This document shows, piece by piece, positions 1 through 64,000 of a DNA stretch of 64,000 bases (position 1 is its first letter; every line of letters starts with the position of its first letter). The DNA comes from Saccoglossus kowalevskii. Its lineage: Eukaryota > Hemichordata > Enteropneusta > Harrimaniidae. The notes under the pieces are model-generated. The model searched no databases and was not told the origin of the DNA. It was given only the letters and a program-made list of their open reading frames with translations. A program made the translations under genes and the position numbers. The stretch covers positions 419,948-483,947 of the forward strand of contig NW_003137329.1 of the NCBI RefSeq assembly GCF_000003605.2. Direction: 5' to 3'.

Positions 1-730
1 GTTACGAAGAGACTGACAGTAATCTATTTAAAGACAAGGCTATTCCGATAATGCTAGGAACCCTCCCTGAATCTGAAGATCCACAAGACCCAACTGATGC
101 ATGCGCAAGGAAGGCCGAACATTTTGGTATTTTTTATATTTTTTGAATTAAAAACGCTATTCATGAATGCTATTCTGGTCTGACAGCAGCCAACAGCTAT
201 GGCCGCTACGGATTATCTGAGCAGTGTGATAACTCGGACGCTAATCTGTTTATGCCTTCGTAAAGTCAAGCCTGACATGCCAGAACGAAAGAGCTTATCT
301 TTCATGCAGCCATGGCAATATTCACATACTTACAGCACAGTACGGTCGAGAATACAAGCACATCTGTGGTTGGCAACCTGGCTATTCTGAGCACTGCAGA
401 TTCACTACGAACACGTTCGATGAGGTGTCTGAACGATGTGAAGGCGAAGGTGATTGTGATTTCGCCAAATTTGGTCTACTATTGTGAGTAGAATAAACGA
501 TTTGTATAATTGTGTAACATTCTCAATATAGGAGAAGGTACATTGTAACAATCAACAATAACTCTATTGGTTTAGTGTCACACAAGTTTTTGAAGTCATT
601 TTACTACTCCTATACCATCATTAGAATTTTGGAATAATAATTAGAATTCTGATTTGTCATTCATTTTCTCCCTGCTTACGTATAATATCAGCTGATAATC
701 ACCAATTAGAATTAATCTACAGGTGCTTAG
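1..730 (+). pseudogene. Degenerate WSC-like/SUEL lectin copy A (exon 1-483, last exon 723-730)
   Basis: This copy closely matches exon 4 and the last exon of the intact lectin gene at 5358-8371 and enters from the left edge. It is broken. An insertion near 130-146 brings an in-frame TGA at 144-146. About 10 nt are missing near 240, which shifts the frame. Roughly 55 nt are missing near 470, removing the region before the final Tyr-Tyr-Cys of the SUEL domain. The donor GTGAGT after 483 and the acceptor plus short terminal exon (Cys-Ala-stop, 723-730) are still recognisable. Together with its 3' flank it forms a segmental duplication of 7570-9450. It could be the last exons of an upstream paralogue that has decayed. 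Confidence 0.8.
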
Positions 731-2201
731 AAATGTGGAGATAAGAAATTACCGTATAATTGCCCCATCGGTGAGTAACAATTTTCACATAATTTTTTAG
801 GCACAAAATTGACCTATGGGTTCAATTGAGTACACGTTACAGGAAAGTGGTCACCAGTGCTGTTAATTATATTCACTGTTAGTCAAAGGTGCCGATGTGT
901 TCTAAGCTGATTATGTGTTAATTGTTGGAAACACTCATTGCACACAGTAGGATTATATATAACATAGCGGAAATCATATGCAAAATCCTTAGAGGGAAAC
1001 CAAAAAATCGTCTCATGAATTGATCTCCAATCATTAAATCACAATCAAAGTTAGATTAAACCAACAAAGCAATATACACGTCACAATAAATCCACCAACA
1101 TTTGACAATGATAGAATGAGTATCAGATCGTGGTTTAACTCTACGTTTGCAATTTTCTATACAATCATAAATTAGAAGAAAACAAATTTACGCATAATCA
1201 AATATTTTAATTAAACTGCATGGACATTACGTTTGAAATTTATGGAATGTATGATTAATTTAAATCTATACTTATTATGTCTTTCCAGATGTACGATGTC
1301 AGACGGTGGCGGAAACATTGGTATACCCATTTATGTAGAATAATTATCATTTGAGTGCATACACAATAATATTATATGTAGGTGTATAAAATGTACAATA
1401 AATATAACAGTTTTAGATTACTTCCACGTGGTCCTTGTTGTGATTTGAATTAGCGCATGCGCTTCCTACACTCTATACTGCACATGCTCAGAAATGCAAT
1501 ACCAATATTTACTGCTATCCACAAACCCGTCGACGAGGGCGTAATTACTATCGCTTATCATGACATGCTAGTAAGAATAGTAATGCTTTGTTCTGATCGT
1601 CTACAAATGTATTTTAAAATTTGCTATATTCTAAATGAATTGCCACACTATCAAATTGCATTCACTCATTTACATAATTTTAAGCTCATAAAACAAATGT
1701 TAATGGTTGCATAATCAAATTCAATTTATCAACCCTTTACAAGTAAAACTACAAGTCCTGGACTTCAAGATCATTTAATTTATTCCAAACATATAACTAT
1801 TTTAACATTGACATCTATTCATTTCGAATGAGCTCAACACAGCTTTTGAAGTCTTGAATTTCTAACATGCCATTATTCAAATGTCGAACCACTTAATTTT
1901 AATATAAATATGGCACAAAATATGAAAAATATTTGTTTTAAATTTGGTATTACTCTAACACACATAAACTGTGTGACACTCAGTGTACTTATTATTGCTG
2001 CCGTGTGCGAAGGGCAGTAGAAGCATTGTAGTTACTTCTCTGTGTACGTGTTTAGATGTGTGCATGTGTGGACGTATGTGGGGCATTTAAATTCTTATGG
2101 TTAAATCTTTAAAGTACTTTGACCATTGTTGATGAAGCTTTACATAACCTTCCATCAGTTGAATGTATGGTCTTTATATACAATATTTCAAATCTTTGTG
2201 C
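731..2201. repeat. Duplicated 3' flank of the lectin unit, no gene
   Basis: Positions 484 to ~1586 align with 8111 to ~9450 downstream of the intact lectin gene. Both contain the same putative 3'-UTR splice acceptor followed by ATGTACGAT (about 1290 and 8985) and the same TACAATAAATATAAC stretch. The downstream copy has about 175 bp (9221-9397) that this copy lacks. From ~1587 on, the sequence resembles intron 1 of the intact gene (about 5470-5830), so the cluster grew by more than one round of duplication. I see no coding exon here. Confidence 0.65.
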
Positions 2202-2911
2202 ATAATGCTAGCAACCTTCCCTGAATCTGAAGATCCACAAGACCAAACTGATGCATGTGCAAATGAGGCCGACAAAACGGGAACTAGTAATTTCGGTTCC
2301 GTGCGTGCGTCAAGTTGTTTTGTCATTAGATTAATTTTGGCCTTGCCATGTTGATGTTACAGATGTTGGTCAGCAACGGCCAGCAGTCCGATTTAAAAGG
2401 TTTCAAAACACATAGATGAAGTTGACTTCGACCTTGACACTGTGTTTCCGATACTGGACATTGCATTGAAGAATGTTGTTGAAATTAGTCGTACTTGGTC
2501 AGTGCACTTTAATCCTTGTTTTTTTTGTGTGTGTTCATGTTATTTGACATACCTGGTATGAACACTATGTATCTACATAGTTGGGCGTGACCTGTATTTA
2601 AAGGGCCTTTCACCACTTGCTTTTGTAAATAACTTTCTTGAATATTGTCGAGACCAAGTTTGGTACATGACGATTAATTTGAACTGTTTCATTTCCAATG
2701 ACTTGTTTGTACTAAAACGCCTATAATTGCAATTCTTGTCTGAAAGCAGCCCACAACTATTACAGCTATGGATTATCAGATCAGTATAATAACCCGGACG
2801 CTGATAATGCCTGATCTGAGTACGTCTTTGTGAAATCAAGCCTGACATGCCAGAACGAAAGTGCTTATCTTTCGTGCAGCCATGGCAATATTCATATACT
2901 TACAACACCTG
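2202..2911 (+). pseudogene. Degenerate lectin copy B, split and LINE-truncated
   Basis: Two pieces of the WSC-like/SUEL exon survive. Positions 2202-2275 match the start of the WSC-like module (Leu-Pro-Glu-Ser-Glu-Asp-Pro-Gln-Asp). Positions 2712-2911 match its second half and the start of the SUEL domain. They are separated by ~440 bp of unrelated sequence, and the second piece has in-frame stops (for example TGA at about 2811). The copy ends abruptly at ~2911, where the 3' end of a LINE relic begins, so the LINE probably truncated it. Flanking bases at 2413-2470 and 2600-2712 are shared with copy C at 4055-4120 and 4150-4250, so B and C were duplicated together. Confidence 0.75.
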
Positions 2912-2914
2912 TTT

Positions 2915-3322
2915 GCATTATAAACACACTAAGATTTAGGTGGTAGTTTTTCACAAATGTAAATAAATTTATCAGAGTGATTCAATGAGGTAAAATTAGG
3001 ATTATCATTTTGTAAATCTGTGAAAAGTTTCTGTTTCATTTCATTGTGCTGTGGGCAGTCCATAATGTAATGGTAGTCATCCTCAACTGAGTTTTTATCA
3101 CATCTTGAAATTTTGTTTTGTGTTTGGTCTAGTATATCTCCCTTTTTCAATCATAAGTTGATGGTTACTAATTCTTAATTTACAAATATATTTCCTATAA
3201 ATTGAATTACTCACATCCATCAAATAGTTTTCCATTGTGAAGTTTGTTTTAATAAATGTCCTGTGGGTGCGACGTTTATTAATATCTTCTGAATCCGATT
3301 TTTCTGAATTAATGTCCCTCAT
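2915..3322 (-). mobile_element. LINE relic, reverse-transcriptase C-terminal region
   Basis: Two overlapping minus-strand frames join across a frameshift near 3110-3125 into one C-terminal non-LTR retrotransposon segment. It has the usual pattern Cys-Lys-Leu-Arg-Ile-Ser-Asn-His followed by Glu-Lys-Gly-Arg-Tyr, then a Cys/His motif (RCDKNSVEDDYHYIMDCP) with the characteristic spacing of the post-RT zinc-binding tail. The reading ends at 2929, next to the junction with lectin copy B, as expected for a 5'-truncated LINE whose 3' end lies at ~2915. The LINE clade (CR1, L2 or another) cannot be decided from this fragment. Confidence 0.7.
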
Positions 3323-3727
3323 CCACTTTTTGGAGTAAACATCTTCTATATTGTTCGGTTATCAGTATTGTAAGGTACAGATTTGTTAATGTCGCTGTCA
3401 CAGCGCCATCTATAGTCATGGTCACTTGTTTAAACCTATTTGTTTAAATGTACGTCTGAAAGTAATGACGGAATTATTATTGTTGTAAGGTTTTATGAGA
3501 ATGTTATAATGTAATTGTGTGTGTGTGTATTTTACAGAATCAATATTTGGAAGAAAACACCATATCCAATATTATAGTGCTACATTGTTCAAAACTATAT
3601 TACAGAGAAGACTTGCTGACTTCAATTAAATTCTTCTTTTTTGATTTTTTTATTGTACACAAACTGAAGTTTATGATAAAGATACTCAACTTTTTTCTGT
3701 GTGGGTGTATGCAACTTTATTTGTACA

Positions 3728-3829
3728 ATGATTATGTTGCTAAGTAGTGATATAGAATGTAATCCTGGTCCTACGTCAAACTGTGAAATAACAGGTCAAG
3801 GTAAATTACTGTTTTCATGTAATGACTAG
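3728..3829 (+). mobile_element. Non-LTR element ORF start with 2A-like motif (relic)
   Basis: A 33-codon frame starts ATG-ATT-ATG-TTG-CTA and reads MIMLLSSDIECNPGP before a further 18 codons and a TAG. The core D-I-E-x-N-P-G-P (3749-3772), after a short hydrophobic run, fits the 2A ribosome-skipping consensus D-(V/I)-E-x-N-P-G-P. In animals such motifs are known at the N terminus of APE-type non-LTR retrotransposon ORFs, including sea urchin and amphioxus elements. No further retrotransposon coding follows, so this is a 5' relic. It is on the opposite strand to the LINE fragment at 2915-3322, so the two come from different insertions. Confidence 0.6.
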
Positions 3830-4235
3830 TGTAACTTAAATACTTAGGTGCCACCTCTGAAGCCAGTATATGCATAATAAACAGTTTTGAAACATTGGTA
3901 TATTCAATGATTATGGATACTGCTAATTGTAACAGTGTAAGTATTGATAACACACTAAATATGGGACATATTGTATTTTAAAACCTATCCTAACATTCAA
4001 AATCAAATCATTTTGGCTTTACTCCATGCACATCAATTTCGGGATGCCTTGCTGAAGTTGACTTCGACCTTGACACTGTGTTTCAGATATTGCACATTGC
4101 ATTGGAAAATGTTTTTGAAAGAGCTCATACTTGATCATTGCACTGTAAATTACTTGAATGTTGTCAAACCAGGTTTGGTACATAAAGATTAATTTCAATT
4201 GTTTGAACAGGAACTGTGTCATTTTCAATGACTTG

Positions 4236-4503
4236 TATGTATTAAAACAGCCATGAACGCTATGCTGGTATGAAAGCAGCCGACAGCTATTACCGCTACG
4301 GATTATCACATCAGTTTGATAACCGCAACACTGATAATGATCGATCTGTTTATGGCTTTGTGAAATCAAGCCTGACATGCCAGAACGAAAGAGCTCATCT
4401 TTCATGTATCCATGGCAATATTCACATACTTACAGCACAGCACGGTCAAGGATGCGGACACGGTTGGCAACCTGGCTACCCTGAGCACTACAGTTTTTTC
4501 TGA
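4236..4503 (+). pseudogene. Degenerate lectin copy C, truncated
   Basis: The sequence matches the second half of the WSC-like module and the first half of the SUEL domain of the intact gene. The frame is open from 4270 to 4503 and keeps Leu-Thr-Cys, Leu-Ser-Cys and the HGNIHILTAQ strand. The Tyr-Gly-Arg sugar-binding motif is changed to His-Gly-Gln, and the frame stops right after Tyr-Pro-Glu-His. The N-terminal half and the last third of the SUEL domain are absent. There is no exon acceptor or signal-peptide exon of its own. Confidence 0.75.
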
Positions 4504-5357
4504 AAGTGAGTATTGCATTTGCAGTTACTATTCCGTGAACCTTGCTGGTTATGTGTTTTGTGGGAGAAACAGCCATACACTACGTTACTTAAAATGAATG
4601 AATATACGACGGGGAGACGATTTTATTTGGGGTATCCAACAATGTCTAATAATACAACGCCATGAGCGTATGACAATGTTCCGAGCACTCTTTCTTTTCT
4701 TAAATCTTGTTGCCATTTATCTATAATGATTAGGGCAAAACAAGGGCATAGCACATTCCAATTCATAACACAATTTTAAGCAATTTTCTCAATCATTTGA
4801 ATAATCAAAATCAGGTTAGTGTGGGGTGTTATGCACAGCTAGATGTGTCGTGGTAACAATGAATGTGAAAGATATTTCTAATGGCACACTTTGTGGCGAG
4901 GCTGGGTTGTTTACATTTAGACATATTGATCGAGAATTGATTTGTGACATACGCCTCTTTGGAAGTTGTCGATTCATATACATTTGTGATATATAAATTG
5001 CAACAGAGAACATAATTGATCTTTGGAACTACGTTGCAGGATTATGTGATTAACTTCCTATCATAATATCGGCATCAGAATGTCTGTCCGAATTCATTTT
5101 TTTGTCGAATAAGACTGTTACACATTCACCAAATACATAAAACCATCCCTTATTGTGGTCACCCTCCAGATCTGATTTGCACTTGAACTCGTACTCTACC
5201 GATTATGAGCGCAAAACAACACCACTCTGTCAATGATCAAATGAGCTATTTTACTTCATATTGTACATTGGAATTGATAAACATAAGTATACACTCCGTA
5301 CATATGGTTTATATATATTCGTTTATTAACACATATGTGCCATACTTTTTCACAGCC

Positions 5358-8300
5358 ATGAAAACATTGATTTTCTTATTACTGGCAGTAGTACCTGCAC
5401 TATGTGAGTTGGACGGTAAGTTAACATTGATTTCACACATGTTTTTTAAAACAATGTTTGCATAATCTAATCATTTATTTTCATTCAAGTGAAACTACAA
5501 GTCCTGGACTTAAAGACTTTATTCCAAATACATAGAGTAATTGCAACATTGACAACTTATTTTATTTCCACCACTGACTTATTTATTTATGCTAATGAGC
5601 TGTTAAGTGAATAGTATATTCACCTAACCCATGAAATCACGTGAATCTACCCTGCCAAGAATATTAATGTAATACACATTACCTCTAAATTGAGGTTTCT
5701 TGCGATGGAGCGCTTCCGTGGCCAATCACATCGTCGATAATGTTTTGTTCTTCAAATGTATTTTAAAAATTTGCTATATTTTAAATTAATGATCATATTA
5801 TTAAAATGCATTCACTAATTTACATAAATGTAAGGTCACAAAAGAAAATTGTACAACCACTTAAAAAAAGTATATATTGTTTGAAAACTTAGAGTATGTT
5901 GCGGTCGGATGTTATTACGAAGACTTGGATGACAGGGCGATTCCCATTAGTATTGGTGGACGGCTCCCGAACGACCTCACACCAGAGCAGTCAATTCGCA
6001 AATGTGCCAAGAAGATCCACCGACGGAATGATGCTTTTGAAATATTCGCTTTGAAGGCAAATCGTAAGTGTTTCTCAGGTCTGACTGCAGCCGATACCTA
6101 TGCCAAACATGGGCCATCGAATGACTGTAGTATATCCGCTGATGGTGATCGATCGTCCAGGTCTGTTTTTGCCTTTGTCAAAACCAGTGTAACATGCCAA
6201 CAAGAAATGATGAATCTCACCTGTGACCATGGCAGAATTCAGGTTGTTTCTGCAACCTATGGACGTGGCGATGGGCTGGGTGAGGAATGTGGTGACCAGG
6301 GTGAGGAATCCACCGAGTGTTTCGCAACCGACACCTTAGACATAGTGAAAGATTTATGCAATGGCAAAAAAACATGTACTAAGAACACCGTCATGGCTGT
6401 ATATGGCGACCCCTGCCCTGATGCTCCAAAACATCTCGTTGTTCGTTATTATTGTGAGTATATATTCCGTATATATCAAGGTTGTATTTAAAATGTTAAG
6501 TTATCTCATTATAATAGATGGCATGATGATATGAGCGATGTATAAAATATATTTTTTTTCTTTTTCACTCCATTTTTTTCATTCGTTTCATGTACATTCA
6601 CCGTTTTTAAACTTTAAAAAGTCGTCTTCGCACAGCGTGCGTGCGAAACTTATGATAATAAACAAGTTGTTTACACGCGTTGTATACGTCGATTTCAACC
6701 AATCACTGATTTTATATATTACTTCATTTATACAGGTGGTCAACCCTGGTTTCCAAAATACGGTATGTTTGTCTTTTTTTTGAGAAGGGGAATCTAATGT
6801 GTATAATGTATACAAGGCTGTTATCAGGTGCATTTCAAGTGCAACAGAACAACTGATCTTGTCTCAAAATATTGTCCTATTTCGAAGAGTGTATTTCATT
6901 CTATGGCCATTTGACAATCGATTCGCACAGTTGAACGGACATAAGTGATTTCAAGTTTTTTAGACACACAGCGGTAACTTCTTGATGTGCTGAATACGGC
7001 TTTTGGAGACCTGAATTGTTTGCATTTTATTATTGAAATGTATAGCCACTTAATGTTAATGTAAATATGATATTATATTTGAAAACTATTTTTTTAAATT
7101 CGGTGTGACATTTTGCTTTGCACTCACAAGGATTATTTCCATATAATACTTCTACTGGTTAGTGCTCTGATGAAGACAGTGTGCTGAATATAGGAATAAT
7201 GCCAAAATATCATAATAGTATATTCTAACGTTAGGAAGATATAATGCAGTAGCGGATATCGAATAAATAGCATACATGTTATCGATAGTTCACGTGTAGG
7301 TCATTTTAGGTTTAACCATAAAATATATTTGTATACACTTATCTTAGCTTCTTTTGTGGGGTGTGTCTTTTTCCATTTCACATCCTTTTTCCATTATGGG
7401 TTTTATTGTTCCTTCATCTGATATACCTAATATAATTAGAGGGATGTCGTTGTTGTGATGTAGGATTTAAATATAATATGTGTTTTTGCATTTTTGTTGA
7501 AAACAGTTCACCACATGTTGATAATATTCTCTAATTTATTTAAATTATGCTTACCGCGAATTAGTTTTGCTTGGATGTTACGAAGAGACTGACAGAAATC
7601 AATTGGAAGAGAAGGCTATTCCGAAAATGCTTGGAACCCTCCCTGAATCTGAAGATCCACAAGACCTAACTGATGCATGTGCAAAGAAGGCCGACAAATT
7701 TGAAATTTTTGGTATTAAAAACGCCTATAAATGCTATTCTGGTCTGACAGCAGCCGACACCTATGACCGATACGGATTATCAGATCAGTGTGATAACCCG
7801 GACGCTGATAATGCCCGATCTGTTTATGCCTTCGTGAAATCAAGCCTGACATGCCAGAAGGAAAGAGCTTATCTTTCGTGCAGCCATGGCAAGATTCACA
7901 TACTTACAGCACAGTACGGTCGAGGATACAAGCACGTGTGTGGTTGGCAACCTGGCTACCCTGAGCACTGCAGATTCACTACAAGCACGCTTGATGAGGT
8001 GTCTGAACGATGTGAAGGCAAAAGTGATTGTGAATTCAACACAGTCTTCGCCATATATGGTCTACCATGTCCCTCTGACATCAACAAATACCTTGATATC
8101 AGCTACTATTGTGAGTAGAATAAACTATTTGTATAATTGTGTAACATTCTCTAAAATCAATATAGAAGAAGCTACATTGTAACAATCAACAATAACTCTA
8201 TTTGTTTTAGTGTCACGTGAGCTTTTATTTGACTACTCCTATAGCAACATTTTAAGTTTGAAATAATAATCGCTTCCATGGCTAAAATACTGATTTGTCA

Positions 8301-8371
8301 TTCGTTTACTCACTGTTTACGTGTGATATCAGCTAATAGTCACCAATTTGAATTTATCTACAGGTGCTTAG
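5358..8371 (+). CDS. Secreted tandem WSC-like/SUEL (rhamnose-binding type) lectin, 5 exons, 399 aa
   Basis: Exons: 5358-5415, 5893-6453, 6736-6762, 7565-8110, 8364-8371 (1200 nt, frame kept at every junction). Exon 1 encodes a signal peptide (MKTLIFLLLAVVPALCELD). Exons 2 and 4 are symmetrical phase 1-1 modules of 187 and 182 codons. Each has an N-terminal Cys-rich WSC-like half (Gly-Cys-Tyr, then Cys-Tyr/Phe-Ser-Gly) and a C-terminal SUEL/galactose-binding lectin half (Leu-Thr-Cys to Tyr-Tyr-Cys). Module 1 keeps both SUEL signature motifs, Tyr-Gly-Arg and Asp-Pro-Cys; module 2 has Tyr-Gly-Arg but Leu-Pro-Cys. Exon 3 is a 9-codon linker that completes the final Cys of module 1; exon 5 supplies Cys-Ala-stop. 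The product is probably secreted and binds rhamnose- or galactose-type glycans, as in innate immunity or egg lectins; this is inferred from the family. It is the only intact member of the cluster. Confidence 0.85.
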
Positions 8372-9092
8372 AAATGTGAGGACCAGAAATTACCGTATAA
8401 TTGCCTCATCGGTAAGTAACAGACAACAATTTTCAAACATTTTAGGGTCTGGGTTTCTTTATTTAGACACAAAAATAACCAATGAGTTCAATTGAGCGGC
8501 GTGTTTCAGCTGATGTATGGCACAGTACATGTTACAGAGAAGTGGTCACCACTGCTGTTAATTATATTCACTGTTAGTCAAAGGTGCCGATGTGTTCTAA
8601 GCTGATTATATGTTAATTGCTGGAAACATTCATTGCGCACAGTCGGATTACATTTAACATAGCGGAAAACCATATAACGTATCCTGAGAGGGAAACCCAA
8701 AACTCGCCCCTTGAATTTATCTCCAATCATTAAATTAAAATCAAAGTTAGATTAAACCAACAAAGCATTATATACGTTTAAAAAACTCCACCAACATTTG
8801 CCAATGATAGAGTGAGTATCAGATCGTGGTTTAACTCTACGTTTGCAATTTTCTATACAATCATAAATTAGAAGAAAATAAATTTACGCATAATCAAATA
8901 TTTTAACTAAACTGCATGGACATTACGTTTGAAATTTATGGAATGTATGATTAATTTAAATCTATACTTATTATGTCTTTCCAGATGTACGATATCAGAT
9001 AGTGGTGGAAACATTGGTATACCCCTTTATGTAGAATAATTATCCTTTGAGTGCATACGCAATAATATTATATGTAGGTGTATAAAATGTAC

Positions 9093-9098
9093 AATAAA
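9093..9098 (+). terminator. Candidate polyadenylation signal of the lectin gene
   Basis: AATAAA lies ~720 bp after the stop. A possible 3'-UTR intron (donor GGTAAGT near 8410, acceptor TTCCAG near 8984) would bring it much closer in the mature mRNA. The same arrangement is kept beside pseudogene copy A. Confidence 0.4.
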
Positions 9099-9449
9099 TA
9101 TAACAATTTTAGATTACTTCCACGCGGTCCTTGTTGTGATTTGAATTAGCACATGCGCTTTGTACACGCTGTATTGCATATGCTCAGAAATGCAATTCTC
9201 GTATTTACGGCTTTCCACAAGATAGTATTGTTAGAGATCTCACATCACACGTGTTATATTCAACGCAATGTTTACCATAATATATTTACACTAACAAGAC
9301 TGCAGCTATAATTCTGGGGCGCCATCTGTTGGTCGTAATATATCGAGGAGTGTTATTACACGGTTGGCAAAGTCACGCAAACAGCGTCCAATTGCACCCA
9401 TCTGTGAGGGCGCAATAACTAGCCCTGACTATGTCAGGCTAGTAAGAAT

Positions 9450-12050
9450 GGTTTTATTGCAGGATTCGATAGACTATCATGGCACATTATGTATGAACTA
9501 CTCAATGATATAGAATGGAATGCTAAAAACTAATCAATGTGCTGTGGTTTCTGTGTGATGAGAAAGGTCTTTGGTAGCAATGTGTAATTCACCTCGTTAA
9601 TGAGTACTTAAAGTAGTTGCACGTGTATTAATCTAAAATGTTTTATGGTGGTAGAACCAGAATAACTTATGTATTTGGAATATCAACGCTATGTCATACA
9701 AAAATCTCCAATTGAATGAATGAATTAATGAATGATATTGAAATAATCTAATAGTCGTTATACGCGCCTGATATTGTAGTGCTTATAAAACAATTATTTA
9801 GCTTCAAGTGATTCTGTAGATTGTTAACACTAATTGTAGACTAAAGTAGTCAATGAAAAATGGAATCAAAATCATGGAATCGAAAAGTTTACAACTGATG
9901 CTGGTGCAGTCATTGTAAATGTAAAAGAATTTCAGAAAATATACCATATGTGACTACTGCAACAAGTAGTCCTTTATTCAAGCTTAAACGTACCGCAATC
10001 ACGGCCAGTCTTACTGAGTATTGTGTTAGATAAGGGCTCGTCTAATTAACTAAAGCTATTCTACATCGGAATAACAAAGTTGTTGGGCGTGATTGTTTAT
10101 TCAAGTTACGGTAGGAGAATATACGCACATGGCCGAAGTATTAGTGTTATTCGTCACTGAATCATTGATGTCAAAATATATTCACCATAATATACAAGAA
10201 CCTTTTCTAAGTTGTTAACCACACTCCAGGGTTAATCTTCAATTTTTACCAAGATTACACCCGATTACTATATGCATTTCCATACACGACAGGCTTATAT
10301 TGCGAGTAACATGGTTCATAGAACTTTCATAATAGAGATAATTGTTTCCGTGTTTTTTTGTTTTGTTTTTTGTAAAATCAATCTACAAAATATCTAATTA
10401 CAGATACATAATACTGATTCAAATTTGTTGTTGGTGACATGGTACGTTATTACACGTCAAATTATTCATATGGATAAATATGGCCAAGTGTTTACGTTAT
10501 CCCATCGGTAGTCATTTTATTGCCATTATTTATCAATATTGTTTTACATGACAGGGGATATTTCTCGTTATGGGATCATTGAAAGCTCATCTGTTTTGTT
10601 TATTCCGTTTAGTTTGCTTAGAATCACTATTTAAACAAGTTGAACAGAATCATGAATACATTTTGTACATGGAATAACAAATAGAAAGAATCGTCCGGTG
10701 ATCACTGTGTCGTCTCCAAGGTTACAGTTGTGACGAAGCATTTATAGAAGGCGGAATTTGATACGTCAAACAGAATCCACAAACAAACAAGATCCTCTCT
10801 GATTGGTCTGACTGTTAGGATTGAGTAGCCAATCAGATACAATCTTATAAGTAGCTTCGTATTGACTTCAAATATGAGCTTATCGCAATCTTACAATGGT
10901 AGTCATATATTTCAAAGATCACAATTACTGAGAACGTTTTTTTTTTTTCGAAATTGTATAGATGCCTTTTTTTAAACCCGTACTTAATCATTCTATTTAT
11001 TTCGCTGGTTCCCGTCGTCCCTTGCGAATGGCAAGTAGTACGCAGGTAACTAGTAATTGCCATTTTGTTCCACTTGGCCGTGATTCCGGCCCAAAATCAC
11101 TTGACTACGTGACGTAATTTGAATATTCGTTTTCTGTAAACAAGTCTGAAGACTTGCCCATCATTCTGACTGGTCAGACTTACATATTTAAGATGTTCCT
11201 TGCATTTATCGCTGTTTCTGTGCAAATTTATACCAAAAGAAACAGGTTTTTATTCGCCAGACCTTCGAGAGTAAAAGGAACCCCCTGCTTTCCGGCCCGA
11301 GTCTAAACGCTGACGCCAAGCAACTAGAAAGTGACTGACCAATCAGAATGCCGTAACCGTTAGTAGTTACCGGCCTCTTGTGGCTTTGTGCGTCATGACA
11401 CTTGAGGCGGGATGTTTCAAGCATTTCCATGAAGTGTGAATGAAATATTACATTTACGAACACTTACATACCGACTATCTTCGTATGAGAAGTCAAGCTT
11501 CCTGATAATGAATAAAACGACATCGGAAGCATTAATACCAGCCTGATTGTTACACAAATCTAGTAAATGGAGATAAACACCAACAAATACCAAGCACGTA
11601 TATTTTCTGTATTAGTAGTGATGTGTTGTGCCTAATTCCATTGCGAACTGTTGTGTAATATACTTACGTCTTATTCTCCGCCGTTAGAAATTCAACCGAA
11701 ATGAACTCACCTTTGTGCAAAGAAAAAATATTAATCAGACAAGTATTATCCGAGAATTCAAAGGAGTGTATAAATCTCACGCAGAATTGTGAGGGCGCCA
11801 CCCAGCTATAATTTAAGGTAAAACTACAGTCCCTTTAAAAGAACTTTGGTAAAACTAACCATAACTTTATGAACGCATTCTAGCATGGCGATAGTCTCAG
11901 GGTGCACCTCGCATATTAAACGTCATTTTTCATAGTGTGAAAAACAGAACAGCGTTGCACTGTGGTATGTAAAGTTTCTATGACAGAATCAATAAAATAC
12001 GGTGTATAAAGCGATTTTAATTAAAATACGTATAGCAAATAATTACGAAG
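9450..12050. other. Intergenic, no gene recognised
   Basis: Apart from the short dispersed repeat at 10785-10866, I see no family-recognisable coding exon, RNA gene or complete mobile element. Short open frames here have no splice context or compositional support. Confidence 0.5.
10785..10866 (+). repeat. Dispersed ~85-bp CCAAT-palindrome repeat, copy 1
   Basis: It shares CTGATTGGT, CTGTTAGG, GTAGCCAATC and a 3' GTATTGACT-like tail with copies at 18101-18178 (minus) and 58864-58943 (plus). The core is an imperfect palindrome with ATTGG and CCAAT facing each other. Confidence 0.6.
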
Positions 12051-12052
12051 AT

Positions 12053-12600
12053 TCATCTATTAACACAGTTTCGTATTCGACGACATTTTTCTTCTCTTTG
12101 GTTGTATTCTTTTTCTTGTTTGATTTTAGTTCCATGTTTTCGCACTACTTCTGTACCATTATGTACGTCCTTAGATTCATCTCCCGAGTTTGTTGACAAT
12201 TCGTCCAACACTTCGTCATTGACCTTCGGTTCTATGCGCAGACATAATTGAAAATTATCAATCATATAGTATTGACGATACAGAATAAGTAATAAATATA
12301 TTTATATTGTCAAATATTAGTATAACATAATTAACGATAACCCGTGCTTACCAAAAACACGTATACATTTTTCGTCACAAAATATAGGTGGCAAGTCGTT
12401 ATTCCTAATTTACCGGCGTCTTCTCTACAAATTCTACACTCAATTTACTGAATAGAACGACGAGTTTACTTGCATTACTAAACATTTGTAGAGAGAACAT
12501 GATGTGTAATGACAGTCGCACGTCATCCGTGATATTATCAAAGTAATTACTGTGTCTAAAAATACTGTGCTTCGCTGTACAAGTAATACTCAAATTATTT
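12053..12600 (-). other. Two orphan minus-strand ORFs, possible exons of an unknown gene
   Basis: ORF 12405-12593 (62 codons) has a protein-like composition, and a possible donor follows its Thr-Pro codons (GTAAAT near 12418). ORF 12053-12265 is acidic and lysine-rich in the style of a disordered tail, with a possible acceptor near 12235. The phases I can assign do not join cleanly, I recognise no domain, and no upstream exon was found. Either a decayed gene or chance open frames would explain them. Confidence 0.2.
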
Positions 12601-12735
12601 CCAAACGGACGTTTTAAACGTGTACTGAATAAAGATTCAATCTCAATGACTGACGCAGTTTAGGTCATAACTATGCTTGGGGCAAGTATGAGCTTCTTTC
12701 AACAAACATTGTGTCTGCAAAAACAACATTGCTTA

Positions 12736-13428
12736 CAGCAAGTTCCAGAAGTATTGGAGCAGCCAATTTGCAAACTCGCTAGCGAATTGGCTAACTGCTT
12801 TGGTTTTGACTATACGGTTGGCTTTCGAATCTCGCTAGCGCCGTCTTGCGGTAACGCCCACGAATCTATGTAACAGTGGGGAAACGATCCTCATACTTTA
12901 GAAGCTAATCAGCGACGGTCTTACAGTTGGATGGCGATTTTGCTTTGAAAAAACACCAGGAAAAGCGTTATATGCTCTTAGTGTACACACAAAAACGACG
13001 AATGAGGTCGATTTTTTTCAGCGGTTGGCTTAATGTTACCCCAACGGATCGTCTGAGTGTGAAAGTTTGTTATTTTCTCCCTGATTTGTAGGAAACTGTT
13101 TCTCAACTTGTCTATTTAGTTTCAAGCAGTGTTCAAGAAGGTTAACTTCATATAATAAATATCGGTGGATAAATCGTATTTATAATATTATCACGCCAGC
13201 TGACTGTGGCCATTTTCGGGCTCAAATCATTCAGGGGAATCCAGACATGGAGGATGAGGATGCGTAAAAACATTCTATGTCCCCTAATGCAATATAGACT
13301 CGCAAAGAGTGGACGCAAACTGGCGCCAGCGAGATTCGAAAAACAGCCGTTTAGTCAAAACCCAAGCAGTTAGCCAATTCGCTAGCGAGTTTGCAAATTG
13401 GCTGCCCCAATACTTCTGAGACTTGCTG
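12736..13428. mobile_element. TA-flanked DNA element with ~110-bp terminal inverted repeats
   Basis: The left arm (12736-12855) and right arm (13318-13428) are inverted copies. Both begin CAGCAAG at the outer edge and share GTATTGG, GCAGCCAATTTG, GCTAGCGA and TTCGAATCTCGCT. TA dinucleotides flank both ends (12734-12735 and 13429-13430), as for Tc1/mariner-type target sites. No transposase frame is visible in the ~460-bp interior, so it is non-autonomous. Confidence 0.7.
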
Positions 13429-13486
13429 TAAATCGCTGAATCCATTGTTTCGACGTGACGTCACACAACCACGGTTTTCTTCAGAC

Positions 13487-13573
13487 CATGGAAGGTACTA
13501 ACAGGAGACACGACGCCTCTCATGTGGTCACTCAAGCCTCCTAACTGGCTTATTTCCGTTAGTACCTTCCATG
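13487..13573. repeat. Perfect 16-bp inverted repeat (hairpin)
   Basis: CATGGAAGGTACTAAC at 13487-13502 is exactly complementary to GTTAGTACCTTCCATG at 13558-13573, with a 55-bp spacer. No coding or RNA-gene context is visible; it could be a small foldback element. Confidence 0.6.
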
Positions 13574-14235
13574 TTCAGACACTCGCTCTACGATTTTGTT
13601 TACATTTTGTGGAAGTCATTAAGTATTTTTGGCACAAAGTCAAGTTGACCGGTATAATGAATAGAGACAATATTGTTTAATCGAATTAAACCATTGCTGC
13701 TGTACTAGTATTTCATTCATAGTTTTGACATATTTAGACAGGAAATAGTATATACATGGTGTCATGGAAACATACAAAAAACTAAAAACGATGTCATTCA
13801 AAAAGTTAATATTTATATATAATTAAAATGTATACGTCACTCAGAGAAGATTACACATTCGCTATTTTAAGTTCTGCTTGGGTCTGTAAATTAGAAAACA
13901 ATATTACACATCATCGTTCTTTTGTTCGCATTCAGGTCGGGTATTAATTACTTAATCGCCGTATATAATTGCACATTTTATATACCGCAATGTAAATCTA
14001 AATAAACTCAACTTAAATAATGATCGCCATTTCAGAAGGTCGTCTCAGAGCCAGACATTACCCAATAAATAGTACATTACCACAATTGAGTCAGTCCATA
14101 GACCAACGTAATAAAATGCACGATTAGTACGTAATTGGGTGACATGATATTAATGAATTCACAAAAGTGTGCAACAGGTTATACAAAAACTAAGCGACGC
14201 TGCATAGTATTTTCCGGCCCTGCCATATGTTGTTT

Positions 14236-14460
14236 TTATTCCATGCAGAGACATAAGGCTGCAATCAGGTTCTTCCACTCCTGTCTATCCTTGGCCAACA
14301 TTTCTGCTCAACTCCAGGTCAGGTTCGCTTGGGCAAGTTCTGTGGTAATGGTTCTTCATGTGGTTTTTGGCCTGCCTGCGTTTCGTTTACCATGCCACTT
14401 GGACATATCGGATTTTGTTGCACACCAGCATTTGGATGCATAGACAGATTCTAAGGAAAG
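14236..14460 (-). mobile_element. LINE 3'-end relic (RT C-terminus)
   Basis: The minus strand reads the typical last ~60 residues of a non-LTR retrotransposon polyprotein: Gly-Arg-Pro-Lys-Thr-Thr, then Glu-Leu-Ala-Gln-Ala, then AKDRQEWKNLIAALC and a stop at 14236-14238. Two TGA codons interrupt it, one of them where the family has Trp after Lys-Thr-Thr, so it is inactive. No more of the element is visible upstream. Confidence 0.65.
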
Positions 14461-14882
14461 TATGTTGCGACTTGCACCTATTAGTTGGTAGTTGAGATAT
14501 AAATGTTTATCCCATGCACCTGTTATGCAATGGACTTGATCTGTGGATGATCTCAATTAGAAATTATGACATCTCTGAGGATACAACAAAGTTTTGAGGA
14601 CTTAGCAAGCCTTTTTAAACAACTTGTATTAAAATATGGTGAATAGCGACGTTTCTGTCATGTATCGTAAATTAGACTGAATTACTTCCAAAGTTCCAAA
14701 TTGAATCGTGCCATTTCATACTGCATGTTGATGAATAAATTGGATTATGATCAACTAAGTTTTTCATAAAAGCTCACGTCTCAAGAGTATTTTTTGATGT
14801 AATAACGACAGTATTTAATGCAAGTGTGCAGCAATTGTTTTGGCATATACAATACAGTACAGTACAGTACATTAAAAGTTTC

Positions 14883-15215
14883 CTATACAGAATACTTAAA
14901 TAAAACTTTATCACCTCTTCTTTCACAGAATCCATTTGGAAAAGATAGCAATAATTCATAATGTTGCCAGGTGACACTGCTCCATTTCAACCACCATTTC
15001 TTTTTTTTCATTTGCTTGATACTTGTTAGATCTTCATAGTTGATCCAGCTCAGCTCTACTTTTGTTGAATTAATTAATAGTATTTCAATTTTCAGACCGA
15101 GTGAATCACATGCGACTTTGCTAAATTTATTTGCAGATTCAGATCCCCTCTTCATCTTAGCTTGGAACATTTTAATCTTTTCTTTTAGACTTGACCATTT
15201 TCTCCTTCAATTCTA
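14883..15215 (-). other. Orphan minus-strand ORF of unknown nature
   Basis: An open frame of about 105 codons ends at a TAG near 14883. It reads a basic, possibly helical start and then a Trp-rich stretch (KKKKWWLKWSSVTWQHYELL). I do not recognise the family. It stands alone, without convincing splice sites, between a LINE relic and unannotated DNA; it may be a fragment of a mobile-element ORF. Confidence 0.2.
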
Positions 15216-16637
15216 CCCATTCTAAGAGTTTACAGTAACACAGCAAATAATGTTTTATCATCACGTTTAAGTTTTGAAAGAGTACAACTCAATGGGACAT
15301 TCAAACTGGTCATCCAGAAGATCATGACCGTGTGAAATGAGTCTTTGCTTTTCAAAGAAAATCACAGAATAAGGGTCTGTTAAGTTTAAAATAATTAGAG
15401 AACAGGGGGGGAAAAAAAGCGATGTTTTGAATAGTTTGTTGAAAATCTATTGTAACCAGTTGTGTGTGCATGCCAATGCAGACTTAAATAAGATATCCAG
15501 ACTGTAGTAGTTGTTTAAATGCAACAAGAAAGTGATTTCATTTACACTTTTGCACGATATATGTTGTGATTGTGAAAAAGGGACAAAATTTGTATGAAAA
15601 ACAAACATTAGGAACAAGCATTGTCGGGACAGGAAACAACATTCCTGCTTTCAAACCGAGTTATTTGGCTGTACCAGAATAAACAAAACACTAAACACAC
15701 AGGTTTCAGTTTCTGGTTTTACTGAAATTGTTAAAAGTGACTGCGAAGATATTTTGCATCAACAGATATAAACAATACATTAGTTGGCAGCAATAACAAA
15801 ATTGTAAACAAATGATAATTCTTTCCAAAATCTGGGCAGAAATATTTGTTTTTATTGTGAAAACTTGTGATGTTTTTTAACCCCAAGCCAAAGCAAAAAA
15901 AAAGTTACTCTTGTTCACCCATGACACTTTACGCGACCCCCCCAAAAGGTCACACATACTGGCACTTTCTGAGAGTACAAATTCTTAACACATTGTAAAA
16001 TATTATTCTGTACCCCACACCCCTTCTAGAATATGCAACCTTGGAATATTGTGCCTTGCGCTTAATGTATATACTCAAGTAGTAGTAGTATGGGAATTTG
16101 TGTAAACTATCATGGTGAAGTGGTAGTACATAATCCACACAACTTGTTTACATGGTGTTATTCGAGACTGCTTCTAATAGAGCAAATACATTACTTCTTT
16201 GACTGCGTTAACATGCCATGGTACGTAACAAAACTATCAGAAGTTTTCTTCTTAATCACCTTACAGTTAGGGATCATGTAGCCAGTGTTCTCACTTTTGT
16301 ATCATTGCCTAATTTTTTGTCTCACATTTTTTACTTACACAAGACAAGTTGTCTAAAAAAAATGGCAAGAAAATACAAGTGACAATACAAGTGTAGAATA
16401 ACCTGATGGAACAATTCCACTGCACATAATTTAATTTCTAGTGAGAACACTGTAAGCTTCATATTTCAAAGTAAATCTACTGTAAATCTTTCAAGTTATA
16501 TATAACCCCACGAAAGTCCACCTGGTTCCTTCTCACATGCTACATTTTCATGTCATTTTGATAAAATCTACCCGGGTACTGGACAATCTAAAAATAATTT
16601 GAATCATGATTTTAAAAAACAATAAAATAAATACATC
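15216..16637. other. Region 3' of NOP58, no gene recognised
   Basis: This stretch should contain the NOP58 3' UTR (minus strand). TTTATT on the plus strand near 15851 would be an AATAAA for NOP58, ~780 nt beyond its stop. Nothing else is supported. Confidence 0.4.
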
Positions 16638-19600
16638 TTAGTCAGAATCTTTCTTTTTCTTTTTCTTCTTTTTCTTTTCTGAACTTGGCTGCAATTTAAA
16701 ATAAAATAAATTTTCAGAAAACAAATTGATTCAGGATGTCAGGAAAAGTTACAAGAGAATATTGAATAGAAAGCAAAAAAGAGGAGATGCTCCATCAACA
16801 CGACATTCTACTGGTGCAACACCACATGAGGGGGCTGGCTGCAAATCCACATAGCGGCCCAACAGCCAGTACCTGTCATTTTAAACAGGTATAAAATTTC
16901 ATTTGACAGGCAAAAATTCTACAAATATGTTCTAATTTTGATTGGAAATTACCCATAAAAACATAATCCACAACAAATCTGTGGTTCCAGACTACGGACT
17001 GCCATCTTTCGAGTCAATAAATTATTATGAACAGATGCTACTCTATCTTCTAGCTATAATCCTGCCATATAAGTGTAAAAACAAATGCAATATGGTGGTG
17101 CTATGAAACAAGGACTTAGACTGGACCAGCTGTGAGTTGTCTCAGTGGAGGTAGTGACTGTCAATTATGATATCATCAACATAGGTAACAGTTTAAATTG
17201 ATTCATCATCGACAACATCAGTTTTTGTAGGATTGTACAACTTCTAGTTCTCCAAATTTTGCACATTACATATTTGTAAGTAATTTCTCAAATTTTAGCA
17301 ATGCCACCTTAGTAAAACTATGCTATAAAGGGGAATATATGATTACTTACCGTTTCCACAAGTGATGTTTCTGCTACTGGCGATTCAGCTTCTTTTTGCT
17401 TTTGCTTTTTCTTCTTTTCTTTCTTGCCAGGAGTTTCTTCTGCAAAACAACATTTAACATTAAAACTCAAGTACTTGCAAATACCAGTAAGGTCCCACGT
17501 TAAAACTGAAACCCAACTACAGGGCGAGGGAGAAACTGATGAATATCAGCAATACATAATCTAATTACAAAATATGCAAGTTTCTTGGTAGCCATTTTAT
17601 GTATTATGTGGCACTCCAGATTACGACCAAGCTGCTTACTGCACAACACTATAAAGCAAACTACACACAAGATCTCAGTTTAATGAAGACTTGGTCCAGC
17701 AATAATCCATTATATCTATGGAATTTGATTAAAGAAACCATTTACCAGCTTGTGTAGGAGTTTCAAATTTGACTTTCTTGGCCGGAGTTTCCTCACTTTC
17801 ATCCACATCTTTGTCCTTTTTCTTCTTCTTTTTCTTCTTTGGCGTTTCTTCCACTGCTTCTTCGGAGTCTGATGATGATTCTACTGGTTCTGCTTTGACT
17901 TTCTTCGCTTTGTGTTTAGATGGTGTTTCTCCTGTGGTATCAACCTCTTCTATTTTTCGTTTTTTGGCTTGTATCGTCGAGTCTAAACCGACACTGTAAG
18001 GGGTGACATCACTTTTGCCTTGGTATTTGCCAAATTTGGCCAGCTGTTTTCCAGTACCACTGATTCTCCTCGTCTGTCAGAATACATTTAAAACATTGGA
18101 GTCAATGCAAAACTATTTAAAAAGATTGGCTACATAACCCTAATACCTAACAGTCTAACCAATCAGAGCAGCTTGTTTGTTGGAAAGTTTGATGCATCAA
18201 ATTCACCCTAGTATGTATGTACGTACATACATACGCATATATATACATACATACATGCTTTGACTTGACCGGAACGTTGTCATGGGGATTACCGGTACAT
18301 ATTCCGAGGGGGCAGGAATGAGGCACAGAACCAGCATAAGAGGCAGTTTTGTCATGGTGAATAAATAAATCTGCCGAGCACATGTGACCAAACCAGCATG
18401 TACAAGGCTGAAAACAGTTTCAGCACTGATCATACAAGCTAGCAACCTTCCCACAGTGAGATATGGTTGTGTATAAAATAAAGAACCTAAACAAAATATG
18501 TTTTTCAAATTTTCACTCCAACTTACAGCAAACAGAGTTTTCGTCAATCTACATATTTTATATTGCAATGCAAGACTTTCACATGAATTGTGAAATAATA
18601 TTCATTGGATCCAAAATTAACAGAAATAAACTTACTGCTTGCTGTTCAATGGATCGTAACCTGTTTTCAAGTTTAGCTCTGTTTTCTATTCCCATCTCTG
18701 AGTTGTCATCTTCACCCAAAGCATCATATCGGATAGCGAGTGACGTCTTTGATGCTAACATACGCGACACCTAGACAGGTAGGAATGGAGAAAACAATGC
18801 ACATATTACATTACTTCATCAAAAGGAAATACTGAAATTTTAGTTATTTTATGTAATACAACATAATACAGTTGATAAAAATTAACAAGGAAGGGAGGAG
18901 GAAGGAATATAACACATGCCAGCTAGAATAGCGAGGAGGCTGTAACCACAGACGAGGACGAGGCAAGGGAGATGCTTATTTCGATTCCCACTTTTGAGCT
19001 GTGTTGTCTCAGTGGAGGTAGTGACTCAATTACAATATCATCAACATTAACAGTTTAAATTGATTCATCATCGACAACACAACACAATCATGATTTTAGT
19101 TCTTTTAGTTCAGTTGCAATACATTCAGTTTGTAGAAATCAGGTGATAGATGGTTAAATCAACCACATTCGAATACTGACTAGGACTTTGCTTATAATAT
19201 ATATGTACATGTGCCATTTTTGTGACCACCATTATTTTGATTTTTTTTCCCTCTAACTTGAAAACAAAACTTGCATCGCTACATGTTATAATTAAGCCTG
19301 GACTAGAAAAATGCAGTTTATTTTAGAAAATTAAAAATTGAATACTACTGTAAAAGGACATTTTCTGAAGGAAAGAATTAGTGAAATTAAATTCCAGTGA
19401 AAATACTTTTTTTTATGGTTTACATTCAAAAACTCTGAAAATATACAGAACGACCAAAATGTGTTTTTTTTTCAGTGAAAATTAATTCCAGCTAAAATAA
19501 AGTATTTCACATTTCATTACCACTACTTACTTTTCCTTTGTTTTTTGCCGACGTCTGTCCCACCATTGATGCATGGTAAATAAGACCATATTTAGGCGTA

Positions 19601-22600
19601 TCTTTCTTTGTTTTTAATGCTCTGAACAGCGCCTTCTCAGCTCCCAATATCTGTACAGTGGACGAGGGATGCTTTGCAAGATTAAGTAATGAACCTAAAG
19701 ATAAACATTAACAAATTACATGTCAGGATAACCCTCTTATAACAATCCAATGTTGGTCATTTCTGTAATCATTTATTTTGAAGAGTACTGGTGGGTATGT
19801 TTTACACAAACAAACCCAATAAAAGTAACTGAACGTCAAAGACAAACAAAGCGTTACTCGGGAAGCACCAGTTAACAAATCTAGGCCAATTCAAGTGGCC
19901 AGCTTTAATTCACAATTCTGCAGTTCATTTTTCTGTTACCATTCACAACAGTTATCAGTCCATGGAAAGTACCTAACAAATTTACCAAGTGGGATTAAAC
20001 ACCATTATACTAATGCAGCAAACACACTTGGTACATCACTCCAAACAATAAAGTTACAGGAGGAACGGAAGTTCAAATTGGTAAATTAGTGATACCTCAC
20101 TCCAAACAATTTACAATTAATACACTAAATCAGGCTGACAAAATTTACCTGCATGTGCTATGAGTCTTGCACCGACCAATTCACCAACCATTATTGTCAA
20201 GTTAGGTGCTATGGCAGTCATTCTGTTTTTGAGGTAGTCGTACAGCTGTGCTCTGTAATTGGAAATTTCTATAATCTGAAAGAAAAATTAAATTACTATT
20301 ATTTGATTCATCTTGCTACGACAATTATAGTCTGCCCAATCTTGGTACAGTTGATTTTGAGCAAAAATTTAAATTTAATGAAACAATATGATTTTGAATA
20401 GGACTCTTTGTGACAGGTTACAAAGGTTAGCAATGGTGGTGAGAGTTTAAAGCTCACCTGTTCACTAAGATACAAAATATTAGTGATATCCTCTTCTGAC
20501 ACTTCAGTGCCCATGGAAATTTCAGCCGCCTGTTTGACTTGTTCTTCTATTTCTTCTGGTAACATTTCTGAGAGGTCAGTACTGGAAGTATTCACACGGT
20601 CACCTAAAAATTATTATGTTAAAAGTTAGCCATCTGAAACTCGTTTTATGCCATCTGAATATCTCATAAATCGGTACAATTACCTAATACTGCTAACACC
20701 AGGATGACAGAACACATCAGAACAATTTGTATACATGTAAAGCAAAACATGTCATTTTGGTGCGCCCTCTGGTGGTACTAATTGAAATATCTTTTGTTTT
20801 AAAATAACTACATCTAGAAAAAAACTTAGATCTATAACGGAGCTTCGTATCCGAATTGCATTTTGTATGATACATTTCAACTCACCAATTTTCTTGATAG
20901 TTTTGGCAAAAGCTATGTTGTCAGTGACAATTTTCCCTAACTCTGGGAAGTGCCATCCATACCATTCACGAACCCTCATTATGTAATTATTCAATTCTTT
21001 ATCTAGATCATCCAATAGAGCTGTGAAAACAAAAGTATAATTCATTATTTGAAAAAATTCATGCTATAAACTGGAAACTTTTACAGTTATAGTTGAGTAA
21101 TGATTTTCATGTCCTATTTGTAATTTTTTTGAAAGGGTGGTGGTTATCAAAAATACATACATACAAAAAATTCAAACGCGCGACGTGACGACCACCACTC
21201 TTACCAGTAAATCAATAATACAATCTGGTTAAAAAAAATATATTTATGCCAGAGGTAGCTTGTAAGCATGGTCTGCCCTCATGTTGACAATATCTAGTCA
21301 GAGAAAAACTGTCTGAACACAACTTCCGAAATAATTTGGTCAGACATAGTTACACCAGCAGCTGTATATTAAAGAAAGCAGAGCCTTCATTGATTTTAAT
21401 CAGATTGCTCCAAGACCAGCTGCAAATTTTGACCTTTTCCCTCTTAGAAGCAACTATTACATGAATTAGATTGTCTCAGACGTTGATATTAATCTCATCA
21501 GAGGCATCAGACGAGAGGTGTAAGGTTTGTCATCACAGACTTCATGACAGCCTAACTAACATCAGAACACTGCTCATTTACTGCTTAATACATCCAGTTC
21601 ATAGCAACTACAGATAGCAAAACCTTGAAATACAATACAGTACTTACAGATTGCCTGCACAATCATGGTGTCCACTTTATCTGGACTGAACTTCAACTTG
21701 TACCTTGATAAACTATTGAAAGAAAAAGATGGCACTGAGCATGTATAAACCAATTTTCATTAATAATTTTCTATGACCAAAATTAGTAACAACTCGTCTT
21801 GGAAACACAAAATGCATCTCAAAACAAGACAGCAACACTTACCTATGTGCCAAACCCAAGGAGAAAGCACTGATTTCTTTCTCTGGTAACCCAGTTATCA
21901 AATTTGTCATCTGTGCTCGTATACCTCTCATCAGTTCGTGTATTGATGAGTTGCAAACACAACTAATGTTGAATTTTTCCTATTAACAAATAAAACAAAA
22001 TTGTATTAAAGAATTAAAATATTTTTTTTGCTTGATGAAGTTCATTATCAATGACAAGCTAGACATAAAATGCTGTATTTGCTCTATTAGCAGCACCATA
22101 ATTACAAATTATGATTAAAATAAATAATATTTGAATGATTCAGAATACTGTAGAATACTTTATTTTCGCTTGGAATTTATTTTTGCTATTTTCACTGAGG
22201 AAATAATTCTGTGAAAATAAAACCCAGTGAAAATACTTTTTCTCCTATATTTCACATTAAACTCATCAAATAACAGTAAAAATAAATTCCATACAAAATG
22301 CCCAAAAAGCCTTTTCAGCGAAAATAAAGTATTCCACAGTATAACAATTCCAATTTTGATTTATTGAATACATGCTTCTAATAAAGCAATTATGGTAGCA
22401 ATATTTATTTTTACTTAATGTATTTTATTATTATACATCTGTCACCGTAACGCCATACGTTACAGCGTGTCAATTTGGCGGTATTGCATTGGGTATTTTA
22501 ATCCTACCATATTGGGAAACGAAAATTCCAAATACGAAAGGATTTTGCGCATAAGCGTCTTTTAAGATTAAAAAAATAGTGCCCCCAGGGTTTGATCAAA

Positions 22601-25539
22601 CTCAAAACAATGAAGTTCGTTAAATCTGTTATAAACATTTTAGATATATTCCTGGAAGGAAAAGATGTATAATAAGGTTATTACGAGGATACTGCAAAGT
22701 ATGCACTCAAGACAGTACGCGGTCGCATCAACCTCCGCTGCGTGTCTGTCGATACTCCCACTGTACTGTCTTCATGCATACTTTGCATTATCTTCGTAAT
22801 AACCTCATATTATTTGATTTATATTCTTCAGAAATAAATTCCAAGTGATATTAAAGTCATTTACAACATTCCATTCATTCACTTGTTCTAATTACTGTTT
22901 TACCGATGCGACAGACCTACCTTAATAACATTTCCTAATTTAGCATCAGCCACTGCTAGTTCTGCATGTGCATCCTTGGCAACTATTTTTTTCAACATTT
23001 TCTTCAAACTCTTACTCATTTTACCCTCAATGGTTGCAGTGGCAGCTGTAGATAAAAGAACAGTTTCACCAACTTTAGATCATAATTAAGTACTTAAATC
23101 TGAATCACGACATGACACATTTTGTGTAAAAGTATCCAGATAGGAAAATACATGTTTTATTATACACTATGTATTACCAAGTAATACCACAACGAACCAT
23201 TCGTGTGTTTCTATGTCGTGTATTTTTGTCCAAATACATCATAATCAACTATTTTGTTGCCTTTGTTCATAATTATTTTTTAACATCCAGGATAATCCTC
23301 AAAGTATCCATTTGATATCACACCAAGTAAACGTTTGACAAACTCTAAACAAGCCTGCAGTGCTACTAATGCCATATAACGCTACATGCAGTAACAAACT
23401 ACAAATTGTCTATTAGAATTATGGCGCTGGAACCACATTTCTGATCACAATGGTCGCTTGTCAGCCATTTTGAATTAGATCCTTAGAACAAAATATTGCG
23501 CAGCATGGGTCCCACATTTGTGTACTAAATCTGATGATACATTGAACGCATGTTAAAATTGGTGGTATGTTTTTGTTCCTAGCAATACCCCTACATAGCA
23601 TTGATAACATGTACTCTAAGTCTACAATCTATTACATTGTCTCAGACATCAAGATTGTTCTCATCAGAGTCATCAGACGAGAGGTGTAAGGTTTGTCATC
23701 ACAGACAGGTAACATGACTGCCACCCCAACCCAGAAAACAAAAACAACTGCATGTCGGCTAATTTGAGCCAGATTACTGAATCAAATGACAAGCGATGTT
23801 GTATGCAAGTACCATATATGTACACAATTTTATATGTTGCTACCTACCAGCAAGTGCATCTGTGGTGTCTTTGAATTTTTCAAACTGTTTCAACTTGACA
23901 CTGAAATAAAATTGAATGATAAGTAATTCTCAGGATTAATTGTAAATAGCACTTATCCTTAAAATTGATATTATCTTCTAATCGAGTGAATTCAACAGTC
24001 TGGGAGACAAATCTAAGTCACGAAGTAGAGAACCTCTCGATACAGTGGGGTCAAACCAACATCAAACTAATAATGGGAGTCTCCGACACATTTAATGTAA
24101 ATAGAAAATCACGATGCAATTGGCTTAATTACTTCATTCAATCATACAACTTGCTAAATAACAAATGGCAAAGTTATCCAAACAATTAAATAGTCTGAAA
24201 TGTCAGGACACAGATGCTGATGTTAGTGATAATGCTCATAAATGAACACACTGGAAAAAATGGTTCGAACAAACCAGTTCTAATCATGTCAGAGACGAGC
24301 CCTGCGTACAGTGCTGTGTGTACGGGGACGCGTTCGGTTGATAGATGTCCCCCCACAGCCCTGCGTACCCCCCATAATAATAATAAGTTAATAATAAGTA
24401 GTTTCCCAGTCGAAATCTGTTGAAATGACGATAGTTATCCGTAACAACCATTACAAAGTTATCTGAAACTGAAATGTCTTTAAAAAACGACTAGTAAAGA
24501 CGGACAAATAGTAAACGTGTAGGTACTTGAGGAATTATTCACTAAACTCTGCCATTTTTAATTTCATTCACGTGATAGAATGCGTTTGTTTTTAGGGCAA
24601 AGTAGCCGATTTCATCCACAACCGGNNNNNNNNNNNNNNNNNNNNNNNNNNNNNNNNNNNNNNNNNNNNNNNNNNNNNNNNNNNNNNNNNNNNNNNNNNN
24701 NNNNNNNNNNNNNNNNNNNNNNNNNNNNNNNNNNNNNNNNNNNNNNNNNNNNNNNNNNNNNNNNNNNNNNNNNNNNNNNNNNNNNNNNNNNNNNNNNNNN
24801 NNNNNNNNNNNNNNNNNNNNNNNNNNNCATTAAAAAAGTTATATTTTCAAAATCCCGGACCGTACGCAGGGCTGTGGTGGGGATATCTATCAACCGAACG
24901 CGTCCCCGTACACACAGCACTGTTCGCAGGGCTAGTCAGAGACGCGCATAGCAAACCAGTCAACTGGCTGCCAATATTGCCGTTTTGGTGTTCCAAGCAG
25001 TTTAAGGAGTAGTCAGAACATGATGAACTTACACTTTACTTGCTCCTTCAGCAGTCTGGAAATCTTGATATAAATTATCAACTTTCTTTAACTTCTTTTC
25101 ATCAAGAAGCTGCAAAAAAAAAGAAAAAAAAGAAGATGAAAACACGTGTATTCCCCGGGGTGTATTCCATATCAAGATCAAGGTCATTGCAATTTTGGTA
25201 GGCTTGCAAAACAGTACACAAGCCGGACGACTACATGTTGCGTTACGCATGTCAGCGACCTGTCAATGTATCAAAAACAAAAGCAAAATGAAGTTTTATT
25301 TCACACGTGGTGGAATTATACGATAAACGATTACGATCGCTCAAAGATACAAGATGGCGCAGCGCAGTGTCCCATGCGTGTCACACGTTGGACGACCATT
25401 CCGTTCAGTTAAACAGGTAACAACTCTCATAACAACCATGAAAGTAACTTCAAATCACATTTACAGATTGGCAGAACTAAAATGAAAACCATACCTTGAA
25501 AATGGCATAACCAGCCGCGGTTTCAAACAAGACCAACAT
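16638..25539 (-). CDS. NOP58: Nucleolar protein 58, box C/D snoRNP core protein, 14 exons, 558 aa
   Basis: Exons in transcript order: 25495-25539, 25033-25109, 23848-23900, 22921-23045, 21843-21979, 21648-21712, 20886-21020, 20458-20603, 20149-20275, 19531-19694, 18636-18770, 17746-18073, 17351-17439, 16638-16688 (1677 nt, frame kept throughout, GT/AG at all junctions). The N-terminus [15 protein letters not shown] is diagnostic of NOP58 rather than NOP56. The NOP N-terminal domain is followed by the coiled-coil ([15 protein letters not shown], then [12 protein letters not shown]) and the NOP domain that holds the snoRNA and 15.5K ([47 protein letters not shown]). The tail is disordered with Lys-rich (KKE/D-type) blocks and ends KKKKKDSD. 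Human NOP58 is 529 aa; the extra length is in this tail. The protein acts in the nucleolus with fibrillarin, NOP56 and 15.5K to guide rRNA 2'-O-methylation. Its introns carry four C/D snoRNA candidates and a gap-containing DNA element in intron 2. Confidence 0.96.
17136..17216 (-). ncRNA. Box C/D snoRNA candidate A1 (NOP58 intron 13)
   Basis: On the minus strand a 6-bp terminal stem (GTTGTC with GACAAC) encloses box C GATGATGA (17203-17210), a C'-like GATGATA (about 17172-17178) and box D CTGA (17142-17145). The 12 nt GTCACTACCTCC, one base before box D, is antisense to the universally conserved 18S rRNA segment GGAGGUAGUGAC. By the D+5 rule it would methylate the G just after the A of GGAGG. 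It is in sense orientation within a NOP58 intron, the usual mode for animal snoRNAs, and has a close paralogue at 19001-19080. Confidence 0.75.
18101..18178 (-). repeat. Dispersed CCAAT-palindrome repeat, copy 2
   Basis: Read on the minus strand it matches the copies at 10785 and 58864 (CTGATTGGTTAGACTGTTAG, then GTAGCCAATC, then GCATTGACTCC). It sits in NOP58 intron 11. Confidence 0.6.
18212..18256. repeat. TATG/CATA microsatellite tract
   Basis: An imperfect run of TATG, TACG and CATA tetranucleotides lies within NOP58 intron 11. Confidence 0.7.
19001..19080 (-). ncRNA. Box C/D snoRNA candidate A2 (NOP58 intron 10)
   Basis: A perfect 8-bp terminal stem (GTGTTGTC with GACAACAC) closes the RNA. 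Inside are box C GATGATGA (about 19065-19072), C'-like GATGATA and box D CTGA (19009-19012). The same GTCACTACCTCC guide precedes box D as in A1, and the box C-to-D' segment (AATCAATTTAAACTGTTA) is also shared. Between the two copies the changes are concentrated in the C'/D' linker. This conservation of boxes, stem and guide while the surrounding introns differ supports a functional RNA. Confidence 0.78.
19345..19510. mobile_element. Partial TA-MITE relative of 22148-22339
   Basis: It shares CCAGTGAAAATAC, TTTTTCAGTGAAAAT and AATAAAGTATTTCACA with the family, but the left terminus is not preserved. It lies in NOP58 intron 10. Confidence 0.45.
21473..21540 (-). ncRNA. Box C/D snoRNA candidate B1 (NOP58 intron 6)
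   Basis: The minus strand shows box C TGTGATGA (21530-21537), D' CTGA (21507-21510), C' TGATGA (21495-21500) and D CTGA (21476-21479), with canonical spacing. The terminal stem is short (GTC with GAC). The D' guide AACCTTACACCTCTCGT is identical in copy B2 at 23638, while the D guide (ATTAATATCAACGT) differs between the copies. I could not match the D' guide to rRNA or snRNA from memory. Confidence 0.72.
22148..22339. mobile_element. TA-flanked MITE (CTGTAGAATACTTTATTTT family), copy 1
   Basis: The termini are CTGTAGAATACTTTATTTTC and an inverted GAAAATAAAGTATTCCACAG, flanked by TA on both sides. The same family occurs inverted at 60162-60369 with matching interior (GCCCAAAAAGCC against GGCTTTTTGGGC). 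It lies in NOP58 intron 4 and has no coding capacity. Confidence 0.75.
22671..22811. mobile_element. Foldback element with ~48-bp arms
   Basis: The arm 22671-22718 is nearly complementary to 22763-22811 (shared AGGTTATTACGA, GCAAAGTATGCA and AGACAGTAC). The ~44-bp loop contains its own GCGG/CCGC pairing. It lies in NOP58 intron 4 and is non-autonomous. Confidence 0.7.
23638..23707 (-). ncRNA. Box C/D snoRNA candidate B2 (NOP58 intron 3)
   Basis: The minus strand has a TGTC/GACA terminal stem, box C TGTGATGA (23696-23703), D' CTGA (23673-23676), C' TGATGA (23661-23666) and D CTGA (23642-23645). The D' guide AACCTTACACCTCTCGT is shared exactly with B1; the D guide AACAATCTTGATGT is different. 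All four boxes match consensus, which is unusual by chance. Confidence 0.75.
24298..24934. mobile_element. Mutator-like (MULE-type) element with ~72-bp TIRs, gap inside
   Basis: The left terminus AGCCCTGCGTACAGTGCTGT is repeated inverted at the right end (about 24862-24934) over ~72 bp, including GGGGACGCGTTCGGTTGATAG. GTCAGAGACG is duplicated directly outside the two ends (24288-24297 and 24935-24944), a 9-10-bp target-site duplication as in Mutator-type transposons. The centre is an assembly gap (N at 24626-24827), so coding capacity is unknown. It is inserted in NOP58 intron 2. The class is inferred from TSD and TIR length only. Confidence 0.75.
24626..24827. other. Assembly gap (202 N)
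   Basis: A run of N inside the TIR element. Open frames across it are artefacts. Confidence 0.99.
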
Positions 25540-25867
25540 TTTAAATGTTTTCAACCACGAGGGCAAGCTTTCATCTACGCATGCGCACAGTCATTTTACC
25601 CAAGGTGCCTTGCAAGCAGCAAGGTCATAGGTTATTGAAAGTCAGCTGAAGGTCACGTGTTTTATATACGCCAGCAGACGAGTGCAGTGAGCAGCAGAAT
25701 AAATACCTTCCGTGCTCATTCTCTGGCCACACTCAACGGTTACCTCTTTATCCTGTTGCCGTTACAATTCCCCAGCTAGGCTGAGAAAAGTTGCATTTTG
25801 AAAAAAAAAAAAAAATCTGCCAGAGCTAAACAAATTAATTACTTTCTTCGAGAAGGAAACTGTTACC
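25540..25867. promoter_or_regulatory. Shared divergent promoter of NOP58 and JMJD4
   Basis: The two start codons face away from each other with ~340 bp between them. The interval holds CGCATGCGCA near 25578 (NRF-1-like), a CACGTG E-box at 25654-25659 (MYC/USF type, fitting a ribosome-biogenesis gene) and TATATA at 25663-25668. The transcription starts themselves cannot be read from the sequence. Confidence 0.55.
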
Positions 25868-25912
25868 ATGACAACGTTTGATGAAGATGGATGCAGCAAA
25901 CTTGACTCATGA
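25868..25912 (+). other. Overlapping upstream ORF at JMJD4 start
   Basis: ATG at 25868 in a good context (ACC before, A after) opens a 14-codon frame ending TGA at 25910-25912. It overlaps the JMJD4 starts at 25881 and 25887 in another frame and could lower JMJD4 translation or favour the stronger ATG at 25887. It matters only if transcription begins upstream of 25868. Confidence 0.4.
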
Positions 25913-28900
25913 CACTTTTCTGAAATCGTCGGATATTGATGTGAACGACGTTCGCAAAAGTCAAGTATCGGCCATCGACGTTATCACTGAAGAACTTCAC
26001 TACAGCCAGTTTTTTGTGAAGTACATGCTACCAAATCAGCCATGTTTATTTGGTTCACAGGTAACCTCTTGTTGGAAAAGTGTTAAAGATTGGGTTACGG
26101 AAGAGGGGAGACCAAATTTTAAGTTTCTGCAAGACCGTTTTGGTGAGTAATTTTGTGTATTGCAGAGCAGTAATGGGTGCTTTCTACACTCCCAAGTCTT
26201 TTGTTTGTGTACTGGTCCGGGAGCTGGAAAGACTCACTAGTATTGTGTTAAATTACAGCTGTGTACACCGGTATGGGATAGAACACTAACGTTGTCAAAC
26301 ACCTGTGATCCATTCCCTCGTTATGACCAAACGTGTACATTTAAATGGGATATATTTTTTTTTTATTGTCGACCAATAATATTTGCCTGCCCACAAACAA
26401 AAAATGCATGACTTCCAATTATATTTTAGAATATGTACAGTGAGAGATTTATAAACTGTTGTTTATTTTGTTTGCCAGGCAGAGCTGTGGTGCCAGTTGC
26501 TAACTGTGCTGGCAAACATTATGATTCTCAACCCAAAGAAGATATGTTATTCACAGATTATATAAAATATTGGAAAGATTACATTGATAGTGATTATTCA
26601 ACTGATAGGAAATGTCTCTACCTCAAGGACTGGCACTTTAACAGGTAATATTTACTCCAATTCTGTTGGAAGTAACCAGTATAATTAAACTTATCTTGAA
26701 GTTTGAAAAGTAAGAAATGTTACTTCATGGATAGTCAGAATGAATGAATAAAAAACAGCAGCAGAGTCAGCAGACGATAAGTAAACAAATACATTTTCAC
26801 TGAAACTACCAAAAATGGAGCCTTCATGTTTTTCTAATTTCTAACGGTCTTTTAAGAAAATGAAATATAGAAAAGGAGAAAACTACCAACTGATTGCAAT
26901 GTTGGCTCATGTTGTGATTGTGACCCCATGATACATCAAAAGTTCAATCTGTGTGCATGGACCAATCAGATTACTGGGATTAAATCTTATAGTATGGAGA
27001 TATTGAAATTATTACTTATTACGCTGCTATTATACATGGGTAAAAAGTATTTACAGTCAAACCTGTGTTAGCAACCACATCCATATAAAGACCACCTGCC
27101 TATAGTGACCACCTTTTCAGCACTACCCAGTATTTTTACTAATTCACCGTTAAGATACCAAATACCACCATAGTAATAATAAGCATTCCATTTATTACTC
27201 AATTTTGAATTTTCTGAATCAAACTTGTTCGACTTTGATCAAATGAATGTTTTTTTTTTTTGTCATAGTAACACTCCATTATTTTGTGGACAAATATATC
27301 AAATGTATGAGTTGGTGATGAATAAAAAAAATAACTAATCCTCCATATAAAGACCATTTTGGTAAGGTTTTGTGGGTGGTTACTACTCATAGGTTTCACA
27401 GTCTATTATCAATTATTCATCATAAATTTAATTTTGTTTTAAATTTTCAACTCAGGGAGTATCCGGGATATACTGCATACAAGACTCCAGTGTATTTCCT
27501 GTCGGATTGGTTGAATGAATTCTGGGAAAGTAGAGAAGACCAAATAGATGATTACAAATTTGTCTACATGGGACCCAAAGGATCATGGTAAACTTGATTG
27601 CTATACTGGAATTTAAGCTGAATCTGGGTTTACCGATACTCTTGCCATTTCCTTCAAAATATATGTATGGTTATATAAGGACTATGAATGCTTTCACTAA
27701 ACTCAAAATAAGTAGAAAGAGGGTTTAGAACAATCATACCCACTCACTACAATATTCCATGTTATACATGAAATTGAACGTAAGAACAGGACAAACAAAG
27801 GTTATTTCCCCATGGTGACGTTAAATGAAACATTGTATAGGATTCAATAAATGGGAAAGTATTTTCAAAGTATTTCCATACCTAATAATGTGTTCTACAC
27901 GTTTGATAATGGTCAATTTAATGAGATAAAGATATCCATATTCCTCTCTGAAACATTGGCATTTCAACATTAAACTATAAATTCAAATTTGGAATCAAAT
28001 CATTTGAATTTTGTGGCAAACATTTGTTGCACAGACCAATTTATAGTCAACATTTAACCAACTTTCTTGTGTGAGCTTTGTGGATGAAGTGGGGGAAAAT
28101 GTTTGGAATGAGCATGGATCTCAGGAAATATTCATGACTACCGGTAAATTAAGTTACCGATGTGTGTCAACCTAACATGCAGTTTCATCTAGGGCTCGTA
28201 TAGTGCTTGTCTGTGCGATGAGATTCAAGTTTTCAATACAATTTCAGTAAATTAGCTGCAATTTTTTTGTATTTATTGATCAATAGCAAGACATGTCCAT
28301 GTAACTGCATTTTTGCAAGATGGCTATCAAATTTGCTGCCTAATTTGCAAAACAGCTAACTGACATCCAAGCAATGAAAATACAGAAGTATGGCCAACTA
28401 ATACAACTTACCGTACTATCTAAACAACTTGGGGTATGCCATGTATTTGTAGGAATTCATCCCACCCTTCACCTTGGACTCAACAATAATATTGCTTCAA
28501 TGTTTATATTAACTAAACAGAAGTACCGGTAAGAAAAAATGTACAGAAATTTTGAGTTGAAAGAGTAAATTACTTTGACAATAAATCTGGCGAAAAGTAA
28601 TTCTCATATTCTCATACAGTTGCATCTTCTAACCCTATGCTATGAATGGTATGCCCCAGTTTGGATCAACAAAACATTCCCTCATTCTAGCATATACAAA
28701 TTGCAAATAAAATTGTGGAGCACAGGTATCTAATTGACACGCATTATAACAAAAAAACAAAACCTATTCTCCATAATGTTCGTTTCGATAGGACGCCATT
28801 CCATGCTGACGTATTCAGGTCATACAGCTGGTCTGCCAATGTCTGTGGGAGGAAAAAGTGGCTTTTATTTCCCCCTGGGCAAGAACAGAATCTTAAAGAT

Positions 28901-31662
28901 GTCCATGGCAACCTGGCTTATGATGTCACTTCCCCTGAGATGCATGATGGGACAAAGTACCCAAATTATGATAAAGTGTCAGGGATGCTAGAGGTAATAC
29001 AGGAAGCTGGTGAAGTCATCTTTGTACCAAGTGGATGGTATCATCAAGTTATTAATATGGTGGGTACTGCTGAGTTATGTACTCTTCTGTATTTACTGAA
29101 TGTATTAACAGTTTTTACTCTGTATAGACTTTGCCCAATGACCCATGGGGCAATCTACAACATGGTATGCAGGGAAAATCCATGTTGTATGACTGCATGC
29201 TCATAGAAAACAAAAATGTGCTCATCACAGTCCCTCTATAGATGTCAGTAATAAATGGACAGTTACTAATCAACTCTATATCAGGATTAGTAACGTAAGT
29301 TTCCTTCACTGTAACTGCCATTTCAAACACAAAATCCCAGTCATAATGTTGTCATCATCAAAATCTATAAAGTCACTGCATACTTTCCGTGGCATGGTTT
29401 CAATGTTTTGGATATAAAGAAATCACGAACGATGCACTAAGCATGCATTCAAAGTGAGGCACTTTGCATTCTGGGCATATTAACATGGCTGCAATTCGTC
29501 TCTAGAGGTGTGGATTGTTTATTTACCCGTGACGAGACTGTTTTAAAGAAATACATTCTGTTTCCAGACAGGTCTATAGAGGGACTGTGTTCTCGTAGAT
29601 AATCTGTTAAGTATCAGGTACCATGCCACCTCCATTTCATAAGTGCATGGGAAAACATGGGAATGAACGGAAATTGGCATGATAGTTTTCAGTCGGGAAA
29701 GGCATGAATAATAATAATAATAAATAGTTTTTTTGTTTTGTTTTTTTAAATGACTATAATTCAAGGGCTAATACACAACTATATAACTCACCCATCTTGT
29801 GTACACCATTGTTTTGTCAAATACTGAGTTGAATAAACTTATATAATTGGCAATCATTTTAGAAAACTCGCATAGCTGTTCAAAACATACTCTTCTCAGC
29901 AACTTTTAGACAGGAATTGCACTTAAATTTGTTCTTACTGGTATTAAAACTAATATAATAAAATAATAAAGTACTCCATGACAAGCTGCACTGAGCACTA
30001 TTGGTAGACTGACCCAGTCGTGGCAATTTTGTAATATTATTTTCTTGTAATTCATGATCTAATGTGAAATTACTATGAAAAGTAGGCGTGCACAAGGAAT
30101 TCCATTCATCTGGATCATGTATGCGTTTTAGTTGTTGCATGGAACAGGTATTATCAAAAGCTGTCTTTTCATTGGTTGGTAGGTTACAAGTCATGCTACT
30201 CATTAGCATATTTATCACCTCAAAAATGCAGTGACAAACTCCAGTGAGCATGGCAAAACCGACCAGTCATGAAAATATTTTGTCAATGCGAGAGATTCTA
30301 CAAATTTCCTCTTAACGAAATTATCATATTATTGCCACAACTGGACCTGTCTACAACATCTTATGCAATATGACAAATTATTGCATAATTATCTCATCTA
30401 TTTTCATTTAGGATGACACCATTTCTATCAACCATAACTGGATCAATGGCTGCAATGTTGATATTTGCTGGGACTTTATCCAGAGTGAGTTGAAGTCTGT
30501 AGAGGACGCCATTGCAGACTGTCGTGATATGGACGGATGGCATAAACAGTGCCAGGTAAGTACTGTAAAACAATTTATTTTCACTGACATTTAATTTCAC
30601 TAATTTGATCATATTTTTTGGCTTTTAAGTTCACGAATAGTTAGTGCCTTTACAGCATGTTGGTGATCAGATGGTTTTCAAACTTCTGTCTTGTTTTGCT
30701 GACAAAGGTTTACAAAAATGCATTCAACTACTTGTATGACAAAAGGAAATCATGATTTAGCAAATGAAATATGGTTCAAATTACATTTTAAATTTGTTTG
30801 TTTGATGCAATGAAACTTGATGCACAGGTGCTGTGGGGTACTTCAAATAGTTTACAATTGAAACATGCATATTAATTACCTAATTTGCATAGATATGTGA
30901 TTGACAGTCATTTTGAAGCCTCAGTTGGATTTCTCATCAACTTTTAGACGAAATTGTATTTTAGTCCCAAATAGTAAAAATTAAAATCACATTCTACAAA
31001 TACTCATGATTGCATTCAATAGAAAAAAAAGTACTCCATGCATTCTGATTATCAAAGAGATATTTAAATTTGTAGAGTGCTGACACATCGCCATGGAGTT
31101 TGATTTCCATTTTGAAATGGTCGTCATCTATCTTTCTATACTCTCAGAAAAATCTATGAGAAATTGAACATAGCAAAGAACTGTACTGAATTTGCTCTCT
31201 TAGTAGCACATACACTTACGTAAACAACAGAAACTTTTTTATTGTCAAAATAAGTAATATTTTAATGATTCAGTATACAACAAAATAAATGTTTGTTTTT
31301 ATACACTTTTATTCCTGATGCACTAATAAAGCAAATATGGTATTTGATTGTTTTTTTCTTAGTTAATTCTAAAAGCAAACAGTGGAATGGATTATACAGA
31401 TCTATTTACATTTCTTCATACTATTGCTAAGCAACGGATGAAGAACCTGAATACTGTCATGGCAACCAATGAAGAATTTGAGCATGTAAACTTTAATTAT
31501 CATGATGTGTTTGATTTAAACAAAATTCTGAATCTTTTAAAGCATATTTTAAAAAATAAGGATTTTTCAGAAATCGATTATGGAACTCTTCATGTTAACC
31601 CTAAAGACTTTGTTGCCAGTTTAAATCATTTTTTACATAATGAACTTACAAGTTATCTTTGA
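25881..31662 (+). CDS. JMJD4: JmjC-domain protein 4, 2-oxoglutarate/Fe(II) lysyl hydroxylase, 6 exons, ~423 aa
   Basis: Exons: 25881-26142, 26479-26644, 27456-27587, 28792-29059, 30412-30555, 31363-31662 (1272 nt, all GT/AG, frame kept). ATG 25881 has a weak context; ATG 25887 (AAG before, G after) is a good alternative two codons later. The order of blocks matches JMJD4: SQFFVKYMLPNQPC, VVPVANCAG, CLYLKDWHF, PVYFLSDWLNEFW, then the JmjC core PFHADVFRSYSWSANVCGRK. The core has the His-x-Asp iron ligands, WLLFPPGQE, the distal His in VPSGWYHQV, and DDTISINHNWINGCN. JMJD4 is known to hydroxylate a lysine of release factor eRF1 and to aid translation termination. Length is close to the human protein. 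It is head to head with NOP58 and convergent with ALS2. A 364-bp inverted-repeat element lies in intron 4. Confidence 0.95.
29226..29589. mobile_element. MITE-like element with perfect 17-bp TIR (JMJD4 intron 4)
   Basis: CACAGTCCCTCTATAGA (29226-29242) recurs exactly inverted at 29573-29589. No clear target-site duplication and no coding frame are visible. Confidence 0.55.
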
Positions 31663-34600
31663 CAGTGTGGTCTGTATGTCCCAATCTGATCACATTGAGT
31701 TCAAACACGTCACTCTTACAGCCGCACCATGTGTGAAATATTCAACAAATTTCAAACCAGACTGAACTTTTTCCCATGGCTGTTATAGCGTCTACTGGAG
31801 ATAATAGACCTTCTGTTCTTGACTCTGGGTGAATCAGCGCAGAGTCTACACGCCGTCATTGTTTTAATCTGTGATAACCCCCGGATCTTCAAATTTATGA
31901 TACAGCATCGCTGATTTGGTAGCGCCAGTTTCTTGGCACGCCCAATCAAATGACTCAATTCAACTGCAGTGAAATACAGCTTTTCCTAACATGAACACAC
32001 ACGGGTTCGTGGGTCGGTTATGAATGGCCGGCTTTAGCGAAATCGTGCGATTGGGGCGATGATACGTACCATTCTCTGCAATTATGATATTTAAATGAAA
32101 TTATTCTGGAATGTGTTTTATTCGCCATTTTTATTTTTTTACATAAAAATATATTTATGGTAAAGTAGCACAACGCTGATGTTTTCAGTCATTTCAGTGA
32201 TATTATGAGAAAACACATCTCCTTCATAGTATTCATAGTATTCAGCCAATGAGTGTTGAACATGAGCATGCTGGGTATTTCATTATTCGTTCCTGAACCC
32301 TGAATGTACTTCGCTGTCTTTGTAATAAAGGTGTTCTCAGAATACGACACTCAATGTATACTGGTTGTCATTATTCATCATAATTAACCATTAATCACCC
32401 AACCCTGTACAAACTGAATATTCTCTTTCTACAATAATAGTGTCTTTCTCTCATTTTATGATCATCAATGGCTTATTAGGTCATCAAAACCTGCAAAATA
32501 TACCATATTTTACATTACCTGTTTTCATATCCATTTGTATCTGAGTATCATTGAGGGCTCACTTGCTTGTGCAAACTTTCTTTGATCGGTCTCTAAAGCC
32601 ATACTTGTTCACAAGGATTTTCAGTCTTCATGTTGAGCTCATACTATTAATGGATTCAATCATCTTTTACAATTTCCTTTCCTGGTGGTAGTTTAATTTA
32701 TTCTTGAAATAGGCCTAGATTTGTGCACACTAAGACATAGAGCACCACTACAGAAACTGCTGTGAGTTACAGACAAAAATGCAAATTCATTACTTGAACA
32801 CTACAGTTGTCATCAGTGTAGTGTCATGTTTGATGGCCAAGTATTTTAACTTACAGCCAGTCCCCATGAAAAACTGAAGCCAGTAATGTGATTATCAAAC
32901 TCCTAGCTTACATTCCAGTTGTAGCATATCATTCTGGACAATCAGAAATATAAATCAGAGTACTGCGAAATTTTTCTTAGCAATAAATTTATTTCTTCAA
33001 CATTGATACTACACACTGCACATCATCAGAAATACTATACTATAAAATGTACACTCCTGTAATTGTTTGATACCACAGGCTAGTGATCTTTTGGTTTAGA
33101 AGTCATCATATCTACTGTAAATAAGACCAAAGTTTCAGAAATGTAGTACACGTAGACTGGATTTCAACAAGATATGAATGGATTTGCAGATGAAAATAAC
33201 AAATTGGCTTGACCAAAAACATTACCTTTCCTTCAACAGATCACCCAAGGCATGGTATCGAACTAACAGTACTAATGAAGTCAAATTAAAAAAAACTTGT
33301 TGAGCAATACACTAATGTGATATTCCTAGTGTTACAAAAAAAAAACCCAATACATATCGTTTTCAGCGTTTACAAAGTGGGCTTAGAAACACATTTGATA
33401 GTATGGACTAATCAGTTCAAGCTAAATGGTGGTGGGCTGTGTAGTATCCTCACTTGAAAATAAGACATGCTTACATTCTATCACTCAGGAAAGAAAGAAA
33501 AGAAATGGCAAACAGATAAAATAATGGCATGTTTGCGTTGAACTATGATACAGTGAATCCTGTTTAAAACAATATAAGTACTGAGGAATTTGGTTCAGTG
33601 TGCAGAGGTTTTTCATCCAAAGCAACTGAAAATATTATTATAAAGTGTCTTTTATACAAGCAAATAGAGAAGAGACAAAAAAATGTATTTGGTCTCTACC
33701 AGGGGGGAGGGTAACATTGAAAAAGGGATCGTTGGTTTGGTGTAGGCAGGTTTTTACGTACTATCTGATTGAATAAAACTTGTTTCCAATGGATTTAACA
33801 TACAATAATAGTAAAAATGCAGCAAATGTGCATTGAAATATACAACAAAAACCATGATGCAAACAAAATAGATTTAAAGGTGTAGACTTGTTTTATCTAG
33901 TCATACAAAAAATAGCAGAAATGTACAAGACTGATAAATATATTATTCAATATAACCAGTATAACGTTTCAGTTAATGTATTATTTATGAATGGTTATTC
34001 AGATTATCCATTGATAAAAGATACATTGCTTGAAATGTCTTCTTATATATGACCAGGTACTGTGATTAACTACTACCTGTTTCTATGTTATAGTTGTACC
34101 AAGATAAATGTCACCACAATATCATATGCTTATAACTAGTATTTTCAGAGTAGCAGAATAAACAAAAGAATAAATTAAGAAAACAAAGTTCATTAAAACC
34201 ATCTGCCACTTCAAATCTGCAAAAAAACACTGCACTTTTATACAATCAATTTCATAATATAAACCCAAAATTATTTTATACAGCAGTTTATGTTGATGAT
34301 GAATAACTGAAAAATAAATCAAGCACCATTCCTAAAATTGATATGTTCTGAAGCGGTGAGAATTATTTTTTTTAGAATAATTTTATTTTTTTCCAGCAGT
34401 TGCAGTTCATTCTGAAAATTACTTATCAGCCATATATTCTCTGTGAAGTACAATCTTTGCACTTACTTACATTCTAATATCAAACATTGAGGGCGCTCTG
34501 ACACCAAAATGAGGCATTCAACCCAGAGTTCATTACATGGCACTCAAAATCTGCCGTCTTTTCAATCAATAAAATAAATGGCTTTTAACATAAAATGAAT

Positions 34601-34714
34601 GAGGGAATATACTCAGATTTTTAAAAATAGTTACCTGAACGAGACATATTTAGCTTCAGTGCAGTCCACCTAAATCATTATGGCCGGAGCAATTGCCCAA
34701 CACTGATATTTGTA
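31663..34714. other. JMJD4 3' UTR and intergenic sequence, no other gene
   Basis: AATAAA at 32324-32329 is a plausible JMJD4 poly(A) signal. Nothing else coding is recognised before the ALS2 3' end. Confidence 0.45.
32324..32329 (+). terminator. Candidate JMJD4 polyadenylation signal
   Basis: AATAAA lies ~660 bp after the JMJD4 stop and is followed by GT-rich sequence. Confidence 0.4.
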
Positions 34715-35107
34715 TTAAGTTGGAAGCCTACCAATAATTTTCAAGAAATCGCTATTTTTCCCCATAGAAAACAATGTTAAAGAAAAATTTCCTTTTTTAA
34801 CATTTTTTAATACCCAGATTTTTTAAATAATTCAGGAAAACAAAAAAGTATCAGTCACAATATATGACTTTTCAACTTATGTCACCAGATTATAATTTGG
34901 GATATGGCATAATATCTTTGCCATATAAACCTATGGTAAAAGTATTATAATACTGATAAAATGGCCAGTGTCCACTAAAATACAACCATTATTTTCTCAA
35001 AAATTAGGCTGGTGATCCCCAACTTTTTTTTTAAAGTAAATATCCTTATATTGTTGCCCAAGAGTAAATTCTGGGTATCTGCATTTATGAGTAGGCTTCT
35101 ACCTTAA
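34715..35107. mobile_element. TTAA-flanked MITE, copy 1
   Basis: The ends are TTAAGTTGGAAGCCTACC and an inverted GTAGGCTTCTACCTTAA. The interior matches the copy at 60471-60882 (CCCAGATTTTT, GATATGGCATA, GCATTTATGAGTAGG-like). TTAA at both tips suggests a piggyBac-type target site. Confidence 0.7.
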
Positions 35108-36330
35108 GCCTTTTTTTGGTGTGTGAAAAAAAAGTACCCTCAATAGCTGTATTGTTTAAGTAGTAACACTCTCCACTTTTCTAATCTAGCCTAGCCTAAA
35201 CCCCTAATTCAGAATGTACTATTCCATGATTGCCATGAAGGATTGAAGCATTATATTTTCATAGGAGTGGCAGCTATGACATTCAATAGAACAAAATATA
35301 CAGAAAAAAAAGCACACGAAATATAGTAAAACTTGCGTGAAAGCACATTTACAAAACTCAAGACCCAAAACTTTACATAGCAACTCAAAATAACATAAAG
35401 CCAACTATTGCACATACACTAAATTCACAACTCAAAATCAGTCCGATATGTCAAAAATATCAATTTATCTAAACTTCAAAACTGGTAAATCAGCTAATAT
35501 GAATATACATGTACACCCTCATGTGTCAAAATAAGACTATACTTTTGTTTTTATGCAAATATGGCAGCCATCTTTAAAATAAAATTATAACTTATTTGCT
35601 GAAGCACACATACAACAAAATCCTAAAAATGTTTCAAACTATAAATTCTCTATTATGTAAGTAGTTGACAACTAAGTACTAGTATATATATTATTTCTGT
35701 GGACCATATAAGACCTATTTTTATATCACATTTACAACAGCACAAGTTACCTCATAGAAGAAATAGCTGATCTCAAAGAGATAAGCACTTTCAGTGTTTT
35801 TACAAGCAATGTAAATATATTGTAATAATTTGTATAGACAGATAAATGACTTTGATTGGAACAACAGATGATACACATTTCAAGAGATAAATGAAGATAG
35901 AGACTTTTATCGGTACCTCTGATGACACACATACTCACACTCATAAATCCTGTTTCTTTTTCTGACACACCTTTAATATAGTGTGACTGTGATTGCAAAT
36001 TTATCTGATCATTTCAGTGCATGTACTTTGTGACCCATACACATACATACAAGTACAGTACACTGATCAATTAATCAACAGTCACTGTATAGAACACTGT
36101 GGACAGGCACATCACAAAGAATTGCCTTTTTTCCTTTCAATAATCAGCTGGATCAAGCTATTCCATTCTGTCCAGTAGAACCAGTGTGTGACTATGTGTC
36201 AGGCACATGTCTTACAATTGATTTATCAGGGCGTATTCAATGTACTTTATACATGACATAAATCGTTGATTCCTAACTATTCACTCCATCCTGTCCAGTA
36301 CCATCTGTTCTTCTGTGACAGGCACATCTC
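35108..36330. other. ALS2 3' UTR / intergenic, no gene recognised
   Basis: Downstream of the ALS2 stop on its strand. No exon, RNA gene or repeat with a partner in this window was found. Confidence 0.4.
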
Positions 36331-39300
36331 TTAGAAAGCCACTTTCTCGTTCTGTATCTGGAAGTAACACGCTTTCAGAGTTGTGAACATTAATCCAAGC
36401 TCTCCATTCGCTAGATGTGGCTCCATCAAATCATCTACAAGGTGGATTTCAGAACCAAGGTGTCGAATTCTATAGAAAAATATGAATGAACACAGCATTA
36501 GTACTGAAGGGGGGAGAACACTGACCAGGTGTTTTGGAAAACTTGGAGTAAAGAATAGGACTCCTCAGTAAAAGGACAAATATTTTTCTCTCAATGGAAA
36601 GATAATATATTACATCTTTCAAGGATTGTTTGTTGTATAACTATATACTGTGGTGTAAATGTCAGTTGAGATTCAGAATGATATATAGAGGGTAAGTACA
36701 TGTACCACATATTGAGAAAGATGTGCTCACTCTTTTTGAAACACCCAACATCACTTTGTGTATACAAGAGCTCCATATATCTTTTTCCTACTTATTTGAC
36801 TATACAAAAATGTATTGTGTAATGTACTTGTAAGTTAATTGTTTTTCTATTGTAGATTGTTTTTGTTTTTTTATAGTTGTCAGTCATTGTTTGTGTTCGT
36901 GGGCTTGTAATTGTAATTTTGTTATATGAACAATCTATGGCTGGATATGTTATGACTACTTCCACATACCTTGCCCTAACTACCACATACTGGAACATGG
37001 GGAACAAGTCATCCATGGACCACATGTGTTCTTCCTTTAAAGAATTCTCCACAGATTGGTTTATGGTCTCAAATGTTTGTCTCAGGATTCTCAGCTTCTC
37101 CGATGGACTGAATGTAGTACTGGTGAGAAAATAAAACAAAACCTGTTGTTACTTTATCCTTGTTCTGTACATGTACTTTCCTCACACTAAGCACAACTTA
37201 TTTAAGACATTAGACACAAATCACTGTTTGGTCAGATTTATAGATTAACCATTACGTTGTTCATTCTGCTCTACATCTCAGACATGGCTGATTATGTTCA
37301 AACTTTAGACATACAAAAACACACAACCAAGCATATTTGTTTCCTGATCTGATTCAAGATGGCTGACTGGCAGCCACTTTAGTAAATATGATGCAGTCCT
37401 GAGTAATAAGCATGTTGTACATTTATTCAGATTCTTTCCTAACTAAGGCATGATGAATAACACTCTTCACAGATTACCAAATATTATTCCCAACATTTTC
37501 ATAATTTTAAATGCGTCACCTGATTTGCTGTAGAGTTTCCACTGCATCAGTATAGCACTCATCTTTAGTTTCAGATAATGTCTGGAATACAAGAAAGACA
37601 ATGTTTTGAACTGTCGCTGATAGAATGCAATTCTCGGGAGTGACAACTGATGACAACAATGGTTCAAAACTCTGAAAAAACCATACTTTTGAATAGTTGT
37701 TGAGACTTCCCCCAATAGTAGAACAAGATTATCCCTACATGTACAACATATATATGGATTTGGTTGTTCAGGATTGTCACATAGTTGGGTCTGTGCAGTT
37801 TTCTCAACTTTAGCTGTTTTCATTGGCTTGTTTACTGGCGTTCCACAGTATCTCAGAGCCTATAGAAGTACATGGTACAGTGGTGCACATCTTAGTAACA
37901 AAGAACATTCTGTGGCATAGCTCCGCCCAAGAATATATATGTTTAATCACGGTCATTGTACTAGGTGTGAATTTGTCTCCTTCCCTGGCAAAGGCGCATT
38001 GCGGGTATGGGCAAAGCATTGTCACGTGATCAGTACACAGCCAGTCACTATTTTTGACATCGTCAGTGCTGCGCGTTTTTTTACAACTTAGTTGTTTATT
38101 CCAGAATTTAAGCTTTTTCACATAATGTTTTAATCAGGATATCTGTATAAGGTCATATTTTAGCCGGCGAGTAGTTCTTTCATTCATCTATTTTACCAGC
38201 AGCGACACATTTTCGCAACAAATTTTCATACCTTTACCAAGAAATTGTTCGTGTTTGATTTCGGGATGATTGAAATGAACTCTATTTTATTTACCATACT
38301 TCCTGGCGCGAAACCAATATTTGTCTTTAAAAATTGGTCGGCTGATTTGTTATTTGTCATACCGCATTTTTGTAATGTTAAATTGGTATAGTAAATGCAA
38401 ATGGCGACGTTTTGAAATGACAATGTACGCTATTCAGTGTCAAAAAATTATTTATATACAAAAATTGAAGCATTGTTTTATACTTATGCATCGAATAAAG
38501 TCAGTAGTTGTTGTAAAGTTGACTTGAACTGTTATGAACCCCCAAGAATCAGAAATATCACAGGTTTTTCGATTGACCACGTTAACATGAACGACACCAT
38601 TTGACAAGATTTGTATAGCGATGTCAACATGTTGGTACGTGCAGTTTTTGCCCTATTAAAACTAGAAGATGAACATAATTCCCGATATTAATCTTTACAT
38701 GGCAGGAACTGGATGTTTATAAGTTGGTAGGCTGGTTTGGATGCGTATCAGGGTTCATAAACCCCACATTTCATAGTGCTAATTTTGTTTACATGTTTTG
38801 TTTACGTCGTAGTTGCCCGAATTTGAGGTCAAAGTGAAGTCACACAATGAGGTATCGCTTTCCATGACGGTAAATTTGCCGATTTTAATGAATATTCTGG
38901 CAGTATTGTAATCTGTTTGTTTACCCACAATATGGTTCGAGACAAAAGAACGCTAGTCGTTTCTAGACCGGGGATAGAGTGACTGTGGTTTAATACTTGG
39001 CTGTTCTCAGCTCCAGACATATACTCTAGGCAATTTGGCAGCTATGACTATGACTTGTGATGTGCTAAATCATGCACAGCTTCCCTGAAACTTTGTGCAC
39101 AGATGTTGTACAAGATTCTTACATTACTACATATACCTATATAAAATTTGAAAGAAACTTTAACTTACTTTTTTTGTAGTTGACACGGCTGAATCATCAA
39201 ATAACCAGAATTTTCTGAAAAAATAAATTTGAAATAAGTGTTTTTAAGAAAAATTTTACATATTTACATTATAAAAAATTAAATTCATCCAACAGTCTGT

Positions 39301-42300
39301 CTGCTTATTTATCTTTCAGTGGATAATTAATGTAATAGCATGTTGATAGAAAATTTTGCAAAATTCTCCAGATCCCGTGTTATGTGCAAAAGCTCAAAAA
39401 ATCATTTTCACAAATCAACCAATTAGTACTAATTAAATCATTTTCTCAAATCAACCAATCAGTACTCATTAAATCATTTTCTCAAATCAACCAATCAGTA
39501 CCCAATAAATCATTTTCTGAAATCAGTACTCAATAAATTATTTTCTCAAATCAACAAGTCATTGAAAATGACACAGTCCCTGTAAAATTTTTGAAAGTTC
39601 TCTTTGTGCTCGTCATATTAAAGCGGAGGGGTTGTCGCGAGCGTGTCCTTGAAACTTGAGTTCCAAGTGGCGTATACAACAGATTGTTTATTTACATCAA
39701 AACATGTGTGTAGTAGTAATATGGCCAAAAATAAAAACAGCCGTTATTCGGCCATCTTTGATCTGATTATGAAACACACTGATATGTATGATGTATGTGC
39801 CAAATACGAATCAAAATGGTACATAAATTGTGGAAATATAGTAGTATGGCCAAAAAGTCAGATGGTCATCCTTGACCAGATTTTGAAACAAATTGTCATG
39901 GACATGCATCCTAACATGTATAAAGTACATGTATGTGCCAAATTTGAATGAAAACTGACAGAGCAAGCCCAAGATACCACATATAAAAAAACAAAACAAG
40001 ATGCCTGCCAGTCGACCATCTTTGATCTAATTGCGAAATAAATCGTCATGGACATGTATCCTAACATGTATAATCTATGTACCAAGTTTGAATGACAACT
40101 GACAAAGCATGTCCAAAATACAACATTTTCAAAAAAACAAGATGGCTGCCAGTCGGCCATTTTGAATGGAATCGCTAAACCACTGCATGTGCACATGTCC
40201 CACATAAGGTACTAGGGACATGCAAAGAATGAACGGAACCGGTTCACAGGTTTCTGAAATATGACTCTGGACAGACTGACGTACGGACGGACACACGACA
40301 GATGGACGGACAGACTCAAGAACTCACAAACGGTCGGGGACATGTATCCTAACATGTATGATCTATGTACTAAATTTGAATGAAAACTGACAAAGCATGT
40401 CCAAAATACAACATTTTCAAAAAACAAGATGGCTGCCAGTCGGCCATTTTGAATCAAATCGCTAAACCACTGCATGTGCATATGTCCCACATAAAGTACT
40501 AGGCACATGCAAAGAATGAACGGAATCGGTCCAAGGGATTCTGAGATCAGACTCCGCATGGACGCATGGACGCACGGACGGACAGAGACCAAATTATAAG
40601 TCCCTGTTTTCGGACTTTGTCTGAACGGGAACTAATAAATCAGTACTCAATAAATCATTTTCTCAAATCAATAAATCAGTACTCAATAAATCATTTTCTC
40701 AAATCAATAAATCAGTACTCAATAAATCATTTATAACTTACAGATTGACTCCTAAATATGCCATGAGTGCAATATCAGATTGCTTATTCAATCTCAATAT
40801 CCTCTCCCAGTATTTATCATCAAGGTTTTCATTCTGTAATGCATAGAGTGTAAACAACGGTGGATAGAGACGTGGCAGCAACACTGGATGTAATAAACCA
40901 GCACTTGTGATGTGAAGTTTCCTGCAATAAAATATTATGATATAGTAATTGTGAATACAAACTCATGTGTACTGCATTCATGTAGTCACTAAATATTGAA
41001 CATATCCAATTGGCATATTGTATATAAACATCTTATGTACTATGGGTTTCAGCTACATGACCTTGGTCAAAGCGGAATTATTGGACGCTGGTCAAAGCAG
41101 AATTATTGGACCCTGGTCAAAGTGGAATTATTGGACCCTGGTCTAAGCAGAATTAGAGGACCCTGGTCAAAGCGGAATTATTGAACCCTGGTCAAAGCAG
41201 AATGATTGGACCCTGGTCAAAGCGGAATTATTGGACCCTAGTCAAAGCGGAATTATTGGACCCTGGTCAAAGCGGAATTATTGGACCCTAGCCAAAACGG
41301 AATTATTGGACCCTAGTCAAAGCAGAATTATTGGACCCTAGTCAAAGTGGAATTATTGGACCCTGGTCAAAGCGGAATTATTGAACCCTGGTCAAAGCGG
41401 AATTATTGGACCCTGGTCAAAGCGGAATTATTGGACCCTGGTCAAAGCGGAATTATTTCACCCTGGTCAAAGCGGAATTATTGGACCCTGGTCAAAGCGG
41501 AATTATTGGGCCCTAGTCAAAGCAGAATTATTGGACCCTAGTCAAAGCGGAATTATTGGACCCTTGTCAAAGCGGAATCAGAACAATTATTACTATACAA
41601 TTATTATATGGGCACTTACTTTTCATCATTCTTTTCCACAGGTGATAATTGCATTCCTGCATATCCATGCATGGAACTGTATCCATATGGATTCTCACGT
41701 GTTGGACTCTGTGATGGCTTCACTTCGGTTTCTTCACTCGGCAAACCAGGAAATAAAATCCTATCAATTTGTAACAAAAATATTAAAATAATCTGAAGTG
41801 AATATCAACGCCAACAGTTTTTTGTCCATCATTATCACACCTCATCTTTCATTCTAATAGTTTTTTTTAAGGGTAAAAATCTACTAAAGGTTTTTTTTTT
41901 ACATATTTTACATATTTTAACACATCAATTTAGTAAACAAAATGTGTTCACTGTCAATCTGATTTGTGAGAAAAATGGTGAAATATTACAAATAAAATGC
42001 TGTGTTAGCAGTGGTTTCCAATGGACCACAATGAAACATGTTAAAAAATCCACTAAAATATCTTTTAATACTTCTAAACACCAAGCAAAATTTTGAGATA
42101 TTGAGATTTATTGTTGTCAGAGGGAGCACTGTTAAAATGCCCTAAAACAGACAAAACATGCTATTTTTACTGTATTTTATTTATCTATTTTCACTGAACT
42201 GACTACAGTGATCTCACATTTTTATTTCATTTCATTGTAACATGATATACTAAATATGAAAATATATTAATAAAATGACAATATTTTTAATTTTGTGTAG

Positions 42301-45300
42301 AAAGTAACATTACAAACTTGAATATGATTCATCATCACATTAATTATGTAACACTGTAGCTTTTGATTGGTTTTCGGAAATGCCTCATTAAATAAAATCT
42401 TCTCAACAAAATTGAATAGGATTCTCACCTTAGAATTTTATAAAGCCTTGTGACATATGATTTAATTTCAGATACAGCATAGGTTAACAGTATTCGGTTT
42501 GCTCCAATACCAACATAAGTAGCCCTGTAGACATCAACTAAACTGGCAACTAACTGTCCTAGGGGATGTAATGCTACCTCAAATGCCTACAAGTATAAAC
42601 GAACATTAATATTTAGTATGAATTAGAATTGCATACAGTCTCTTGTTTATTTTTTGGTGTTTTCCCAATAAAATAATATACCATGAAAGTCAGGTTACTA
42701 CGAAATACGCAAGAGACTTGTGATCTTTGTAGACGCCCTCTTGCGGCACCAGTGATGATTGTCACCGGTCTGGGTTCAGTGCGTGTTGCAATGATTGACA
42801 TGGTCATTAGTAGATTAGATTCATCTCGATAGTTTATCGGGAACTGCACCTAAATTACCCCAGACCATTCGTCCCGGTGTTATCGCTATCGCCACACGAG
42901 ACTCCAGCTTGTCTCCTATACAATTTGACTGCGCACATCCAGAAAGTAGATGTAGCTGTGATTGGTGGAATACTAATGAGTTGAGTGTCAATCAAACGCC
43001 CACGCTATCTTTAGTAATTAAAGTCACGTGACACGCGCCATTTTAGTTTTGGCAGGCGATTTCAAGGCAGCACGCTTAACTCTTTCGTTCACAGGTTGGG
43101 AGATATTAGAATGACTGACAATTTCACGCCACTGTTTTACATTATTGGCGGATTTTTCTGCGCTATCAATCTTTCTCTTACAAACTAGACATAGATGAGA
43201 CGACAGAGTCGCTCCTTTCACAACGTCGCACTGGATCAAATTGGAAAGACGATTTCCATAAGTTATCCCTCCTGCTTTTCCTGGCTTGAATAAATTCACA
43301 CCACGACTTTNNNNNNNNNNNNNNNNNNNNNNNNNNNNNNNNNNNNNNNNNNNNNNNNNNNNNNNNNNNNNNNNNNNNNNNNNNNNNNNNNNNNNNNNNN
43401 NNNNNNNNNNNNNNNNNNNNNNNNNNNNNNNNNNNNNNNNNNNNNNNNNNNNNNNNNNNNNNNNNNNNNNNNNNNNNNNNNNNNNNNNNNNNNNNNNNNN
43501 NNNNNNNNNNNNNNNNNNNNNNNNNNNNNNNNNNNNNNNNNNNNNNNNNNNNNNNNNNNNNNNNNNNNNNNNNNNNNNNNNNNNNNNNNNNNNNNNNNNN
43601 NNNNNNNNNNNNNNNNNNNNNNNNNNNNNNNNNNNNNNNNNNNNNNNNNNNNNNNNNNNNNNNNNNNNNNNNNNNNNNNNNNNNNNNNNNNNNNNNNNNN
43701 NNNNNNNNNNNNNNNNNNNNNNNNNNNNNNNNNNNNNNNNNNNNNNNNNNNNNNNNNNNNNNNNNNNNNNNNNNNNNNNNNNNNNNNNNNNNNNNNNNNN
43801 NNNNNNNNNNNNNNNNNNNNNNNNNNNNNNNNNNNNNNNNNNNNNNNNNNNNNNNNNNNNNNNNNNNNNACGGAAGCTTGCGTAATAAGGGGGTTAAAAC
43901 AAGAAAACAAATGCCATGTTTAATACATATCGACCTGTTTTACTTGCGAAAGATAACGGAACATGAACTCGTTTCGTGCGACTTCGGAACCCGAAGGAAC
44001 ACACCAACAACGTTGAATTTACTCGCTATCTTCCAAATATGGTATATTAATTTATTCAGTTGTTTATTTAGAGTGACGTCCGCGGTCGAATGCGATTGGC
44101 TATCGATGTCAGTGCAAAGGTCATATGAATATTAAAATTAAGTGGGCGGAAGGAAAATTGTATAGGAGACAAGCTGGAGTCTCGTGTGGCGATAGCGATA
44201 ACACCGGGACGAATGGTCTGGGGTACACCTAAATTGAAATATTACATTATTCTTTGAGATTGTTTATGATGGCATTAAAAGACTACTAGGATACTGGGCT
44301 ATACATCGCTTCAAGAATACCAAGAGAATGTTGCATGCACTACCCATTCAAATTTATGACGTTATCAAAATGCTCAGGTCACAAATCTCTTGTTTATTTC
44401 ACGGTAACCTGGTTTTCACCATTTATACACTCCCATATTTTATTTTTTGAAAAAAAACACCAAAAAATAAACAAGTATGAATAAATATCGTAACCTTATA
44501 ACTAATTCTGCACAATATAGATAAACTCAAATTACTAGAAACCACAAAAAGAATTTTTTTGGTATTCAAGAGGTCTTAAATTAAAGCGTAAATAAATTCT
44601 GAGTGAAAATAAAATAGTTTAATTTGGTTCACATAAACTTAAGCTTTTGCTTATTTTTTCCCAATAAATGAACATTTCTTTTTGATCCCTCTTTGCTCTC
44701 AAGCAATAATAGTCTAGTCATTATTTACCTTTTCTAAGTAGTTTTGAATCGCAACGTAGTCTTCATCTGAAATCGTATCCATATCATACACTGGTATTCT
44801 CTCTAATCTGTCTATACTTCCTGCTCCTTCCTTGCTTTGTACATCATTACTGTGAAAGATTCGATTTTGAAATTATTGCATAATTCATAACACCAAGTAC
44901 TGATAACAAATATGATTTGAGAACACATTACATATTGCGGTTTGTATAGAATAACACATTGTAAAGTTCTTGTTAAATTTGCCAAGATGTCATCATCAAG
45001 AGGGCGCCCTCAAAAATTCAGACTCTCCTTTTTCTCATTTCTGTATCTCACCTGACTCAACTCATATTAAATTTATTGAATGCTATAGCTAATGCAGTGT
45101 TCCATTTTTTGAGGTAAAAATGAAGTCCCCAGAAATTTCTAGAAGGAGGGGTCTTCAAGCAAAAAATGAAATTGTATGTTACTGTATACAATATAGGTGG
45201 CGTGAAATGTTGTGGCCCTGATTCCTTTTGTATTTATTCATTTTTTTTTTTAAATGTGAATTACATTATAACAAATTATAAATTATGTAAATGTTTTTTC

Positions 45301-48300
45301 AAGCTCCCTATATCAATATTTACAAGTTTCTGTTGTGACAATGATCAGTGAATTAGAATAACGAGACACAGCAAAAATCTATGATATATAAAGCATTCTA
45401 GCTGAAAGCAGAATGTGGATTTTTTTAATAGTTACAAAATAAAATGATCAGCTAATTTATACTGAAGCTAATATTTCTTGACTTCACCTCAACGAACCAA
45501 ACAAAGATTATCAGTAAGATCAATGAAAATCAAAACTGTTACACAACTTGTACTTGTAAAATAAATCACCACACAATACCTGTTAGCCAACTGTCCTCGC
45601 TTTCCAGCACTCAAAGCCACAGCAACTGCTTCCCATGCTTTATGAGGACTTGGTACTATTTTATCATGACAGCCCAGCGTACTCTTACAGTGAGTAAAGA
45701 TCTCTTCCCATTTGTTTTCCGCCTCCACAACGTACTGACCACTGGTACTGAAGCATGAGCATGCAAAGTAAGAATAAATTAAATAATTACACTTAGATTT
45801 GTATTGACTGATTACTACATAATTTCATTCCTCTATATATACAAAAAATCTGAATGTAAAAAAATATTTAATCATTTCAAAAATATCCAAGGATTAGCAT
45901 CCCCCATCATTATCTCTTGATTATAAAACAGTCAATGTTATTGGTCAAAAGCAGTCACATGATTATTTAATATTAGCTTCTCCCAGCATTTAATATTGGC
46001 TTCTTGTCTCTCGTGTCAATTTGCATGTAGTGGCCTGTTGTCATAACATTTGGGAAACTTTTTTTTTTTAAATTGTTTGTGCAAGGAGGCAGTTGGCGAC
46101 ATTGAATGTCACTGTTGTCTTTCCTGACTTTTTTTATATGCAAATTACAAGTGCTAGTGCTGACACATAGGCATTTCCCTCATCAAATGGCAATTTTAAT
46201 GCACTATCCTGGGGTCAACCAGGCTAGGTCAAACACAAGTACCTTAACCAAGGTTCACCCAAAGTCGCATTCATTTAAATAGTGAATGAATCTCGGCCAG
46301 TGGACACTTAACAAGATGGATATGTGCATTTCCACTAAGGGACTAATTTTGATTTCAACTCAGCAAGTTTGTATCTTGGCTCACAGTTTTACCTTGCTTA
46401 CAATATACTAGTATATAATTATAGCCTTGCTGTTCTGTTTCTGAATATTAAACAGTTATTGTCTTTGGCTTCAAGCAAAATCTCGAATTATTGTTCTCAG
46501 ATGAGGCCAATAACTTTAGAATATTTTTGGCTGCACTAGAAATAAGGCAGCTTACACAGATGAGTATTATTGGTAAACAGAGGAGGTAAAAAGAACTGCT
46601 GCTGTTGAATATATACTTACACACGTGCAGAGTCAGGTGTCTCAAGTGGTGCCTTATTAAAATTACCGTTCACTTTAATTCCATCTCCCCATAAACCAGT
46701 GAATGTACCCTCAATAAAGTCACCATTAGGAAGACGCAGCACACCCTGTTATATAAAAGTAAGGCTGTGTTAAAACAAGTGAGACCACGAGACGTGTTAA
46801 CGATGACAACAACGACAACTATTACATACTCCCTCTATTTTAATACAGGTGAGGCAATAATATTCTAAGATGGATGGCATGATTTGCAATATAAACAATT
46901 TCACTTGATAAAACTAACTTCCCCATCCAAACTCAATCCTTTTGTTCTTGTGGAATGATTCGTCAATTGTTGTCAGTCATTTGTTTTGTGTTCTTGGACT
47001 TGTACATTTTCCTATGTAATTTTTGTTTTAAAATCTATGGTTGGTTATGTTATTTCCACTTTGGCATATAACCCTATCATATATTTGGTTTTCTACTTTC
47101 AATCAGTGCTCAAACAACCAGTTACTACATAATTATACACAGCTACTGTTACACATGTATTTGAGTGTGAATACCTTTCCATTCAGGGTTGGACCAGTTG
47201 CCAATTCTCCTTCATAACAAGTACCATCTTCCGTCACAAGCAAACCAACACCCTGCAGAAAAGTATGAACATTTTGAAGAAATTATAATCCATGTATAGA
47301 ATTAGACTAACAATATAATAAAACTGCTTTTAACCAGTTTTTCCCACACTGAAAAAACTGTAGATAATCTCCAATCATTATTTGGCACTGAAATTCGTCT
47401 GAATGCTATGATAAATTTAGTTGTTGTTACATCTGACCCAACAAGTAGAAATAGCAATGGAGTTAAGAAGTAATATTCGACACGCAGTGCTTGTTTGAAT
47501 TTTTATGTAAATAAACAATGCATTTTACACACAATGTATACCTCGCTATGAGTCCCATATCGAACATGGCGTCACAACCATCGCCCTTAAATATTATTTG
47601 GATATTATGAATATCACAGTGCTAATATGGGACTTTATAAGATTATTATTATATACAATACATGGAAAAATATGATGTCACCACTTACAGAAAGTTTGTT
47701 GTGCATGAATGTCCCTTCATAATACACTCCATCCAACGTTACTACCAGTGCATTGCCATGACGATAGTCATCCTGCCACATTCCCATGTATTTTTCACCT
47801 CTATTGATGTCATCCATAACACCGTAACCATAGCGTTTGTCGTTGACCCATTCACCGATATAAACACTAGGTGCAGAGGAGGTCAGACTGCCGCATCGTA
47901 GCATACCGTGTCCATGACGCTGGTTCTCCTTGAAATAACCTTCATAGATATCACCATTGTGATATCTGTAACAATAATATAAATAATACTGCGATAATGA
48001 CAGTGATATATTCAGTCCACACTTAATGACACAGTGGTTATCGATCTCATATGCTTTTTAAGATGATCTAAGCGACCTTGAGTAAAATAAAGAGGCTGAA
48101 TAAGAGAACTGACAATGTAAATTGAGAAAGACTGGGAAAAGTATAACCAATACACAATCATGAATAAAAAAATTCTGAGTGAGAGAACACTTGGAAAGAC
48201 AAAAATGATGTAATTATGCAATCAAGGCGAAAAATGTTGTCATGGTTCCATTCAACTACTAATATGTAGCAAGGTACCTAAAGAAGTGTTTTGAAATAAG

Positions 48301-51300
48301 ACAGCAACCCCAGTGACAATCTTCTTTCACAGTTTAAGTTTTGCATTTTGTTTTCTCTCTTTTGTAGTATTATAATATAATCTTAATATTTTTTATTCTC
48401 TGTAATGTATTACCTTAGTTTGTTTTATTTTATCTATTTACTGTTTTGTAACTTTTTATTCCTTCTTAAACTTTTGTAACCATTGCCAATCCCTCTGGGG
48501 AATGTGTAAGTGTTAATAAAATTATAATATAGCTGTTCTAGGAATAGTTTTATACAGATTGACCTGTACTGACCTGAGTATACCAGCACCATGCATCTTT
48601 CCTTCCAACCACTGTCCATCGTACATATAATCTGATTTACCAGCCTCACTGGCTGGAATGATATACATACCATGACTGAAACACCAATACAAACAATCAT
48701 TAGAAAGATCTGGAAAAAAATATAATCTGGAAAATTTAAGTAGTGAAGCACTTTTCATACATGTACACAATCATATACATGTACAACATATTTACGCAAG
48801 TTTAGAATTCCAGAGTGACAAGTTGTAGTGATAGAAGGTCATAGAAAATTTAGATACAATATACTCGATCAATCATTCCATGAACACCAGAATGTTTGTA
48901 AAATGAAGCAATGTTTATTATTATTATTAACACATTGCTTGTTGAAAACCTCCATGGATAGCCAAAATAAATTAAAAAGAATGGCTTCAGCAGCTAATAA
49001 ATTAAATATGAAATATAAATGCAACTTACCCTTGTTGTAACCCAAGTATATATTTACCAGTGTATTTGCTACCATCCGGCCATACCATAATACCCCTGTT
49101 ATGACATAATATTTAAGAGTTCAGTCAATGTATCACTAATGTAGAAATTATGAGTTATAGCAACAACTTGATTTTGTTGATGGTATCGCAAAAACATTAC
49201 TAAGAAAGACTGACGTAGACGTAAACAGTATAAACACTGTGAGTGGTCATTCTTCCATTCATATTTGTCTGCAATGATTTACGGTACTGCTATAAGAGTA
49301 CAACTCACTGCAAGTCTACATTATATTAAAAGAGCAGTGGTTGTTGTGCAGTAGACATTTGTATTTTGTGTGAATAAATAATATATTTTATCCATGTTGT
49401 ATACGTCGCTAAGGGTTCGATATTGAACGCGGCATGGCATGACGGCAAGAACCGCCGCTCTTCAACTCCAAATTTGGAGTAATACTTTGCACATTTTTAT
49501 GCATTTTTTTTATGGTAGTTTTATCATTATTTTTGAAACAAATAACATAATTTCCTATTGTCAACAAAACATGATAAGATTTTTTAATTTTTGTGTAGTG
49601 GAGAACATTTTTTGGATTTTCTTCAGTATGAGAGAAAATATGGTTTTATCCATGCTTTACATATTTGTATCATTATTAAATCTGACTTTAATCAATCATG
49701 ACCTGACAATTATCAGATTATCATTGTTTCTAAAACTGATTTATGAAATCCAACGTACTTGCCATGTGGTTTCCCAGACAACCACAGTCCATCATAAGTG
49801 GCATCTTTATATTTTGAACCAGATTGGAAGACATGCTTTCCATGTCTCGTCAGCGGCGGCACCACTCCGGTTTTCTGCTGCGCTGGTGGTGGTGTGATGA
49901 CAGGGACTGTAGAGTCCTTTTTCTGTTCCTTCTTCTGATTGGTTAGAATTGTATCAATAGCTTGGTTAATAGCCCATAACCATTCTTTTTTATGAGCAGA
50001 TGAGGGCGCACTCACCAAGAGAGAAGCTTCTGGCATATTCAATTGAATAGCATGCCTGAGAAATATGATTAAATTTTATAATGAGTGATTATTAATGGTC
50101 ACTTAAGAAACATCATCTGAGGGACTTTATATCTGCTTTATAGATGCTCTAACTTTGTGCAAGAAAGTCTTGTAGCATTAACACTGTGGTTTTTAACAGA
50201 GAGTCACATGGTCAAGTGAATAATTTTGCCCTTGCCTGAGGTTTTCTTTTGTATGCAGGGCACAACACTATAGTTATGGCCAAGTGAATCTGTTGATGAG
50301 TGAGCCAAAGTATCATAGTGACTTTCGTTAAGATTAGTCATCATGAACACAAACTATATCATGTCACGCCAACACAATTACAGTGTCCCTCTTTAAATTC
50401 AATTCAAATGAACATTCTCCTGAGAACAAATTGGGAAAATTGTATAGCCCCAGATTCAAACTAACTAGCCCCCTCAATGTTTAGCACATCTCCATCCATA
50501 TATATCTAATGTTTATCCAGGATGATAATCTAAATTGCATCCTTACACAAGGGAAGATTGATGGAATAAAATCTTGGCAAAAAAGTAATATTCTGAGGAG
50601 TGGAGCTACATCACATAACATTCCACGTTGCTAAGACGCGCAACACTCTACCATGTATTTCTATGGGCTCTGGGTGAGCTGCTGTGAAACGCCTGTCGAA
50701 GAGCCGATGAAAACAGCATAAACTTTGAAGTAATTCTAAGCAACCAATTTTATATATGTTGCATATGTAAGGGTAATTTGGTTACCCTGTTCAGGGGAGT
50801 TTCAACAACTATCCTAAAGTGCAGTTTTCTGAGAATTTTCTACATTTTTTTTCACCATGATGGTTGCAAGGCGATAAAAATGTCTGGCTGTTCGCCCCCG
50901 AGAATATCACACACACAGTAGAAGAAATCAAAATAAGGCACAATGAGAGAGTGTTAGAGCTGAAAAGCAAATATGAAAATTAGTACTTGTGGGTTTACTA
51001 GGGGTATTTCTATAGCTAAGGTTAGAGAAATCAATGGTAGTGATAAAATGTATGCTTTGTCAGTTACTACGGCAATGTGAATCTCCTGAAAGCTTGCATA
51101 GTTGGTAAGCTGTGTAACATTATAAAGTTAACAGATTAGATGACAGAAAATCTTTAAAACAAGGGAGAAACAAGTTATTTTAATGTGTGCAATTTAAAAC
51201 AGATGGTGAACTTGCACTAGATCGCTGAAGTTGTTATAGAGAGGTTGTTACGGCCTTCTTGAACAAAAAAAAAGTGTGTCATATTAGTTTATTTCTGAGT

Positions 51301-54300
51301 TTGTTTTTCAAAATATCTTTCTTCAGCAACACTAACTTATTAAAACAATCAAAAATTTAATCCACATGAATATGTAAATTTACAATAGAATTCATTATTA
51401 TGTGAAGTTAAAACCAACTGAATTTCAAAATATCATAAAAGATACAGATTAATGTTTTTAAAATATTGGTAATAAATACATGTAAAGCTAAACGAAGAAA
51501 TCAAATGAACTTTTCACCATCAAGAACACAATAACTTCAGACAAACCAAACTTTGTGGAAGTCTGCTGAATTTGAAATCTAGACATACTGTGTAGTTGCA
51601 TGTTTGGCAATTAAGATTACACATTCGTATCGGGGTTACTGCATTTTTTCTTTTCCATGTAGGAAATGTTTAAGAATTTAACAGGCCACCTAAATATCAA
51701 ATGAATGTACATGAAAGCTTTAAAGAAAGAGTAATTTCATAAGTATTGAAGAAGGCACTGGAAAGAAACTAGGAAGACTCATTTAAACTTGATGCTTTCT
51801 GTATGTACAGCAAAATGAGAAGCAGTGGCTGTTAGTATTATGGAAGGGAGGCTATTATGGATGTACTGTGCTTTTCAACACTATGATAAGTCTTACGTTT
51901 GGTTTTTAGATGACTTTGGTGTGTCATTGTCCTTCATGCTGGGTGTGTCAGTTTCTCTGTTAAAAGAAATAAGTAAAATAGAAATGATGCAAATCAAATC
52001 ATCTCAGTCAGATGTATAGAATTCAACAGGAAGTTACATTGATCTAAACAGAAATTAAGAATTAAGTATTTATATAATTAAATTTTAACAAATTAGAAAA
52101 AAGTTTACTGTACTGTCTGAAAAAAAATAGAACATGCATATTTCTCTTTCAATTGATTAAGATTAGTTTTCTATAGACAGTTTTAATCCACTATGAGTTT
52201 TTGCTACACACAAATAATGTAAACCTTTCACTTTATATTAAGAAAATAAAATATTTCTCAATATAAAAAAATAAATAAACGTAAACAACTGTTCAGATCA
52301 ACATAGCATTACCTGGGAAGGTAGTGAAAAAAAACAGACCTGAAAATGTTTACTATCAGTGCATTCTGAATCTATTAAAACACTATAGAAGTAACTCAGT
52401 CTATAGTTTTACTATTGAATGTGAATTGATAGGGATACACAACATTAATAGAATAGATGCTGTTAGAAATACACACATTATGGTAAAACTGGTACACGTG
52501 TGAGGCATTGAGCCAGTGCACACCAGGAATCTTTCCAACTGAACATTACCCTCACCTTCCTCCATAAACATTCTTTACATCAAAAATCGGACTATTGTTT
52601 TCAGTCTTTTCGATATTTGTTTGGTTGAGAAAGGTTTCATTGTACTGCAATAAATTTCAAATAACAAAACTTACTGTGCTTGATCCGAGTCAGGTACAGC
52701 TTCAGCCCATACTGTTGCCAGTGGATACGACAGATGTGAAGAAAATGACTGAAATTAAAAATAAATTACTGAATTAAGTTTATCAATGCGGCAACAAAAC
52801 GTCAACTGAATTTGTTCTTATGCTGATTTGATAGATCATTTAAGGTATTCAGCGTAATACATGTATACATGAACGTCTTAGAATCATTGAAATGTCAGCC
52901 ATTTTGTTTTTGTCCTAGTCGTAGGCTGGTGAAATAACGCTGTACGTATTCATTTGCTATAAACCAAGATTTCACTACAAAAAAAACAGGTTTGAAGTAA
53001 CGTAATCTGATAAGCCGAAAAACTGAACAAACGTCAACTCTGTGTTTAGGAACAAAGAGCGACAAATTTCACTGAATAACAAAAATAAGTCTCTCCTGAA
53101 ATCTAAATGATTTACTGTATGTTTGTGAAATAAGTTTGCGATGTACAAAGCAATTTCAAATGAAATCGAACATGTACATGCATGTAGCCGAATTTCCCAA
53201 ATGTTGCTGAATCGTAGTGCTTTACACTATACAAAAATATATATATATAGGCATGACATATAGGCTTGTTAATTGGATAGGTAGAGGCTACTGAGGATTG
53301 TCAGACAGTTTGTTGTTTCATATTACAATTTTCAAAAAAGCAAAATGCCAAGTCATTACTGCCGAAAACTGAAACATACTGTCAGCCAATTGGAATAGTT
53401 TACTGTCAGCCAATTGGAACAGTTTACTGTCAGCCAATTGGAACAGTATACTGTCAGCCAATTGAAACAGTTTACCGTCAGCCAATTGAAACAGTTTACC
53501 GTCAGCCAATTGGAATAGTATACTGTCAGCCAATTGAAATAGTATACTGTCAGCCACTTGAAACAGTTTACCATCTGGCAATTGGAATAGTATACTGTCA
53601 GCCAATTGAAACAGTTTACCGTCAGCCAATTGAAACAGTTTACCGTCAGCCAATTGGAATAGTTTACTGTCAGCCAATTGGAATAGTTTACTGTCAGCCA
53701 ATTGGAATAGTATACTGTCAACCAATTGAGATAGTTTACTGTCAGCCAATTGGAATAGTTTAATGTCAACCAATTGGAATAGTTTACTGTCAGTCAATTT
53801 GAATAGCTCAATATCAGCCAATTGGAATAGTTTACTGTCAGCCAATTGAAATAGTTTACTGTCAGCCAATTGGAACAGTTTACCGTCAGCCAATTGGAAT
53901 AGTATACTGTCAGCCAATTGGAACAGCTCACTATCAGCCAATTGCAACAGTTTACTGTCAGCCAATTGGAATAGTTTACTGTCAGCCAATTGGAACAGTT
54001 TACCGTCAGCCAATTGGAATAGTTTACTGTCGACCAATTGGAATAGTTTACTGTCAACCAATTGAAATAGTTTACTGTCAGCCAGTTGGAATAGTTTAAT
54101 GTCAGCCAATTGGAATAGTTTAATGTCAGCCAATTGGAACAGCTCACTGTCAGCCAATTGCAACAGTTTACTGTCAGCCAATTGAAATTGTTTAATGTCA
54201 GCCAAATGGAATAGTTTAATGTCAGCCAAATGGAATAGTTTAATGTCAGCCAATTGGAATAGTTTAATATCAGCCAATTGGAATAGTTTACTTTCAACCA

Positions 54301-57300
54301 ATTGGAACAGCTCATTGTCAGCCAATTGGGATAGTTTACTGTCAACCAATTAGAATAATTTACTGTCAGCCAATTGGAATAGTTTACAGTCAGCCAATTA
54401 GAATAGTTTACTGTCGGCCAATTGGAATAGTTTAATGTTAGCAATTAGGAATGGTTTACTGTCAGCCAATTGGAATAGTTCACTGTCAGCCAATTGGAAT
54501 AGTTCACTGTCAGCCAATTGAAATAGTTAGCTGTCAGCCAATTAGAATAGTTTACTGTCAACCAATTAGAATGGTTTACTGTTGGCCAATTGGAATAGTT
54601 TAGAGTTAGCCATTAGGAATGGTTTACTGTCAGCCAATTGAAATAGTTTGCTGTCAGCCAATTGAAATAGTTTGCTGTCAGCCAATTGGAATAGTTCACT
54701 GTCAGCCAATTGAAATAGTTTGCTGTCAGCCAATTAGAATAGTTTACTGTCAGCCAATTGGAATAGTTTACTGTCAGCCAATTGAAATAGTTTACTGTCA
54801 GCCAATTAGAATAGTTTACTGTCAGCCAATTGAAATAGTTTACTGTCAGCCAATTAGAATAGTTCACTGTCGGCCAATTGGAATAGTTTACTGTCAGCCA
54901 ATTGAAATAGTTTGCTGTCAGCCAATTAGAATAGTTTACTGTCAGCCAATTGAAATAGTTTACTGTCAGCCAATTGGAATAGTTTACTGTCAGCCAATTG
55001 AAATAGTTTACTGTCAGCCAATTAGAATAGTTTACTGTCAGCCAATTGAAATAGTTTACTGTCAGCCAATTAGAATAGTTCACTGTCAGCCAATTGGAAT
55101 AGTTTACTGTCAGCCAATTGGAATAGTTTACTGTCAGCCAATTGAAATAGTTTGCTGTCAGCCAATTAGAATAGTTTACTGTCAGCCAATTGAAATAGTT
55201 TGCTGTCAGCCAATTAGAATAGTTTACTGTCAGCCAATTGAAATAGTTTACTGTCAGCCAATTAGAATAGTTTACTGTCAGCCAATTAGAATAGTTTACT
55301 GTCAGCCAATTGAGATTGTTCACTGTCAGCCACATAAAGCTATCAAATCTGAAATAAGAACATTATGCAACAAGTCTGTGTACTGTAGAACAATTTATTT
55401 TACTTGGGAATTTATATTTATTTTATGAGAAAATGTAAGAAAATTTAATTTAGCCAAGTTACATAATATATTGCATATGAAATTAAATCATTCCACAGTG
55501 ACATAGCAAAGAAATTCATGATATTCTGTCATAAAAATTCAAACATGCTTTCAAATTAGGCATGCAATAACCTGATACGAGACATGCAACATGTAGCCAA
55601 GGCACCAATAAATGCAAATGTATTTATTTCAGAAGCTTGAAAAAAAAATTCATGAATTTATCAAGAAGAGGAATGTTCCAGTTGTCTTTAGAAAATTCTT
55701 ACAGCCTATCACTGTGATGCAAACATCAAAATTCATGATATATAACAGTTACTGTGATTGGTCACTTCTTGCTGTTCACTTGTCTTTCGTGATTGGTTAG
55801 GAATTGATTTAGGCGCCACACAGCTATTTAAAGAACACTGCTTGTTTTCAACATCAATGTATTATGATAAATGGTATGAAAATATGCACACCAATTATGA
55901 ATAAAACAAATAATTTTTGCATATTATACAATTATGAAAGTAAGCGCTGAGATTGTGCAAATGTGAGAAATATGTGAAAGCATTTAAATTGGCAAATAAA
56001 CAAATCACATTTTCATGTCACAAGATGCTAATGATGTATTTGCATAAATTATAATTGGTAATGAGATATTACTAGCAGTGTAACTAGGAATCAATGACGT
56101 GGCATATAGCTCTGCAAAGTGTTATGAAACCAAAAGCAGACTATTGGAACAGCAGGCAAGCAAGTTGTCTTCTAGAAAAGGTGTCAGACTGAGAAACTGA
56201 TTTTAATGATTCCTGAAAAAGGGCATGATCGTTCGTAGCGATTATAAGCGAGAACAGCTACTGATAATACCCACCCATTTCTAAACCTTATACCGATGAT
56301 AATGATGACATACAAGGGAGTCAAGACCCCTCAGCAAAATATAAACTTATTCATTACTTACGTCCAAAATAACCTGTTTCTTTAACACTACATTTGGCAT
56401 TGTCAAAAGTTTGGAATATTTTGACTGAATTTGAAATGAGAATTGTTATTTACTTTGAGAAGATTAATTTTAATTGATAATCACTGGTAATGTTAGGTGT
56501 AAATTGGTGAAGCATAGTAATTGGTATATAACATGTATTAAATTAAATGTCACTGTTCTACTACTCAAGATTCTTTCAATTATTCATAGCCATCAGCATC
56601 AATTCTTGGCATCTTGAATACAGAACATGTGTTTATTTCAGTTGTGATTATGACTGCCAAATTTTGTATTTGGTGTTCATGTTCAAAGGAAAGATTGTGA
56701 AAACGCAGAAGAATAGAATATAATCGGCCATATGTCTACTATTCTGTGTATCGTTTTTCAGTCCAAAATTATGTTTTACATTTCATTAATTAATATTTAG
56801 TGCATAATTTTCTGAAATTTTTAAGAATATGTTTTGAGTCAGTAATTAGGCAACATAGTGATTTATTATTATAAAGAATGAGGTACACTTGTAATTATTT
56901 TACATACACACATACATCTGTGATTTGCAAAACAGTAAGTAAAACACTGGACTGTTGACAGTCCCTCGGCCATTAATATGGCCCTTGCTTGAAAGGCCTT
57001 CAGAAAACGAATCACAGAGGGACTGTTGACAGTCTACACATAGCTAAAGATAACATATAGCAACATCAGTAGGACACACTGACAGGACAAAAGCTCACTG
57101 CTATACATTGTACATAAGTACATATACAAAACCAATGAATGTTTAGCAGTGGACGGGATGCATACAACATAATGTAGGGAAGAGATAACGCAGACTGGTG
57201 TAAAATCAATCCCTAACTTAATTTGAATGAACTCATGTAGGCAGGGCACCAGTCGCATCAAAGTTACATTTCAAAACTGAGTGGAAAAAACACCTTAATA

Positions 57301-60300
57301 TGTCTGAGCTTTGTCTCAACTGGAGTCAAAAATAACACAAGTAATGACAGTGTATTAAAATACATTGTATTAGCATGCGTACTCAGGTTGGGGCAGCATT
57401 CAGGTGATCAGACATGTATAGTTACGCAAGTTGCAGCCAAGCTATGAGTAGACTGCAAAGCAATTTTACAGGAAGCAGCTCATTTCCAGCAGCAAGGGTA
57501 TCTTAAAACCAGTGTATTTCAGTGTACATTCCATAATTATAAGTTGAATTTAAATCGCATGCCAATATATTACATGTTGCAGTGTGTACATATGTATAAA
57601 ATTAAACTTGTCTAGACCGAACACTGCTAGAGACCAAGATTGTATGCTGAGTACAAAATTGATTACGGGCTCGGTTTAAACAAGTTTTACTACACACAGG
57701 TAACCATTGCATCGTATGCTTCCCATAACGTACGAAACAACATTTATATTGCCTCTAATATGTTAATATACTGAAGACTGACTAAAAAAAAGAAGTCATC
57801 GTCTGTGCCGAGATAAGGAAAGCTAGCACCACAGATTAGATAAACAATCTCAAGAGGTCAGGCATGTACAATGTAATGATACAATGAATTATGGGAAAAT
57901 ACCTGATCTTTTCCGCCCGGCTTAGCTATCCCACTCTTGCCGCCATGCTTAGAAAAGGTTGAGAAGTAATATGTGATGTTAGTTTAAACGTTAAAGTAAC
58001 CTCGTCGTCAGAAGGGAGGATGATTAATTACAAACTTCATTGTTTAACAATGCATCATTACATGTACATTTCAACTATGGCGTACACAGAAGATATGTCT
58101 GCATAAAAATAAAAAAATTGATAAAACCAACCAAGATGTTCCTGTTCTAAGGAACGTTTAAATGTTTAATAGCAATATTTCTCACACAAAATCTGACAAA
58201 AGTATTGAAAGCTACTGTTACTTTACCCACTAAATTTTTTCCCCGCTCAAATTTGGGTGAATTTGTCAATATTTTCTGTAATTTTGACTGAATTCAATTT
58301 TAATTTTGAACTTAAACAAAATGCGACATTACTTTTAGTTTTTATTCAAAAAAATTGAAATTTTCACAAATTTCATTTGAAAACGAGCAGACTATAAATA
58401 TAACTATTTTGTGGATGGTGATTGAAATTGAGTTTGGTGCTGAAATGGTTAATACAGATGATAACCATTTTTACTTGCAAGGCAAAATAACTGTACTGTA
58501 AAGCTTTGTAAAGGGTTACAGAGCAACTTTTCAAATTTCTTATTTACTTTTAATTTGTAAAGTTCAGTCACATCAACACCATCAGTGAACTAAATTACAA
58601 ATTTTTCAATTCTGAAAACTTCAAATTGGTTTCTATTCCAATTCATTTATCAGTACTTTTTTCTAACAGTGCAACAGAAAAGACAATCACTACCAGTTAA
58701 TAGCAGTAATTTTTTTGAAGTCCACAGGAATCGCATGTAAATTTATTGATTGGTGCTTCATGTTTCAACGCTTACAGATGTTTCTAAATCAGGTTGTTGA
58801 TTAGTTACTGAGTACAAATGCCAGCATGCATGTCACATCTATATTTCAAAAATCTAATCAAATACAAGCTGCTCCCTGATTGGTTAGCTGTTAGGATTAG
58901 GTAGCCAATCAGGCACAATATTGTAAGTAGATTTGCACTGACTCAAAAACCTAAGCAAGGGAAGACAAAATTAGTAATTATCAGGAATGCAGCCTCCGAA
59001 AACACATGTATGCCTATAGTAAGTAAAAGATTCCCAAACTGCTGGTTGTAACCAATCATAGTTGACTGCCCAGTTCTGACGACAAAGCCACTTCAAAAGA
59101 GACAGATACAGATCTCAATGTGACAGTAATGAGGTTGAAGTAAAGATGACAGCCACAGATCGAAAAGTTGCGAAATACAAAGGTGTGTGTTATAGTCAGT
59201 GTTCAGTTATGTCAAATATCGATGAAACAAGCAATAAAACTAAAGTTCAGTATAATAGCTTCATTCTTTCAATTATACCATTGGTGCAGTGTTGTACAGA
59301 GAATTGAGCTAACTGCAGGGGCCACATCAGATATATTATGAAAGCTGTTCTATATTAAGGTGTCAGTCATATAGGCGATGTTAATAATTAACCCATGTTT
59401 TTTAACATAATGTTTGTCAATCCCAAATCCTTTCTAATGACGACATTAGAATCATAGACTTGTTCACAGTCAAATAACAACAATGCATTAGACAGAAACC
59501 ACATACAATGGTTTACATACAATTGGTAATTACCCTCGCGATTTTTTTATGTTCACCTGCAAGAGAGGGATCGCTAGGCAACAATTTCACTTTCCCATAA
59601 TTTACGGAATCCATAATTATATATAATCAATGATTAACCATGATGCTGGAGCTGGAGCTGCCATCCCCATCCCTAACCTTAAATCTAATCCTCCAATGCT
59701 CCCCATATGCCACTCCTAATGACGCCTATAGCTATCTAGAGGAAACATGTACAATTGAATTAGAGATCCAATAGGAACTCTTTCCTCGAGCCTCCCTATC
59801 TTAGAGCAATCATTTTTAATACCCTATCTCACTACTCATCTGACCATGTATCATAATAACATGCACATCAAGAACTCGCCTGAGCCTTTCTACCTTTCTT
59901 AAACAGAGGCACACACAAAACATTAACAATATGTTAAAGCTGCACTCTGATATACTTTCAATTCATCGTTATTCGTGTGAAATATATAATAACACATCCC
60001 ATGCTGGTGTTTGTTTTAATTAATTTTATTCATGCATTTTTTATTCATGCAGGGCTTTCAGCAAAGCAATGTGGTAAACATATCGATTCCAATATTTTTA
60101 GCCGAACTGATTTCATTGGTTGTGAATCATATTATAACTAGGTGGATTCAAAAATGTTATACTGTGGAATACTTTATTTTCGCTGGAATTAATTTTCGCT
60201 GAAAAGGCTTTTTGGGCATTTTGCTTGGAATTTATTTTCACTGATTTTTCATGAGTTTAATGTGAAATATAGAAAAAAAAGTATATTCGCTGGATTTTAT

Positions 60301-63279
60301 TTTCACGGAATCATCTCTTCAGCGAAAATAGCGAAAATAAATTCCAAGCGAAAATAAAGTATTCTACAGTAATTTATAATTGCTCCAGCCTGCAGTAAAA
60401 TGGCTGATTTGCTCAAATATCTCCTGCATATTTATCAAATATGTCACATAATACGATAATAACAATAATCTTAAGGTAGAAGCCTTCTCATAATTTTTGA
60501 GAAAGTTGATCATAAATGACATGACAATGTTCATTGGTTTATTATGTAATATTATGGAGCTATTGTCCCATGGCAACATGAAATAACATTATTTTGTGTG
60601 ACATGGTTATGTTTTTTGAGAAACTTTTTAGAACAATTCCAATATTGAAGAAAAAATGCATTTTTTTACATTTTTTAAAACCCAGATTTTTAAAAAACAA
60701 ATTTAGATATGGCATATTATCTCTGCCCATGGTAAAAGCATTATAATACTAGTGCAACTATCCACTGAAATACAACTGTCATTTTCTTGAAAATAAGGTG
60801 GTGACCCCCAATTTTGTAAAGTTAATATGAATAAATGAATAAATTCTGTGAATTTAGATTTATGAGTAGGCTTCTACCTTAAAGTATTATATCAGAGTGC
60901 ATTTTTAATATTATACATGCATATAATCGAAGAGGAATGAATCAATATAAAATTGTAAATAATATTTTTTCAAACTTATTTTCATCATTACCAATTCTCT
61001 GATTCATATCGACACTTGATCAGTATTGTCATTACACGACCAGTGATTGTTCTAACTCAGCATTAGCCAATCACAACCCAGAATGCCAATTAACTAGCCA
61101 ATCACAGCTATGAGTGCCAATCAACTAGCCAACCACAATTCAGAGTGTTAATCAACTAGCCAATCACAAGCCAGTGAGTGTCAATACTACCTATTTGTCA
61201 TTAATCCCACAATGCATTGCTATGATAGACCTAACTACCATCGTCCACATCTTTGCTATCAACACTATGTGACAGAAAACACAAATACCTACCTGGGTAT
61301 GAACAAGTACGTCATTAAATAAAATAAACCAGTTACTCGAAAATCTAGATGCAGAGGCAAGATTGAGAGTAAACGTTTTACTATCTCTGATTATTCTTCT
61401 ATCTGGAGTCTTTAGTTGTTCCTGTATAGAAAACCACAGAATCTGACATTTATCACTTATCATCATCTAATATCAAGGAGCCTAACCCTTTTACAACCAT
61501 TACCCTTTTGTCACCATTTAAAATTTGTTTATAGACATGTGACAATATTACATCATAAGATGACAACGGAAGTGATAATTCTCACATGATTTATTTATTA
61601 TAGTATCTTGTGACATAAAACAAACACCATTATAAAGGTTGTTCATCGCTTCAAGCCATTAATAATAATTTATCACTAAATATTTCAAAGTAGCACAAAA
61701 TTCAGAGAGGTAGATAAGCAAATTGCAAGAGCTGAAATATAGGATATTTTGCCACAAATGCCATATTTATATTTGGTACTAAATGACAGGTCTGTGTGAC
61801 CATCATTATGGGCTATGCTAGTATTAATCAGGCTCAGACGTTAACCAGGGTCAATGAATGAATCGGGTTGACTTTTTTGGTGTTCAATCCCCGGCAGGAT
61901 TTGAACTTGGGTCTCCCAAACACAATTCCAAGATCTGTAAAACTGTAAAAATGTGCAAATCTGAAATCTTGATAAAGCATTATTTTCTAAATAATAAATA
62001 AATTCAACCCAAAGTAATTTTTGTGAAATTGAAAAATAAAGACACTTACCGCTAACTTAGGGGGACATCCTTCCCAGAATGCCTTGGTTTTCTCTGCATC
62101 GCCTAACCTAATTTGAATAACATTTTTCAATGTTTCCCATGTTGACCCAACTTCTCTCAGCTGACTGTGTTCAACGGTATTCTGAAAAGTAATACAAAGA
62201 TAATCAAATTGACTTCAAGGGGTATGATTGAATCACATTATAACAAATAAGAATATGATTTATATAAATATTGTCATGGAGAATCACAAGATAGCAGGAG
62301 CAACGGCTGAATTTTACTCTATATATTGCCTACTGTAACTATTCTTGGGCGGAGCTACAACACAGAATGTTCTATTTTGCTTGGAGGTGCACAACTGTGA
62401 GGAACACCAGTCAATGAGCCGGTGAAAGCAGCTAAAGTTGAGAAAACAGCAACAAACTCAACTTTGAAATAATCCTGAGCAACTAAAATTATATATGTTG
62501 CACACGCACATGGATAGTCTTGTTACTGTTCAGGGGAGTCTCAACAACTAGCACAAAGTACCATTCCCTAAGAGTTTTTTTCTTCTCTGGTGATGATTGC
62601 CAGATGGTTGAAATGCCTGGATACCTGCCCCTGAGATTACTTTTCTTTGAAAAGACAGTTTGGAATTGTTGCTAACAAAGTGTGAAATATCTTCTACTCT
62701 TCATAATTCCCAATGATTATTACCCTTACATGTGAGAAGTGCTGCATAATCTGTCCAATTAATCGACTGTATTCTTTTATTCTCTTAACAGGTGACAATA
62801 AAACATAATGAAATGCAGCAACAGTGTTTGGTTGTTTTTCTTCTTCTCCCACCAATTCATTAAGCAACGTGTCATGCTTTGCTAGAAATTCACTGAAAAC
62901 GAAACAAAAAACATCTTGATTAAACTTTCAATGATGCACAACACTAGCAGCAGACTAGTAAATGACATGAACCATAGTTATACAATAAATACACTCAATA
63001 CCACCCACCTGAGAACAACTTACCCTAAATTTGTGCCGATATGTTGGAAGACTGCAATGGCGGTGAGATTGGCAAAGTAACTACCATATCTATCAAACGC
63101 CTCGATTGACTCTTTGTAATTACTCAGTATACTCAGATCAAAGAGATCTTGGTTGTTCTGAACAACTGCCGTTATTTGTATCGAGTTTCTACCCACAATA
63201 TTGGAGATAACACCAAATGCATCTGCAATTTCTTTCAGTGGTGGACCATACACTGATGACTCCAATGGCTTGAAGAATT
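36331..63279 (-). CDS. ALS2: Alsin, RhoGEF/Rab5 GEF, 3' part (20 exons, 953 codons plus stop); 5' end outside window
   Basis: Exons in transcript order: 63024-63279, 62730-62892, 62050-62181, 61293-61421 (DH and start of PH); 52675-52748 and 49759-50055 (rest of PH, linker, first MORN); 49030-49095, 48574-48675, 47689-47965, 47175-47252, 46621-46745 (MORN); 45580-45747, 44729-44849, 42429-42586, 41620-41760, 40742-40921, 39169-39214, 37520-37581, 36970-37119, 36331-36469 (linker and VPS9). All phases join. Landmarks: PH strand [18 protein letters not shown] pattern [28 protein letters not shown] and [17 protein letters not shown] (about eight repeats); VPS9 core [48 protein letters not shown] and [15 protein letters not shown] near the stop. 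In vertebrates alsin activates Rab5 through MORN plus VPS9 on endosomes and macropinosomes, and binds Rac1. Human alsin is 1657 aa, so the missing part is the RCC1-like domain. Introns are rich in repeats and hold the second assembly gap. Confidence 0.96.
36866..36968. repeat. Short dispersed repeat next to ALS2 penultimate exon
   Basis: TTGTCAGTCAT, GTGTTC and GGCTTGTA, then CTATGGCTGGATATGTTATG, recur with small changes at about 46968-47065 in the same orientation. The copy here ends at the splice donor of exon 36970-37119. Confidence 0.5.
37610..37950 (-). repeat. Dispersed ~330-bp repeat, copy 1
   Basis: Read on the minus strand it aligns with 50590-50915 and 62325-62640 (CTTGGGCGGAGCTA, CCACAGAATGTTC, GAAAACAGC, ATATGTTG, TCAACAACTAT). 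Open frames over it are not genes. Confidence 0.6.
39402..39557. repeat. ~36-bp tandem repeat, left part
   Basis: Degenerate units AATCAGTACTCAATAAATCA plus TTTTCTCAAATCAA. The same unit continues at 40634-40733 beyond an insertion, all in one ALS2 intron. Confidence 0.7.
39565..40632. mobile_element. ~1.07-kb repeat block inserted within the 36-bp array
   Basis: The block contains three diverged copies of one ~200-300-bp segment (about 39700-39960, 39980-40250, 40335-40600), each with CTAACATGTAT, CAAGATGGCTGCCAGTCGGC-like and GACGGACAGA-like parts. It separates two halves of one tandem array, which indicates insertion. No transposase frame is seen; the class is unknown. Confidence 0.5.
40634..40733. 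repeat. ~36-bp tandem repeat, right part
   Basis: Nearly perfect units that end directly at the donor of ALS2 exon 40742-40921. Confidence 0.7.
41061..41578. repeat. 25-bp minisatellite, ~21 units
   Basis: The unit is GGTCAAAGCGGAATTATTGG plus ACCCT. Because 25 is not a multiple of 3, every plus frame cycles through the same 25-residue peptide, and the consensus has no stop in any of them. It sits in an ALS2 intron just downstream (on ALS2's strand) of exon 41620-41760. Confidence 0.9.
43024..43310 (-). CDS. Partial ORF with Cys motif inside the TIR element, unknown function
   Basis: The minus-strand frame is open from the gap edge (43310) to a TGA at 43024-43026, about 94 codons. It carries C-x16-C-x2-C ([17 protein letters not shown]), possibly a treble-clef zinc-binding module, followed by a basic tail ([18 protein letters not shown]). 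It does not look like a Mutator transposase, so it may be a captured host exon (Pack-MULE-like) or an accessory protein. The start is lost in the gap. Confidence 0.45.
43311..43869. other. Assembly gap (559 N)
   Basis: A run of N inside the TIR element. Open frames across it are artefacts. Confidence 0.99.
50590..50915 (+). repeat. Dispersed ~330-bp repeat, copy 2
   Basis: Same family as 37610-37950 (inverted) and 62325-62640; shares GGAGCTACA, GAAAACAGC, TATATATGTTGCA and TTCAGGGGAGT. Confidence 0.6.
53378..55332. repeat. 24-bp minisatellite, ~81 units (ALS2 PH intron)
   Basis: The unit TACTGTCAGCCAATTGGAAT plus AGTT contains the palindrome CCAATTGG. Variants GAAAT, GGAAT and AGAAT alternate in the right half (about 54620-55330), giving a partial 48-bp higher-order period. 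Since 24 is a multiple of 3, frames stay open on both strands for up to ~340 codons, with an eight-residue repeat; these are not genes. It lies in the 8.5-kb ALS2 intron between exons 61293-61421 and 52675-52748. Confidence 0.95.
55333..57902. other. ALS2 intron, no exon recognised
   Basis: AT-rich intron sequence; the only structure seen is the imperfect inverted repeat at 56950-57034. Confidence 0.5.
56950..57034. repeat. Short imperfect inverted repeat
   Basis: GACTGTTGACAGTCCCTC at 56950-56967 faces GAGGGACTGTTGACAGTC at 57017-57034, complementary except two bases. Confidence 0.45.
57903..57947 (-). other. Possible in-frame alternative 45-nt ALS2 exon
   Basis: On the minus strand a pyrimidine tract and AAG acceptor precede 45 nt that read [15 protein letters not shown], followed by CAG and donor GTATTT. 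Its length is a multiple of 3 and both neighbouring ALS2 exons (61293-61421, 52675-52748) meet in phase 0, so inclusion would insert 15 residues into a PH-domain loop. It is unusually GC-rich for the intron. There is no other support. Confidence 0.35.
57948..60159. other. ALS2 intron, no exon recognised
   Basis: Only the dispersed CCAAT repeat copy at 58864-58943 is recognised in this stretch. Confidence 0.5.
58864..58943 (+). repeat. Dispersed CCAAT-palindrome repeat, copy 3
   Basis: Matches 10785-10866 and the complement of 18101-18178 (CTGATTGGTTAGCTGTTAGG, GTAGCCAATCAGGCACAAT). Confidence 0.6.
60162..60369. mobile_element. TA-flanked MITE, copy 2
   Basis: Ends CTGTGGAATACTTTATTTTC and inverted GAAAATAAAGTATTCTACAG, flanked by TA; inverted relative to 22148-22339. 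Confidence 0.75.
60471..60882. mobile_element. TTAA-flanked MITE, copy 2
   Basis: TTAAGGTAGAAGCCTTCTCA on the left and TATGAGTAGGCTTCTACC plus TTAA on the right form a TIR of ~22 bp. Partner of 34715-35107, in the same orientation. Confidence 0.75.
61066..61190. repeat. ~31-bp tandem repeat, 4 units
   Basis: GCCAATCACA followed by a variable part and AATCAACTA, four times, ending ~100 bp from the donor of ALS2 exon 61293-61421. Confidence 0.7.
62325..62640 (+). repeat. Dispersed ~330-bp repeat, copy 3
   Basis: CTTGGGCGGAGCTACAACAC and the following sequence match 37610-37950 (inverted) and 50590-50915. It lies in the ALS2 intron between exons 62730-62892 and 62050-62181. Confidence 0.6.
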
Positions 63280-64000
63280 CTGAGAATATAACAAGGATAG
63301 ATAATCAAGGGTCTGTACCTTCCATCATAATGTATTTCATATAGTACTAATATTACGCATTTATATCAAACACTCACTCATGTGTACACTACTGTACAAA
63401 AGCCATCTCCAACACAAAGGGATGAACAAAAATCCACAAAGTAAGATATCCTATTATACATAGCTTGCTGAAACTCCTTTAGAGAAAAGTTATCAGCAAT
63501 CTATGTGTACCTATGGTGGCTTCAGTCGTCAATGTGTTAAACCGATGTACAGTAATCACTTAAGGTAGAGATGCAGGTTCATGGGCACTTGGGAGTGAAA
63601 TTTTTTTTTTTTTTGCTTTTTATTATCCAAAAAGTCTTGGCTATAGACTGTTGAAATTTTGTAGAATTGTGAATAGTGGAACATACTCAAAACCGATTTT
63701 AAAATATAGATAACAGGTGCAAACATTCTCTCTTTTGAATGCTTAGCAAGATGTAGCAAGGCTGTACATAAATAATAAAAAAGAAAACATGGTGAAGAAA
63801 AGAAATGACGGGATCTCCATATTATGCACTGTATTTAACTTTTTACAAAACGGTAATACATTTAAATTTGAAACTGTAACAGCCATTTTAATTATGAGCA
63901 TTAGGAAACTTCTTACTGAGTGAATTGTTATGCAAATTAGCAATAATCTCAGCTTCTTTTTAGTGCACATTCTAGAACTTTAAAAAAAATAGCGCCTAGA
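63280..64000. other. ALS2 intron to right edge, no exon recognised
   Basis: AT-rich; the next upstream ALS2 exon must begin in phase 1 and lies outside the window or was not recognised. Confidence 0.5.

Follow-up and report, generated by a model that had tools for sequence, protein, structure and literature searches.

Paired C/D-box snoRNAs in two introns of NOP58 in the hemichordate Saccoglossus kowalevskii, predicted to guide methylation of 18S rRNA at the G509 site

Two introns of the NOP58 gene of Saccoglossus kowalevskii each contain a C/D-box snoRNA. In this report, we describe this pair, termed A1 and A2, in a stretch of contig NW_003137329.1 that is 64,000 nt long and is called the window throughout. 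That the two RNAs act as methylation guides, irrespective of their ancestry, is very probable. The explanation that we favor goes further, and we hold it as probable with real room for doubt: A1 and A2 represent one intronic C/D snoRNA of the SNORD11/SNORD70 group in duplicate, guide modification of 18S G509, and descend from an ancestral snoRNA in an intron of NOP58 that also gave rise to vertebrate SNORD11 and SNORD70. Vertebrate NOP58 introns host SNORD11, SNORD11B, SNORD70 and SNORD70B. A1 and A2 are new candidate guides in a host gene already known for such snoRNAs, and the arrangement, which vertebrates are thought to share, is mostly ordinary and well preserved. The pair would be a guide to 18S G509, carried in NOP58 introns, that the Rfam models for SNORD11B and SNORD70 narrowly miss.

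Host gene and anatomy of the pair

The coding part of NOP58 occupies positions 16638..25539 on the minus strand and was modeled as 14 exons, with 13 GT-AG introns and a single 558-aa frame. The exons are E1-E5 at 25539-25495, 25109-25033, 23900-23848, 23045-22921 and 21979-21843; E6-E10 at 21712-21648, 21020-20886, 20603-20458, 20275-20149 and 19694-19531; and E11-E14 at 18770-18636, 18073-17746, 17439-17351 and 16688-16638. This is a predicted gene model; the exons were picked with the human protein as a guide and then checked by a search of the PDB. The rebuilt protein matches human NOP58 (PDB 7mq8_SB) at E 3.4e-214 and human NOP56 at 8.3e-98. A protein search of the organism's own genome (572 Mb, 4830 contigs) gave nine matches, of which seven are exons of the NOP58 locus and two lie on contig C4474, where the best PDB match identifies the gene as NOP56.

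An earlier note on this DNA had proposed paired C/D snoRNAs in NOP58 introns. The boxes and stems were indeed found, and they fall in introns 10 and 13 of the rebuilt gene. Intron 10 (18771..19530, minus strand; 760 nt, phase 0) hosts A2, and intron 13, the last (16689..17350, minus strand; 662 nt, phase 0), hosts A1. A2 spans 18997..19084 on the minus strand and has a closing stem like that of SNORD70. In order along the RNA, it comprises box C (ATGATGA, 19065..19071), a D'-like box (CTGT, one change from CTGA; 19050..19053), box C' (TGATGA, 19038..19043), the guide element GTCACTACCTCC (19014..19025), whose C at 19017 occupies the fifth position ahead of box D, and box D itself (CTGA, 19009..19012). 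A1, at 17135..17217 on the same strand, repeats this plan: box C (ATGATGA, 17203..17209), a D'-like CTGT (17188..17191), box C' (TGATGA, 17173..17178), the same guide element (17147..17158, with the C at 17150 in the fifth position from box D) and box D (CTGA, 17142..17145). Both thus display the hallmarks of the C/D class, namely box C of the form RUGAUGA, box D of the form CUGA near the ends, and a terminal closing stem.

Closing stems of 6 and 8 bp had been claimed. The first figure stands, as A1 pairs GTTGTC (17211-17216) with GACAAC (17136..17141). The second requires correction: in A2, the 5' arm TGTGTTGTC (19073-19081) and the 3' arm GACAACACA (19000..19008) form nine contiguous Watson-Crick pairs, and if G-U pairs are allowed the stem has 11 pairs, 10 of them Watson-Crick. 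A2 starts 446 nt past the 5' splice site of its intron, with 226 nt left between its end and the 3' splice site; the corresponding distances for A1 are 133 and 446 nt. Intronic snoRNAs of mammals usually lie closer to the 3' splice site than this, a point that speaks against the favored explanation. We would guess that the long external stem of A2 may stem from its unusual distance to that site.

The pair stands out from the surrounding sequence. When both strands were scanned under strict C/D rules (RTGATGA, followed 34-106 nt later by the start of CTGA, with a stem of at least 5 and spacers of at most 1), two matches came up in the window, A1 and A2. When the window was shuffled by dinucleotides (n=200, N removed), the same scan gave a mean of 0.04 matches and a maximum of 1. 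A laxer scan (one change in TGATGA, stem of at least 5) found no third snoRNA in the assembled bases of the 13 NOP58 introns, of which intron 2 has an N run at 24626-24827. A1 and A2 are identical at 81 of 90 positions (90%), and the likeness starts and stops at the snoRNA limits; the next best match between introns 10 and 13 has an E of 0.21, and the flanks share only short chance matches. Such confinement of the identity to the snoRNA fits selection on the RNA. The element GTCACTACCTCC occurs twice in the 64 kb, each time ending one base before box D. Further, the 17 bases past box C, ATCAATTTAAACTGTTA, are identical in A1 (17186-17202) and A2 (19048-19064) on the minus strand; this stretch may be a D' guide, or it may be the mark of recent copying or gene conversion.

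These observations bear on the possibility that A1, A2 or both are snoRNA pseudogenes in decay, or resemble snoRNAs by chance. The imperfect D' box (CTGT) and scores below the Rfam cut-offs (see below) could be read in that way. Against this, each copy retains boxes C, C' and D and a paired stem, and the guide is the same in both, while the surrounding introns are unlike, and chance would supply such a structure in very few shuffled windows. We therefore consider decay or coincidence highly improbable.

No further copy of the pair was found in the genome. A DNA search of the 572 Mb with the core of A2 as query returned the A1 and A2 loci only. The pattern TGATGN{35,65}GTCACTACCN{0,4}CTGA matched three times in the same genome, at A1, A2 and C2922:487780-487838. 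The last of these was considered as a third copy and is taken as chance, because a reversed-pattern control also matched three times, simple arithmetic predicts 2.6 matches, and that locus matches none of the Rfam families at E up to 1.

Predicted target in 18S rRNA

The earlier note had also described the guide as antisense to 18S rRNA. Of this claim, the 12-nt element at box D, placed in the register of SNORD11B, was borne out; the antisense match to 18S stays a prediction. The base that had been named as the likely site of methylation, the G that directly follows the A of GGAGG in GGAGGUAGUGAC, is the one that the +5 rule would select. In the Rfam consensus of SNORD11B, the fifth base before box D is likewise the C found there in A1 and A2. 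In a passage of PMC11128715, SNORD11B is given as the guide for 18S G509. By its register with SNORD11B, the predicted target of A1 and A2 is thus likely the G509-equivalent of 18S. A published primer for the 18S V4 region of piroplasms, as quoted in a section of PMC3724155, includes GGAGGTAGTGAC, and the presence of this sequence inside such a primer speaks for its wide conservation.

By comparison, the consensus of SNORD70 is without three bases, CUC, at the junction of guide and box D; by the +5 rule, its fifth base would then pair 3 nt further 3', at A512. A1 and A2 have three extra bases before box D relative to that consensus and do not have the A512 register. The portion of PMC5612246 that concerns these RNAs describes overlapping sites for snoRD11, snoRD56 and snoRD70, and overlapping guides for G509, A512 and C517. 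The shifted register fits the A512 listed there, and from it we infer a probable one-to-one tie of SNORD70 to A512. A table row of PMC11542601 gives Am468 three times along with Am512, and the passage around it has no row for G509. A guide in the SNORD70 register with GTCACTACC intact was not found in the organism's own genome by the pattern given above, which changed or shorter guides would escape.

We infer that A1 and A2 are expressed, processed, assembled and active in methylation, and that they share descent with vertebrate SNORD11/SNORD70. Splicing of the NOP58 pre-mRNA would release the two introns as lariats, to be debranched and then trimmed to a closed C/D core, comprising the kink-turn and the closing stem. 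SNU13, NOP58, NOP56 and fibrillarin would bind this core. Base pairing of the 12 nt upstream of box D with 18S GGAGGUAGUGAC would then place one G, which is G509 in human numbering, across from the fifth base counted from that box, for 2'-O-methylation by fibrillarin.

Related patterns were also sought in two other sequence sets. An 18S pattern occurs in neither viral_contigs nor genome_contigs. The pattern for a G509-type snoRNA has no match in viral_contigs and three in genome_contigs, in records titled bacterial MAGs; these three equal the 3.0 expected by simple arithmetic and are taken as chance. A SNORD70-type pattern matched once in viral_contigs, and 19 stretches of that set fit a pattern for the NOP58 protein, none of which encodes a relative by tblastn.

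Relation to SNORD11 and SNORD70

A search with snoscan or Infernal had been suggested as a check on the two introns. The Rfam models of SNORD70 and SNORD11B did match, below the cut-off, and in the whole 64 kb no family reached its gathering cut-off. Against SNORD11B (RF01192), A1 scores 38.8 bits, with this as its best family, and A2 scores 36.4; against SNORD70 (RF00575), A2 scores 46.9 bits, again its best family, and A1 scores 28.6. The gathering cut-off is 50 in both cases. The score list names one family per clan, the best, and has no entry for RF01182 itself. Other weak matches in the window were set aside: one to sn2991 at 26689-26782 (29.4 of 60 bits), one to sau-19 at 13476-13575, and several to miRNA families at 18189-18268, which is a simple ATAC/GTAT repeat.

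A1 and A2 combine a SNORD70-like closing stem with the SNORD11 register. With SNORD11 and SNORD11B (RF01182, RF01192) they share NOP58 as host, the vertebrate side being general background, the guide GUCACUACCUC, the register and the predicted target 18S G509. They differ from SNORD11B in that the closing stem of its consensus is not the GUUGUC of A1 and A2, and the interiors are not recognisably alike. With SNORD70 they share the same host, on the same background, the consensus closing stem GUUGUC/GACAAC and CACUGAGAC around box D. The difference here is the absence of CUC between guide and box D in SNORD70, and hence its A512 in place of G509. A read-coverage case in part of PMC4682413 names Nop58, Snord70, RF00575.2 and Snord11/RF01182.1 together.

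How much of this likeness reflects descent was assessed with shuffled controls. When the interior was shuffled with boxes and guide held, the observed SNORD70 score was reached in 472 of 1000 cases for A2 and 663 of 1000 for A1; for SNORD11B, the counts were 129 and 220. Shuffling the stem as pairs gave far fewer such cases, 12 (A2) and 11 (A1) per 1000 against SNORD70 and 34 and 88 against SNORD11B. With interior and stem both shuffled, the score was reached 46 (A2) and 37 (A1) times per 1000 against SNORD70, and 25 and 60 times against SNORD11B. Consensus sequences of two other C/D snoRNAs did better on the interior than those of SNORD70 and SNORD11B (snoR53Y, 1 and 125 per 1000 for A2 and A1; snoZ266, 8 and 27), which makes such scores poor evidence of descent. 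Given this mixed outcome, the argument for descent rests on the host gene, the guide and the stem, not on the interior. Orthology with vertebrate SNORD11/SNORD70 is likely but unproven, the interior being no closer to either family than shuffled sequence is.

Genome-wide, the SNORD70 model ranks A2 first in the organism's own 572 Mb, at E 7.4e-4, among the 60 of 191,606 first-look candidates that were scored; within those 60, the scores then fall to 28.9 bits elsewhere and 28.6 bits for A1. The same model finds matches at E up to 10 in 9 of 14 microbial control genomes, none of them over the cut-off. In view of these controls, only the SNORD70 score of A2 carries weight.

The chief alternative is that A1 and A2 are real G509-guiding C/D snoRNAs that arose from an unrelated or migrant guide, which settled in NOP58 independently of the vertebrate snoRNA. 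The interior that resembles the families no better than its shuffles, and the scores below the Rfam cut-offs, are what this alternative would predict. Further, in the part of PMC3511168 that treats the question, snoRNAs in equivalent introns across eukaryotes are reported to be non-orthologous and independently gained. Several features are harder to reconcile with it. The host gene is common to both lineages, on the background given above; the SNORD11B register is found together with the GUUGUC stem of SNORD70, a stem whose shuffles seldom reach the SNORD70 score; and the best SNORD70 match scored among those 60 candidates sits in NOP58. We regard an independent origin as unlikely.

We return to the favored explanation, descent from an ancestral NOP58-intron snoRNA, and to what it would mean. 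The source just cited describes, in the passages concerned, snoRNA host genes in general as standing out by broad expression and snoRNAs as mobile between hosts (PMC3511168). If orthology holds, an invertebrate host would make the tie between these snoRNAs and NOP58 older than the vertebrates, which would run against the picture of mobile snoRNAs and exchangeable hosts. Among the matches listed in a literature search, as judged from titles and the starts of abstracts, we recognised no NOP58-hosted snoRNA outside vertebrates, which is no proof of absence.

The combination of features raises the tentative and rather doubtful possibility that the pair keeps the state before the vertebrate families split: a single NOP58-intron snoRNA with the stem of SNORD70 and the register of SNORD11, in one copy of which a loss of CUC moved the target from G509 to A512. 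If this were so, one ancestral gene would have given rise to two vertebrate guides for two nearby bases, and that gene would have resided inside the gene of its own core protein since before the vertebrates. The comparison also suggests how gaining or losing a few bases next to box D can retarget a guide by three positions.

NOP56, regulation in cis and gene neighborhood

The earlier note had suggested matched supply of a core protein and its client RNAs, which is conceivable. As one of the C/D core proteins, NOP58 would also bind the introns of its own transcript; the snoRNAs could be mainly cis sensors of the level of C/D core proteins, controlling the splicing of NOP58. SNORD86, which resides in NOP56 and acts in cis autoregulation, is a precedent (PMC11028025, PMC10324135, in the passages that deal with it), and it resembles A1 and A2 in being a C/D snoRNA within the gene of a C/D core protein. 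The likeness ends there. SNORD86 is described, in parts of the respective sources, as an orphan (PMC11028025) with changed boxes C and C' (PMC10234308), and as switching its structure; in A1 and A2 both of these boxes are intact and a 12-nt guide is present. We regard a primary role in sensing as very improbable.

SNORD56 is hosted by NOP56, the sister gene of NOP58. Its site, 18S C517, overlaps that of A1 and A2 on the same 18S stretch (PMC5612246, same passage as above), and it differs from them in guide and target. In the organism's own NOP56, on contig C4474, the exons lie at about 10.6-12.4 kb and are followed by N up to 24.0 kb. The 23,001 bases examined there, which cover the assembled 5' part of the gene with the rest as N, gave no hit to an Rfam family with an E of 1 or less, and a scan of this 5' part for C/D candidates with a 4-bp stem likewise gave none.

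The surroundings of NOP58 in the window include several other genes. Upstream, some 340 nt separate the NOP58 start on the minus strand from the first ATG in a plus-strand open frame at 25872-26147 (region 25539-25881). This frame has the look of the beginning of a JmjC/Cupin_8 gene, with the JmjC domain at 28691-29203; joining the two is a guess, as is the name JMJD4 for that gene. NOP58 and the JmjC gene form a head-to-head pair, possibly with one two-way promoter. An ALS2-like gene lies at 47638-63304 on the minus strand, with a MORN repeat match at 47638-48057 and a DH_ALS2 match at 63023-63304 that, at 27.7 bits, is below the cut-off of 31.2. On human chromosome 2, too, ALS2 and NOP58 are close to each other, and the proximity here hints at an old gene order.

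Two plus-strand frames at 5865-8115 carry SUEL/rhamnose-binding lectin domains, one of them with a WSC match below the cut-off, and the frame at 4246-4500 looks similar to these lectin frames by eye. At 53377-55332, a 24-nt unit is repeated in tandem (81.5 copies, 88% matches), with long open frames on both strands, which a unit whose length is a multiple of three can yield.
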